Positions 1-45,087 of a stretch of DNA of 45,087 nt are shown piece by piece. Source of the DNA: Spirochaetales bacterium Spiro_05 (GTDB lineage: Bacteria; Spirochaetota; Spirochaetia; Sphaerochaetales; Sphaerochaetaceae); assembly GCA_001603115.1 (NCBI GenBank), contig LVBG01000032.1:1-45087 (forward strand), written 5' to 3'. Positions within the stretch are counted from its first letter, which is position 1. Every line of letters starts with the position of its first letter. The translations under genes and the position numbers were made by a program. Below the pieces are notes generated by a model. The model made no database searches. It saw nothing but the letters and a program-made list of their open reading frames with translations, and was not told the DNA's origin.

Positions 1-249
1 GTCAGAGGGACCAACAGCGGAATGACCTGTGTCATCGATGTCACCGGAAAGATTGTCGACCCCATGGAGCCCTTCAAGGTAGGCTGGCACATCTATGATG
101 TTCCTGTCTTTACCTCAGAAGCGCACGGGTTTACCTTCTATACCCGTTATGTTGACTGGTTTGCCTTTTTGACCATCTATCTTTCCATCTTCCTTCTGGC
201 AGGCTCATCCCTGTATCGTTTGTATCTGTTCTTCTCGAGGAGAAAGTAA
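1..249 (+). CDS. lnt: Apolipoprotein N-acyltransferase, C-terminal end (partial)
   Basis: The reading frame is open from the first base, so the start lies outside the window; 82 residues and the stop are visible. The start of the visible part (VRGTNSGMTCVIDVTGKIVDP) matches the end of the nitrilase-like periplasmic domain of Lnt, where a T-N-[ST]-G motif is followed by I-D-x-x-G. After it comes a periplasmic tail, one hydrophobic helix (about FAFLTIYLSIFLLAGSSLYRLYLFF) and a basic end, as expected for the last membrane segment. Lnt adds the third acyl chain to diacylated lipoproteins in the inner membrane, which implies a diderm with lipoprotein maturation. The catalytic Glu, Lys and Cys lie upstream and cannot be checked. 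The next gene starts 8 bases downstream, so the two are probably co-transcribed. Confidence 0.82.
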   Translation, partial: VRGTNSGMTCVIDVTGKIVDPMEPFKVGWHIYDVPVFTSEAHGFTFYTRYVDWFAFLTIYLSIFLLAGSSLYRLYLFFSRRK

Positions 250-257
250 ACACCAAC

Positions 258-1523
258 ATGACCTACCTCAGCGCAGCACTTTTCATCATCGGGACGGAAC
301 TGACCCGCGGTGTCATCGCAGACAAGCATTGTCAGCTTCTGTCCAGCCAGCTCACCCAACTTGGGTATCGTGTCGACCGTATGGTCCTTGTTCCCGATGA
401 TGGCACCATCGCCGAGGTTCTTGAGGATTGCATCGCTCACTGTGACGTTGTCCTGCTTACGGGAGGCCTCGGTCCCACCAGCGACGATATGACCCGCTCG
501 ATTGTTGCCTCTCTTGCCAAAGTACCCCTCGTTCGTGATAAGCAGACCTTTGAGCTGCTCTACCAGAGAATCGGGGAACGTATCTGGGGCGCGAACGAAC
601 AACAGACCATGATACCCGAGGGCTTCGAGGCTATCCCCAACCCCTTTGGGACTGCGGCAGGCTTTCGCGGGTTCATTCCCTCTGGCAATCGTCATATTGC
701 TTGTGTGGCAATGCCCGGTCCTCCCCGGGAGATGGACCCTATGTTCTTCGACGAGGTACTTCCTTGGTTGGCCCAGCTCATCGGCCATGATGACTTCTCC
801 CGTAGTGAGTATTCCACGTTCTTGATTCCCGAAGCAAAGCTCGAGGAGTTGTGCAAGTCCGTCACCTTCAACGGCCTTACTTGGGGGACACGCTTCCAGG
901 ATCTGAAAATCAGCCTCTACCTCAATGGAGGAGATAGTGAGGAGCGTACGGTTATGGCAGACCACCTCAGATCTCTTGTGGGGCCTTCGTTGGTGATAGA
1001 TGGTGATGTAATGCCTTCGGATTTGCTGACCGACCTGCTGCTAGAGCGCAATGAGACGATCAGTTGTGCAGAGAGTTGCACTTCAGGTTTCATCGCAAAG
1101 CTGCTTACCGATAAACGTGGCAGTTCCGCTTGGTTCTATGGCGGGGTGGTAACCTATGCAAATGAGGCAAAACGGGAGTTCCTCGGCGTGTCTGAACTGA
1201 CCTTGGATACCCATGGAGCTGTCAGCGAGGCTTGTGTACGGGAGATGGCAAAGGGAGTGCTCGACCGTTCGAAAACTGATTGGTCTATTGCAGTCAGTGG
1301 AATTGCCGGCCCTGATGGAGGCAGCAAGGAAAAACCAATTGGTACTGTCTGGTTTGGCTTTGCTGGAAAGAATAGGCCAACTGAGGCTGTGTGTGTCCAT
1401 CTCAGTACATGGGGGAGGGAATCTGTACGCAGGAAAGCCTCTGTAGTGGCACTTATTCTCGCCAGCCGTTACATCAAAGGAGATTGCTTGCTTGACACTG
1501 TCGACAAGTGGCAATATATTTAG
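258..1523 (+). CDS. cinA: CinA family protein (nicotinamide-nucleotide amidase / MoCF-binding domain)
   Basis: The 421-residue protein has the two-domain CinA layout. The N-terminal molybdopterin-binding-like domain carries GGLGPTSDD near residues 69-77. The C-terminal deamidase domain begins near residue 265 with AESCTSG, where AESCTGG is usual, followed by GSSAWFYGGVVTYANEAK. CinA proteins deamidate nicotinamide mononucleotide for NAD salvage, and some also hydrolyse ADP-ribose. The length is normal for the family. A purine-rich stretch (AGGAGA, about 238-243) lies inside the end of lnt, 14 bases from the ATG, so the ribosome site is loose. The last 30 bases of the gene also hold a consensus-like promoter that probably drives rho. 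Confidence 0.9.
   Translation: MTYLSAALFIIGTELTRGVIADKHCQLLSSQLTQLGYRVDRMVLVPDDGTIAEVLEDCIAHCDVVLLTGGLGPTSDDMTRSIVASLAKVPLVRDKQTFELLYQRIGERIWGANEQQTMIPEGFEAIPNPFGTAAGFRGFIPSGNRHIACVAMPGPPREMDPMFFDEVLPWLAQLIGHDDFSRSEYSTFLIPEAKLEELCKSVTFNGLTWGTRFQDLKISLYLNGGDSEERTVMADHLRSLVGPSLVIDGDVMPSDLLTDLLLERNETISCAESCTSGFIAKLLTDKRGSSAWFYGGVVTYANEAKREFLGVSELTLDTHGAVSEACVREMAKGVLDRSKTDWSIAVSGIAGPDGGSKEKPIGTVWFGFAGKNRPTEAVCVHLSTWGRESVRRKASVVALILASRYIKGDCLLDTVDKWQYI
1492..1520 (+). promoter_or_regulatory. Sigma-70-type promoter for rho, inside the end of cinA
   Basis: TTGACA (1492-1497), a 17-base spacer and TATATT (1515-1520) form a near-consensus promoter. Transcription would start near 1527, leaving a leader of about 145 bases before the rho ATG. 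This lets rho be expressed independently of lnt-cinA. Confidence 0.6.
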
Positions 1524-1672
1524 ATTACCAACCGCGGAAATCCTACAAACGAATCGCTATTTCATTTCCGCATATGCAAACATCCTGTATTACCGTTTAG
1601 GAGCCGGGCCTCTGGTGCACTTCTTTTTGTAGTGTAGTGCCCAATAAAACCTGTTCCGCTGGAGTTTATCCT

Positions 1673-3535
1673 ATGTCTTCCGAAGAATTAATCCAATCTG
1701 AAGCTGAACTGTCACTACCTTCTGAGCCTGAAAGTGCAAAGAAACCGGTACGGCGCATCACCAGAAAAAAGAGTCCTGTTGCAGCCAAAGCTTCAGAAAC
1801 CGAAACCCAAGCACGCGAAGCTGAGCCTCAGGTTCACGAAGCTGTCACTGAACAGCAGGAAGATTCCGAGCAGAAAAAACGCAGAGGCCGCCCCAAGAAA
1901 GGAACCACTGCAAAACGCACAGAGAGTGAAGCAGCCAGCTCCGAGCAACCTCAACTGGATCTTTCGGTTGAAGAGAAGCCTGTGGTTGAGAAGCGTGAAG
2001 CGCATCCAGAGCCCACTGATTCCTCCCAGAGAAATCGCGACAACGACCAGCAACCGCCAAGAAACCAGAACCAGTTTCGCAAGAACCCCCAATTCAACAA
2101 CCGCAACAACCGTAACAACCAACCCAATCGTGGCCATGCCAAGAGCTCTTTCCAGAAAAGCCAGAGCTTCGGGTCAAACCGTCCCATGCGCCAAAACCAG
2201 GTGGAAGACACCTCCCTTGATCTGAATATCGAGGAGCACCCTGAGGCTCCAGTTCTCCAGCTTGAGCACTATACCAATCTTTCCATCGACGAATTGAGGA
2301 AAGTAGGCATCGAGCGCGGTATGCAAGCCGATACGATCCTTGATCTGCGTAAGCAGGAAATCGTTGCAGAGATCTTGCGAATACACACCACAGCCGGTGG
2401 GGTCATCGTAGGAACGGGTACGTTGGAAATCCTTCCGGACGGATTCGGATTCCTTCGTTCCCCCTTCAACAGTTATCTCTCAGGTCTTGAGGACGTCTAT
2501 GTCTCTCCTGCCCAAATCAAGAGTCTCTATCTGAAAACAGGTGATGTCGTCTATGGACAGATCAGGACTCCGCGGGAGAATGAACGGTTCTTTGCCATCC
2601 TCAAGATCCTGAAGGTAAACGGGGACGAGCCCATTGTGGCAAAGATGCGGGTACCGTTTGACAGCCTTACCCCGCTTTTCCCCGATCAGAGACTTCGCCT
2701 GGAAACACTCGAAGAGGATATGTCTGCCCGTATCATCGACATGTTCTGTCCGATCGGAAAGGGTCAGCGATCGTTGATCGTCGCCCCTCCCCGTACTGGT
2801 AAGACGGTACTTTTGCAGAAAATTGCAAATTCGATCAGTACCAACCACCCTGAAGTGGTGTTGATGGTGCTTCTTGTCGACGAGCGTCCTGAGGAAGTGA
2901 CGGACATGCGTAGGCATGTAAACGGGGAGGTTATTGCTTCTACCTTTGATGAGCAGGCAAGTCGTCACGTACAGGTAGCAGAGATGGTCATAGAAAAGGC
3001 TAAGCGCCTGGTTGAGCACAAGAAGGATGTTGTCATCCTGCTGGACTCCATCACCCGTCTTGCCCGCGCATATAACCAAACGGTCCCCGCCAGCGGAAAA
3101 ATTCTCAGTGGTGGTGTTGACTCCAACGCACTGCACAAGCCCAAGCGCTTCTTTGGTGCTGCCCGAAACATTGAATTTGGAGGAAGTCTTACCATCATTG
3201 CAACTGGTCTGATTGAGACTGGATCGAGGATGGACGAGGTTATCTTTGAAGAGTTCAAGGGAACCGGAAACAACGAAATCATTCTCGACCGCAGACTTGC
3301 AGACAAGCGTCTCTGGCCCGCAATCAATATCAAGAAGAGCGGAACCCGGCGTGAGGATCTGTTGCTGCCCCCTGATGAAGCTGCTCGTATCTGGCTCACC
3401 CGTAATGCAGTCAATGATATGGACGACCAAGAGATGACTCCATTCCTCATTGACAAAATTCGGAAGACAAAGGATAATGAGGCGTTCTTGCGTTCGATCA
3501 ATACCGGTATTCCTTCGGGCTCTGCGGCATACTAG
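1673..3535 (+). CDS. rho: Transcription termination factor Rho with N-terminal low-complexity insertion
   Basis: This is the hexameric RNA helicase of factor-dependent termination. From an ATG at 1673 (GGAG at 1661-1664, 8 bases upstream) the protein has 620 residues; an in-frame GTG at 1637 has no such site. Residues 1-118 are acidic and Lys-rich. Residues about 119-180 are extremely rich in Asn, Arg and Gln ([13 protein letters not shown]). The Rho N-terminal helical domain follows ([11 protein letters not shown], about 201), then the RNA-binding cold-shock domain ([13 protein letters not shown], about 249), Walker A (APPRTGKT, about 371) and Walker B ([15 protein letters not shown], about 454). 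Typical short Rho proteins have about 420 residues, so roughly 190 extra residues lie at the N-terminus. The catalytic core looks intact, so the extension probably tunes RNA binding or assembly. Confidence 0.96.
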
Positions 3536-3558
3536 GACCAAGTGAAGTACAGAAGTTT

Positions 3559-3582
3559 TTCTGCTGCGTACAGCCAGCAGAA
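3559..3582 (+). other. RNA hairpin in the rpmE leader
   Basis: Perfect 8-base arms TTCTGCTG (3559-3566) and CAGCAGAA (3575-3582) enclose an 8-base loop between rho and rpmE. No T-run follows the stem, so it is not a normal intrinsic terminator. It ends 11 bases before the GGAGGAA ribosome site of rpmE and could mark an mRNA processing or translational control point. Confidence 0.45.
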
Positions 3583-3605
3583 CACATATTCTCGGAGGAA
3601 CTGAA

Positions 3606-3809
3606 ATGAAAGACGGAATACACCCCCGCTATGAACTGATTGAAGTCCGCTGCTCCTGTGGCAACGTGATCAAGACCAAGACCACTGCAAAGAGTCTCGA
3701 GCTCGACATTTGCTCTGCTTGTCACCCCTTCTTCACTGGAACCCAGAAGATGGTCGATACCGCCGGACGTATCGAGCGCTTCAAGAAGCGATATGGTTTG
3801 GAAAAATAA
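3606..3809 (+). CDS. rpmE: Large ribosomal subunit protein bL31, zinc-binding form
   Basis: This 67-residue protein starts [10 protein letters not shown] and contains CSCGN and [29 protein letters not shown], the classical L31 pattern. Cysteines near residues 16, 18, 37 and 40 form the zinc-binding (C+) version rather than the zinc-free paralogue. It has a strong ribosome site (GGAGGAA at about 3594-3600). The gene follows rho by 70 bases, a common pairing in bacteria, and is closed by an intrinsic terminator. A zinc uptake operon with its own Fur-family regulator lies further along at 30-33 kb, but no zinc-free L31 paralogue is visible in the window. Confidence 0.96.
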
Positions 3810-3818
3810 TGAGCTTGC

Positions 3819-3846
3819 AAAAACCACCAGCGATGGTGGTTTTTTT
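3819..3846 (+). terminator. Rho-independent terminator after rpmE
   Basis: AAAACCACCA, a four-base GCGA loop and TGGTGGTTTT make a stem running directly into a T-tract (to about 3846). This closes the rho-rpmE unit. Confidence 0.88.
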
Positions 3847-3932
3847 ATAAGGCTTTCAAACCTTCTGATGTGCATCTATCGATTCTGTGGGAAGATGCGT
3901 CGTTGCTGAACTCTACAAAAAAAGGTTTTTTG

Positions 3933-3961
3933 TTGCATTATGCCGACAAGTATCCTAGAAT
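3933..3961 (+). promoter_or_regulatory. Sigma-70-type promoter for the galactokinase-like operon
   Basis: TTGCAT (3933-3938), a 17-base spacer and TAGAAT (3956-3961) precede the ATG at 3987. The predicted leader is about 20 bases and has only a weak G-rich ribosome site (GGTTGGGG). Confidence 0.55.
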
Positions 3962-3986
3962 TGACCCATAAAAATTAGGTTGGGGC

Positions 3987-5156
3987 ATGGATAACGTTAT
4001 CAAACAACACAGCAAGGAGTACGGCGAGACTCCGCTGGTCATAGCACAGGTGCCGGGTACTTGCACCTTGCTGGGCAGTTATGCAGACGCGTGCAAAGGG
4101 TGGTCCCTTGTTGGATCTGACTCTTCTGCGCTCTATGTTGCTGTGTCCTACCGTGATGATCAATTGGTTCGGCTTACCAATGCCACCTTGAATGATCGAA
4201 AACGCTTCTCTCTCGGTAATATCAAGTTCCGGAAGGAAGATCGTTGGGGCAACTATATCAAAGGCGTCGTTGCCATCCTTGCCAATGAGGGAGTTTCGTT
4301 TACCGGCTTGAACATCACGGTTGAGGGCAGCCTCTTGTATGGTGACAACCAGATGGTAAGCACTGCCTGCAGTCTTGGCACCTGTCTCGCCCTTGATGCC
4401 CTGCTTGGATTGAATATGAGTCTCACCAGCCAGATCAGGATCTCCTATCAGGCGTGTACTTCCTTCAACAACGAGCTATGCAAGATAAGTGATCTGCTTA
4501 CCATGCTCAATACCCAGAAGGGCAAGGTGCTTTTCTTTGATCTGCAGCATGTCACCTACAAGGAATTGGGCTTTCCGTTCACTGATGCCAACGAAGAGCA
4601 TGTGGCCATTGTTGTAGACAGCAAGATCAGCCCGAATGCCATGCGTGAAGAGATTGCCAGCAAGCGAAGGGCCATCGAACGAGCCTTTGCCAAACTCAAA
4701 GAGTTGAAGAGCGGTGGCTTTTTGCGTGATTTCCCTGAAAATGAACTGACTGCCAGAGTTGTGCCTCTCGATGAGGATGCACGCCATATCTGTGAGTATG
4801 TGCTGATGGAGTCCCACTTGGCCAATGATGCAGCATCCTTGCTGAATGCAAAGGATGCACTGCTCTACGGGAAGTTGATGAACCGCGTGCAGGCAGGGCT
4901 CAGAGACCTCTTGGAGGTCACCTGCCCCGAAGTTGACTGGCTTACCAAGCGAGCTTCAGAGCTCAACGGGTGTCTGGGGTCGGTCCAGATCTCAAATGGG
5001 TTCAGCGGCAATATCATGGTCCTCTTGAGTAAACAGGCGCTTCCAAGTTATATTAGCCGTCTGGAGGATTATGAACACATCTTTGGTTTTCACCCCCGCT
5101 GGTATACTTACGAGGGGAGTGATGCTGCCAGGGTAGTGTTTCCTGAACATAGATGA
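3987..5156 (+). CDS. Galactokinase-like GHMP-fold protein, probably not a galactokinase
   Basis: The 389-residue length and motif order are those of galactokinase, but the motifs are eroded. The sugar-binding signature PGR-x-N-LIGEHTDY reads PGTCTLLGSYADA (from residue 23), losing the Arg and the Glu-His pair that contacts the sugar. The ATP-loop motif GLSSSA is replaced by GDNQMVSTA (about 118-126). CGIMDQ reads CKISDL (about 163-168), which keeps the Asp that serves as catalytic base in galactokinases. The C-terminal GGGFGG-type loop reads NGFSGN. The fold therefore looks retained while sugar and nucleotide binding have changed. It overlaps surE by four bases (ATGA). It could be a pseudoenzyme, a regulator like yeast Gal3, or a kinase for another substrate. 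Confidence 0.72.
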   Translation: MDNVIKQHSKEYGETPLVIAQVPGTCTLLGSYADACKGWSLVGSDSSALYVAVSYRDDQLVRLTNATLNDRKRFSLGNIKFRKEDRWGNYIKGVVAILANEGVSFTGLNITVEGSLLYGDNQMVSTACSLGTCLALDALLGLNMSLTSQIRISYQACTSFNNELCKISDLLTMLNTQKGKVLFFDLQHVTYKELGFPFTDANEEHVAIVVDSKISPNAMREEIASKRRAIERAFAKLKELKSGGFLRDFPENELTARVVPLDEDARHICEYVLMESHLANDAASLLNAKDALLYGKLMNRVQAGLRDLLEVTCPEVDWLTKRASELNGCLGSVQISNGFSGNIMVLLSKQALPSYISRLEDYEHIFGFHPRWYTYEGSDAARVVFPEHR

Positions 5157-5953
5157 ACATACTGCTGACCAACGATGATGGATACCAAAGCGAAGGGCTG
5201 AGAACGCTCTCTGAAGCATTGGTGCGTGCAGGTCATGCAATATGGATCTGTGCCCCCACTTCTGAGCGAAGCGCCAGCAGCCACTCCATGACCTTGCGTG
5301 GAGAGATCATCATCACCGAGTATGGGAAGAACCGTTACCATTGCAACGGCACACCGGCGGACTGCATTCTCTACGCCTCCAAGGGAAAGATCTTCAATAC
5401 GCTTCCCGATTTGGTCATCAGTGGTATCAACCATGGATACAACATCTCCACCGATATTCTCTACTCAGGTACGGTGGGAGCAGCACGGGAAGCTGCGTTG
5501 ACGGGCATGCGATCCATGGCCGTCAGTTGTACCCGCGGCAGCGACGGAACCTTTCCGTTCGAACGCAGCGCCGCCTTTGTCATCGACCATCTGGACGAAT
5601 TCTATCCCTTGACCAGCAGTGAGTGCATCATCAACATCAATGTTCCCGGGGACGGGAATGGACAATGGAAAAGTGCACAATTGAGCTATTTGGACTATCA
5701 TGATGCGGTAGAGACGAAGCGAGAGGAACAAACTCGGTTTTATGACACCTCCTCAGTACGCTTTGGTACCTCGGTTGTTCTTGCCCTCAAAGGGGGAGTC
5801 TCTCCAGTACAGCGATGCAACACCCAGGATACCGATTTCCAGGCCGTCCGTGATGGATATGTCAGTGTAACCGCTCTTTCCATACTACCTCCAGTCCATG
5901 CTTCCGTGCAGGCCCGTTTGCAGGAGCTGAGCCAGGAGGCTTATCGTGGGTAA
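5153..5953 (+). CDS. surE: 5'/3'-nucleotidase SurE
   Basis: This 266-residue protein starts with MNILLTNDDGYQSEGLRTL. The two Asp residues (8 and 9) of NDDG bind the metal, SERSASSHSMTL near 40 supplies the conserved Ser, and DLVISGINHGYN near 89 supplies the conserved Asn. The C-terminal part has the family's DTDFQAVRDGYVSVTAL ending. SurE dephosphorylates 5' and 3' nucleoside monophosphates in the cytoplasm and often helps in stationary phase or stress. It is translationally coupled to the galactokinase-like gene by an ATGA overlap and overlaps the next gene by eight bases, so the three genes form one unit. Confidence 0.95.
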   Translation: MNILLTNDDGYQSEGLRTLSEALVRAGHAIWICAPTSERSASSHSMTLRGEIIITEYGKNRYHCNGTPADCILYASKGKIFNTLPDLVISGINHGYNISTDILYSGTVGAAREAALTGMRSMAVSCTRGSDGTFPFERSAAFVIDHLDEFYPLTSSECIININVPGDGNGQWKSAQLSYLDYHDAVETKREEQTRFYDTSSVRFGTSVVLALKGGVSPVQRCNTQDTDFQAVRDGYVSVTALSILPPVHASVQARLQELSQEAYRG

Positions 5954-6299
5954 GTGCTGGGAAGAGAAGTGTACCAAGTGTGGTCTGTGTTGTCATGAGA
6001 AAGCCGTCTACGGCAAGAAACTGGTGATAGACCTCGACTCTTGGTGCGAGTTCTTCGATCCCAAAACAAAACAGTGCACAGTCTATGCCGAGCGTTTCAC
6101 CCGCTGTGAACGCTGTAAGAAAATGACCTATCTCAAGGCGATGTTCGCTTCGTATCTTCCTGAAAGTTGCGGCTACGTCGCTTGGGCCAGAAGTCACCAC
6201 TTGCGTTTTGCCAAACGGCGTATTCTTCAATTCATCCATAGCAAGAACTGTCCCCAAGAGGACTCAGACGACCACCTGTACAAAGCATTCCAGGCATAA
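5946..6299 (+). CDS. YkgJ-type cysteine-cluster protein
   Basis: A GTG start at 5946, inside the end of surE, gives 117 residues. The N-terminus has CTKCGLCC (the CxxCxxCC core of the zinc- or iron-chelating YkgJ/UPF0153 family), followed by DSWCEFFDPKTKQCTVYAERFTRCERCKKM. About eleven cysteines in 117 residues, in paired spacing, suggest bound metal, probably an Fe-S cluster or zinc; the family is not well defined biochemically. The C-terminal third is basic and lacks further motifs. Context gives no clear function; the operon joins a nucleotidase and a sugar-kinase-like protein. Confidence 0.8.
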   Translation: MGKCWEEKCTKCGLCCHEKAVYGKKLVIDLDSWCEFFDPKTKQCTVYAERFTRCERCKKMTYLKAMFASYLPESCGYVAWARSHHLRFAKRRILQFIHSKNCPQEDSDDHLYKAFQA

Positions 6300-6359
6300 T
6301 CGGTACGTGGCTTGACCTTTGGGGCCCCGTATAACTATGGTTGTCTATGAGGTGTATCT

Positions 6360-7520
6360 ATGGAACAGCATATTATTTATTTGGATAACAATGCGACTAC
6401 TCCGATGCATGAAGATGTCATCGAAGCGGTCCATGAAGCACATATCCTGTACGGAAACGCTTCCAGCATGCATGGCCTTGGCCGTGCATCCGCCCAGGCC
6501 ATTGAACAGAGCAGGCAAGCGATTGCCTCCCTGATCGACTGCTCTGCGAAAGAGGTGGTTTTCACCAGTGGGGCAAGCGAAGCGAACAACACAGTTTTTT
6601 CCATCATCAGGGAGCAAATCGACCTCGGTTCGAAGCGCAATCGCATCATCACCACTACGATCGAGCACCCATCCATCATTGAGACGGTCAAGTATCTCAA
6701 GAGTAGAGGGTACAAGATCGACGAGTGTCCTGTGGACAGTACCGGAAGAGTCGACCTCGCCACATTCAAGCGTTTGCTTGGCGAAGACGTTGCTCTGGTG
6801 TCGGTCATGACCGGGAACAATGAGATTGGGACGATCCAACCCATTGAAGAGATCACTGAACTCTCTCACGCCGTCGGAGCCTTGGTGCACACCGATGCCA
6901 CCCAGGCCATCGGCAAGATTGAGGTCTCGATGCGTAAGATGGGTGTCGACTATCTGAGCCTTTCCGGACATAAGTTCTATGGGCCGAAAGGCATTGGGGT
7001 CCTGGCAGTGAAGACCAAGGCCCCGTTCACCCCCCTTGTCCATGGCGGGCATCAGGAGGGTGGCAGAAGAGCTGGTACCTACAATACGGCTAGCATCGTG
7101 GGTATCGGGGTAGCCGCAAAACTGGCCAAGGCAGACCTGCAAGCAGAGCATGACAGGCTTTGGTCACTGAGGGAGATGCTGCGCAAGGGAATTGAGGAGC
7201 GTATCCCCAACGTTGTGGTGAACGGCAACCAGCAACACTGTCTGCCGGGAACCCTGGATGTCTCCTTCCCCCATGCGGAAGGCGAGTCCATCTTGCTCTA
7301 TCTTGATATGGAAGGAATCATGGTTTCCACCGGGAGCGCTTGTGCCAGTGGGTCGCTTGAACCCAGCTATGTGCTTCTCGCCTCCGGGGTGGATATTGAG
7401 CTGGCGCACGGCTCCATTCGCTTCAGCTTCGGCAGGTACAATACCGCCGACGATGTTGCCTATGTTTTGGAGAAACTGCCGCCGATCATCAAGCGCTTAA
7501 GGGAGATGTCAACAAGATGA
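6360..7520 (+). CDS. nifS: Cysteine desulfurase, NifS/IscS family
   Basis: The 386-residue PLP enzyme takes sulfur from cysteine for Fe-S cluster assembly. It begins IIYLDNNATTPMHEDV. It has the PLP Lys in SLSGHKFYGPKGIGVL (about 204), an ATQAIGK motif before it, and the active-site Cys in STGSACASGSLEPSYVL (about 328), which is followed by the Ser-Gly of group I desulfurases. GAGGTG six bases before the ATG is a good ribosome site. It overlaps nifU by four bases (ATGA), so enzyme and scaffold are made together. There is no nitrogenase gene nearby, so this is likely a general Fe-S assembly system despite the NIF-type arrangement. Confidence 0.94.
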   Translation: MEQHIIYLDNNATTPMHEDVIEAVHEAHILYGNASSMHGLGRASAQAIEQSRQAIASLIDCSAKEVVFTSGASEANNTVFSIIREQIDLGSKRNRIITTTIEHPSIIETVKYLKSRGYKIDECPVDSTGRVDLATFKRLLGEDVALVSVMTGNNEIGTIQPIEEITELSHAVGALVHTDATQAIGKIEVSMRKMGVDYLSLSGHKFYGPKGIGVLAVKTKAPFTPLVHGGHQEGGRRAGTYNTASIVGIGVAAKLAKADLQAEHDRLWSLREMLRKGIEERIPNVVVNGNQQHCLPGTLDVSFPHAEGESILLYLDMEGIMVSTGSACASGSLEPSYVLLASGVDIELAHGSIRFSFGRYNTADDVAYVLEKLPPIIKRLREMSTR

Positions 7521-8125
7521 CAAACTTTATGAGTCAATGGGTCTACACTCCAGTGGTGAAGGACCATTTTATGAATCCCAGGAATACCTGGAAAGAAGGT
7601 GAGGATTTTCAGGCTGATGGAGTCGGCGATGTCGGTTCCTTGGCTTGTGGCGACCAGATGCAGATCATGATTCAGGTCAAGGATGACAAGATTGCAGATC
7701 TGAGATGGCTGACCTATGGTTGTGCATCAGCAATTGCGAGTACATCCATGATGAGCGAGATGGCGATTGGGTTGACGCTCAAAGAGGCGTACAACCTGAC
7801 CCCTGCCATGATCACTGACGCTCTTGGGGGGCTTCCTGAGCACAAGTTCCACTGTTCGGTACTCGGTGACAAGGCCCTCAGGGCAGCCATCGATGACTAT
7901 CTGGAGAAACAAGGGAGGGATAATCCCTTCAAGAAACATGTGGCGAAGGTCATCTGTGAGTGCAAGAGTGTTACCGACGTCCAGATTGAAGACCTGGTGA
8001 AGTCCGGTCAGGCGAAAACACTGGATCAGTTGCAGGAGATCACCGAATACGGTACGGTCTGCGGCAAGTGCAAGGAAGCGGTCAGCGACCTCTTCGACGA
8101 GTTCAAGCACATCTACAATGTCTGA
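7517..8125 (+). CDS. nifU: NifU-type Fe-S scaffold (IscU domain plus BFD-like [2Fe-2S] domain)
   Basis: Residues 1-135 match the IscU/NifU-N scaffold. The three cluster-binding cysteines are in SLACGDQM, YGCASAIASTS and HKFHCSVLGDKAL, and the conserved Asp follows the first Cys. Residues about 140-200 form the BFD-like [2Fe-2S] domain, with CECK and VCGKCKEAV (C-x-C and C-x2-C). Azotobacter-type NifU has about 300 residues and a third Nfu-like domain; here the protein stops after the BFD-like domain at 202 residues. It receives sulfur from the overlapping cysteine desulfurase. A terminator follows directly. Confidence 0.92.
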   Translation: MTNFMSQWVYTPVVKDHFMNPRNTWKEGEDFQADGVGDVGSLACGDQMQIMIQVKDDKIADLRWLTYGCASAIASTSMMSEMAIGLTLKEAYNLTPAMITDALGGLPEHKFHCSVLGDKALRAAIDDYLEKQGRDNPFKKHVAKVICECKSVTDVQIEDLVKSGQAKTLDQLQEITEYGTVCGKCKEAVSDLFDEFKHIYNV

Positions 8126-8134
8126 TGCAAAGAG

Positions 8135-8160
8135 AGGCGGCCGAATGGCCGCCTTCCTCT
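8135..8160. terminator. Shared terminator between the convergent nifU and uxaE-like genes
   Basis: AGGCGGCC (8135-8142) and GGCCGCCT (8147-8154) form an 8-base perfect stem with a GAAT loop in the 34-base gap between two convergent genes. TTCCTCTT follows on the plus strand and TCTCTTTG on the minus strand, so it can work in both directions, though neither T-run is strong. Confidence 0.7.
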
Positions 8161-9653
8161 TATGATGCAAATCCCAACAAGGCAAGATGCTTTCCTATAT
8201 GCTTTTCCAGCAGCTGGGCGTACAGCCTCTCCTCTTTTGCCAGCAAGGTGAAGAACGCATCCTTGAATAGCGTATTTCCATCACCGTCCGTATCCTCCAG
8301 AAGGAACCCATAGGTAATGTGCAGCAACTGCCTGGCATTATCATCATCAAGATAGTGCACAAGGTCGGCACCCTCAGTCTCCTTGAGAGCCTTTATGGCA
8401 GATACATCAGTGGTGACATGGTAGAAAGCACGAGCATCAGAGAATCGGGAGAGAGCATGCTGGTGCATCTTTCTGTAGAGCGATGGATCTTTCAGGGCGA
8501 CCAAGCGCATTGCTTCCAGCCAGTTCGTTCCTGCTGTTTTGACGTGGAAGCTTCCCTTGATACACTTCTTCAGGATCGGGAAGATGGAGAACTTGTCACT
8601 GCCTGAGTGCACACTCAGCCGGTAGCCGAACTGATCGGCTATGCCCACATGGGCAAGCAGGTCATGCTCAAACGACTCCAGATCTCCCCGGTAGTCGATG
8701 CCTTTCTGGAACTCGCCGATGAAGCGAGGGGCCAAAGTGGAGACTGCAACCTTGCGTCGTTTCAGCTCCAGAGCGATGAAAAGATGGCTCTTTGCATCGG
8801 TTGGGGTGTCTGTCTCATCAATGGAGACCTCGAAGTCGAGTGGTCTGATCGGAGTGGCTATGAACTGCTCATAGATGGATTGGATGAAATCCAAGGCACG
8901 GTGATAGATGAGAATATCTCGCTTCAGATGTTCTGCATCGAGGGTGTAGGTTTGGTCTGCAATGGTGTATACCTGCTCAAGATACTTGGCTTCATAGCTT
9001 AGGCGAAGCTGTGCATCCACCTGAGCATACTTTGCATCCACATCCTGTGAATTCATGGTGAAAATGGTGTTGTCAATCAGATCGGAACTGTCCAAGGTGA
9101 TCATGGTCACTCCGGCCTGCAATGCCTTCTCAATATCCTCTCTTTTCTTCAAGTGGTCCCCGTCAGCACCATAGCCGCTTGTGTATCCCTCCTGGAAAAC
9201 GGCATACGCTGCCTTGTCGATGACATCTTCAAAGGTTCTTCCTGTCAGCGTGAGTTCACGCACACTCTGTTGGGCAAAGATGGGAAAGACTTCTGTTGTG
9301 CGTAGGGCTTGGATGTGCCCACTTGTAGCCTCCCCAAGCCTATCACCTAGTCCGATCGATGGTCTCTTGGATATATTTGCATGAGGTTTTGTGTAGGGAA
9401 GGTACGAATTAAGCACCAGCCGGTTTGCATGGTTTGCAGGACAAATCTTGCATGAGCCTTCTGTTGTCCCTTGCAGTTCATCAAACACCGGCCCGCTTCC
9501 TTTGGCAACAAGATACTTCTCCCTTCCGGTCCTGACCAAGACCAGGGTGCACTTACCAAGACTGGTCAGCGATTGTTCGTAGATGGTCACGCTTTTGCCA
9601 AGTCGCTTCTCAAGGTTTTCAGCCACTATGAGTTTTTCTTCGTAGAGTTCCAT
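8160..9653 (-). CDS. uxaE: Tagaturonate epimerase (UxaE) family protein
   Basis: The 497-residue protein resembles the UxaE family known from Thermotoga, which interconverts tagaturonate and fructuronate during galacturonate use. Features I recognise are GSCKICPANHANRL near 67, GYGADGDHLKKREDIEKAL near 160 with a likely metal-binding His, the following AGVTMITLDSSDLID strand, and VHSGSDKFSIFP near 348. The start is supported by AAGGAGAG about seven bases upstream of the ATG. It is the second gene after the kinase-fusion gene (17-base gap). Family assignment is by memory of motifs. The substrate could be a related keto-sugar acid, since no other uronate genes lie in the window. Confidence 0.68.
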   Translation of the reverse strand: MELYEEKLIVAENLEKRLGKSVTIYEQSLTSLGKCTLVLVRTGREKYLVAKGSGPVFDELQGTTEGSCKICPANHANRLVLNSYLPYTKPHANISKRPSIGLGDRLGEATSGHIQALRTTEVFPIFAQQSVRELTLTGRTFEDVIDKAAYAVFQEGYTSGYGADGDHLKKREDIEKALQAGVTMITLDSSDLIDNTIFTMNSQDVDAKYAQVDAQLRLSYEAKYLEQVYTIADQTYTLDAEHLKRDILIYHRALDFIQSIYEQFIATPIRPLDFEVSIDETDTPTDAKSHLFIALELKRRKVAVSTLAPRFIGEFQKGIDYRGDLESFEHDLLAHVGIADQFGYRLSVHSGSDKFSIFPILKKCIKGSFHVKTAGTNWLEAMRLVALKDPSLYRKMHQHALSRFSDARAFYHVTTDVSAIKALKETEGADLVHYLDDDNARQLLHITYGFLLEDTDGDGNTLFKDAFFTLLAKEERLYAQLLEKHIGKHLALLGFAS

Positions 9654-9670
9654 GATGGTCTCTCCTTTAT

Positions 9671-11356
9671 TCAGATGACGTCGAATTCACTGCCGCCGAT
9701 GAACTCCCTGAGCAGGGAATCATAAGGGACAAGTGTATCGGGGATGGGATTCACATGCTCGAGGAATCGCAACAGTCGTCGGGCCGTCTCATAGGCAGGC
9801 CCTGCTGCAGGTTTTACCATCTTCAACAAGGGTTGTGCGTAGGTTGTCAGCACTCCCAGCTCGTAGTCGAGGGCGCTGTTGATCATGACATTTGCATTGT
9901 TCTGGAAGGGGAAGATGTAGCGGTCCTCTCCCCTCTGCACAGATGGCCACATGTTTAGGGTGGTCTCCGCATTCGTGCCACGAGTGCGGTTGTCCCGGAT
10001 CATGCGCCGGATAATGCGATTGTCGGTTGTGCTGATGCGGTTGTGGTCATCAAGATTGAGCTGGGTGAGAGCGGAGATGTAGACCCTGAAAAGCAGGTCC
10101 TTGTCCAGTGAGGCGGTAAGCTCAGGATTCATCCCATGGATACCCTCGATGATGAGAATCGTGCGCTTATCCAGTTGTACCGGATTCTTCTCGTAGGTGC
10201 GTGTTGCACTCTTGAAGTCAAAACGGGGGAGTTGGACCGGATCGCCTGCGAAAAGGCGGGAGAGATCCTCCTGGAACTTGGGTACATCCAGGGCTTCCAG
10301 CGCTTCCAGATCAGGTTTGTTGAACTCATCCTTCGGGGCTTGGCTCGGAGGCAGGTAGTAGTTATCCAGCGAAATCTTGATTGTTTTCTTGCCCAAGACC
10401 TGCAGCTGCAACCCCAGTTTATGGGCGAACGTGGTTTTTCCCGATGAAGAGGGGCCTGCCACCAGTACAGCCTTCACACTGCTGTGCAGGTTGATCTGGT
10501 CGGCAATGCTGGCAATTTTCTTCTGTTGCAGTGCCTCGGCAAGGCGGATGAAGGATTCGACGGTATTCTGGTTTCCCATCTGGTTCAGCTGACCCAAGCT
10601 TTGGATGTTGAGAATGCTTCCCCAAGCCTTGTACTCCTTGAAGATGGAAAAGAGCAGGGGATTGTCGACGAACGGGTCGAGTCCCTTGATGTTGTGTGAG
10701 CGCGGGTAGCGAAGCAGCATGCCCCGGTCCTGGTAGGGTTTGAGCTCCCACACCTTCATCAGGCCGGTTTCTGAGAGAAGCGGCTCGTACGAGATATCAA
10801 GATAGCCCTGCAGGCGATAGAGATTCACCTTCGGTTCGTTGCGGGTGGAAAGCAGGGCAGCGGTCTGGTCGAAATGGTTCTGCTCAAAGTAGGAGAGGGC
10901 ACTCTGATAGGGCAGGGTGACTTCCTCGATGCTATGATTCTGGTCTACCAAGCTCCTCATCGTGGTTTCGATTGCTTCGATATCGGTGCGGTTGAGGGTG
11001 AGATCATCGTCGAAGCTGAAGTAGTAGCCGTCTCCGAGTGAGTGTCCGATGACCAATCGCCTCTGAGGATAGAGCATTGAGACAGCAGCGCAGAGCAGGT
11101 AGCAGATTGAGTGGCGGTACATACGCTTTCCCATATCGGAAAAGAGGCGTATGGGTTCAAGCGTGCAGTCTGCGACCAGAGCACGGCTGCAGGAGTGCAG
11201 TTCATGGTTTACCAGTGCCCCTACATAGGGGTTGTCTTCATAGGCAGCAGTCTGGCAGGATTCGACCAGGTGGGTTGCAAGCAAGACATCCTCGACAGTC
11301 GATCCAATGGCTAGGGAGAGTTGTTGTTCCTTGATGGTTACCTTGATCTGTTTCAT
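9671..11356 (-). CDS. Nucleoside (uridine) kinase fused to TGS and ThrRS-like N-terminal domains
   Basis: The 561-residue protein has three parts. Residues about 1-65 form a TGS domain (ubiquitin-like, as in ThrRS). Residues about 75-200 resemble the second additional domain of threonyl-tRNA synthetase (YRHSICYLLCAAVSMLYP, then GHSLGDGYYFSFD). From about 290 comes a phosphoribulokinase/uridine-kinase domain with Walker A GPSSSGKTT (about 298-306), a DNYYLPP motif, an IIEGIHGMNPEL motif and RIIRRMIRDNRTRG. This fused arrangement is known in anaerobes such as Thermotoga and is usually called nucleoside kinase. The ThrRS-like part lacks a synthetase catalytic core. Its role is unknown; it may sense tRNA or act as a dimerisation part. 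No ribosome site precedes the ATG and a promoter sits right next to it. Confidence 0.85.
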   Translation of the reverse strand: MKQIKVTIKEQQLSLAIGSTVEDVLLATHLVESCQTAAYEDNPYVGALVNHELHSCSRALVADCTLEPIRLFSDMGKRMYRHSICYLLCAAVSMLYPQRRLVIGHSLGDGYYFSFDDDLTLNRTDIEAIETTMRSLVDQNHSIEEVTLPYQSALSYFEQNHFDQTAALLSTRNEPKVNLYRLQGYLDISYEPLLSETGLMKVWELKPYQDRGMLLRYPRSHNIKGLDPFVDNPLLFSIFKEYKAWGSILNIQSLGQLNQMGNQNTVESFIRLAEALQQKKIASIADQINLHSSVKAVLVAGPSSSGKTTFAHKLGLQLQVLGKKTIKISLDNYYLPPSQAPKDEFNKPDLEALEALDVPKFQEDLSRLFAGDPVQLPRFDFKSATRTYEKNPVQLDKRTILIIEGIHGMNPELTASLDKDLLFRVYISALTQLNLDDHNRISTTDNRIIRRMIRDNRTRGTNAETTLNMWPSVQRGEDRYIFPFQNNANVMINSALDYELGVLTTYAQPLLKMVKPAAGPAYETARRLLRFLEHVNPIPDTLVPYDSLLREFIGGSEFDVI

Positions 11357-11362
11357 ATTCCA

Positions 11363-11391
11363 ATCATACTAGAGCGGCTTTGTCCGAACAA
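11363..11391 (-). promoter_or_regulatory. Promoter for the kinase gene, placed for a leaderless mRNA
   Basis: Read on the minus strand: TTGTTC (11391-11386), a 17-base spacer and TATGAT (11368-11363). Only six bases separate the -10 box from the ATG at 11356, so transcription would begin at or next to the start codon. Confidence 0.55.
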
Positions 11392-11416
11392 GGGGAAAGC
11401 GTTTTTCATCCGAATG

Positions 11417-11425
11417 TGCTATACT
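11417..11425 (+). promoter_or_regulatory. Extended -10 promoter element for the AOR-like gene
   Basis: TGC followed directly by TATACT (11420-11425) is an extended -10 element; no clear -35 box is seen. Transcription would start about 45 bases before the coding region. Confidence 0.45.
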
Positions 11426-11474
11426 ACTGTTTTCCCAAAGATAGATTGACAGCAGGTTTGGAGGTAGCTACCTT

Positions 11475-13238
11475 TTGTATATGAAAAAGAAGCGTGCACT
11501 GGCGTATCCTTATCGCCATCGTTCGATATTGCATATAGATATTGGCTCAGAGACATATTCGCAGCTCCCTTTGGAAGAAGGTGAGGGAAAGGCGTTGCTC
11601 GGTGGGCGTCTGCTTGCTCTCACGCTCTGGGAGCGGTTCGCCCAATTCGATCAGCTGCACGAGAAATCGTATGAGAGCGGCAATCCTGTTGTCTTTGCTC
11701 CGGGCTCCGGGGTCGACACCCCCCTCAGTTGCTGTACTTCCTACACGGTGGTCACCAAGAGTCCGCTGACGGGCCAACTTTCGATCACCAGTGCCTCCTC
11801 TTCCCTTGCCCAAGCAATTGTCGACTGCGGCTATAGCGCCTTGGTCATCACCGGACGGGCCCGACGGCTCTCCCGGTTCTCCATTTCCGATGGGAAGGTG
11901 GAGTTCGCCAGTTCAGAAGAGTTTCACGATATGCTCACCACTGAAGTTGCAAAGCGTTCGGGCGCTTCCCATGTGGTGGCGATCGGGCCGGCAGGAGAAC
12001 ACCTGGTGAGCCATGCATCCCTGTATGCAAATGGGCAAAACATAACCCGTGGCGGGGTGGGACTGGTTTTTGGAATGAAGAACATCAAGTTCTTCACCCT
12101 CCATCCTCACCTGCATGGTAGGGAGTCGTATGACTCCGAACGGATGGGTAAGCTCTCAGCCTCGCTTCTTCGAGAGATGAACAGCACGAAAATCGGGAGA
12201 ACCGTTGCCGAACAGGGCTCCATCGCCTTGCTTCAGAAGGCTAATCATCATGGATGGGCTGCCATTGACACCTACTCGATGCGAATTGATGGTCGTCTTT
12301 GGGGCCTCTGTCCCCGATCGAGTGAGCAACTGAGCGAGGCGAAGGTTCCCACCTGCCCGGTGTGTACCGAAAAGAGCAACTTTGAACTTGAAAGTGCGAT
12401 GGCCCTCGGCTCGAACCTTGAGTTGTTTGACAGCAGAAGCGTACAACAGCTGGTGACCCGATGCCTTGAGAACGGCCTCGATCCGGTGAGTGTCGGTTCT
12501 GTGCTTGCATGGGCAAGAAAATGCCGTCAGGATGGGCTATTGGTCTTCCTTCCCGATATGCAGCGTTCATCGGCAATGCTCTACTTACGCTTGCTCGATG
12601 CCATGGCTTTTGGCCGAGGTACCGGTGAGCAGCTCGGCAAGAGTCTTGCTGAGCTGGTTTCTCTGTATGGAGGCTCTGATTATGCGTTCATGGTACAGAG
12701 GCTTCCCTTGCCGCCCTATGACTATCGAGCTCTGCCGGTGCAAGCGAGCCTTGCCGCCATCGGTGATGATACGCTGGTAATGGGGGAGCTTTTGTGGGGC
12801 AACCGCCATAGGCGTGGCAACGAGCGAAGGCTTGCCTCTTGGGCACTTTTTGCACAGACCCTCGGCTATGCCATGGAGGGAGTGGGGCTTTGCCCATGGG
12901 TTGCCATATCCCACTTCGCCCACCCTCTCTTGCACTTTCCAGCATTCAAGCGCTCAAAGAAAGCCTTTGCTCAGCTTGCTGAGCTGGCATCCTTGGCAGA
13001 GGGGCATGAGATAGACAGCTCGTGGATGGTGAGCTATGCACGCACCTGCCTGAAAAAACAGCGCGAACTGAACAGTCGCCTCCGAGGGAAGAGCGGTCCG
13101 CATGGGGAACTTCCCGATCAGCTGTTGGTGAATGGGAAAAGCAATTTCCGCTCTGCCCAGGTAGTCCCTCTGGCACGCTTGCTGGATGCCTATTGGTCGC
13201 TTTCGTCGAAAAAGTCGTACTGGAGAGAAGGCAAGTAG
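11475..13238 (+). CDS. Aldehyde:ferredoxin oxidoreductase-like protein with altered cluster cysteines
   Basis: The 587-residue protein follows the AOR tungsten/molybdenum-pterin fold. It has a GGRLLALTL strand near 43, VVTKSPLTGQLSITSASSSLAQAIVDCGYSALVITGRA (about 92-129), a GPAGE motif and RGGVGLVFGMKNIKFF (about 193-208). In AORs the [4Fe-4S] cluster is held by CxxCxxxC plus a later GLC. Here the first part reads VPTCPVCTEKS (about 291-301), with only two Cys in C-x2-C spacing; the later Cys in EGVGLCPW (about 474) is present. A redox role is therefore uncertain. GGAGGT (11460-11465) sits 9-10 bases from TTG 11475 but 15 from ATG 11481, so TTG may be the true start. The 3' end overlaps the convergent yfcE-like gene by 49 bases. 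Confidence 0.75.
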   Translation: MYMKKKRALAYPYRHRSILHIDIGSETYSQLPLEEGEGKALLGGRLLALTLWERFAQFDQLHEKSYESGNPVVFAPGSGVDTPLSCCTSYTVVTKSPLTGQLSITSASSSLAQAIVDCGYSALVITGRARRLSRFSISDGKVEFASSEEFHDMLTTEVAKRSGASHVVAIGPAGEHLVSHASLYANGQNITRGGVGLVFGMKNIKFFTLHPHLHGRESYDSERMGKLSASLLREMNSTKIGRTVAEQGSIALLQKANHHGWAAIDTYSMRIDGRLWGLCPRSSEQLSEAKVPTCPVCTEKSNFELESAMALGSNLELFDSRSVQQLVTRCLENGLDPVSVGSVLAWARKCRQDGLLVFLPDMQRSSAMLYLRLLDAMAFGRGTGEQLGKSLAELVSLYGGSDYAFMVQRLPLPPYDYRALPVQASLAAIGDDTLVMGELLWGNRHRRGNERRLASWALFAQTLGYAMEGVGLCPWVAISHFAHPLLHFPAFKRSKKAFAQLAELASLAEGHEIDSSWMVSYARTCLKKQRELNSRLRGKSGPHGELPDQLLVNGKSNFRSAQVVPLARLLDAYWSLSSKKSYWREGK

Positions 13239-13735
13239 CGATCATCATCAAAGGCTCGTATCGATATCCCTTCTGCATCCATGATTGCATAACTGGGTCC
13301 CAAGCTTGTTCTGGGGTAGGTAGGTGAGCCTGGGTTGATCGTCAGGATCCCTTCCGCATCCATCTGCACTTTTGGCACATGGGTGTGTCCGCAGAGGAAG
13401 ATATCCCCTTTCTTGAGGTCAAGTCCGTAGGGTGAGGGAAATCGATCCCCATGGGTCATCACCAGACCTCTCCCTTTCCAGACAGTTCTCCACACAAGGG
13501 GCGGCAAGCTCAACGCGGCATTGGAAAATTCGTAGGAGCTGTCACAGTTTCCTCGTACCGAGTGTACGGGGATTTCTTGACGCAACAGGGCCGAGAAGAG
13601 GGGATTTTCGGGAGGGCAGAGGTCGCCTGCGATCAGGATGGCATCTGCCTTGAACGCTCGCGCCTTTTCAAGCACACGTTCGAGAACACGAACTGAGCCA
13701 TGGATGTCGCTGGTTATCAGGTAGGTTGGCGTCAC
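13190..13735 (-). CDS. yfcE: YfcE/MJ0936-type metallophosphoesterase
   Basis: The 181-residue protein carries the full calcineurin-like phosphoesterase signature. SDIHG (9-13) binds the first metal, GDLCPPEN (about 38) and GNCDS (about 62) supply the bridging Asp and the Asn/Asp, THGDRFP (about 94) a His, and CGHTHVPKVQ (about 115) the GHTH motif. INPGSPTYPR follows, which is typical of YfcE rather than of larger nucleotidases. Members hydrolyse phosphodiesters in vitro with Mn2+ and their cellular substrate is unclear. It converges with the AOR-like gene and overlaps its last 49 bases. Confidence 0.92.
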   Translation of the reverse strand: MTPTYLITSDIHGSVRVLERVLEKARAFKADAILIAGDLCPPENPLFSALLRQEIPVHSVRGNCDSSYEFSNAALSLPPLVWRTVWKGRGLVMTHGDRFPSPYGLDLKKGDIFLCGHTHVPKVQMDAEGILTINPGSPTYPRTSLGPSYAIMDAEGISIRAFDDDRYLPSLQYDFFDESDQ

Positions 13736-13854
13736 AGGCGAGAATCTCCTCTATAATTTTCCATTTGACGGAAGCATGGTTCTTGTGATGTGCTCACATT
13801 GTTGCTATTATGATACGGGAATTATATAAAAATATACAATACAGGGGGAAGCCT

Positions 13855-14781
13855 ATGTCATCCATCAGGGAGCTCAGCTGCAGCGATGGGAAATCTGTGT
13901 GGTATCGCGTCTGGATTCCTTCGAACACCCAGGTGGAGGCAGTGCTTCTCATCCTGCATGGTATGGCTGAGCATAGTCTTCGCTATGAGCGTTTTGCAGC
14001 ATATCTCAACACAAAGGGAATCGCCGTCTATGCACCCGACCATCGGGGGCATGGAGAGACCGCAGTTCGCAGTTCTGAGACCTTGGGATGGTTTGCCGAG
14101 CGTGAGGGCTGGCAGCGAGTGGTCGACGATGCCTATGAGCTGACCAATGTCATCCTCTCCGATTTCCCCAAGAAGCCTCTCTTCCTGCTTGGTCACAGCA
14201 TGGGATCTTTCCTTGCCCGTACCCTCATGGTACAGCACTCCGATCTCTTTGATGGGGTGGTCATCATGGGCAGTGGCCCGAGTCAGGGCCTGCTGGGGAA
14301 AGTGGGAAAACTGCTGGCAAGAAACCATGTATCCAAATATGGGTCCAAACACCCCGATTCGCTGCTGGATAAGATGAGCTTCGGCGCCTTCAACAAGAAG
14401 ATAGCCAAGCCGCTGACTCCTTTCGACTGGCTCAGTCGCGACAAGGAACAGGTGGCTCGCTACATTGAGGATCCTCTCTGTGGCTTTATCTGTACCTCCA
14501 AGTTTTTCGATGACCTCTTGGACGGGGTGAAAACAGCCAATGACCGCGCTCGTGCAAGAAAGCTTCCGAGCGATCTCTCTCTTCTGGTAATCAGTGGAGA
14601 GAAAGATCCCGTAGGAGGCTATGGCAAAGGCGTGCGGAAGGTCTATGAACTCTATCGGGAGAGCAATATCAACGATCTCACCTTCTATTTGGTTCCTGAG
14701 GCACGACATGAGCTGCTGCAAGAGACCAACAGGCTGTCCACCAAGGAGTACCTCTACTCCTGGATGCGCCAAAGGATCTAG
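13855..14781 (+). CDS. Alpha/beta hydrolase, monoacylglycerol-lipase / lysophospholipase type
   Basis: From the ATG at 13855 (AGGGGGAA at 13843-13850 upstream) the protein has 308 residues; an upstream in-frame ATG at 13810 has no ribosome site. The strand-turn motifs are LLILHGMAEHSLRYERFAAYL (oxyanion region), YAPDHRGHGET, and the nucleophile elbow LLGHSMGSFLAR with its Ser. A late Asp in ISGEKDPVGGYGKGV and a His in VPEARHELLQETNR complete a serine-hydrolase triad. This is the serine aminopeptidase S33 / monoacylglycerol-lipase-like group. No signal peptide is seen, so it acts in the cytoplasm. The next gene, a membrane protein, begins two bases after its stop, suggesting a shared envelope-lipid role. 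Confidence 0.9.
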   Translation: MSSIRELSCSDGKSVWYRVWIPSNTQVEAVLLILHGMAEHSLRYERFAAYLNTKGIAVYAPDHRGHGETAVRSSETLGWFAEREGWQRVVDDAYELTNVILSDFPKKPLFLLGHSMGSFLARTLMVQHSDLFDGVVIMGSGPSQGLLGKVGKLLARNHVSKYGSKHPDSLLDKMSFGAFNKKIAKPLTPFDWLSRDKEQVARYIEDPLCGFICTSKFFDDLLDGVKTANDRARARKLPSDLSLLVISGEKDPVGGYGKGVRKVYELYRESNINDLTFYLVPEARHELLQETNRLSTKEYLYSWMRQRI

Positions 14782-14783
14782 GG

Positions 14784-16025
14784 ATGTCGTTCAGGTCGGT
14801 GATACAACAGAATCTCAGGCGTCTGGGCCTCTTCTATGCCACGGTCTTTCGGCAGGCGATGAAAGACAACATCCTCAACTCTGCCTCTGGCCTGGTCTAC
14901 TCGACCCTGCTGGCCATTGTTCCGGCGCTCACCTTCATTTTTACCTTCTTCAACGCACTGGGACTCCTTGAGCCCTTGATAGCCTTCCTCTCCGAGTGGC
15001 TCACTGAGCTTGCAGGGGAGAGTGCGGGAGGCGAATTGATGGTGTTGCTCACCCGCTACACACGCAATGCAACCAGCCTTGGGGTGGTCGGCCTTATCTC
15101 CTTCCTGGTCACGATGGTCCTTCTGATCAACAAGGTCTGGACGGTGATAAATCACATGTACCGCTCATCCAGGTCTAGAAATCCCTTGAGACGTTTTGCC
15201 GGCTACATCACCTTCCTCATTGTGGCTAGCTTGCTGTTGGCTGCGTATGTAAGTGTACAGTCGGTCCTTACCAGCTGGTATCTGAACCTGCTCGGTGTGA
15301 GTATGGGGCGCTGGTCGACGGCCCTGCAGTCCTTCGCCCCCGCAATCATTGTCGTCTTGGTGCTGTTTCTGCTCATCTACTTCGTCCCCAATACCAAGGT
15401 ACGCTTCAATTCAGCCTTTCTTGGCAGCCTCTCGGGGGTGGTGGTCATCTCCATTTTCAGCAAGTTCACGACTCTGCTTACCAATCAGGCTACCAACTTT
15501 TCCGTCATTTACGGGTCGTTTGCTGCGGTCTTCCTGTTTCTCTTTTTCTGTTATGTGTTTTGGGCTACGGTCTTCTTCAGCGTCGAGCTTGCCTATGTCC
15601 ACCAGTTCCGACCCGATGCGGCAAGCTTTCGCGGCTTGCCCCAAAGCCCGGCCTTGCAGCTCTCTGAAGGTACGAACATCATGATGCTCATCGGAAGCAA
15701 CTTTCGTGAAGGGCGGGGTGCCACTTCCACCAAAGAGATGCTTGATCGGCTTGCCATCCCGTTCAATCGACTGCAAGGCTTTTTGGACCTGCTTACGCAA
15801 CTGAATTTCATCACAACCACCAACAGCAGCAGAACCAGCTTCATCCCCAAACAACCCTTGGAAAGCCTCAGGATGCAGGACTTGGTACTGGGCCTGTTCG
15901 GCCTTGAGAACATCGATGAAGTTGAGCATGATACGGCAGGGGAGGCGGTGGCCCAGCAGGTGCAGGACCACGGTATTGCCTCATTGGGGAATCTTACCCT
16001 CGAGAACCTGCTGCAGCGCATCTAA
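14784..16025 (+). CDS. YihY/BrkB family inner-membrane protein
   Basis: The 413-residue protein has the YihY/virulence factor BrkB pattern: a cytoplasmic start, FRQAMKDNILNSASGLVYSTLLAIVPALTFIFTFF (first membrane helix), and about six helices up to residue 275, including VVGLISFLVTMVLLINKVWTVINHMY. The conserved FNSAFLGSLSGVVVISIFSKF and NFSVIYGSFAAVFLFLFFCYVFWATVFFSVELAY follow. The C-terminal 130 residues are cytoplasmic and winged-helix-like (TSTKEMLDRLAIPFNRLQGFLDLLTQLNFI). The family was once called RNase BN in error; its function is unsettled, with proposed roles in lipid movement. It follows the hydrolase by two bases and shares interlocked stop codons with the ZIP gene (CTAA). Confidence 0.88.
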   Translation: MSFRSVIQQNLRRLGLFYATVFRQAMKDNILNSASGLVYSTLLAIVPALTFIFTFFNALGLLEPLIAFLSEWLTELAGESAGGELMVLLTRYTRNATSLGVVGLISFLVTMVLLINKVWTVINHMYRSSRSRNPLRRFAGYITFLIVASLLLAAYVSVQSVLTSWYLNLLGVSMGRWSTALQSFAPAIIVVLVLFLLIYFVPNTKVRFNSAFLGSLSGVVVISIFSKFTTLLTNQATNFSVIYGSFAAVFLFLFFCYVFWATVFFSVELAYVHQFRPDAASFRGLPQSPALQLSEGTNIMMLIGSNFREGRGATSTKEMLDRLAIPFNRLQGFLDLLTQLNFITTTNSSRTSFIPKQPLESLRMQDLVLGLFGLENIDEVEHDTAGEAVAQQVQDHGIASLGNLTLENLLQRI

Positions 16026-16825
16026 CCCAAGGCAACATCCAGGATCATCATGGTTGCAAATCCGAGCATCGTGCCGAACGTTGCATAGTGGATTCCCTTG
16101 TGGTCCCCTTTCTCCGCCTGTGATTCAGGTATCAACTCCTCGACCACCACATAGATCATGGCCCCTGCAGCGAAGGAGAGGGCATACGGAAGGATGGGTT
16201 GCATTTGGGTGACCAGCAGTGCACCAAGCACCCCTCCCAGGGGTTCCACAACCCCAGAGGCTTGGCCGTAGAAGAAGGCTTTGCGCCGACTCAGGTTCTC
16301 TCTGCGCAGCGGGATGGAAACAGCAGCTCCCTCGGGAAGATTCTGCAGTCCGATTCCGATGGCGACCACCAGAGCTGCCATCATTCCCTGGCCTGTGACG
16401 GCAGCAGAGCCTATCGCTACGCCTACCGCCAGACCTTCAGGGAAGTTGTGCAACGTGATTGAGAGTACCAAAAGAATGGATCTTCTTAAGTGAGTCGGAA
16501 CACCCTCCTCATCCCCCTCTTTGGATCCGATGTGCGCATGGGGCAGCAAGTGGTCGCTCAGCCAGAGAAAGCCCCCTCCGAGCAAGAACCCTATCGAGGC
16601 TACGATGTAGGCAGGAATCCTGCCTCCCTCTGCTATCTCGATGGCGGGAGCAAGCAGCGACCAGAAGGAAGCAGCAATCATGACGCCGCTGGCAAAACCA
16701 AGCATACTGTTCATGACATGCGCCTTGATCGTCTTGAAGAAGAACACAAGAGAGGCCCCCAAAGCGGTCATCGCCCAGGTTCCCATGGTGGCAAGGAATG
16801 CCAGAAGCACCGGATTGTTACTCAT
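16022..16825 (-). CDS. ZIP family divalent metal transporter (ZupT/GufA type)
   Basis: The 267-residue membrane protein has eight predicted helices. The two signature helices are SITLHNFPEGLAVGVAIG (HNxPEG, about 123-140) and GIGLQNLPEGAAVSIPLRRENLSRRKAFFYGQASGVVEP (about 158-196). These carry the His/Asn/Glu binuclear metal site; the second motif has QNLPEG where the first has HNFPEG, as in the GufA subgroup. It likely imports Zn2+ or other divalent metals into the cytoplasm. It is transcribed alone, divergently from a hypothetical gene. AAGGA lies only two bases before the ATG, so the ribosome site is poorly spaced. This is a second zinc route besides the ABC system at 30 kb. Confidence 0.92.
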   Translation of the reverse strand: MSNNPVLLAFLATMGTWAMTALGASLVFFFKTIKAHVMNSMLGFASGVMIAASFWSLLAPAIEIAEGGRIPAYIVASIGFLLGGGFLWLSDHLLPHAHIGSKEGDEEGVPTHLRRSILLVLSITLHNFPEGLAVGVAIGSAAVTGQGMMAALVVAIGIGLQNLPEGAAVSIPLRRENLSRRKAFFYGQASGVVEPLGGVLGALLVTQMQPILPYALSFAAGAMIYVVVEELIPESQAEKGDHKGIHYATFGTMLGFATMMILDVALG

Positions 16826-16918
16826 ATCCTTACGATACGAACCAACCTTGCATCGGTCAAGAGGAAAACCGCTTGCCTTGCACTGCAGACAAAGGCTACT
16901 CTGGTGGTGGAGGATCCT

Positions 16919-17383
16919 ATGGTGTTAGACCCCGTGACCCAACAAGTAATCGACCCTCTCATCTGGCACTCCTTTCCCGATGAGCGTGACGGCGTCCTTG
17001 CCGATGAGATATGGAAGTGTGGAGACCTCGTCTGCACACTCTTGAAAGACCCTGCATGCAAGAGTGGGGAGGATTTGGTGCGCATTCCTTACTCGATGGT
17101 GGTCCAGCGCAAACGCAAGACCATTCTGGCAGTCAGCCTTGAGCAGGAGGATCTTCGCTCCCTCTCCTACAAACTCGGCTGCTCGCTGAGGGAGTTGCAG
17201 GATGAGTATCAGACCAAAGGGTACTTCTCGGAGAACAGGGCGTATCTCTACACAGCCTTGGAACGAGAAGATCTTGGCCTCTATGACGGAGACCTGGATT
17301 TGCAGAGCATCAGGATCTTTTTCCTGGAGACCATCTGCGATACCTTTGATATCCTCAGTGAGCCGGTACAAGTCAAAGGGTAA
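16919..17383 (+). CDS. Hypothetical protein
   Basis: I do not recognise this 154-residue protein. The ATG at 16919 is preceded by GGAGG (16909-16913) five bases away, which is the reason for the choice; the frame is open further upstream but into the divergent ZIP gene. The sequence is soluble, acidic and Leu-rich, with a motif-like stretch IPYSMVVQRKRKTILAVSLEQEDLRSLSYKLGCSLRELQDEYQ, no signal peptide, no membrane helix and two early cysteines. The opposite strand is also open through this region, but the plus-strand frame has the more normal composition and a good ribosome site. It converges with the lipoprotein gene with an 11-base overlap. Confidence 0.6.
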   Translation: MVLDPVTQQVIDPLIWHSFPDERDGVLADEIWKCGDLVCTLLKDPACKSGEDLVRIPYSMVVQRKRKTILAVSLEQEDLRSLSYKLGCSLRELQDEYQTKGYFSENRAYLYTALEREDLGLYDGDLDLQSIRIFFLETICDTFDILSEPVQVKG

Positions 17384-17768
17384 AGACAAAGCTCCCTGAG
17401 AAGCTTACCGAGGATGAAGGGCCTGAGGGTTCCCGATAGGGAGCCATGATTCCCTTTCCTCCCTCCTTGATCGCCAGCGGTGCATAGAGGGTGGAGGTCT
17501 CCTCGTGGGGAACCAGTGTTGAAGTCAGGGCAGCAGGAGCTGGGGCTATCTTCGCCTTGAGTACGACGCCCTCAATTTCCAGCAGCACCCACTGCCCATA
17601 GGTATACCCCGCCTCGAACAGTTCAGCTTCGCTGAGGGAGATGGTCAGCATTTCGGTCACCGGCTTTCCTGTCACCTCGAGAGAGATGGGTTTTGCCCGT
17701 TGGGTAGTGCTGCATGATGCCAGCAGCAACAGGCTGGCAAGTATGGTCGCGATATATACGTTTCTCAT
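17373..17768 (-). CDS. Small predicted lipoprotein
   Basis: The 131-residue protein starts MRNVYIATILASLLLLASCSTTQ, a signal peptide with a lipobox (LLASC) and Cys at about 19, so it should be lipidated and exported. The rest is a short beta-rich domain of about 110 residues with no family I can name. It begins immediately after the stop of the Crp/Fnr regulator (stop 17771-17769, ATG 17768), with GAGG inside the regulator's last codons, so the two are co-transcribed and coupled. The 3' end overlaps the convergent hypothetical gene by 11 bases. Confidence 0.75.
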   Translation of the reverse strand: MRNVYIATILASLLLLASCSTTQRAKPISLEVTGKPVTEMLTISLSEAELFEAGYTYGQWVLLEIEGVVLKAKIAPAPAALTSTLVPHEETSTLYAPLAIKEGGKGIMAPYREPSGPSSSVSFSGSFVFTL

Positions 17769-18431
17769 TCAATCCTCCTCAATCAGGGTGAAGAAGCTCT
17801 TCTGGTACTCCAAAAGGCCTTCACTGCGCATCTTGCTCAGTTCACTGGACATGGCACTTCGTTCTACACACAGATAGTCTGCCAACTGTTGGCGATCGAA
17901 CGGAATGGAGAAACTCCTCGACCCTCGTTTTTGCGCCTCAGCAGAGAGATAGGAGAGCAGCTTCTCCCGGGTGCTTCGCTTGGTGATATGATTCATCTTC
18001 TTCATGAGCTCCAGATTCTTGTAGGAGAGCAGGCGAACCATGTTCTCGATGAGAGCGTGGTGAAAGCTGCACCCTTTGGAGCAGGAGGTGATCACCTGAT
18101 GGATATTCAGGAACAGAATGGTGGTAGGCTCGCAGGTGATGACCGACACCTCACTCATCTGTTGGGTGCAGACGAGCGTCTCGGCAAAGCTGTCAGCAAC
18201 CCCGAGATTGGATACCACGGTCCTGTTGCCCCAGAAATCATGGCGCTCTATGTTCACCGAACCGCTGAGCACAATGCCCAGTTCATCGGTGAACTCGCGC
18301 TCATCGATGATCGTATAGTCTTTGGGGAACTCGGACTTCCTTGCCCGCAGGCAGGTGAGGAGGTTGGGAATATCCTCTGCCTGGATCTGTGAGAAAAGGA
18401 CTGAGTGCCGCAGAATGGTAACGATATCCAT
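17769..18431 (-). CDS. Crp/Fnr family transcription regulator
   Basis: The ATG at 18431 with AGGAAG a few bases upstream gives 220 residues; the longer open frame upstream lies across the divergent gene. Residues about 10-110 form the cyclic-nucleotide-binding-like barrel (LGIVLSGSVNIERHDFWGNRTVVSNLGVADSFAETLV). The C-terminal helix-turn-helix is PFDRQQLADYLCVERSAMSSELSKMRSEGLLEYQKSFFTL. There is no N-terminal cysteine cluster as in FNR, though several Cys are present (TCLRAR, LVCTQQ, SCSKGCSF). This subgroup often sits beside ferredoxin and hydroxylamine reductase genes and responds to nitrosative or redox stress in other anaerobes; that role is inferred here. It is divergent from the ferredoxin gene. 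Confidence 0.88.
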   Translation of the reverse strand: MDIVTILRHSVLFSQIQAEDIPNLLTCLRARKSEFPKDYTIIDEREFTDELGIVLSGSVNIERHDFWGNRTVVSNLGVADSFAETLVCTQQMSEVSVITCEPTTILFLNIHQVITSCSKGCSFHHALIENMVRLLSYKNLELMKKMNHITKRSTREKLLSYLSAEAQKRGSRSFSIPFDRQQLADYLCVERSAMSSELSKMRSEGLLEYQKSFFTLIEED

Positions 18432-18445
18432 AGATCTTCCTTGTT

Positions 18446-18461
18446 TGTTGCAAAAACAACA
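18446..18461. promoter_or_regulatory. Candidate Crp/Fnr operator between the divergent regulator and ferredoxin genes
   Basis: TGTTG (18446-18450) and CAACA (18457-18461) form an inverted repeat with a six-base spacer, the geometry of Crp-type sites (5-6-5). It lies 15 bases upstream of the regulator's ATG, which fits autoregulation, and 58 bases upstream of the ferredoxin start. Confidence 0.45.
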
Positions 18462-18518
18462 TAATCTCTTTGAAGCCCATGGTACCATAGCTTGCGATAC
18501 GAGACAATGGAGGATTAT

Positions 18519-19220
18519 ATGATCAGACAGATGATTACCATAGATGAAGAGAAGTGCAACGGTTGCGGCTTGTGCGTAAGCGCTTGTCAGGAAGGAGCCA
18601 TCGGCTTGGTAAACGGAAAGGCTGTCCTTCTGCGGGAGGACTACTGCGATGGGCTCGGCAACTGCCTGCCGGTCTGCCCCACCGGCGCCATAAGCTTTGA
18701 GGAGCGTGAGGCCCCTGCCTTCAACCATGAGGAAGTGGAGCGATTGATGGGTGAGCAGAAGCCAGTCTTCAGTTGCCCCGGCAGTCAGATCAAGGTGATG
18801 AAGCAGGAGAGCCGGAAAGAAGAGGTTCCTTCCGCACAAAGGCCACAGAAGATGGCAAGCCAGCTTCGCCAGTGGCCGGTGCAGATCAAGCTCGCTGCGC
18901 CCAATGCCGCCTTCTTCAACAACTGTGACCTGCTCATTGCTGCCGACTGTGCAGCCTATGCCCATGGGGATTTCCACAATACCTTCATCCGCAACCGGGT
19001 CACCCTCATCGGCTGTCCCAAGCTCGATGAAGGCGACTATGCAGAGAAATTGGCTGCAATCTTTTCAAGCCATGACATCAGAAGCGTCACGGTGGCACGG
19101 ATGGAGGTCCCTTGCTGTGGAGGCCTCGACCATGCCGTAAAGCGTGCCATCACTGCCAGCGGGAAGATCATTCCCCTTGCTGTGGTGACCATCTCCACCG
19201 AAGGAGAGATTCTTCGCTAG
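18519..19220 (+). CDS. Two-cluster 4Fe-4S ferredoxin-type protein
   Basis: GGAGG (18509-18513) five bases before the ATG at 18519 sets the start and gives 233 residues; TTG 18492 and ATG 18507 in the same frame are less well placed. Residues about 5-60 hold two cluster motifs: CNGCGLCVSACQ, and CDGLGNCLPVCPTG with a longer C-x5-C gap than usual. The C-terminal part (KLAAPNAAFFNNCDLLIAADCAAYAHGDFHNTFI, then GCPKLDEGDYAEKLAAIF and MEVPCCGGLDHAVKRAI) adds further cysteines, possibly a third metal site. Such proteins often accompany hydroxylamine reductase (Hcp), though no hcp gene is seen in the window. It shares a CTAG stop overlap with the convergent barrel gene. Confidence 0.85.
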   Translation: MIRQMITIDEEKCNGCGLCVSACQEGAIGLVNGKAVLLREDYCDGLGNCLPVCPTGAISFEEREAPAFNHEEVERLMGEQKPVFSCPGSQIKVMKQESRKEEVPSAQRPQKMASQLRQWPVQIKLAAPNAAFFNNCDLLIAADCAAYAHGDFHNTFIRNRVTLIGCPKLDEGDYAEKLAAIFSSHDIRSVTVARMEVPCCGGLDHAVKRAITASGKIIPLAVVTISTEGEILR

Positions 19221-20284
19221 TAGATCCAGGAAGCCCCTACGCCAAGAGCAATCCTCTGATCGCCCTCCCAATTGAACAGATCCGAGCTCTGTCCGAAGGG
19301 AGCGGAGAGGAAGCCTACCAAGCTGAACCCCTCAAAGACCGACCAGCTCGCCCCCACTGTCGCATTCATCGACAGATCGAGCGGGCTGAGGATGCTCCTC
19401 AGACTGAGGGAGAGGCTGCTTGTTGGGGTATACACAAGCTCTGGGTAGAGCAGGAAGGTGCAATTTGCATCCTCCTGACCTTTGAATGCCCAGCTTTGCA
19501 GAGGCCTGCTGAGAAATTCCAACCTGAGTGTCAGGGTTCGGTCACCGGGGAAATAGAGAGAGTGGAACAAGCCGCCGGTAACCAGAAGGTCAGAGGTGGA
19601 TGCTGTGAACTGTCGATCCAACTCAACGGAAGAACTGAGATACCAATCGGCTCCAATGTTTCCCTGAAGGCTTACATAGGGCTTGTGTTTTCGTACCCCT
19701 GCATCGGTGGTGGCGAATCCCGCCTCCACCTTTGTCTCCCCCACATTCGTGTAGAATCGGAAGCCGAATCCTGCATCCTCAATCCTGCCAGAAGTGCTGG
19801 GGATGAGTATGGTTTCAAAAAAACTGAAGAAACCCAGCGGGTAGTTCAGTGCTGCCATCCAATCTGTCTTGTCCCGCAGCACTGCCTGCGTCAGGCTTAC
19901 TGAGGTTGAAGAACTGCCATAGAGCACATCTCCTGCATTGAAGAGCATGCCGTCGCCCCAGCTGAGGCGGGTTTTCCCTGCAGTCAAGCGGAAGGAGGGG
20001 AAGCGTGCACGCAGGTACGCCTTGTGAATGACCTCTTCCAATGTTGGAGAGGAATCGGGATACGATGCCTTGAGCACCACCTCCCCGCGGACATTGCCCG
20101 AGTTCGGGGAAGGGAGGGAGATTTTCAGATCCATACTGGTTCCCTGATGAACCGTTTCTGTTGAGGGCTTGTAGGAGACACCTCCCAAAAGTGACATATC
20201 CACCACAGGGACTACCGCAGCCAGAAGCGGAGTCAGCAGAAAAGAGAGCACAAAAGCCAAGCAAAGCGTTCTTTTTCCTACCAT
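19217..20284 (-). CDS. Predicted outer-membrane beta-barrel of the ABC/LolA operon
   Basis: The 355-residue protein has a signal peptide (MVGKRTLCLAFVLSFLLTPLLAA) and many alternating amphipathic strands, and ends in an aromatic residue (GVGASWIY), as outer-membrane barrels do. I see a strand motif RLTAGKTRLSWGDGMLFNAGDVLYG near residue 100, which recalls barrels of the DUF1302 type. A comparable but weaker motif lies in the barrel at 33.9-35.1 kb. It is the last gene of the seven-gene operon and overlaps the end of the LolA-like gene by seven bases. I infer an acceptor or exit point in the outer membrane for the operon's cargo. The exact family is not certain. Confidence 0.75.
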   Translation of the reverse strand: MVGKRTLCLAFVLSFLLTPLLAAVVPVVDMSLLGGVSYKPSTETVHQGTSMDLKISLPSPNSGNVRGEVVLKASYPDSSPTLEEVIHKAYLRARFPSFRLTAGKTRLSWGDGMLFNAGDVLYGSSSTSVSLTQAVLRDKTDWMAALNYPLGFFSFFETILIPSTSGRIEDAGFGFRFYTNVGETKVEAGFATTDAGVRKHKPYVSLQGNIGADWYLSSSVELDRQFTASTSDLLVTGGLFHSLYFPGDRTLTLRLEFLSRPLQSWAFKGQEDANCTFLLYPELVYTPTSSLSLSLRSILSPLDLSMNATVGASWSVFEGFSLVGFLSAPFGQSSDLFNWEGDQRIALGVGASWIY

Positions 20285-21024
20285 GTCAGATTCTCCAGGG
20301 AGAAGATGTTTGCCCCAAGCGGAACATTCACTTCCAGGCTATCCAAGGTCATCCAGGTTGCACTGTCGCGTTTCATCTTGTCCTCAATCTTGGTCTCGGA
20401 GGGAAGCGTTCTGCCTGCCACCTCAACAGTGGAGAGCACTTCCATCACCTTCAATAACCGTTTCTGGGCTGTGGAGTACTCAGCCTTCCACACCAGGTAG
20501 GTCTGCTTGTCCACCCAGATCTTTTGCACCGGATAGGCAACGGTTCTCTTCTTTGCGGTGAGCGTCAGCACATGGCAGTCATGGCCATTGACGATCTCAC
20601 TGCCTTCCAGGACCACCGTATAGCTGTCAAGTGTATTCTTCTCCTCGGTCATATCCTCGTAGGAGAGATCGCTTCCCAGCACAGACTGCCTCAAGGCAGC
20701 GCCTTGCAACCGGATCAGTTCCTCGGCATCGGGATAGAAAAGATAGAGACTCGACTGGGTCCTCAGTATCTTCTGCCCACGTTCTGCAGTGCTGGTAAAT
20801 TCGATCAGGGAGTCACTGGCCCCTCGTGCCCATGCCTTGAAGGTGCTGATCTTGGTTCCGAACCTGTCGGTGGTCTTGATTGAGCCTGTGGAGACCGAGG
20901 TTTCGAAGGTAGCCATCTCGTCCATCTTCTGGATGACTTCCTCGCCGGTGAGGGCGAACAGGAACGAAGGGATGATGCAAAGAAGCGAAAGGGTCAAAAG
21001 GAGTTTGACGACAGGTTTAGACAT
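20278..21024 (-). CDS. LolA-like periplasmic outer-membrane lipoprotein-sorting protein
   Basis: The 248-residue protein has a signal peptide (about 1-25, ending SFLFALTGEE) and the LolA/LolA_like beta-sheet pattern. It begins EEVIQKMDEMATF, then LYLFYPDAEELIRLQ, GSDLSYEDM (about 121-129) and VQKIWVDKQTYLVWKAEY, with a C-terminal VEVAGRTLPSETKIEDK strand. LolA carries hydrophobic cargo, classically lipoproteins, from an inner-membrane ABC complex to the outer membrane. GGAGG lies nine bases before the ATG, inside the permease gene it overlaps by eight bases. Because it is tied to its own ABC transporter and barrel, it may serve a dedicated cargo rather than be the housekeeping LolA. Confidence 0.82.
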   Translation of the reverse strand: MSKPVVKLLLTLSLLCIIPSFLFALTGEEVIQKMDEMATFETSVSTGSIKTTDRFGTKISTFKAWARGASDSLIEFTSTAERGQKILRTQSSLYLFYPDAEELIRLQGAALRQSVLGSDLSYEDMTEEKNTLDSYTVVLEGSEIVNGHDCHVLTLTAKKRTVAYPVQKIWVDKQTYLVWKAEYSTAQKRLLKVMEVLSTVEVAGRTLPSETKIEDKMKRDSATWMTLDSLEVNVPLGANIFSLENLTW

Positions 21025-22252
21025 AACGCAGAGCCTCCACTATTTGGATTTTTGAAGCACGTCGGGAAGGAATGAGGGTGGAAAGGGATGCAATGATGAT
21101 CGCATACACCCAAACAAAGAGGGCGATGAAGAAGTTGACCTGTGGGTAGAGGATGGAGGAAATCTCCATATCCACTCCACTCATTGCCTCGGTGAAGTTC
21201 AGCCCCACCTTGCTGAGAATGAAGACGATGATCAGGCCGGCGATGGTTCCGAGGGTGGAGCCTATGATGCTGATGAAGCTGCCTTCGAGCAAGAAGAGCC
21301 TGGTAAGCTCCTTGCCTTGCATGCCCAATGCTCCGAGTGTTCCGATCTCGCGCATCCGTTCATAGATGACCATCATCGTGGTGTTGATGATCACCGTACT
21401 GCCAAGTAAGAAGAAGATGGCTCCCATGACGTAGTAAATGAACTTGGCTATGGAGAGCAAGGAGTACATCGCATTCAGGTCCTTCCATGCTTTGGTTTCG
21501 GTTTGCAGCGAGAGCTCGGTCTGGAGTAGCTCTTTCACGGAAGCGGCCACATCCCGCTCCTTGTATCCATCCTCGGTCAGCAGGAGTATCTCCTGGACCT
21601 GTCCTTCCATCCTCAAGAGGTATTGGGCTCTGTCAAGTGGAACGTAGAGCACCTTTGCATTGAGCCCTCCCACGGGGAAGGAGGCAATGCCCACGATCTG
21701 GAAGGTCATGGCATTCGATCCGCGCAAGGCCGTGGACGTGAGCACGGTCACCTTGTCCCCAAGGTTCAGATGGAGATCGCGGGCAAGCAAGGCCCCGATG
21801 AGCATCTCATTACTGCCCTCAGTGGGGAGTCTTCCCTCCTTTACCAGCGAGGGGAAGTCTATGAAGGCCTCTTCGGAGGCAAAGTCCACCCCGACGCCCA
21901 GTGCAGCATTGTTCTTGCCGTTCAGATAGAGGTTGGCAGGAAAGTTGATTCGCTCTGTTGCTGCACGTACTCCCTCCTGCTTTTCTACCAAAGGAAGGAC
22001 CTCATCCATATCGAGACTCAGATGCAAGGGGTTGTAGCGCTCATACTGCTCAAACGACTCATGGCGGATTCTCACTTCGCCGGTGTAATAGCTGACCAAG
22101 TTGGTTGCCATGTCACTCTCCATTGCCTCCAGCAGGGCAAGGAGGGCCATGATGGCCATGGCAGAGACTGCGATGGCGATGGCACTGAGCATCGAGCGAC
22201 GGAAATTTCGGAATATGTTGCGAAACGCAACGGCAGGAAGTTTGATCGTCAT
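21017..22252 (-). CDS. ABC transporter permease, FtsX/MacB/LolCE type (second permease)
   Basis: The 411-residue protein begins with a cytoplasmic stretch and one helix (NIFRNFRRSMLSAIAIAVSAMAIMALLALLEAM). It then has a periplasmic domain of roughly 220 residues and three helices at the C-terminus (about 270-405), the last followed by PSRRASKIQIVEALRYV. This is the FtsX-type four-helix topology of lipoprotein-extracting LolC/LolE and of MacB-like exporters. MIVYERMREIGTLGALGMQGKELTRLFLLEG is the conserved coupling region. With the other permease it likely forms a heterodimer served by the upstream ATPase. It follows the first permease by 11 bases. Confidence 0.92.
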   Translation of the reverse strand: MTIKLPAVAFRNIFRNFRRSMLSAIAIAVSAMAIMALLALLEAMESDMATNLVSYYTGEVRIRHESFEQYERYNPLHLSLDMDEVLPLVEKQEGVRAATERINFPANLYLNGKNNAALGVGVDFASEEAFIDFPSLVKEGRLPTEGSNEMLIGALLARDLHLNLGDKVTVLTSTALRGSNAMTFQIVGIASFPVGGLNAKVLYVPLDRAQYLLRMEGQVQEILLLTEDGYKERDVAASVKELLQTELSLQTETKAWKDLNAMYSLLSIAKFIYYVMGAIFFLLGSTVIINTTMMVIYERMREIGTLGALGMQGKELTRLFLLEGSFISIIGSTLGTIAGLIIVFILSKVGLNFTEAMSGVDMEISSILYPQVNFFIALFVWVYAIIIASLSTLIPSRRASKIQIVEALRYV

Positions 22253-22263
22253 TGCATTTCCTC

Positions 22264-23520
22264 CTATTGGTGATGCAGACAGGTGGGGATGTCAAGTTTC
22301 AGTGCGCGCCTGATGGGGAAGATCGCCACCAGCATGGACAAGCCGATCCCACTGAAAAAAGCCTTGGCGATGGTTGCAATGCTCCAAGCGCCGCGCATGA
22401 CATTCTGGATTCTGAAGCCGATGTCCATATCCCTGAACATAAAACCGAAATCGAATCCGACATTGACCAAATAGAGATTGGCCAGGACCCCGAGCAGGAC
22501 GCCGACCAACGATCCGACCAAGCCGATTCCCCCTGCCTCAAAGAGGAAGGAGAAGAGGATGTCACGATCTTTCATTCCCATGGCGCGCATCATCCCAATC
22601 TCGCGCATTCGCTCGAACATTGCCATCAGCATGGTGTTGGAAACACCGACGGCTGCGATGATGAAGACCAGGAAAAGGATCAATCCTGTTCCTCCCTGTT
22701 TTGCCTGAAGCAAAGCGAGGTAGTCGTGGGCAAGGTCCTCCCAGGTAAAGACACGCAGCTGCGGGTCGATGGAGGCAAGGTCAGCCTGCAGGGTTTTGCT
22801 GACAGAGGCCAGGTTGCTCTTCTCTGGAAGCAGGATGTCAATGCTCGTCACCGCGCCTTCCATGCCCAGGTAGAGATCCGCAGCATCCTTGTCCATCATG
22901 ACCAAGGTCCGGTTCACATTTGGGTTGGGACAGTTGACAATGCCTACAATCTGCATGTCGAAGGCCTCATAGAAGCCTCCCTTTCCGCGGGTGACGAAGG
23001 TGACCCAGTAGCCTACCTTTGCCCCGATGTCTTCAGCGAACCAGCTGCCGAGGACCACGCCGTCCATCTCGCCCTTTTGCAGGAAACGCCCCTCAAGCAG
23101 GGTATCCTTGAAGCGGTAGACGGAAAAATCCGTCTCCGGGTTGATGGCGGTCACCTGGACCGTCATATTGCCGTCCTCACCGAAGTCATCCTGATAGAGG
23201 ATCATGTCGGCAGTAAAGACCGTGCGTTCGGTTGCCGCGATACCCTTTTTTGCAAGGAGATCCAGTACTGCTTCGGGATCTCCGATGGATGACTCCAACG
23301 GAAGGAACATTCGCTCTTCCCAATAGGATTCCTTATGAACGCGCAGAGATGCGGTTTCGTACCATTTCAGGTTGCGCATGGATTCCAGATTTGCCCCCAT
23401 GAGCAGGGAATCCACGAAGATGTACATCATCAGTCCCATAGCGATGGCTATGGAGGTGATGATGGTTCTTCGCTTGTATCGCAGCAGGTTCTTGGCCGCC
23501 AGTTCCAAGATGAATTTCAT
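22264..23520 (-). CDS. ABC transporter permease, FtsX/MacB/LolCE type (first permease)
   Basis: The 418-residue protein has the same topology as its neighbour: MKFILELAAKNLLRYKRRTIITSIAIAMGLMMYIFVDSLLMG (first helix), a large periplasmic domain, three C-terminal helices and the coupling region MLMAMFERMREIGMMRAMGMKDRDILFSFLFE. The N-terminal LAAKNLLRYKRRT is the usual LolC/E-like start. Differences between the two periplasmic domains suggest a division of labour, as between LolC (chaperone docking) and LolE (cargo binding). Which is which cannot be told from the sequence alone. Its ATG overlaps the ATPase stop codon by one base. Confidence 0.92.
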   Translation of the reverse strand: MKFILELAAKNLLRYKRRTIITSIAIAMGLMMYIFVDSLLMGANLESMRNLKWYETASLRVHKESYWEERMFLPLESSIGDPEAVLDLLAKKGIAATERTVFTADMILYQDDFGEDGNMTVQVTAINPETDFSVYRFKDTLLEGRFLQKGEMDGVVLGSWFAEDIGAKVGYWVTFVTRGKGGFYEAFDMQIVGIVNCPNPNVNRTLVMMDKDAADLYLGMEGAVTSIDILLPEKSNLASVSKTLQADLASIDPQLRVFTWEDLAHDYLALLQAKQGGTGLILFLVFIIAAVGVSNTMLMAMFERMREIGMMRAMGMKDRDILFSFLFEAGGIGLVGSLVGVLLGVLANLYLVNVGFDFGFMFRDMDIGFRIQNVMRGAWSIATIAKAFFSGIGLSMLVAIFPIRRALKLDIPTCLHHQ

Positions 23521-24200
23521 CAGGCTCTCCTTTCATCACTGACAATCATGCCATCATGAAGTTGTACCAGGCGTGTGGCATAATCCATGACCATCTGGTC
23601 GTGGGTTGAGAAGATGAAGGTGGTACCATACTTCTCATTCATCCGTTTCATGAGCTTGAGAATCTCTTCCCCGGTCTTGGAGTCGAGGTTGGCAGTCGGT
23701 TCATCGGCAAGGATGATCTGCGGCTGTTTTACCAAGGCTCGTGCGATGGCAATCCTCTGTTGCTGACCCCCGCTGAGCTTTGCCGGCCTCCTGTGTTCCA
23801 TGCCACTCAGCCCCACTTCCCTGAGCACCTCCATGGTCCGCTCCTCAATCTCACGCTTCTCCACATCCAGAAGGGAGAGGACGAAGGAGACATTCTCGTA
23901 GGCAGAGAGCACTGGGATCAGATTGTACGTCTGGAAGATGAAGCCCAGGTTGTTTCTGCGGAAGGTGGTCTTCTCGGCTTTGTCCATCCCGCTGATCGGG
24001 ATGTCATTGATGAAAATCTCCCCCTCATCGATGGCATCGATGCAGCCGATGAGATTGAGCAGGGTGGTCTTGCCCGAGCCTGAGGGCCCTGCAATGGAGA
24101 GAAATTCTCCCTTATCCACTTCCAATGAAACCTTTCTGAGAGCCTTGACGACACTCTCCCCGCTCTTGTAGTTGCGCGAAACCTTATCTACTTTGATCAT
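23520..24200 (-). CDS. ABC transporter ATPase, LolD/MacB type
   Basis: The 226-residue ATPase has Walker A GPSGSGKTTLLN (about 38-49), the Q-loop GFIFQTYNLIPVLSAYENV, signature LSGGQQQRIAIARAL, Walker B IILADEPTANLDSKTGEEIL and an FSTHDQMV switch His. This is the LolD/MacB/FtsE-like branch, which powers extraction or mechanotransmission rather than solute import. It overlaps the slipin gene by four bases and its stop overlaps the first permease by one. It hydrolyses ATP in the cytoplasm for the two permeases. Confidence 0.96.
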   Translation of the reverse strand: MIKVDKVSRNYKSGESVVKALRKVSLEVDKGEFLSIAGPSGSGKTTLLNLIGCIDAIDEGEIFINDIPISGMDKAEKTTFRRNNLGFIFQTYNLIPVLSAYENVSFVLSLLDVEKREIEERTMEVLREVGLSGMEHRRPAKLSGGQQQRIAIARALVKQPQIILADEPTANLDSKTGEEILKLMKRMNEKYGTTFIFSTHDQMVMDYATRLVQLHDGMIVSDERRA

Positions 24201-25291
24201 ACTTGTTCCTTCTGCTTTTCTGCATGCTCTGATTCCTGTTGTTTCTGTAAGGCTGCACTGCCAAGCACAGCTCCAAAGTCCATATGGTCCAGGATGGATG
24301 CAGGCATCAGCATCATGGAGTTGTTCTGCCTGATACCCTCATAGATCATGTTCATTGACCTGAGTTGGAGTGCGATGGAGTCCTTGGCGTACTCTGCCGA
24401 AGCCTCACGGAATTTCTTTGCTATCTCAACTTCGGCAGCACCAAGAATGATTCTTGACTCCTTCTCCCGTTCTGCCTGTGCCTGTTTGCTCAACGAGTCT
24501 TCAAGTTCCTTAGGGATGATGATGTCGGTGATTTCCACCGAAAGTATGGACACTCCCCAGGGGTTGGTCTTTGCATCCAAGGCTTGCTGAATCTCACGAC
24601 CCAACTCCTCTCGCTTGCTGAGAAGGCTCGAGAGGGGGTGTTTCCCGATGGAGTCCCGAAGCGCGGTCTGTGCCGAAAGGATGACCGCCTCGGTGTAGTC
24701 CTCCACCTCAAGGATTGCCTTCTTTGCATCCCAGATCATCCAGAAGCAGAGTGCATCGACATGTACCGGCACGGTGTCCTTGGTCAGGGTTTTCTCTGCG
24801 CTGAAGTCAGTCGCCCTGATACGCATATCGAGGAACTCGGCGATTCTGTCCACCAAGGGTATGAGCAGGAACAGCCCCGGTCCCTGCACTTTGTGGAACT
24901 TGCCCAACCGGAGGATGATCACCTTGTCCCAGTGGTAGACCAGCTGGAAGGAGGAGGAGAAGAGAAGTCCCAGGGTAGCGAAGATGGTGATGGGGTAAAG
25001 ATAGATCGAAAGCCCCCCAGCCACCCCGACCCACAGGATCAGCAGGATGCTGGTCATGGTGACCCACAACGGGAAGATGGCTATGACCAGTGCACAGACA
25101 AAGACTGCGGTGCTCACCGCTACAGCTGCTTCTATCCCAAGGAAAGGGAAGAGGGCGAGCTGGAGGGCCGATCCGGCACCGAGGAAGAGAGCCAACACCA
25201 AAAAGGAGATTGACCCAAATGCGAAATCTTTCTTGAGGGTGAACCCTTTCAGGTTCTTGATGCGTTCAATTTTCTTCTGGTACAGATTCAT
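24197..25291 (-). CDS. Slipin / stomatin-like SPFH protein with extended membrane domain
   Basis: The 364-residue protein carries an N-terminal membrane region with about four hydrophobic stretches (residues about 25-125). Most stomatins have only one hairpin. The SPFH (prohibitin-homology) domain starts at VYHWDKVIILRLGKFHKVQGPGLFLLIPLVDRIAEFLDMRI and continues through VPVHVDALCFWMIWD and GVSILSVEITDIIIPKELEDSLSKQAQAEREKESRIILGAAEVEIAKKF. A coiled-coil-like end follows. Slipins form membrane scaffolds often linked to NfeD proteases; none is present here. The gene sits between a GntR regulator (2 bases) and an ABC ATPase (4-base overlap). I infer it organises the membrane zone in which the transporter works. 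Confidence 0.88.
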   Translation of the reverse strand: MNLYQKKIERIKNLKGFTLKKDFAFGSISFLVLALFLGAGSALQLALFPFLGIEAAVAVSTAVFVCALVIAIFPLWVTMTSILLILWVGVAGGLSIYLYPITIFATLGLLFSSSFQLVYHWDKVIILRLGKFHKVQGPGLFLLIPLVDRIAEFLDMRIRATDFSAEKTLTKDTVPVHVDALCFWMIWDAKKAILEVEDYTEAVILSAQTALRDSIGKHPLSSLLSKREELGREIQQALDAKTNPWGVSILSVEITDIIIPKELEDSLSKQAQAEREKESRIILGAAEVEIAKKFREASAEYAKDSIALQLRSMNMIYEGIRQNNSMMLMPASILDHMDFGAVLGSAALQKQQESEHAEKQKEQV

Positions 25292-25293
25292 GA

Positions 25294-25707
25294 TTATTCC
25301 TCTTTTCTCTGTTGTTCGGATCCAAGGTCACTGATATTTTGCAGGATTTCCTCGAGGCTGAAGCCATAGCTGGCAGCCTTGCTGAGGAACTCCTTGCTTA
25401 TCTGGGAGAGAATGCGTTCACGCTCGATGGCATCGATGCTGACTTTCTTGTCACTGATAAAGGTTCCGGAACCCTGCTGGGTGACTACGATGTTGCGGAT
25501 TTCCATCTCTGCATACGCTCGTGCTACGGTATTTGGGTTGATGCTCAAATCGACAGCAAGGCTGCGCACCGTTGGCAACTGAGCGCCTTTCTCCAGCCTT
25601 CCGTCAGCGATGGCCATCTCCACCTGCAGGATGATCTGCTTGTAGAATGGGACCCCGCTCTTTGCATCCAGGCTGAAATCCAATCTCGGCTCCTCTTTCA
25701 GTTTCAC
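25294..25707 (-). CDS. GntR family regulator, YtrA subfamily
   Basis: The 137-residue protein begins with GTG at 25707, preceded by GAGAGGG. It has the short GntR winged helix: GVPFYKQIILQVEMAIADGRLEKGAQLPTVRSLAVDLSINPNTVARAYAEMEIRNIVVTQQGSGTFIS. Only a short helical tail follows, which is the YtrA subfamily trait (no large ligand domain). In Bacillus, YtrA represses an ABC transporter operon induced by cell-wall-active antibiotics. Here it heads a seven-gene operon with an ABC transporter and lies just behind a promoter overlapped by an inverted repeat, so I infer autorepression and control of the whole operon. Confidence 0.93.
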   Translation of the reverse strand: MKLKEEPRLDFSLDAKSGVPFYKQIILQVEMAIADGRLEKGAQLPTVRSLAVDLSINPNTVARAYAEMEIRNIVVTQQGSGTFISDKKVSIDAIERERILSQISKEFLSKAASYGFSLEEILQNISDLGSEQQRKEE

Positions 25708-25724
25708 CGACTATCCCTCTCTTC

Positions 25725-25754
25725 TTGTACTATTGTACTGGTGTATTAGTACAA
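25725..25754. promoter_or_regulatory. Candidate GntR operator
   Basis: TTGTACT (25733-25739), eight bases, then AGTACAA (25748-25754) is a perfect 7-base inverted repeat. A third half-site TTGTACTA (25725-25732) lies directly before it in the same orientation as the left arm. The array covers the spacer and -10 box of the operon promoter, an arrangement suited to repression by the GntR protein encoded next to it. Confidence 0.7.
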
Positions 25755-25760
25755 TGTCAA
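25732..25760 (-). promoter_or_regulatory. Promoter of the GntR-slipin-ABC-LolA-barrel operon
   Basis: On the minus strand: TTGACA (25760-25755), exactly 17 bases, TACAAT (25737-25732). The start codon follows 24 bases later. The -35 box is a perfect match to the sigma-70 consensus. Confidence 0.75.
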
Positions 25761-25782
25761 CACAAGCTTTCTTATGTCCAAC

Positions 25783-25811
25783 AAAAACGGCTGCCTCCGG
25801 GGGAAGCAGCC
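25783..25811 (-). terminator. Rho-independent terminator after the pirin gene
   Basis: On the minus strand GGCTGCTTCC and GGAGGCAGCC pair around a CCC loop and GTTTTTG follows. It separates the pirin gene from the GntR operon promoter. Confidence 0.78.
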
Positions 25812-25833
25812 ATGTCTAGATTCAGGATGGTTG

Positions 25834-26670
25834 TTATGCGTGTTTGATGAACGTTCCGTCACGAAGCTCGCGTTGTGCAACGGCAAGCTCTTCAGAGGTG
25901 TTCATGACGATAGGCCCGGCCCAGGCAATGGGTTCCCCGAGGGGTTTTGCACTATAGAGGAAGATTCTTGCTCCTTCATCCCCGGCCTTCAGTGACAGGG
26001 TATCACCCTCGCCGAAGAGAATGGCACGGTGGTAGGGTACCTCTTGCTCCGCGGTGTGGACAGAGCCTTGGACAAGGTAGATGAACAGGGTGTGTTCAGG
26101 ATCGAGGGTAAGGGTGAACTCAGTCCCTTTCTCCAGCTTCACATCAAGGTAGAGGGTACGGACATAGTCGCCCTGCTCAGGACCAGAGACATCCTCGTAG
26201 GTTCCGCTGATTACCCGTACTTCCTTTCCCTCTCCCTTGACCACAGGAATCTGTGGGGGGCGGATGTCACGGTAGGCAGGATCGGTCATCTTGTGCTTCT
26301 TGGGCAAGTTGATCCACAGCTGGGTTCCGAGCATCAGGTTGCTGGGTTTGGGCATTTCTTGGTGGATGATGCCACTGCCGCCGGTCATCCACTGACAGCA
26401 GCCATCGTTGATGCTGCCTTTGTTGCCCATGCTGTCCCCATGCTCGATCTCCCCCTCAATGAGGTAGGTAACCGTCTCGATTCCCCGATGAGGATGCCAG
26501 GGGAACCCCTTGATGTAGTCCTTAGGGTCGGTTGCATCGAAAGCATCGAGCATCAGGAAGGGATCGAACTCCTTCACATCGTGGTACCCGATGACCCGGA
26601 CGAGTTTGACACCGGCTCCATCATACTGGACTGCTCCTCCGGTGATTCTCTTGATCGGCTTGACCTGCAT
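25834..26670 (-). CDS. Pirin family protein
   Basis: From the ATG at 26670 (AAAGGAGAA upstream) the protein has 278 residues. The pirin N-terminal cupin holds the metal motif PWHPHRGIETVTYLIEGEIEHGDSMGN (about 55-81) with its His ligands, and later GGSGIIHQEMP. The C-terminal cupin has the HTLFIYLVQGSVHTAEQEV strand and YHRAILFGEGDTLSLKAG. Pirins are iron-containing cupins; some oxidise quercetin and some act as co-regulators. The cellular substrate here is unknown. Terminators flank both ends (25783-25811 and 26694-26726), so it is probably expressed alone, perhaps by read-through from the ferritin gene. Confidence 0.93.
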   Translation of the reverse strand: MQVKPIKRITGGAVQYDGAGVKLVRVIGYHDVKEFDPFLMLDAFDATDPKDYIKGFPWHPHRGIETVTYLIEGEIEHGDSMGNKGSINDGCCQWMTGGSGIIHQEMPKPSNLMLGTQLWINLPKKHKMTDPAYRDIRPPQIPVVKGEGKEVRVISGTYEDVSGPEQGDYVRTLYLDVKLEKGTEFTLTLDPEHTLFIYLVQGSVHTAEQEVPYHRAILFGEGDTLSLKAGDEGARIFLYSAKPLGEPIAWAGPIVMNTSEELAVAQRELRDGTFIKHA

Positions 26671-26693
26671 ACGTTCTCCTTTTTTCAAACAAA

Positions 26694-26726
26694 ACAAAAC
26701 CGGCCCAGAAACAGGCAAAGCCGGTG
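26694..26726 (-). terminator. Terminator between the ferritin and pirin genes
   Basis: On the minus strand ACCGGC and GCCGGT form a stem with a long loop of about 15 bases, followed by TTTTGTTTTG. The loop length makes it weaker than usual. Confidence 0.55.
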
Positions 26727-26735
26727 ACAATGCTC

Positions 26736-27248
26736 TTAGATTACCAGCGAAGGTGGGCTGAAGACTCTGCTTGCCAACTCTTGATTGAGCATGTACAGGC
26801 CCTTGCTGTCAGATCCGAAGACTTCAAACTTCTGGATATTCTCTTGGGCGTTCATCTCCTCTTCACCCTGTTCCTTGATGAACCAGTTGAGGAATTCCAA
26901 CGTACGATAGTCCTTTGCCTTCGATGCTTCCTCATAGATGGTATTGATGGAAGCGGTGACATACTCTTCGTGCTTGAGCGCCTCAACAAGCGGTTGCTTG
27001 AGGTTCTCATACTCCTTGGTGGGGTCAGCGATGGCTGAAAGGGTTACTGCATAGCCATTGTTCAGCAGGTATTGGCGGAACAGCATGGCATGGCTCATCT
27101 CCTCCTGTGCCTGGACCTTGAACCAGTTTTCGTAGCCAAGAAGGCCCTTGCCTGCATAAAAATTGGCCATATCCAGATAGAGATAGGCTGAATAGAACTC
27201 TTTGTTCACTTGTTCATTGATCAGGTCAGCGATAGGTTGTGCTAACAT
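26736..27248 (-). CDS. ftnA: Ferritin
   Basis: The ATG at 27248, with AAGGAG nine bases upstream, gives 170 residues, normal for bacterial ferritin. LAQPIADLINEQVNKEFYSAYLYLDMANFYAGKGLLGYENWFKVQAQEEMSHAMLFRQYLL holds the first half of the ferroxidase site (Glu near 17, Glu and His in EEMSHA). The second half lies in LEFLNWFIKEQGEEEMNAQENIQKFE. No haem-binding Met is evident, so it is a ferritin rather than a bacterioferritin. It stores iron as ferric mineral in the cytoplasm. A strong promoter with an inverted repeat across its spacer lies upstream and may be regulated. Confidence 0.95.
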   Translation of the reverse strand: MLAQPIADLINEQVNKEFYSAYLYLDMANFYAGKGLLGYENWFKVQAQEEMSHAMLFRQYLLNNGYAVTLSAIADPTKEYENLKQPLVEALKHEEYVTASINTIYEEASKAKDYRTLEFLNWFIKEQGEEEMNAQENIQKFEVFGSDSKGLYMLNQELASRVFSPPSLVI

Positions 27249-27284
27249 CGGAATTTCTCCTTGTGCGTGTACGGTGATATTCAA

Positions 27285-27313
27285 AGTATACTAGTAAGAA
27301 TTAGTATCGACAA
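27285..27313 (-). promoter_or_regulatory. Ferritin promoter with overlapping inverted repeat
   Basis: On the minus strand TTGTCG (27313-27308), 17 bases, TATACT (27290-27285). ATACTA (27288-27293) and TAGTAT (27302-27307), separated by eight bases, form an inverted repeat across the spacer and -10 box, a possible repressor site. Confidence 0.6.
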
Positions 27314-27332
27314 GGAGAAAAAGGGGGGGGAG

Positions 27333-27361
27333 TTGTTTCACACAACCTGACGGTGTAGAAT
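27333..27361 (+). promoter_or_regulatory. Promoter of the Ktr potassium operon
   Basis: TTGTTT (27333-27338), 17 bases and TAGAAT (27356-27361). The -10 box overlaps the first in-frame ATG (27360), which therefore cannot be the start of this transcript; the next ATG at 27372 would lie at or within a few bases of the 5' end. Confidence 0.6.
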
Positions 27362-27371
27362 GCACTCCATC

Positions 27372-28670
27372 ATGAAACCGAAGCGCAAGCAAGGCTTGCA
27401 ACCCAACCACATCTTGCTGATTGGCTTTCTTGTCATCATCCTGATCGGCTCGGTTCTTCTCTCTCTTCCCCTTGCACAGAACCAGAACGTTTCCCTCTCC
27501 TATCTTGACGCTCTTTTCATCTCTGCCAGCGCTGTGTGTGTAACAGGACTGGTGACCGTCGATGTAGCCCTCACTTTCTCCTTGTTCGGCCGCACCGTCA
27601 TCGGCCTGTTGATCCTGCTTGGAGGGCTCGGATTTGCCTCCATTGTCATCTCCTTCAGCTTGCTGCTTGGCATGAATATCGGTATCGGAAAGCGCACCCT
27701 CATCAAGGAGGCCTACAACCTTTCCACCATGCAGGGGACACTGAGGGTCGTTCGTGCAGTCGCCATCGCCGGGTTTGCATTCCAGGCTTTGGGGACCCTC
27801 ATTGAGTATTTCATCTTTCGCAGCACGTATGCACCTGCAGCTGCGTTCGGCCATGCCCTGTTCAATACCATCAGCGCCTTCAACAATGCCGGCTTTGACC
27901 TGATGGGCGAGTACAGGAGCCTTACCGATTACCGTACGCATCTGGGGATGAACCTTACCACTGCTGTGTTGATCATCTTGGGCGGAAGTGGCTTCTTTGT
28001 GCTTGCCGATGTGTTTCGCAACCGTCGGTGGAGCAAGCTGAGCATGCATACCAGGATCGTACTTACCATGAATCTGGTGCTGTTGGCAGGCGGGACCCTC
28101 TTTTTTGCCCTCGAAGAACGGTTGGACCTCCTATCGTCTTTCTTCCAGAGTGCCACAGCCCGCACAGCAGGCTTCAATACCGTGGATATCGGATCGTTCA
28201 GCCAAGCAGGACTGCTGTTTATGATGGGCCTGATGTTCATCGGCGCCTCGCCGGGATCAACGGGTGGTGGTATCAAAACCACCACTACCTTTACGCTTTT
28301 CCTGAGCCTGGGCTCACTGATGTTTCGTCGTGAACCGGCAGCCTTCAAGCGAAAAGTTGGCAATGAGAGTATCATCAAGGCCTTTCAGGTATTGCTTCTC
28401 TCCTCCTTCTTGGTGTTTGGCGGCAGTTTTCTCCTCTTGCTGATTGAGGGAGAGCGGTTCAGTTTCATCTCCATTCTCTTTGAGACCGTGTCGGCATTTG
28501 CCACCGTAGGGCTTTCCACCGGTATCACTACAGAACTTGGACCCCTGTCCAAAGGGGTCATCATGATCATCATGTTCGCTGGAAGGGTTGGCCCGATCAC
28601 CATCGCCACCAGTCTGAAGGCAAAACCATCTCATCTCAGTCATGTCGAGGAACAGGTGTTCATCGGCTAG
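27372..28670 (+). CDS. ktrB: Potassium uptake membrane subunit KtrB (TrkH/Ktr family)
   Basis: From the ATG at 27372 the protein has 432 residues. It has the four membrane-pore-membrane repeats of the SKT superfamily. The four pore loops are ISASAVCVTGLVTVDV, NTISAFNNAGFDLMGEY, SATARTAGFNTVDIGSF and VSAFATVGLSTGITTELG, each with the selectivity-filter Gly. GSTGGGIKTTT follows the third pore. The protein conducts K+ (often with Na+ dependence) across the inner membrane, gated by the cytoplasmic KtrA ring encoded 14 bases downstream. An upstream ATG at 27360 lies inside the promoter. Neither ATG has a good ribosome site, consistent with a leaderless or nearly leaderless mRNA. Confidence 0.94.
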   Translation: MKPKRKQGLQPNHILLIGFLVIILIGSVLLSLPLAQNQNVSLSYLDALFISASAVCVTGLVTVDVALTFSLFGRTVIGLLILLGGLGFASIVISFSLLLGMNIGIGKRTLIKEAYNLSTMQGTLRVVRAVAIAGFAFQALGTLIEYFIFRSTYAPAAAFGHALFNTISAFNNAGFDLMGEYRSLTDYRTHLGMNLTTAVLIILGGSGFFVLADVFRNRRWSKLSMHTRIVLTMNLVLLAGGTLFFALEERLDLLSSFFQSATARTAGFNTVDIGSFSQAGLLFMMGLMFIGASPGSTGGGIKTTTTFTLFLSLGSLMFRREPAAFKRKVGNESIIKAFQVLLLSSFLVFGGSFLLLLIEGERFSFISILFETVSAFATVGLSTGITTELGPLSKGVIMIIMFAGRVGPITIATSLKAKPSHLSHVEEQVFIG

Positions 28671-28684
28671 GGGAGGCACGTACC

Positions 28685-29356
28685 ATGAAAAAGGAATTCG
28701 ATCCTGATGCATACGGCATCATCGGCTTGGGAAGGTTTGGACTGTCCCTTGCTCTGGAACTCACCGCTGCGGGAAAGCATGTCATCGTCCTGGAGATTGA
28801 GGCTGAGAAACTGGATGCAGTGAAGGACCAGATCGAGAACATCTATCCGGTGAAGGCCATCACCACCGATGTGCTCAACGAATCGGGTATCTCCCACTGC
28901 CATACCGCAATCGTCTGCATCGGAAAGGACATTGAATCGAACATCCTGGTGACCATGAGCCTCTTGGAGCTGGGCATTCCCCGTGTCATCGCAAAGGCGA
29001 CCAGCCCCAACCACGGCAAGGTGCTTGAACGCATTGGAGCGGAGGCCGTATTCCCCGAAGTGGAGATGGGTTCCCGACTTGCACGCTCCCTGGTGTCGAC
29101 CGGGACTTTGGACTTCCTTGAGCTTTGTGAGGATTTCTCCATCGCCAATATCAACCTTACCTCCGTTTTTGCCAACCAGACGGTTGCTGATATCAATCTA
29201 CGCAAACGATATCACCTGAATATCATCGTGGTGATACGAGAAGGGAAGGCCATCACGGAGATCGGCCCTGATCTGGTCTTGCTGGAGGATGACGTGCTGG
29301 TGGTCGGTGGAACCAATGAGGCGATCAAACGGTTTGAGAAGATGACCGAAATCTAG
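28685..29356 (+). CDS. ktrA: Potassium uptake regulatory subunit KtrA (RCK domain protein)
   Basis: The 223-residue protein has an RCK_N Rossmann domain with GIIGLGRFGLSLALELTAAGKHVIVLEIE (GxGxxG) and an acidic residue at the end of the second strand for nucleotide binding. It continues with HCHTAIVCIGKDIESNILVTMSLLELGIPRVIAKATSPNHGKVLERIGAEAVFPEVEMG and an RCK_C (TrkA-C) domain from about 140 to the end (DLVLLEDDVLVVGGTNEAIKRFEKM). The octameric ring binds ATP/ADP and opens or closes KtrB. It is co-transcribed with ktrB. It shares a CTAG stop overlap with the convergent gamma-carbonic anhydrase gene. Confidence 0.96.
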   Translation: MKKEFDPDAYGIIGLGRFGLSLALELTAAGKHVIVLEIEAEKLDAVKDQIENIYPVKAITTDVLNESGISHCHTAIVCIGKDIESNILVTMSLLELGIPRVIAKATSPNHGKVLERIGAEAVFPEVEMGSRLARSLVSTGTLDFLELCEDFSIANINLTSVFANQTVADINLRKRYHLNIIVVIREGKAITEIGPDLVLLEDDVLVVGGTNEAIKRFEKMTEI

Positions 29357-29874
29357 CCGATTTCCTGCTTGCCGCTGACAAGGTCTGCGGTGAAGAGCGC
29401 ATACTCCTCGGTGTTCTCCCTGATTTTCTCGTACTCCTCATCGGTGAGGATGCGCACCAGCTTGGCGGGAACACCCATCAAGAGGGAACGGGGAGGGAAG
29501 CTCTTGTTCGGAGAGACCACAGCTCCTGCACCCACCAAGGACTGCTCACCGATAAGACTCCCGTCCAACACAATGGCTCCCATCCCGATGAGGCACTCGT
29601 TTCCTATGGTGCAGGCGTGCAGGATGGCACTGTGGCCAACCGTGCATCGAGCACCCACCACCAGATTCTGATCCTTGGTCACATGCAACACTGCATTGTC
29701 CTGGATGTTGGTCTGCTCCCCGATCTCAATCGAGCCCACATCTGCTCTGAGGGTGGCATGAAACCAGACCGAGCAGCCGTCTTTGAGTGTAACTTTTCCT
29801 ATCAGGTCAGCAGAGGGGGCGATGTAGCAATCTCTTCCAACCAGTGGTTTGTGTGTGTTGTGTGCATACAGCAT
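29353..29874 (-). CDS. Gamma-carbonic anhydrase family protein (YrdA/PaaY type)
   Basis: The 173-residue protein is a left-handed parallel beta-helix of hexapeptide repeats (SADLIGKVTLKDGCSVWFHATLRADVGSIEIGEQTNIQDNAVLHV and so on). The three metal-binding His residues are in VLHVTKD, VGHSAILHA (two). The C-terminal helix is LLMGVPAKLVRILTDEEYEKI. Such trimers bind Zn or Fe; some are true carbonic anhydrases, others of unknown activity. No clear ribosome site precedes the ATG. It is monocistronic and convergent with ktrA with interlocked stop codons, and divergent from the zinc uptake operon. Confidence 0.93.
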   Translation of the reverse strand: MLYAHNTHKPLVGRDCYIAPSADLIGKVTLKDGCSVWFHATLRADVGSIEIGEQTNIQDNAVLHVTKDQNLVVGARCTVGHSAILHACTIGNECLIGMGAIVLDGSLIGEQSLVGAGAVVSPNKSFPPRSLLMGVPAKLVRILTDEEYEKIRENTEEYALFTADLVSGKQEIG

Positions 29875-29919
29875 GGCTCGATTGAACCATATTCAAACAG
29901 GGATGTACAGAGAGAAGGG

Positions 29920-29946
29920 AAAATTTGCGAATGACTTGCAAATTTT
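29920..29946. promoter_or_regulatory. Candidate Zur operator upstream of znuA
   Basis: AAAATTTGC (29920-29928) and GCAAATTTT (29938-29946) form a perfect 9-base inverted repeat with a 9-base spacer. The right arm overlaps the -35 box of the znuA promoter, so a bound Fur-family protein would block transcription. Confidence 0.65.
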
Positions 29947-29964
29947 TACCAACTTCACTATCTT
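29936..29964 (+). promoter_or_regulatory. znuA promoter
   Basis: TTGCAA (29936-29941), 17 bases and TATCTT (29959-29964), overlapped by the inverted repeat, and followed by AGGAGG before the ATG at 29987. Confidence 0.55.
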
Positions 29965-29986
29965 GGAGTGCGTACCAGGAGGTACC

Positions 29987-30907
29987 ATGAACAAGCACTT
30001 TCCCATTCTTATGTATACATTGCTTCTTGTCCCCGCCCTTGTGTTTTCAACGGGGAATCGTGAGCAGACTCCCAGCGATGCTTTGCCCATTGTGGCGGTT
30101 AGCATTCTTCCCCAGGCCTATTTTGTGGATCGGATTGCTCCGTCCTTGGTCGATACCCTCACCTTGGTAGGGGAAGGGCAGAATCCTCATTCCTATGAAC
30201 CGTCGCCCTCGCAGATGGCTCGCTTGGCAAAGGCGGATGTGTGGGTTCTCAGCGGAACCGACTTCGAGCACGCACTGGAGGACAAGATCCAGGCATTGTA
30301 TCCCAATCTGCTCGTGGTCGACGGAACGAAAGGCATGACCTTTCGCACGTTGGAAGCTCATGGCCATGATGAGGAAGAGGCACATGAGGAGCACGACGAG
30401 CATGATTTGAACATCGACCGTCACACGTGGTTGGGTTGGTCCCAGGCAAAGGTTCTGGTAAAAAATACCGAGCAAGCCCTGCTCTCCGTGCTCGATGAGC
30501 AGCATCATGCAGTGGTGCAAGCAAACACTGAAGCCCTGCTCTCCGAAATGGATGCACTCTTTTCCGATATGCAAAAGAAACTCGCTCATCTTTCTGGCAG
30601 TACCGTCTTTGTCTATCACCCCTCTTTCGGTTACTTTCTCGATTCTCTCTCTCTCATCCAGGAAGCGGTGGAGACCGGAGGAAAGGAACCTACCGCACGG
30701 GATCTCTCGCTTCTGATCGAGAAGGCGAAGGCGGAGCAGGCGAAAGCAATTTTCGTACAGAAGCAGTTCCCCGTTGCCAGTGCCCAGACTTTGGCAAAAT
30801 CAGTCGGGGCGGAGGTGGTTGCCCTCGATCCCCTTGCCTATGAGTGGATGGAGAATATCCGCCTGATGAGTGAAGCGCTTTTGCGCGTAGGAAAGGGAAG
30901 GCAGTGA
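29987..30907 (+). CDS. znuA: Zinc ABC transporter substrate-binding protein
   Basis: The ATG at 29987 with AGGAGG five bases upstream gives 306 residues. The signal peptide is MNKHFPILMYTLLLVPALVFSTG. The cluster-9 metal-binding layout follows: PIVAVSILPQAYFVDRIA, then NPHSYEPSPSQMARLAKADVWVLSG with the first His, and a His/Glu-rich loop HGHDEEEAHEEHDEHD (about 123-138) typical of zinc proteins. DRHTWLGWSQAK gives a second His, YHPSFGYFLDSL a third and VVALDPLAYEW the last acidic ligand. The His-rich loop favours zinc over manganese. Lipid attachment is not indicated (no lipobox Cys). It binds zinc in the periplasm for the ZnuBC complex and heads the operon znuA-znuC-znuB-zur. Confidence 0.94.
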   Translation: MNKHFPILMYTLLLVPALVFSTGNREQTPSDALPIVAVSILPQAYFVDRIAPSLVDTLTLVGEGQNPHSYEPSPSQMARLAKADVWVLSGTDFEHALEDKIQALYPNLLVVDGTKGMTFRTLEAHGHDEEEAHEEHDEHDLNIDRHTWLGWSQAKVLVKNTEQALLSVLDEQHHAVVQANTEALLSEMDALFSDMQKKLAHLSGSTVFVYHPSFGYFLDSLSLIQEAVETGGKEPTARDLSLLIEKAKAEQAKAIFVQKQFPVASAQTLAKSVGAEVVALDPLAYEWMENIRLMSEALLRVGKGRQ

Positions 30908-31680
30908 TGAGCGTGCCCATCGTTCTCCATTTCCATGATGTCTCGTTCTCCTATCCCCACCTCACGGTCCTTGAAGAGGTGGGTTTTCACGTGCATGAAG
31001 GGGAGTTCATCGCACTCGTAGGTCCAAACGGTTCGGGCAAGACCACCCTGCTCAAGCTCATCCTTGGCCTTGAGCAACCAAAATCTGGAACCATTGAGCT
31101 GTTGGGGCAGAATCCCAGCAAAGCACGGGTTCAGATCGGGTATGTACCCCAGCACGCCTCCTATGACCCCAGTTTCCCCATCTCAGTCCTTGAGGTGGTG
31201 AAGATGGGGATGGTGGAAGCTCGTGGCAGGCAGCCTAAAGAGAAGCTGAGACAGCTGGCCCTCGAAGCCCTGCATCAGGTCGAGCTCGCCTCACTTGCCG
31301 ACCGTCCTTACAGCGATCTCAGTGGAGGGCAGAGAAGACGGGTTCTGGTAGCCCGTGCATTGGCATCCAAACCGAACATGCTTATCCTCGATGAACCTGC
31401 CGCCAATATGGACAAGGAGAGTGAACAGCGCCTCTATGAGACCTTGGCCAAACTCAAGGGAAAGACAACTGTGCTCATCGTCACCCATGATATGAAGCGG
31501 GTCTCCGCCCTTACCGACCGTGTCTTCTGCATCGATGCACATAAGGAGGGCAAAGTCGGACGGACGGTAGTCCAGCATATGCTGGAGGAAGAGCCGGATG
31601 ATGGGGTCAAACGCATTCTTCACGATGTGGAAATTCCTGCAGACCAATGCCGCTATCCCCAGGAGGCAGGCAATGAGTGA
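30907..31680 (+). CDS. znuC: Zinc ABC transporter ATPase
   Basis: The 257-residue ATPase has Walker A VGPNGSGKTTLLKLILGLEQPKSG, the Q-loop IGYVPQHA, signature LSGGQRRRVLVARALASKPNMLILDEPAANMD with Walker B, and a VTHDMKRVSAL switch His. The ATG at 30907 overlaps the znuA stop by one base (TGATG); a GTG at 30904 in the same frame is possible. The C-terminal tail after about residue 210 includes a His-poor extension. It powers zinc import with ZnuB. It overlaps znuB by eight bases. Confidence 0.95.
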   Translation: MSVPIVLHFHDVSFSYPHLTVLEEVGFHVHEGEFIALVGPNGSGKTTLLKLILGLEQPKSGTIELLGQNPSKARVQIGYVPQHASYDPSFPISVLEVVKMGMVEARGRQPKEKLRQLALEALHQVELASLADRPYSDLSGGQRRRVLVARALASKPNMLILDEPAANMDKESEQRLYETLAKLKGKTTVLIVTHDMKRVSALTDRVFCIDAHKEGKVGRTVVQHMLEEEPDDGVKRILHDVEIPADQCRYPQEAGNE

Positions 31681-32533
31681 GTTCATGGGCTTTTTTGACG
31701 CTCTGTTCAGCCCCGATTTCCCGTTTGTCCGCAACGCTTTCTTCGCAGGGGTGCTCTCTTCGGTTCTCTTCGGGGTGCTCGGCTCGGTAGTTACTGTCAA
31801 ACGAATTGCGGGCCTTGCCGGGGCGATCAGCCATGCAGTGCTGGGTGGCATCGGCATTTCGCTCTACCTTTCGGCCACCGGCATGGTTCCCAATCTCAGT
31901 CCCATGGTTGGAGCCATAGTCTTCGCTCTGCTCTCGGCACTCATCATCGGTACGGTCTCGTTGAAGTCCAAACAGCGTGAGGATACGGTCATCCAGGCAA
32001 TCTGGGCGATAGGGATGAGCATCGGAGTGCTCTTTATGGCCAAGACCCCAGGGTATACAGACCCCTCCAGTTATCTGTTCGGGAACATTCTCTTGATCTC
32101 CACCCAAGATCTTGTCCTGCTTCTTACCCTCGATGTGGTGGTGATCCTGCTTGCCTGGTACTTCTACCCCCAGATTGAGGCAACAAGCTTTGATGAGGAG
32201 TTCAGCCAGGTGCGGGGCATTCCCACACGCTTGGTGTTCTTGGTCATTCTCGCCATTACTGCGGTCGCAGTGGTGCTGCTGCAGACCTTTGTCGGTATTG
32301 TCATGGTGATAGCCATGCTTACCCTGCCTGCAGGAACTGCAGGATTCGGAGCGAAGAACCTTGTTGCCATGATGGTGGGTTCGACGCTCTTTGCACTCCT
32401 TTTCTCCTTTGCCGGGCTTGTTTCGGGGTGGGTGCTGGACCTCCCGGTAGGTGCAATGGTTGTGGTCATTGCTGGAGCCTTCTTTCTTGGGCGCTCGGTG
32501 GGGCACCTGATAAAGATGAGGAGGAGCAGATGA
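31673..32533 (+). CDS. znuB: Zinc ABC transporter permease
   Basis: The ATG at 31673, preceded by AGGAGG, gives 286 residues; the open frame extends upstream inside znuC but without a better start. It is an eight-to-nine-helix permease of the ABC-3 family with FAGVLSSVLFGVLGSVVTVKRIAGLAGAISHAVLGGIGISLYL near the start and VGIVMVIAMLTLPAGTAGFGAKNLVAMMVGSTLFALLFSFAGLVSG near the end. These contain the usual ISHA and LPA motifs. It forms the membrane channel for zinc import. The stop overlaps the start of the Fur-family gene by four bases (ATGA). Confidence 0.95.
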   Translation: MSEFMGFFDALFSPDFPFVRNAFFAGVLSSVLFGVLGSVVTVKRIAGLAGAISHAVLGGIGISLYLSATGMVPNLSPMVGAIVFALLSALIIGTVSLKSKQREDTVIQAIWAIGMSIGVLFMAKTPGYTDPSSYLFGNILLISTQDLVLLLTLDVVVILLAWYFYPQIEATSFDEEFSQVRGIPTRLVFLVILAITAVAVVLLQTFVGIVMVIAMLTLPAGTAGFGAKNLVAMMVGSTLFALLFSFAGLVSGWVLDLPVGAMVVVIAGAFFLGRSVGHLIKMRRSR

Positions 32534-32913
32534 CCAAGGCAAGAAAAGCCATCTTGGAAGCACTGAAGGCAAGTGTCCAACCCGTGACGGCAATGATGCT
32601 TGCCAAAGAACCTTCGCTTTCGTACGACCAAGCAACGGTATATCGCAATTTGCACTACCTGGAAGAGTTGGGGATGGCCCAATCCTTCATACTGCACTGC
32701 ACCGAACATGGCACCGAGCGTTACTACAGCTATCGAGGAGCCGACTGCGGTATCCACCACCACTGGTTTCACTGCGAGAAGTGTCACCGCTTCATCGATC
32801 TTGGAAGCTGCGGCTATGATGAGCAGATGCACGCTTGGGAGAAGAAGTGGGACTTCACCATCACCGATCATACCTTCTTTCTGACCGGAATCTGCAGTGC
32901 CTGCAAAGCCTAG
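32530..32913 (+). CDS. zur: Fur family regulator, probably the zinc sensor Zur
   Basis: The ATG at 32530, behind GAGGAG, gives 127 residues, short for the family. The winged helix is KARKAILEALKASVQPVTAMMLAKEPSLSYDQATVYRNLHYLEELGMAQSFIL. The metal part has IHHHWFHCEKCHRFIDLGSCGY, with two structural-zinc Cys in CEKC, and ends in CSACKA with the second CxxC pair. Its position as last gene of znuACB, and a palindrome over the operon promoter, argue for Zur rather than Fur or PerR. I infer autoregulation. It shares a CTAG stop overlap with the convergent LuxR gene. Confidence 0.88.
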   Translation: MTKARKAILEALKASVQPVTAMMLAKEPSLSYDQATVYRNLHYLEELGMAQSFILHCTEHGTERYYSYRGADCGIHHHWFHCEKCHRFIDLGSCGYDEQMHAWEKKWDFTITDHTFFLTGICSACKA

Positions 32914-33827
32914 CTGTTGAGCAGTGAGAAGAGTTGAAGTCGGTTGTTGATGCCTAGTTTGGCATAGATGTTCTTGATGTGGGTCTTCACGGTATTGGGG
33001 GAGATGAAGAGCTTTTTCGCAATCTCCTGATTGCTCAGTCCTTCCACCAAAAGCGTAATGATCTCCTTTTCTCGGTCCGAAATCCCCAGTTGCTTCGCCT
33101 TTGCAGAAGTGAGCTTTCCTGGCTTCTCATAGGTGAGGAAGTATCGGCGGCTGATGAAGTAGTACAGGTACACCGAGAGTACGGCAAAACTCAGATACAC
33201 GAGCTTGAACGCAACCTTCCGAAAAAACAGTAGGTCCAGGGGGAAGAGGAAGACCAACGGCAGGAAGGTGTAGCAGATGCCCTTCAGCAATCGCTCCTCC
33301 TCCCATGTGGTCGCCCTTCTTGCATAGATGCACCCAAGGATTCCGTGGATCACCAGGAACATGCTTGCGCTGAAAAAGTGGTAGCGCATGGTATCATCCA
33401 GGGCCTTGACCCAATCGCCTCCGCTTTTTGCGAAGACAATCCACAGGCTGAGGATGAAGAAGAGGAAAATCAGGAGGGTGAGAATGCGATTGCCCAGATG
33501 CTTCTGTTCATCGCTGGCTGTGATGAGCTTGATCAAGTACCTGCTTAGCAGGAGCAGAAGCAGGGTGGTCAAGAGGATGGAGAGCAGGGTAGCTCCCAAG
33601 GCATATATCTCATACGATTTCGATTGGAGGGTCTGCTCATCCAGTACCCGGCTCAGATAGGTAGTCAACAAGGTCAGGCAGACTTGTAAGCTCAACGGGG
33701 TGAGGACGGTAAGGAACGCGCCGGTATAGGCATCGTTCATACGGACGCGCAACAGGACGCACAAGCACGTTATGGAGACCACCAAGGCTGTGGTAAGGAA
33801 GAGCAGAAAGTCGGATAGGATCAGCAT
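32910..33827 (-). CDS. Membrane-bound LuxR-type transcription regulator
   Basis: From the ATG at 33827 (GGAGGG upstream) the protein has 305 residues. About seven hydrophobic segments (residues about 5-220) form a multi-spanning membrane domain. A cytoplasmic LuxR helix-turn-helix ends the protein (SDREKEIITLLVEGLSNQEIAKKLFISPNTVKTHIKNIYAKLGINNRLQLFSLL). This one-component arrangement, a membrane sensor fused straight to a DNA-binding domain, is seen in various anaerobes. The gene lies 37 bases behind the barrel gene of the MMPL operon on the same strand with no terminator between, so it may be the fourth gene of that operon and sense its envelope state. It ends in a CTAG overlap with zur. 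Confidence 0.88.
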   Translation of the reverse strand: MLILSDFLLFLTTALVVSITCLCVLLRVRMNDAYTGAFLTVLTPLSLQVCLTLLTTYLSRVLDEQTLQSKSYEIYALGATLLSILLTTLLLLLLSRYLIKLITASDEQKHLGNRILTLLIFLFFILSLWIVFAKSGGDWVKALDDTMRYHFFSASMFLVIHGILGCIYARRATTWEEERLLKGICYTFLPLVFLFPLDLLFFRKVAFKLVYLSFAVLSVYLYYFISRRYFLTYEKPGKLTSAKAKQLGISDREKEIITLLVEGLSNQEIAKKLFISPNTVKTHIKNIYAKLGINNRLQLFSLLNS

Positions 33828-33864
33828 AGAGGCCCTCCAGAAAAATCCTATCACATAACCGGTG

Positions 33865-35091
33865 CTAGAACCATGCTTGCAGGCCTACCATGACCACATC
33901 ATTATCGTCCCAACTCTTGTAGAGGCTGCTCTTGGTGCCTAATGCTCCGTAGATGGTGGCCTTCCCAAATACATGGAGATTGTCCAAAAGAGCATAGGAG
34001 AGCCCAAGCAGAAATGCGTATCCTTCACTCTCCATCTGATACGTCAAGGCACCTCGGAGAGTCAGCTTCTGGTGTATCAGCGGATACTCCACCACGAAGA
34101 TGAGCGTATTCTCGTATGCCTTTCCATCGTAGGAGGCAAGGAAATCGACATCCGAGGGATTCGTGCTGAAGTCGAACACATACCTCCCTTGATAGGCGAG
34201 GGCAACAAAGGCCTCATATGCAGGATGGGTGTAGGAGAGCTCGGCAAGGTAGGCGAGTTTGTTGTTGAAGAGGGCGCTTTCACTTCCCGACCTGTCCTCA
34301 CTGAGAAAGAAGCCACCTTCGAAGGCCAACGTGAAGGGCTCAAGCAAGAGACTGGATTCCAGACCGAAGAGCTGGTAGCGGGTATAGATCAGGTCTATAG
34401 AGAGTGGTGCCAGGCTTGTGATCGAAAATCCCGGGTCAGGATAATGGCCATTGAAATAGAGCAGTCCCGCATCCAGCTTGCCCAAGGAGACGCGATATCG
34501 GCTGCCTATTTCGTATGCCGAGAGTGCATGGGTCTCCATCTCTGTTATGGTAGCAGTTGCGAAGGCTGGTGGGATGAGACTGTATCTGCCCTCGGTGGGA
34601 AGAAAGGAGGGGGCGAACCCAGGCTTGAACAGCAGTTCCAGTGAACTGGTTTCCCAATAGGAGGTGAAGAGGGTCATGAAGGTCGGCCGCTTCATCTTCT
34701 CCAAGTCATCAACCAGCCCACGCCTGAGATCCCTGCCTTGCAACACGTCCACGACATGTGTTGTGGAGGCACTTCCCCAAGGATGGGTGAACAACCCTGC
34801 CTTGAGTGCATGCTGTCCGAAAAATAGGGAGAGGGAGAGCTCATTCGCCTCCAGACCATTCTTTGCCGAGTCGTAGGTGAGAGCGGCCAGTCCGCGGTAG
34901 CGTTCCTCGTTGTACTCGGCAAGCAAGCGTAGGTCGATCTGCTGGTGAAACTGCTTGTCACGATAGAGGCCGAATGTTGGTTCGAGCTCGAAGGAGACGG
35001 TTCTGCTCGCCTGTTCGGCAAAGAAATCGAAGCTGTAGAGCGGAAGCAATACAAGAATTAACAGGATTGCCAAGCATATGCGTTTCATCAT
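33865..35091 (-). CDS. Predicted outer-membrane beta-barrel of the MMPL module
   Basis: The 408-residue protein has a signal peptide (MMKRICLAILLILVLLPLYS), about 16 amphipathic strands and an aromatic C-terminus (VGLQAWF). A central stretch GLFTHPWGSASTTHVVDVLQGRDLRRGLVDDLEKMKRPTFMTLF recalls the DUF1302-type barrels that often accompany MMPL transporters and LolA-like proteins. The ATG at 35091 overlaps the LolA_like stop; a second ATG at 35088 has better spacing from GGGAGG. It is probably the outer-membrane partner of the module. The family name remains tentative. Confidence 0.76.
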   Translation of the reverse strand: MMKRICLAILLILVLLPLYSFDFFAEQASRTVSFELEPTFGLYRDKQFHQQIDLRLLAEYNEERYRGLAALTYDSAKNGLEANELSLSLFFGQHALKAGLFTHPWGSASTTHVVDVLQGRDLRRGLVDDLEKMKRPTFMTLFTSYWETSSLELLFKPGFAPSFLPTEGRYSLIPPAFATATITEMETHALSAYEIGSRYRVSLGKLDAGLLYFNGHYPDPGFSITSLAPLSIDLIYTRYQLFGLESSLLLEPFTLAFEGGFFLSEDRSGSESALFNNKLAYLAELSYTHPAYEAFVALAYQGRYVFDFSTNPSDVDFLASYDGKAYENTLIFVVEYPLIHQKLTLRGALTYQMESEGYAFLLGLSYALLDNLHVFGKATIYGALGTKSSLYKSWDDNDVVMVGLQAWF

Positions 35092-35849
35092 AGCCTCCCG
35101 GTTTCCAAGAATTTCAGGGTGAAGTATGCGCTGTTCAGCGGAACATCAAATCGGGTCTGCATCATCACCAGACGGGTTGCATGACCACTGCTCTCGGTTG
35201 TCATCGTAAGGGCCTTGGCTATGGGTTTTCCGTCGACCACATCGGTTTGGTCGGTAACCAAGGTTTTCAAAAGCGTTGTTCCATCCTTGTCATAAAACTG
35301 TACACGCAGGGGAAGCAAGGTAACCTTGTCCACTACGGAAACCGTCTTGCCATAGGTCTGTTTCTCATACGGAATCGACTGGATGACATACCGTGTTGCA
35401 TCCTCCTCCAGCATTTGATGTACTGCCTGTTTCTCGTCGTAGGTGATTGAGGCCATATCCGCATAGGAGAAATCACTGCCCATGAACGAGCCTCCTTCCT
35501 CTGATGATCCGATGCGTCTGCTTCGTTTCATGGCGGGCAGGTAGATCCACATCTCACTCTTCCCGTCTTCCTTCTCAAGGGAGAGAAAGCGGGTATTGCG
35601 GACATTTTCCGGAGAGAGGAAGATCGTGAGGGAGGATGTCAGTCCATCCTTGGTCTGGCTCAAGGTTTGGATTCTTCGCTCGCGCATCTGTCCGTTTGGA
35701 TCGATGAGGGTAAGCATCAGGTCGAGGGCTGAAGAGGAAGAGCTCTGCGTTTCCATGACCTTGGCCATAATCTGATTTGCAGACAGATCCGCCGAGACCA
35801 AACTGGAAGCCAGGATGAGCAGGGTAAGAGTGATGAATAGTCGTTTCAT
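35088..35849 (-). CDS. LolA_like outer-membrane lipoprotein-sorting protein of the MMPL module
   Basis: The 253-residue protein has a signal peptide (about 1-20, ending SLVSADLSANQ) and the LolA_like pattern. I see QIMAKVMETQSSSSSALDLMLTLIDPNGQMRERRIQTLSQ, then SEMWIYLPAMKRSRRIG, SFMGSDFSYADMASI (about 120-134), and DKVTLLPLRVQFYDKDGTTLLKTL. The GSDFSYADM stretch parallels GSDLSYEDM of the LolA-like protein at 20.3-21.0 kb. It is coupled to the MMPL gene upstream (4-base overlap) and to the barrel gene downstream. The periplasmic shuttle role is inferred from the family. Confidence 0.88.
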   Translation of the reverse strand: MKRLFITLTLLILASSLVSADLSANQIMAKVMETQSSSSSALDLMLTLIDPNGQMRERRIQTLSQTKDGLTSSLTIFLSPENVRNTRFLSLEKEDGKSEMWIYLPAMKRSRRIGSSEEGGSFMGSDFSYADMASITYDEKQAVHQMLEEDATRYVIQSIPYEKQTYGKTVSVVDKVTLLPLRVQFYDKDGTTLLKTLVTDQTDVVDGKPIAKALTMTTESSGHATRLVMMQTRFDVPLNSAYFTLKFLETGRL

Positions 35850-38200
35850 GGGTTCCTCCGGGTGATGAGTGAGCTGTAGTGCACCTTGATGGCACCGAGA
35901 ATGAGCAAGGCACTGAGTGAGGCGCTTATCATGGCAATTGAAAAGAGCAGTCCCATGTTTGCTATGGGGATGAAGCGGCTGAACAGCAAGCCTGAGAACC
36001 CCAAGGCAACCGAGGCGGCATTAGCGAGAATCGCCTTGCCGGTTGTCTGCATGATGGTGGCGAGATCTTGGTCATTGCGTTGGAATGCTGCAATCAGATG
36101 AATGGCATAATCTATCCCTACCCCGATGCAAAGGGCTGCAAGCAGGCTGGTGATGATATCCAGCTTGATGGAGAAGATGGCCATGGCAGCGAACACCGCA
36201 GCCAAGGCAAAGAGGCAGGGGATCATGCTGATGGTGGCAAGCTTTGCCGATCTGAACGTAAGCAAGACCAACAACCAGACAGCAATCAGCGAACTGAAGA
36301 GGGAGATGATCTGGCTTTTGGTCACCAAGTCGGTAAGGGCGAGGCTCACCGCCTCTCCTCCACCAATCTCAACCGTCCAGGATGAGGGGAAGAGGGTCGG
36401 GATCAAATCGGAGAGATGTCGCAGTGTCTGGGTATCAGACCCCTTGAGCAGGATGGTGATGAGCAGATGCTCCGGCTCAAGCGGATCATCGATGAATGCA
36501 TCGAGGGAGGAGCTGTACAGAAGCAGATATTGGGCGATGAGGGAGGAGAGTTGGTTCTCATCTTCCAATCCGTATCGCTCTGGATCCAGCGGAATCTCAT
36601 ACCGTCCCTGTCCTCCTGCTTGTGTGGCTTGAGGCTCATAGGGTTCCCAGCTTGTGGTATCAGGGGGTACGTCAGAGAAGAAATCAAAGACAGGCTCGGC
36701 CTCTCTTGCCGGTGAAATGGGTAGCTCATCACCGGGTCCAAGCAGTTGGTTCATTCGCTTCACGAAGGGAAGGATGGATTGGACTGACCCTACAAACGGT
36801 TCCTTTTCCAGCTCTTGTATTGCTCTCTCGATTGTGGAGAGTGTCTGGGGATGGAGTGCCGAGTCGCTCGGCTTGAGCATGACAGAGAGCGATGAACTGC
36901 CTTGCATGCGCTGGTTGAACGATTCTGTATCCTGAACCAAGACAGAGGATTTGGAAAAGAATGCAAGGATGTTTGTTCCCTTTTCGAGGTTGCTGTAGGA
37001 GAGCGGCAGAATGAGGGCCACCAAGGCGAGCGAGATGAACAAGAGAGCCTTGCCATGGTGGTTTGACAGGGAGCTCTCCACCCTCAGCCATACCCCCCTG
37101 CCTCTTTTTTGCTGCACCTTGTGATGCGCAGGCCTTTTCCGGTAGACCAAGCGGATCAAAGCAGGCAGCAGGATCAGGGAGCTGAGGGCACAGACAACCA
37201 CCCCGATGAAGCTGAGCAGGCCGAAGGTTCGGAAGGGGAGCAGGGGGCTGGTGATCTGTGCGAGAAAGCCGAAAGCCGTTGTGGCTGCAGCAGAAAGGAT
37301 AGGGTAGGTGTTCTTTCTGGCTACCTTGGAGATGGCTGCATTTACTCCTACCTCTTCATACTCCTCAAAGAAGTGGCTGAAAATATGGATGGTGTAAGCA
37401 CTGCCCACAATCAGAAGCAGTATGGGAACCAGCATGGTAGCCATGGTGAAGGTGATGCCGGTCCAACTCATGATTCCCAGTGTCAATGAGCTGCTGAAGA
37501 GCAGCGGCACAAGGCAGAGCAGTGTCGCCTTGATGCTTCTGAGGAAAAGATAGAGCACAAGCATGATGAGGACGGCAACAACCGGACCGAGGGTGACCAT
37601 GTCGGAAAGGAGACTGAGCTTGATCTGCTCGTTTACCACCGGCAGCCCCAAAATGGACGTTTTCACGGAACCTTCCAAGGGAGATAGCAACTGCTTGAGG
37701 GAGGTGAGGAGCAGAGAAGCGTCGTAATCAGTCTGTGTCTGGATGAGGATGGATACACTCGTTCGGTCCTCGCTGAGGAATATGCCCTCATAGAAGCTTG
37801 GCCAACTGGCGATGCGTTCTTCCATCTCTGTGATGCTGCCAGTGGTGAGCGGTACGACGTTCACCCCGTCCAGAGCACTCTCAAGATGCTTGAGATTGCT
37901 CAGCGAGCTGGCTTGCTTCACTCCCTCCAATTGTGCAATACGGTCTGTGAGTTCTCCAAGCAGGGCGAGATGCTCGGTGGTAAGTATGCCTTTCTCATCC
38001 TCAAGGCTCACAACCAGGGCATCGAGAGAACCGAATGATGCTTCAATGCTTCTGTTCGTCTCCACCACCGGTGCTTTGGATGGGATGAATACGTCGGTGG
38101 AGGAGTCGATTTTCAGCCTTCCGACTCCCACGAGGCTGAGGACTGAGACAAGAGCGCATACGGTTATGATGACTGCATCTCGATTCACTTTGTATCCCAT
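35846..38200 (-). CDS. MMPL/RND family transporter
   Basis: The 784-residue protein has the duplicated RND layout. There is one N-terminal helix (AVIITVCALVSVLSLVGVGRLKI), a periplasmic domain with SSTDVFIPSKAPVVETNRSIEASFGS, and five helices (about 190-360). The second half repeats this from about 380 (GKALLFISLALVALILPLSY) to the end, including CIGVGIDYAIHLIAAFQR and ANAASVALGFSGLLFSRFIPIANMGLLFSIAM. This belongs to the MMPL group that moves lipids or hopanoids. It probably uses the proton-motive force and hands cargo to the coupled LolA_like protein. The ATG has no ribosome site and a promoter lies six bases away. Confidence 0.93.
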   Translation of the reverse strand: MGYKVNRDAVIITVCALVSVLSLVGVGRLKIDSSTDVFIPSKAPVVETNRSIEASFGSLDALVVSLEDEKGILTTEHLALLGELTDRIAQLEGVKQASSLSNLKHLESALDGVNVVPLTTGSITEMEERIASWPSFYEGIFLSEDRTSVSILIQTQTDYDASLLLTSLKQLLSPLEGSVKTSILGLPVVNEQIKLSLLSDMVTLGPVVAVLIMLVLYLFLRSIKATLLCLVPLLFSSSLTLGIMSWTGITFTMATMLVPILLLIVGSAYTIHIFSHFFEEYEEVGVNAAISKVARKNTYPILSAAATTAFGFLAQITSPLLPFRTFGLLSFIGVVVCALSSLILLPALIRLVYRKRPAHHKVQQKRGRGVWLRVESSLSNHHGKALLFISLALVALILPLSYSNLEKGTNILAFFSKSSVLVQDTESFNQRMQGSSSLSVMLKPSDSALHPQTLSTIERAIQELEKEPFVGSVQSILPFVKRMNQLLGPGDELPISPAREAEPVFDFFSDVPPDTTSWEPYEPQATQAGGQGRYEIPLDPERYGLEDENQLSSLIAQYLLLYSSSLDAFIDDPLEPEHLLITILLKGSDTQTLRHLSDLIPTLFPSSWTVEIGGGEAVSLALTDLVTKSQIISLFSSLIAVWLLVLLTFRSAKLATISMIPCLFALAAVFAAMAIFSIKLDIITSLLAALCIGVGIDYAIHLIAAFQRNDQDLATIMQTTGKAILANAASVALGFSGLLFSRFIPIANMGLLFSIAMISASLSALLILGAIKVHYSSLITRRNP

Positions 38201-38206
38201 ATCATC

Positions 38207-38234
38207 ACTGTATCGGGTTCAGTCAGGTTCGCAA
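38207..38234 (-). promoter_or_regulatory. Promoter of the MMPL operon, near-leaderless
   Basis: On the minus strand TTGCGA (38234-38229), 16 bases, TACAGT (38212-38207). Six bases separate the -10 box from the ATG at 38200. No purine-rich ribosome site is visible. Confidence 0.45.
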
Positions 38235-38302
38235 TCGCCCTCTCAGAGCATATTGGCTCACCTTTGCGGGTGAGAGCACTGTTTTTGGTCCGGTTTGCAT
38301 GC

Positions 38303-38331
38303 TTTACAAAAGGCTGTCCATCTACGATGAT
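38303..38331 (+). promoter_or_regulatory. Possible pyk promoter
   Basis: TTTACA (38303-38308), 17 bases and GATGAT (38326-38331). The -10 box is a weak match. A hairpin, CTCACC (38257-38262) and GGTGAG (38269-38274), followed by a short T-run (38282-38286), lies upstream and its role is unclear. Confidence 0.35.
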
Positions 38332-38349
38332 TGGCGTAGGGGGCAAGGT

Positions 38350-39783
38350 ATGAACTACACAAAAATTGTGGCTACACTCGGGCCTGCAAGCAGCACCTAT
38401 CCGATGATCAAGGCCATTCTCGAAGCAGGGTGCCGGGTCATTCGTCTCAACTTCAGCCATGGCAGTCATGAAGAGCAGCAAATGCGTCATGACCTTGTGC
38501 GCCAGGCCAGCAGGGAGTTGGGCATTCCTGTTGCCATCCTGATGGATCTGCAAGGACCGAAGATTCGTCTCGGACAGCTGAAGGAACCTTCCTACACGCT
38601 TGCAAAAGGAGAGACGCTGGTGGTTACCACCATCCCTTGCCTGGGAACCCGCAACCGGGTGAGCATCGACTACCCATATCTGCATGAGGAGATTCTGCCC
38701 GGCTCCAAAATCCTGATCAACGACGGGCTTGTCTCATTGGTGGTGGAACGAGTAGAGGGACAGGATATCCATTGCAGGATGCTCGAGGAGGGAACACTGC
38801 TTGCACGCAAGGGGGTGAACCTCCCTTCTGTTCCCCTGCGCTATCTCAGCTCGTTCACCAAAAAGGATGAGGCGGACCTCGCCTTTGCTTTTTCCAACCA
38901 CATTGATTATGTAGCGCTCTCCTTTGTACGCAGTGCAGAGGATGTGAAAGCACTCAAGGAGTATATGCTTTCCACCTTCGGCTCGACCATTCCCATCATC
39001 AGCAAGATTGAGAAACCGGAGGCAGTGGTGAATCTCTCCTCCATCATGGCTGAGTCCAGTGTAATCATGATCGCCCGTGGCGATCTTGGAGTCGAGGTTC
39101 CTGCCGAGGAAGTACCCCTGATCCAGAAGGCGATCATCCGCTCCTGCATCGATGCAGGGCTTCCGGTCATCACTGCCACCCAGATGCTTGAATCGATGAT
39201 GCACAACCCCCGTCCCACCCGTGCGGAAACCAACGATGTTGCCAATGCAGTCCTCGATGGGACCAGTGCTGTCATGCTCAGCGGTGAGACGGCTGCAGGG
39301 GAGTATCCCTTGCAGGCAGTCACCACCATGGCACGCATTGCGAGCCTTGCTGAACGCAGCACGGCTTTCCGTCGTCAGGTCTTCAACCAGATCAGCACAC
39401 TGGATCCTGGTCGCAAACAGACCAAGACCGAAGCAGTGGGTATGGCTACCCGCGAGCTTGCACTCTCCATCCAAGCCTCGTACATCGCCTGTTTCACCCA
39501 ATCTGGTTCAACAGCCCGACTTATCGCCAAGTTCCGTCCCTCTGTTCCCATCATCGCCTTCTCACCCTTGGAAAGTGTGGTGCGATATCTTGCGCTCTCT
39601 TGGGGGGTGACTCCGATCCTCATCGATCCGCAAGATTCGGTAGACCAACTGCTTGCCTATGCACCCCAGTACCTTCAGGAGCATGGCTTGGTCAAGGAAG
39701 GAGAGACGGTGGTCATCACCGCCGGGGTCCCGGTAGGGAGCTCGGGCAAGACGAATATGATCAAGGTGGTGGAGATAGAGTAG
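38350..39783 (+). CDS. pyk: Pyruvate kinase
   Basis: The ATG at 38350, behind a G-rich ribosome site (GGGGGCAAGG), gives 477 residues, the usual length. MNYTKIVATLGPASST starts the (beta/alpha)8 barrel, followed by CRVIRLNFSHGSHEEQ with the substrate-binding Arg and Asn, ILMDLQGPKIRLG, a B domain, SKIEKPEAVVNL with the catalytic Lys, MIARGDLGVEVPAEEVPLIQKAII, and ATQMLESMMHNPRPTRAETNDVANAVLDGTSAVMLSGETAAGEYP. The C-terminal domain is present (TRELALSIQASYIACFTQSGSTARLIAKFRPSVPIIAFSP). It makes ATP and pyruvate from phosphoenolpyruvate. It stands alone, one base away from the convergent barrel-like gene. Confidence 0.98.
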   Translation: MNYTKIVATLGPASSTYPMIKAILEAGCRVIRLNFSHGSHEEQQMRHDLVRQASRELGIPVAILMDLQGPKIRLGQLKEPSYTLAKGETLVVTTIPCLGTRNRVSIDYPYLHEEILPGSKILINDGLVSLVVERVEGQDIHCRMLEEGTLLARKGVNLPSVPLRYLSSFTKKDEADLAFAFSNHIDYVALSFVRSAEDVKALKEYMLSTFGSTIPIISKIEKPEAVVNLSSIMAESSVIMIARGDLGVEVPAEEVPLIQKAIIRSCIDAGLPVITATQMLESMMHNPRPTRAETNDVANAVLDGTSAVMLSGETAAGEYPLQAVTTMARIASLAERSTAFRRQVFNQISTLDPGRKQTKTEAVGMATRELALSIQASYIACFTQSGSTARLIAKFRPSVPIIAFSPLESVVRYLALSWGVTPILIDPQDSVDQLLAYAPQYLQEHGLVKEGETVVITAGVPVGSSGKTNMIKVVEIE

Positions 39784-39784
39784 C

Positions 39785-40528
39785 TCAGTTGGGTTGGAAA
39801 GAGATTGCTGCCCCTAGGCTCAAGGCTCTCCCCTTGTGGTCAAAGAGATCCAATGCTCGCAATTCCAGCCCAAGATATACCGAATTCACCAGCTCGAACG
39901 GAAGCAGGCGCAACCCGACATTCACCAAGCCCCGGTCATCAGCATCGGAGAAAGAGGGGGTTGCGCTGTAGCTCACGTTTCCGAAGTCGAGCAAAAACGC
40001 CACTTTGTCCTTGAATGTGTCTGCAAAGAACGGGGTCTGGAAAGCCAGGGCGAAGTTGATGTTGCTGTTCATCTTCTCTTGGAACGAGTAGCCGAGCAGT
40101 ATCGTCGTCTTGGAAGGCCTCTCCATGATTGAGCTTTCAAAGGTGGAGGCAACATAGAGTTGCAAGGCAGCTTGGTTGCTTTCCGAGACTGAACTGATCT
40201 GGCCAAGCAAGCCAAGAGCAAAGCTTGTGTTCTCCTTTTGGGAAAATCTCCATTTTGCATTGAGCAACAGGTCTGTATCCTGTGCGATGTCCACGGCAAG
40301 GCTGGTCTCGAACGTATCCCTGAATGAGAGCAGGACTGAAGGGATATGGGCTACCTTCTCCTTGCTGAAGGTGGCTGAGTAAGCAGTGGTAACTGCAGGG
40401 GAGGTGGTGCTTTTGGTGATTTCGGCACTGCTGACCACCAGATACCCTGTTGATCCGTTAAGATTGGTTTGAGCCCAGAGCAGGCTGAAGCTGAGGCAGA
40501 AGAGCAGAATAAGTGGGATTCGTTTCAT
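39785..40528 (-). CDS. Exported beta-rich protein, probably an outer-membrane barrel
   Basis: I do not recognise the family of this 247-residue protein. It has a signal peptide (MKRIPLILLFCLSFSLLWAQTN) and then about 12 alternating amphipathic strands separated by short turns (such as NTSFALGLLGQISSVSES and NSVYLGLELRALDLFDHKGRALSLGAAISF). It ends QPN rather than in an aromatic residue, so barrel membership is likely but not certain. GGGGAGGAG lies upstream of the ATG. It follows the GGDEF gene by 49 bases with no terminator, so the two may be co-transcribed. Its stop is one base from that of pyk. Confidence 0.65.
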   Translation of the reverse strand: MKRIPLILLFCLSFSLLWAQTNLNGSTGYLVVSSAEITKSTTSPAVTTAYSATFSKEKVAHIPSVLLSFRDTFETSLAVDIAQDTDLLLNAKWRFSQKENTSFALGLLGQISSVSESNQAALQLYVASTFESSIMERPSKTTILLGYSFQEKMNSNINFALAFQTPFFADTFKDKVAFLLDFGNVSYSATPSFSDADDRGLVNVGLRLLPFELVNSVYLGLELRALDLFDHKGRALSLGAAISFQPN

Positions 40529-40577
40529 GGCAGTCTCCTCCCCTTAGCGTGGCGAATTCTTCTCTTCTGGTCAAGAA

Positions 40578-42245
40578 TCAGGCTTTCTGTGCTTTCATGT
40601 CGGCTTTGCAACGGTACATTGCATCATCGGCCTTGCTGACGATGTTTGCAAACTTTTCCTTCTTCTTGGGAATATAGACTGCCGAACCCACGGCTACCTG
40701 GTAGGTTACTTTTTGTGAAGTGGAGAAGTACTCAAGCACGGTGTTTGCAAGGTTCTGGACGCTTATCTCGGTGACAGAAGGGATGATGGCAAGAAATTCA
40801 TCCCCACCATACCGGAACACCTTTGCATGATGTGGCAGCAGGTGAACCAAGCGCTGGGAGAAGTCCTTGAGAATCAGATCGCCGGCTTTGTGCCCTTCTC
40901 GGTCGTTGATGAGTTTCAGATCGTTGATATCCATCATCAATACGCCCAGGGGCTCCAGATGGGTTTTTTTGGTAATCCGTTCAAGTTCCCGTTCATAGGA
41001 AGCTCTGTTTCCGACTGCAGTCAGGGCATCGGTATATGCCATTTCCAACAACATCTGCTCCTTGAGCAGCCCTTCGGTCTTCTGCCGAACCAACGTTATG
41101 CTATGCCAGAAGAGCACCACAGCCGCCATGGCCATACCAAAGTGGAGGATGACTGCACTTTCGAGGGTGATGTTCATTGCTAGCAGCACCACCTCGGCAA
41201 GGATGGAGAAGAGCAGAAACCCCATGGCCAGAAGAAACGAGCTGAGCTTGGAGTTTCCCTTGAGGTACTCAATGAAAAGACATGCGAAGAGACTGAGCAA
41301 AAAGAGTGCCAGTGCCAGTCCGCTTACCAGCAGAAGATCCGTATATTGGGTGATTCCCAGAACCTGTAGCACTGCTCCGAGAACGTAGACAAGGATGAAA
41401 AACAGGCTGATTCTGCGGAAGTGGCGGATTCTCCGATGCACTGGGTAGGAGTGATAAATGTAGTTGACCAGAAAGTTGGGAAGCAGGTAGAGAGAGAAAA
41501 AGCTGAGGTTGATCAACAAGGCGGGATTGCGGAAGAAAAGAAATTTGCTGGGCGTCTGACTGAACACCCAACTGCCAAGCATGAGCAACACCAAGCCGAA
41601 GTAGAAGAAGCTCTTGCGCTCATCCTTGGTTTGGATGGCGAAGGAGAACACGAAGATCAGCGTTCCCAGCAACAGGAGGGAAAATCCAAAGAAGAAGGAT
41701 GGCCACTCCTGAAACTTCGTGAGCAAGAGCGAAGCCTTGCTTCCTGCCAGTACTGGCCTTATGTGGCCTGCAAATGAGTTGTTAGATGTGTAAGCGTAGA
41801 TGAGGGAGAGCTTTTTTCCCTGAAAGCGGTCATCGATACGGACGAAATGAGTAGTGGCTCCTCCGTACACCGGACGCTTCCAGCCCTTCTTCGGCCCCGT
41901 GAAGGAGTAGATCAGCTCATCATCAACCTTGACCAAGAGGCTGCTCATGCTGGTATCTACTGCGATTGCTGTGTGATGGTTCGGCAGCTCAGCTGGCAAT
42001 TGCATGGAAATGGTGAATGTCTTGCCTAGATAGGGTCCGCTGATGGTATAGGGAAGCGTTACATTCCTTGCGATGATGTTCCCGTCCTCGGCGATGGTCC
42101 ATGGACCTTCCCACTCAGTCACCGGTTCGTTGAGCAACGCCTCCATCTCGAGGAAGGAGTCGAAATGAAACGCCAGAACCAAGGCGACCAAGGCAAGGAA
42201 CACAAGTATTCTCTGAATCTGATGTTCAGCCGATGTTGCAGACAT
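40578..42245 (-). CDS. Membrane diguanylate cyclase (7TMR-DISM-like sensor plus GGDEF)
   Basis: The ATG at 42245 gives 555 residues; a GTG two codons upstream is possible. A signal-anchor helix (RILVFLALVALVLAFHF) precedes an extracytoplasmic beta-sandwich (about 35-175, with ISMQLPAELPNHHTAIAVDTSMSSLLVKVDDELIYSF). Seven helices follow (about 180-385), then a GGDEF domain from about 395. It has the start AYTDALTAVGNRASYEREL, DINDLKLINDREGHKAGDLIL and the intact active site RYGGDEF near 475. The five-residue-upstream RxxD inhibitory site is absent. It makes c-di-GMP in response to an external signal. No EAL or PilZ partner lies in the window. Confidence 0.92.
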   Translation of the reverse strand: MSATSAEHQIQRILVFLALVALVLAFHFDSFLEMEALLNEPVTEWEGPWTIAEDGNIIARNVTLPYTISGPYLGKTFTISMQLPAELPNHHTAIAVDTSMSSLLVKVDDELIYSFTGPKKGWKRPVYGGATTHFVRIDDRFQGKKLSLIYAYTSNNSFAGHIRPVLAGSKASLLLTKFQEWPSFFFGFSLLLLGTLIFVFSFAIQTKDERKSFFYFGLVLLMLGSWVFSQTPSKFLFFRNPALLINLSFFSLYLLPNFLVNYIYHSYPVHRRIRHFRRISLFFILVYVLGAVLQVLGITQYTDLLLVSGLALALFLLSLFACLFIEYLKGNSKLSSFLLAMGFLLFSILAEVVLLAMNITLESAVILHFGMAMAAVVLFWHSITLVRQKTEGLLKEQMLLEMAYTDALTAVGNRASYERELERITKKTHLEPLGVLMMDINDLKLINDREGHKAGDLILKDFSQRLVHLLPHHAKVFRYGGDEFLAIIPSVTEISVQNLANTVLEYFSTSQKVTYQVAVGSAVYIPKKKEKFANIVSKADDAMYRCKADMKAQKA

Positions 42246-42268
42246 ACACACCCCTCATTGCTCTGTGT

Positions 42269-43054
42269 CTATTGGGCTTTCCTGATCTCCGGATGCCCCT
42301 TCTCATTGAGTTTGCGTTGGATGAACTTATCAGCTTCCAACTTGGAGAGAAGGTTTCCGAGGCTTCGGTAACTGCTGCGCTCGATCATTCTGCTCTTATC
42401 CATCTGGTGAAACTTCACCCCAACATAACTGACCAGTTGCCAGGCATCGGGATCGAACGACTCGACCACCTTTTTCATCAGGTCTTCCACCATACGGTCC
42501 ATCTTTCGGGTGTGGGCAGGATCACTTTTCTCTTCGCGCTTGGTTTTTGGGCCTGCACTTTCCTTCACATCCTCACTCTTTGGTTTGGGCATGAAGGACT
42601 CAATGATCAGAATCTCATCACAGCAGTTGTTGAAGATGGGTTTGTCGCTGACCATCTCCTTGGTGACCAGATACACTTCTTTCCCATATTTGCGCAGGGC
42701 TTCCATGATGACGGTGAAGTCGCTGTCGCTGGTGATGAAGACATAGCGGTCTATCACCGGGGTGTTGATGATGATGGTCTCAAGCGCCTCCAAACTGATG
42801 ATCAGGTCGGCCCGATTCTTGAAATTTGTGGTGATCGAAGGAGTGTCACGGATGGTGAAATTATACTCGGCGAGTTGTTTCTCGAGCTTTTTGATGGACT
42901 TGGAATTCCCGCAAGCCATCTTGATGACGAAGATGTTCTCCTCTTCAGGACTGTCGTTATGCTTGAGCGTGAGTTCCTCGAAGAGCATCTTGAGGTCCAG
43001 CCCCGAAGGGATGTTCTCCAAGTCGATGTAAATGGCATTGTTCTTTCTTCTCAT
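42269..43054 (-). CDS. NYN domain protein with C-terminal winged-helix-like region
   Basis: The 261-residue protein has an NYN (PIN-like nuclease) domain in residues 1-160. NNAIYIDLENIP has the first acidic residue (Asp near 10), KNRADLIISLEAL the second, and DRYVFITSDSDFTVIMEALRKYGKEVYLV the SDSDF motif with the last Asp residues. A charged linker (about 158-185) leads to a C-terminal helix-rich domain (DAWQLVSYVGVKFHQMDKSRMIERSSYRSLGNLLSKLEADKFIQ) that resembles the OST-HTH/LOTUS fold, which binds RNA. Proteins of this type are thought to act on RNA. It is preceded by GAGGGTCACCC and followed by the GGDEF gene after 23 bases. Confidence 0.87.
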   Translation of the reverse strand: MRRKNNAIYIDLENIPSGLDLKMLFEELTLKHNDSPEEENIFVIKMACGNSKSIKKLEKQLAEYNFTIRDTPSITTNFKNRADLIISLEALETIIINTPVIDRYVFITSDSDFTVIMEALRKYGKEVYLVTKEMVSDKPIFNNCCDEILIIESFMPKPKSEDVKESAGPKTKREEKSDPAHTRKMDRMVEDLMKKVVESFDPDAWQLVSYVGVKFHQMDKSRMIERSSYRSLGNLLSKLEADKFIQRKLNEKGHPEIRKAQ

Positions 43055-43072
43055 GGGTGACCCTCTTTGCCT

Positions 43073-43101
43073 ACTATACTACACCTTTGGGCAGGCCGAA
43101 A
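43073..43101 (-). promoter_or_regulatory. Possible promoter of the NYN gene
   Basis: On the minus strand TTTCGG (43101-43096), 17 bases, TATAGT (43078-43073). The -35 box is weak. The start codon follows 18 bases later. Confidence 0.4.
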
Positions 43102-43125
43102 GTGCGAAGTAGGGAGGAAGCTTGT

Positions 43126-44430
43126 CTAAAAGGGTACTTTTGTCATGAAATGGAGCCGGTTATTATGAGTTGGATGGGTAAAGCTTAACGATTGGGCGTG
43201 GAGGTGCAGTCTTGTTTCCATACCTGTCCCGTAAAGGCGGTCTCCAAGTATGGGCAACCCAAGTCCTTTTGGATGGGAGCTGTGCAGACGCAGTTGGTGA
43301 GTTCTTCCGCTGTGCGGGGTGAACAGCACTCGAGTGACAAGCATCCCGTTGTCCAATCTCTCAACTGCGAGGCGCTTATAGCGTGTGGTGCCCCACTTGC
43401 CCTGCAATTCGTCATAGATTTGTCGGGGTCGGTTTTCCACATCGAGGCGGAATGGGAGGGTGATGACTCCCGATTCAGAGGTGAGTACACCCTCCAGCAG
43501 TGCGACATATTGCTTGTCCACCGACTGGTTCTGAAACTGCAGAGAGAGGGCTCGATGCGCGTGCTTGGTCAAAGCCAGCACCAGAAGTCCCGAGGTGTCC
43601 ATATCCAGACGATGGACAGCGCACTGAAGGGGAGCCTGGGGGAAGAGGGCTCTTACCCTGCTCTCGATGCAGTCCTGTTTCTCTTCCCCTCTGCCGGGGA
43701 CCGAAAGCAGGTGAGCTGGTTTGTTCACCACCACCAGGTCCTCATCCTGATAGACGATGTCCAGGCCGAGCATCCGCTCAAGGATTGGCTTGCATTTTTC
43801 ATCACAGGGGCCATAGAACTCCAGATGGGTCCGCTTATGGTCGGCTGTTTCATTTCCGAAGAAGAATTCGGCCATGCTCACAGGGCGCATGCAGTGCGAA
43901 AAGGCGTACGCAAGCAGCTTGATCGCACAACAGTCCCCGCTTCCGGTGGGAATCTTTCCATCCGGGAAACAGTCGAAAAGGCTGACCGTGTCTCCGGTGA
44001 TGGTCGGGATCCTGTAGAGGGAGTAGTAGGCTTGGAGGGCTTTGCGTGAGAGATGTGAGCGGGTGCGTGACAACGCGCTCTTTTTTTTCTCATCCTGCTC
44101 TTGGAGCATGGCCTTCCCCAACTCCTTGATTTGGGGATCGAAGGAGCGTTCGTACTGATGAAAGGTATCATCATCAATGAGATGTCCTACCCAGCCGGGA
44201 AGATTCCTCCTTCCCAGGCAGCTTCCGCTGAAGGCCTTGAGCAAGACTTCATTACCTTCCACGTCCAGGGCGACAAGCACGCCGAACATTGCCCCTCCTT
44301 TGGCAGCGAAGAAGCCCTCGATGCCCAATGAGCCTTCTGCATCAAAGTCAACCACAGCGGTGGTGAGAAGCAGGTGCTGCAGTACTCGTGCATGCATTTG
44401 GGCCTTGTATTCGCTCAGGGGAGGATTCAT
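43126..44430 (-). CDS. RluA family pseudouridine synthase with long N-terminal domain
   Basis: The ATG at 44430 gives 434 residues. The C-terminal half (about 225-434) is the RluA catalytic domain: LDIVYQDEDLVVVNKPAHLLSVPG, then VHRLDMDTSGLLVLALTKHAH with the catalytic Asp (HRLDMDTSG), HSGRTHQLRLHSSHPKGLGLPILGDRLYG. The first 220 residues form an extra domain with GAMFGVLVALDVEGNEVLLKAFSGSCLGRRNLPGWVGHLIDDDTF and then HLSRKALQAYYSL and FPDGKIPTGSGDCCAIKLLAYAFSH. I know this extension from a subgroup of RluA-like proteins; its role is not defined. A promoter starts seven bases from the ATG, so the mRNA may be leaderless. Confidence 0.92.
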   Translation of the reverse strand: MNPPLSEYKAQMHARVLQHLLLTTAVVDFDAEGSLGIEGFFAAKGGAMFGVLVALDVEGNEVLLKAFSGSCLGRRNLPGWVGHLIDDDTFHQYERSFDPQIKELGKAMLQEQDEKKKSALSRTRSHLSRKALQAYYSLYRIPTITGDTVSLFDCFPDGKIPTGSGDCCAIKLLAYAFSHCMRPVSMAEFFFGNETADHKRTHLEFYGPCDEKCKPILERMLGLDIVYQDEDLVVVNKPAHLLSVPGRGEEKQDCIESRVRALFPQAPLQCAVHRLDMDTSGLLVLALTKHAHRALSLQFQNQSVDKQYVALLEGVLTSESGVITLPFRLDVENRPRQIYDELQGKWGTTRYKRLAVERLDNGMLVTRVLFTPHSGRTHQLRLHSSHPKGLGLPILGDRLYGTGMETRLHLHAQSLSFTHPTHNNRLHFMTKVPF

Positions 44431-44437
44431 GTTCCCT

Positions 44438-44466
44438 ATACTACGCAAAGAGCTGTCCTGGTGCAA
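44438..44466 (-). promoter_or_regulatory. Promoter of the RluA-type gene, near-leaderless
   Basis: On the minus strand TTGCAC (44466-44461), 17 bases, TAGTAT (44443-44438). Seven bases (AGGGAAC) then lead to the ATG at 44430. Confidence 0.5.
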
Positions 44467-44521
44467 GCTTGGCCTTGGCAAAGGCTATCGGCTGTGGCAA
44501 TATGAATCCAAGGAACAGGCA

Positions 44522-45087
44522 ATGAAACCAACGTTGGAACTTGATATGTTTTCGGTGGTCCTGATGCTATTTGCAATCGTCCTCGCCTACAGGAGTGTGA
44601 GTACCAATCCTCGCAATCGGTGGTACATACTCTCCTGCCTCTCCTTGCTTCTTGTACTTGGAACCGAGCTGTTCGCCTACCAGGTTGATGATGTGGGAGT
44701 TGCGAGCCAGATTTTCTTCCATCGGCTCACCAATGTGCTCGGCTTTTCCCTCAATCCTGTGGTGTGTTACTTCCTCTTGCACTTCATCGGCTATTCGCAC
44801 TATCAAAAGAGAAGCCGGCTACTCCTGCTGCCTCTTATTGCCAATGCTTTGCTCAGTGGTATCAGCTACCATACCGGTTGGTTCTTCTCCGTCGATGCCA
44901 TGAATATCTATCACCGTGGACCATTTTTCTTCGTTTCGGCGGTGATCACCCTCTTTTACTACTTTCTCTGCATTCTCCACCTCATCAAGACGCTCAAGCG
45001 GTATGAGGCTTCTGACCGGCCCCTGCTCTTGTGCATTCTCATCGTTCCGCTCATCGGATTTGCAGCCCAGATGATTTGGCCTTGGGT
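44522..45087 (+). CDS. Multi-spanning membrane sensor protein, N-terminal part (partial)
   Basis: The ATG at 44522, with AAGGAAC upstream, opens a frame running off the end of the window; 188 codons are seen. The sequence is almost all membrane: MFSVVLMLFAIVLAYRSV, WYILSCLSLLLVLGTELFAYQV, LTNVLGFSLNPVVCYFLLHFIG, LLLLPLIANALLSGISYHTGWFF, FFFVSAVITLFYYFLCILHLI and LLLCILIVPLIGFAAQMIW, about six helices. A cytoplasmic signalling output, often GGDEF or histidine kinase, commonly follows such a 7TM region, but none is visible here. It is divergent from the RluA-type gene. Confidence 0.78.
   Translation, partial: MKPTLELDMFSVVLMLFAIVLAYRSVSTNPRNRWYILSCLSLLLVLGTELFAYQVDDVGVASQIFFHRLTNVLGFSLNPVVCYFLLHFIGYSHYQKRSRLLLLPLIANALLSGISYHTGWFFSVDAMNIYHRGPFFFVSAVITLFYYFLCILHLIKTLKRYEASDRPLLLCILIVPLIGFAAQMIWPW

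Follow-up and report, generated by a model that had tools for sequence, protein, structure and literature searches.

A GntR- and Slipin-Headed ABC Operon With a PF17131 Shuttle and an Outer-Membrane Barrel in a Spirochaete: A Candidate Dedicated Shuttle-Type Exporter

Genes and Features of the Operon

The window analysed here is a 45,087-nucleotide stretch of Spirochaetales bacterium Spiro_05 (contig LVBG01000032.1), in which seven tightly packed minus-strand open reading frames lie at 19217-25707 (Table 1). In transcription order the intergenic gaps calculated from the ORF coordinates are +2, -4, -1, +11, -8 and -7, in agreement with the initial annotation, which had described seven minus-strand genes with gaps or overlaps of +11 to -8 bases, and Pfam matches likewise bear out its naming of a GntR regulator, a slipin, an ATPase and two FtsX-type permeases. 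For the ATPase no NCBIfam model reached its cut-off among the best 25 of 200 matches. The terminator-like hairpin is weak by itself since eight such sites occur in 19000-26000 compared with 5.9 in shuffles, and promoter-like sites in the region number three compared with 3.4 in shuffles, with the remaining two scoring 9/12.

Table 1. Features of the studied operon and of the second shuttle operon in the window.
Feature	Position	Strand	Support
Terminator-like hairpin, between upstream pirin gene and operon	25787..25813	-	12-pair stem, T-rich tail
Sigma-70-type promoter TTGACA-17-TACAAT	25732..25760	-	11/12 consensus positions
Palindromic candidate GntR operator TTGTACTAATACACCAGTACAA	25733..25754	-	fills spacer, overlaps -10 box
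YtrA-type GntR regulator, 137 aa	25294..25707	-	Pfam GntR 55.2 bits
SPFH/slipin, long N-terminal membrane domain, 364 aa	24197..25291	-	Band_7 118.6 bits
ABC ATPase, DarD/DevA/LolD/MacB-like	23520..24200	-	ABC_tran 119.4 bits
FtsX/LolCE-type permease 1	22264..23520	-	FtsX 67.1, MacB_PCD 31.8 bits
FtsX/LolCE-type permease 2	21017..22252	-	MacB_PCD 64.4, FtsX 55.6 bits
Exported LolA-fold shuttle, PF17131/DUF1329/LolA3 group	20278..21024	-	LolA_like PF17131 161.2 bits
18-stranded outer-membrane barrel, akin to those of other PF17131 operons	19217..20284	-	predicted structure, profile match
Second shuttle operon (MMPL/RND pump, PF17131 shuttle, barrel-like gene)	33865..38200	-	
MMPL/RND pump, second operon	35846..38200	-	MMPL 128.6 bits
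PF17131 shuttle, second operon	35088..35849	-	
Barrel-like gene, second operon	33865..35091	-	
LuxR-type gene by second operon	32910..33854		

The Regulator and Its Candidate Operator

The GntR domain occupies residues 22-84 of the regulator leaving 53 C-terminal residues, which is the combination of a GntR helix-turn-helix with a short C-terminal part of about 50 amino acids that defines the YtrA subfamily, while the best NCBIfam models (the Rv1152 and PmtR families) both fall far under cut-off. YtrA regulators mostly control one ABC operon through long palindromes whose GT/AC lies well away from the centre (PMC4494728). In keeping with this, a palindrome of the form TTGTACTA-N6-TAGTACAA was found upstream of the GntR gene in 42 of 43 regions compared with one of 860 shuffles, and in the window it is located within the predicted promoter. 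The exact operator has a single site in the incomplete assembly of the window organism, and it is present in 22 of 40 genomes with 18 of these 22 carrying it at one place. The length of the protein, the position of its domain and the type of palindrome thus uphold its initial assignment as a YtrA-type regulator. In one relative (G037) an ABC-2 operon begins with the operator-GntR-slipin cassette.

The Slipin

The Band_7 match of the slipin spans residues 124-286 and follows an N-terminal part computed to be hydrophobic over residues 21-112, confirming the slipin with a membrane domain described initially. The same region looks hydrophobic by eye in 22 aligned slipins, and the best sequence matches among solved structures are stomatins.

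Conservation of Gene Order in Spirochaetes

The seven-gene order is common to many spirochaetes. Among 80 named loci the upstream side could be judged in 58, with the complete order present in 43 (including L118 and L153, which have less than 2 kb before the ATPase, other equally short loci being set aside), the ATPase-permease-permease-shuttle-barrel core without GntR and slipin in 14, and GntR alone missing in one. The ATPase-permease-permease-shuttle order is kept in 59 of the 60 loci with room for it, the sole exception (L140) having a duplicated permease, and the barrel comes next in 70 of 71 loci, the exception (L167) being a broken copy. Gene order is conserved beyond chance and the neighbours in relatives are not random.

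The GntR-slipin pair looks like an accessory module, since it is absent from 14 of the 58 loci and otherwise travels together. The pairing is broken in L141, a locus set aside as short in which GntR immediately precedes the ATPase and no slipin is present, and in L169. Seven of the 14 loci lacking both genes have a TetR gene immediately before the core. On a tree of 57 loci (L167 omitted as broken) parsimony required 10 changes in GntR-slipin presence compared with a shuffled mean of 12.6 and a lowest value of 9, so that presence of the pair does not mark clades.

The Shuttle and the Barrel

The shuttle matches PF17131 and not the LolA family PF03548, and fold comparison places it closest to DUF1329 and LolA3 structures, so that sequence model and fold both assign it to the PF17131/DUF1329/LolA3 group. 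Alignment with the class LolA profile by hhalign gave 1.3%, the NCBIfam LolA3 model scored 12.6 with a cut-off of 83, and no PF03548 match was found in the organism's own, incomplete assembly. As such the LolA-like exported chaperone of the initial annotation stands as regards its LolA-type fold but not as a member of the classical LolA family. The LolA3 proteins of Porphyromonas gingivalis (PMC13103446) and Flavobacterium johnsoniae (PMC11885536) are described as binding LolB very weakly and lacking the LolA arginine, with the binding site of Flavobacterium LolA3 described as more polar and deletion in F. johnsoniae reported to give no gliding or amylase-secretion phenotype (PMC11885536). No tested function was found for PF17131 proteins in the literature searched, which was mostly without subscription journals.

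The last gene had been read as a beta-barrel, and an AlphaFold2 model with 18 strands and a mean pLDDT of 94.5 agrees, as does the aromatic C-terminal residue (Y or F) of 65 out of 66 aligned relatives. G103, W109, G110 and G112 are invariant in all 66. The protein has no Pfam match over any cut-off and no DUF1302 match at E 0.1, and its profile matched no solved-structure sequence at E 1. An Omp85-type barrel as in Borrelia was rejected on the absence of Pfam support and the 18-strand model. Compared with 16 barrels of other shuttle operons (chosen from 25, all motif-bearing) the profile matched with a probability of 99.0 (E 7e-18, 314 columns), retaining 96.8 (E 2e-10) once the motif block was removed, with controls giving 0.2 for the reversed profile and at most 0.1 in five of five column-shuffled ones. 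Against the second barrel of the window alone (three sequences) the match was weak (probability 51.5). The loose G-WG-D pattern occurs in 20 of 25 genes next to PF17131 shuttles, which include a pirin-like gene (L245) and a cut one (L228), and in 99 of 1000 shuffles, and the strict pattern (G[KR]) in 14 of 25 and 4 of 1000. Profile and G-x-WG motif thus both relate the barrel to those of other PF17131 operons, of which one of nine others scanned passed the Pfam DUF1302 cut-off (27.8 vs. 23.2 bits).

Shuttles With Other Motors

At 34 other PF17131 loci, a set leaving out orthologues of the studied operon and four fragments (G028 C4 and C2, G032 C126, G037 C252), the motor is an RND pump in 18 and a set of FtsX-type ABC permeases in 12. 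The motor is absent from L226 and L235, which lie at contig ends, and none is callable at L221; L237 is a single long frame whose ACR_tran match stays below threshold, the permease of L239 is only partial, and the shuttle is not immediately adjacent to the motor, or to the ATPase of the motor, at L062, L229, L243 and L244. It is possible, though rather unlikely, that spirochaete shuttle exporters form a group in which a PF17131 carrier and a G-WG barrel are combined with interchangeable ABC or RND motors, with a GntR-slipin cassette, transferable to other ABC operons, controlling the ABC form and sensing the state of the inner membrane, and with such a carrier partly replacing LolA in Sphaerochaeta, where classical LolA was not detected.

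Comparison With Known Systems

The initial annotation knew of no described system with this set of genes. This holds for the exact seven-gene set, of which no description was found in the literature searched (again mostly without subscription journals), but not for its general plan, for which AmeABCD and Borrelia BBJ23-29 provide analogues. In Castellaniella defragrans AmeABCD likewise combines an energised inner-membrane pump, a LolA-fold DUF1329 protein (AmeB) and a barrel (AmeA, DUF1302) in one cassette, and deletion of ameABCD lowers tolerance of monoterpenes, a likeness in the proposed hydrophobic cargo (PMC6394551). It differs in its RND/HAE3 pump and the extra AmeC, whereas the studied operon has an ABC pump and a barrel without a Pfam DUF1302 match, and neither GntR nor slipin is mentioned in the available text (PMC6394551). 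AmeABCD resembles the second operon of the window more than the ABC operon.

The Borrelia BBJ23-29 cluster also brings together a MacB/LolE-like ABC transporter, a LolA-like protein and a barrel in a spirochaete with a non-polar cargo proposed, but has one permease (a homodimer being proposed), an Omp85-type barrel and two TPR proteins, and its seven-gene cluster was found only in Borrelia by its authors (PMC13078400). No Omp85 or TPR match was found by Pfam among the seven window proteins. E. coli LolCDE-LolA shares an FtsX-type ABC extractor passing cargo to a LolA-fold carrier, differing in that it is a housekeeping system with classical LolA in place of PF17131 and LolB in place of a barrel (PMC13078400). 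YtrA regulons share the short GntR protein in an ABC operon with one long palindrome, while no periplasmic shuttle or barrel is described in the available text on these regulons (PMC4494728) or on the Bacillus ytr operon (PMC12772383).

Proposed Function and Alternatives

We consider it reasonably likely that the operon encodes an exporter of the shuttle type that controls its own expression and is dedicated to a hydrophobic or amphipathic cargo. The inner-membrane machine would extract this cargo from the inner membrane, the LolA3/DUF1329-type soluble protein would ferry it through the periplasm and the 18-stranded barrel would take it from the shuttle for insertion into the outer membrane or passage across it. 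The YtrA-type repressor would occupy the palindrome inside its own promoter, silencing this single operon for as long as no envelope or membrane signal displaced it. This reading is favoured by the constant gene order, the recurring operator, the TetR gene at loci lacking GntR and slipin, the likeness of the shuttle to DUF1329 and LolA3 structures and of the barrel to those of other shuttle operons, the RND or ABC motors by other PF17131 shuttles and the separate LolCDE-like set of relatives. Against it count lolCE as the best named permease family, the low LolA3 score of the shuttle, the more polar site of Flavobacterium LolA3, the missing DUF1302 match of the barrel, the choice of motif-bearing barrels for the profile comparison, the breaks in GntR-slipin pairing, the tree result and five of 24 genus members (assemblies 80-87% complete) in which neither a shuttle orthologue nor an exact operator was seen. 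The earlier view of a regulated set spanning inner membrane, periplasm and outer membrane is supported by its conservation and its distinctness from a second LolCDE-like set. Relatives carry such a separate permease-ATPase-permease set elsewhere in the genome, its permease turning up in all 23 other genomes of the genus, while none was seen in the 68.6%-complete assembly of the window organism itself. Given this separate set, the repressor and the type of shuttle, housekeeping Lol was set aside as the whole answer.

Alternatively the operon might be a specialised Lol branch serving certain lipoproteins only, which would leave the permeases for the LolA-like protein and then be inserted or flipped by the barrel. 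Among named families lolCE scores best with the permeases (140.0 bits for permease 2 and 94.2 for permease 1, with a cut-off of 362.45 that no match to the curated model exceeded in 40 genomes), so that a lipoprotein cargo is conceivable, and LolF and LolE lead the solved-structure matches of permease 2. Lipoprotein sorting is nevertheless weaker than first proposed since the shuttle belongs with DUF1329/LolA3 proteins rather than with classical LolA, and we regard this branch as unlikely. Somewhat less likely still is a pump of MacB, Bce or Ytr type defending against drugs or antimicrobial peptides, with shuttle and barrel only protecting or assisting it. The YtrA- and TetR-type regulators, the MacB_PCD domains of the permeases and the cassette heading the ABC-2 operon of G037 would fit such a pump, but Pfam found no MacA-like adaptor or TolC duct among the seven proteins of the operon, and the shuttle is linked to the pump in 59 of the 60 loci with room.

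It is also improbable that the studied or another PF17131 shuttle replaces a lost classical LolA in the genus, serving the separate LolCDE-like set. Profile A1 detected classical LolA in 13 of 16 class relatives outside the genus and in none of 24 within it, the latter including genomes listed as 99-100% complete, and the LolCDE-like permease is retained as noted above. Locus L069 has LolA and an HTH_25 (RodZ-type) gene ahead of RimO, and four genomes of the genus have no such same-strand genes within about 1.4 kb before it; in ten chosen genomes HTH_25 gave weak matches in five, the best scoring 25.1 bits compared with 74.1 for the class gene. Against replacement, the operon coexists with classical LolA in five relatives (G028, G030, G031, G032, G036), no shuttle orthologue was seen in five of the 24 genus members (assemblies 80-87% complete), no PF17131 gene was seen in G014 (80% complete), and LolA may have diverged too far for the profile. 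Retrograde transport, in which a hydrophobic molecule would enter at the barrel and travel inward on the shuttle, is very improbable, as although the barrel fold also resembles uptake porins such as OprD/Occ, the characterised FtsX/MacB-type permeases that pair with a LolA-fold protein are to our knowledge exporters or extractors.

Within the proposed exporter the slipin, nearly always co-inherited with the repressor, is probably an accessory that reports on or organises the inner membrane. Its initial description as the organiser of the inner-membrane end is weaker if a necessary part is meant, with 14 of 58 loci lacking slipin and GntR and L141 having GntR alone. The near-constant pairing of slipin and repressor offers an opening for studying what a slipin does in bacteria, and the single-site operator is a direct experimental handle, the releasing signal being one that would probably reveal the class of cargo. 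PF17131 proteins carry the annotation 'outer membrane lipoprotein-sorting protein', which their clustering with an ABC or RND pump and a barrel suggests is misleading, and this genomic setting suggests instead a role as carriers in export routes of their own.

Operon content and conservation

The seven contiguous minus-strand genes reported in the initial annotation were borne out with gaps of +11 to -8 nucleotides, the Pfam matches across the operon being GntR, Band_7 (SPFH), ABC_tran, two FtsX/MacB_PCD permeases and LolA_like. By Pfam the shuttle gene belongs to LolA_like PF17131 and not to PF03548, while the exported product of the seventh gene had no Pfam match above the cut-off. The assembly containing the window comprises 69 contigs (2.32 Mb) with a completeness rated at 68.6%. 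Features surrounding the operon are listed in the table.

Features of the window outside the operon genes and of one related locus
Feature	Position	Strand	Remarks
Promoter-like site TTGACA-17-TACAAT	25760-25732	minus	11/12 consensus positions
Terminator-like hairpin	25813-25787	minus	between operon and upstream pirin gene
Pirin gene (Pfam) and ferritin-like gene	25834-27284		upstream of operon, same place in many genus loci; ferritin-like identity presumed
Presumed zinc/manganese ABC uptake set with Fur-type regulator	29849-32913		read from translations
Second shuttle operon, RND version	33865-38200		MMPL/RND pump, PF17131 shuttle, barrel-like gene
Same second shuttle operon, including LuxR-type regulator	32910-38200		about 15 kb from first operon
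Exported-looking 247-aa protein	39785-40528		could be another small outer-membrane barrel; no Pfam match at E 0.1
Operator and GntR abutting ATPase	L141, 1033-1903		natural slipin-free version

Strong orthologues of the shuttle (E at most 5.4e-55) were found in 25/40 genomes, comprising 18/24 of the genus and 7/16 other class members, with G008 being a nineteenth genus member that carries the operon as a cut copy. Scanning named genomes identified 181 relatives, and the best 80 were retained; by title 79 of these 80 loci are spirochaetal and one (L156) is from Saccharospirillaceae. Conservation of gene order, a check put forward in the initial annotation, was confirmed in that ATPase-permease 1-permease 2-shuttle is kept in 59 of the 60 loci with room for it, the remaining locus (L140) deviating by a duplicated permease 1. 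Extra copies of permease 1 occur in L105, L110-L112, L117, L138, L140 and others. The barrel lies directly beside the shuttle in 70/71 loci, the exception (L167) being a broken copy. In this broken copy (L056/L167), which comes from one Sphaerochaeta assembly, the frames of permease 2, shuttle and barrel are interrupted, reflecting either decay or an assembly error. L156, whose title names a gammaproteobacterial family, has the five-gene core (ATPase to barrel) near a LysR-type gene, through either transfer or mis-binning.

Of the 80 loci, 58 could be judged upstream of the core; the rest were truncated there (7) or fell short of the ATPase (15). Among the 58, GntR and slipin are both present in 43 and both missing in 14, and L169 has a slipin without GntR. 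L141, among the seven truncated loci, has no slipin, its GntR gene being followed immediately by that of the ATPase. As such GntR and slipin nearly always travel together, with L169 and L141 as the exceptions.

Relation to the Lol system

The initial annotation had also called for a search for a second Lol-like set, and a separate permease-ATPase-permease set does exist in the genus. The ATPase was beside a permease in 5/5 genus loci fetched, with both permeases identified at three loci by profile, at L186 by Pfam and also in G001. At L186 the second set adjoins an SRP54-type GTPase gene, which we take to be FtsY. The second-set permease was found in 23/23 other genus members (E at most 2.1e-39; a few in pieces or in part) and was not found in the window's own incomplete assembly. 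Classical LolA was detected by profile in 13/16 class relatives from other genera and 0/24 genus genomes, with PF03548 alone matching in 12 of the former and none of the latter. The operon and classical LolA occur together in G028, G030, G031, G032 and G036, and therefore the operon is not simply the LolA of these five species.

Matches to HTH_25 (RodZ-type) were weak or absent in the eight genus genomes searched. In four genus genomes (L198, L199, L200, L202) RimO runs into a UvrD-type gene and has no LolA/HTH_25-type same-strand genes within about 1.4 kb before it.

The operator and the control cassette

A recurrent palindrome, ATTGTACTA-N6-TAGTACAAT, lies upstream of GntR. It scores at least 14 of 16 positions in 42/43 upstream regions, taken from the window and from 42 named loci (GntR matched at 44, two of which were too short), with L157 scoring 13, compared to 1/860 shuffled controls reaching 14. 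The operator fills exactly the -35 to -10 interval in the window and in the loci most closely related to it, and at many other loci it appears by eye to follow a promoter-like stretch. Neither promoter-like sites (3 vs 3.4 in shuffles) nor terminator-like sites (8 vs 5.9) were enriched in the region, such that what speaks for them is where they lie and the presence of the operator.

Only one operator site was found in the window at two or fewer mismatches (0.01 matches expected). The exact operator is present in 22/40 genomes, at a single place in 18 and at two places in G002, G016, G024 and G028, with the reversed pattern only in G038. Sixteen genus members, window included, have an exact site; sequence around it was available for all but G012 and G020, and in each of these 14 the site is located at the operon. 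In G037 (L214) operator, GntR and slipin form a cassette at the head of an operon for an ABC-2 transporter, and the two operators of G024 (L211, L212) adjoin other ABC ATPase genes. A TetR gene is directly upstream in 7/14 loci lacking GntR and slipin. We conclude that the machine consists of the five-gene core, with GntR-slipin a movable control cassette. YtrA regulons are described as comprising mostly a single ABC operon with a long palindrome (PMC4494728), as in this operon.

Other shuttle loci and the shared barrel

Excluding small fragments, 34 further PF17131 loci were collected, 33 from 12/16 class relatives outside the genus and one from the window's genome. Judged by eye, the cluster contains an RND/MMPL pump in 18 and FtsX-type ABC permeases in 12, with four not callable. 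Two shuttle genes about 15 kb apart also occur in G001, G002, G005, G011 and G018. Two PF17131 matches at contig ends in genome G000 (C58:3-440 and C11:131074-131235) align to neighbouring stretches of the profile, as if a single RND-linked shuttle gene had been split between the contigs.

At 25 of the 34 loci the gene that follows is recorded as a large one, with a strict G[KR]-WG-D pattern in 14/25 (4/1000 shuffles) and a loose G-WG-D pattern in 20/25 (99/1000 shuffles). The Pfam DUF1302 cut-off was passed by 1/9 barrels scanned, an RND-linked one. The operon-barrel profile matched that of 16 other barrels, chosen and all motif-bearing, with probability 99.0 (E 7e-18, 314 columns), falling to 96.8 (E 2e-10) with the motif block removed, to 0.2 when reversed and to at most 0.1 in 5/5 column-shuffled controls.

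The nearest tested system is AmeABCD, in which a pump, a DUF1329 protein and a DUF1302 barrel support monoterpene tolerance (PMC6394551). The system proposed for Borrelia BBJ23-29 works on the same principle but has another type of barrel (PMC13078400). The abundant proteins listed for Treponema pallidum include TP0789, which carries the annotation outer membrane lipoprotein-sorting protein (PMC5015957; PMC10600179).

The cargo, the direction of transport and the function of the slipin are what we infer for the operon. The operon itself is real and conserved; its operator signal is strong, and it is separate from a LolCDE-like set in relatives.
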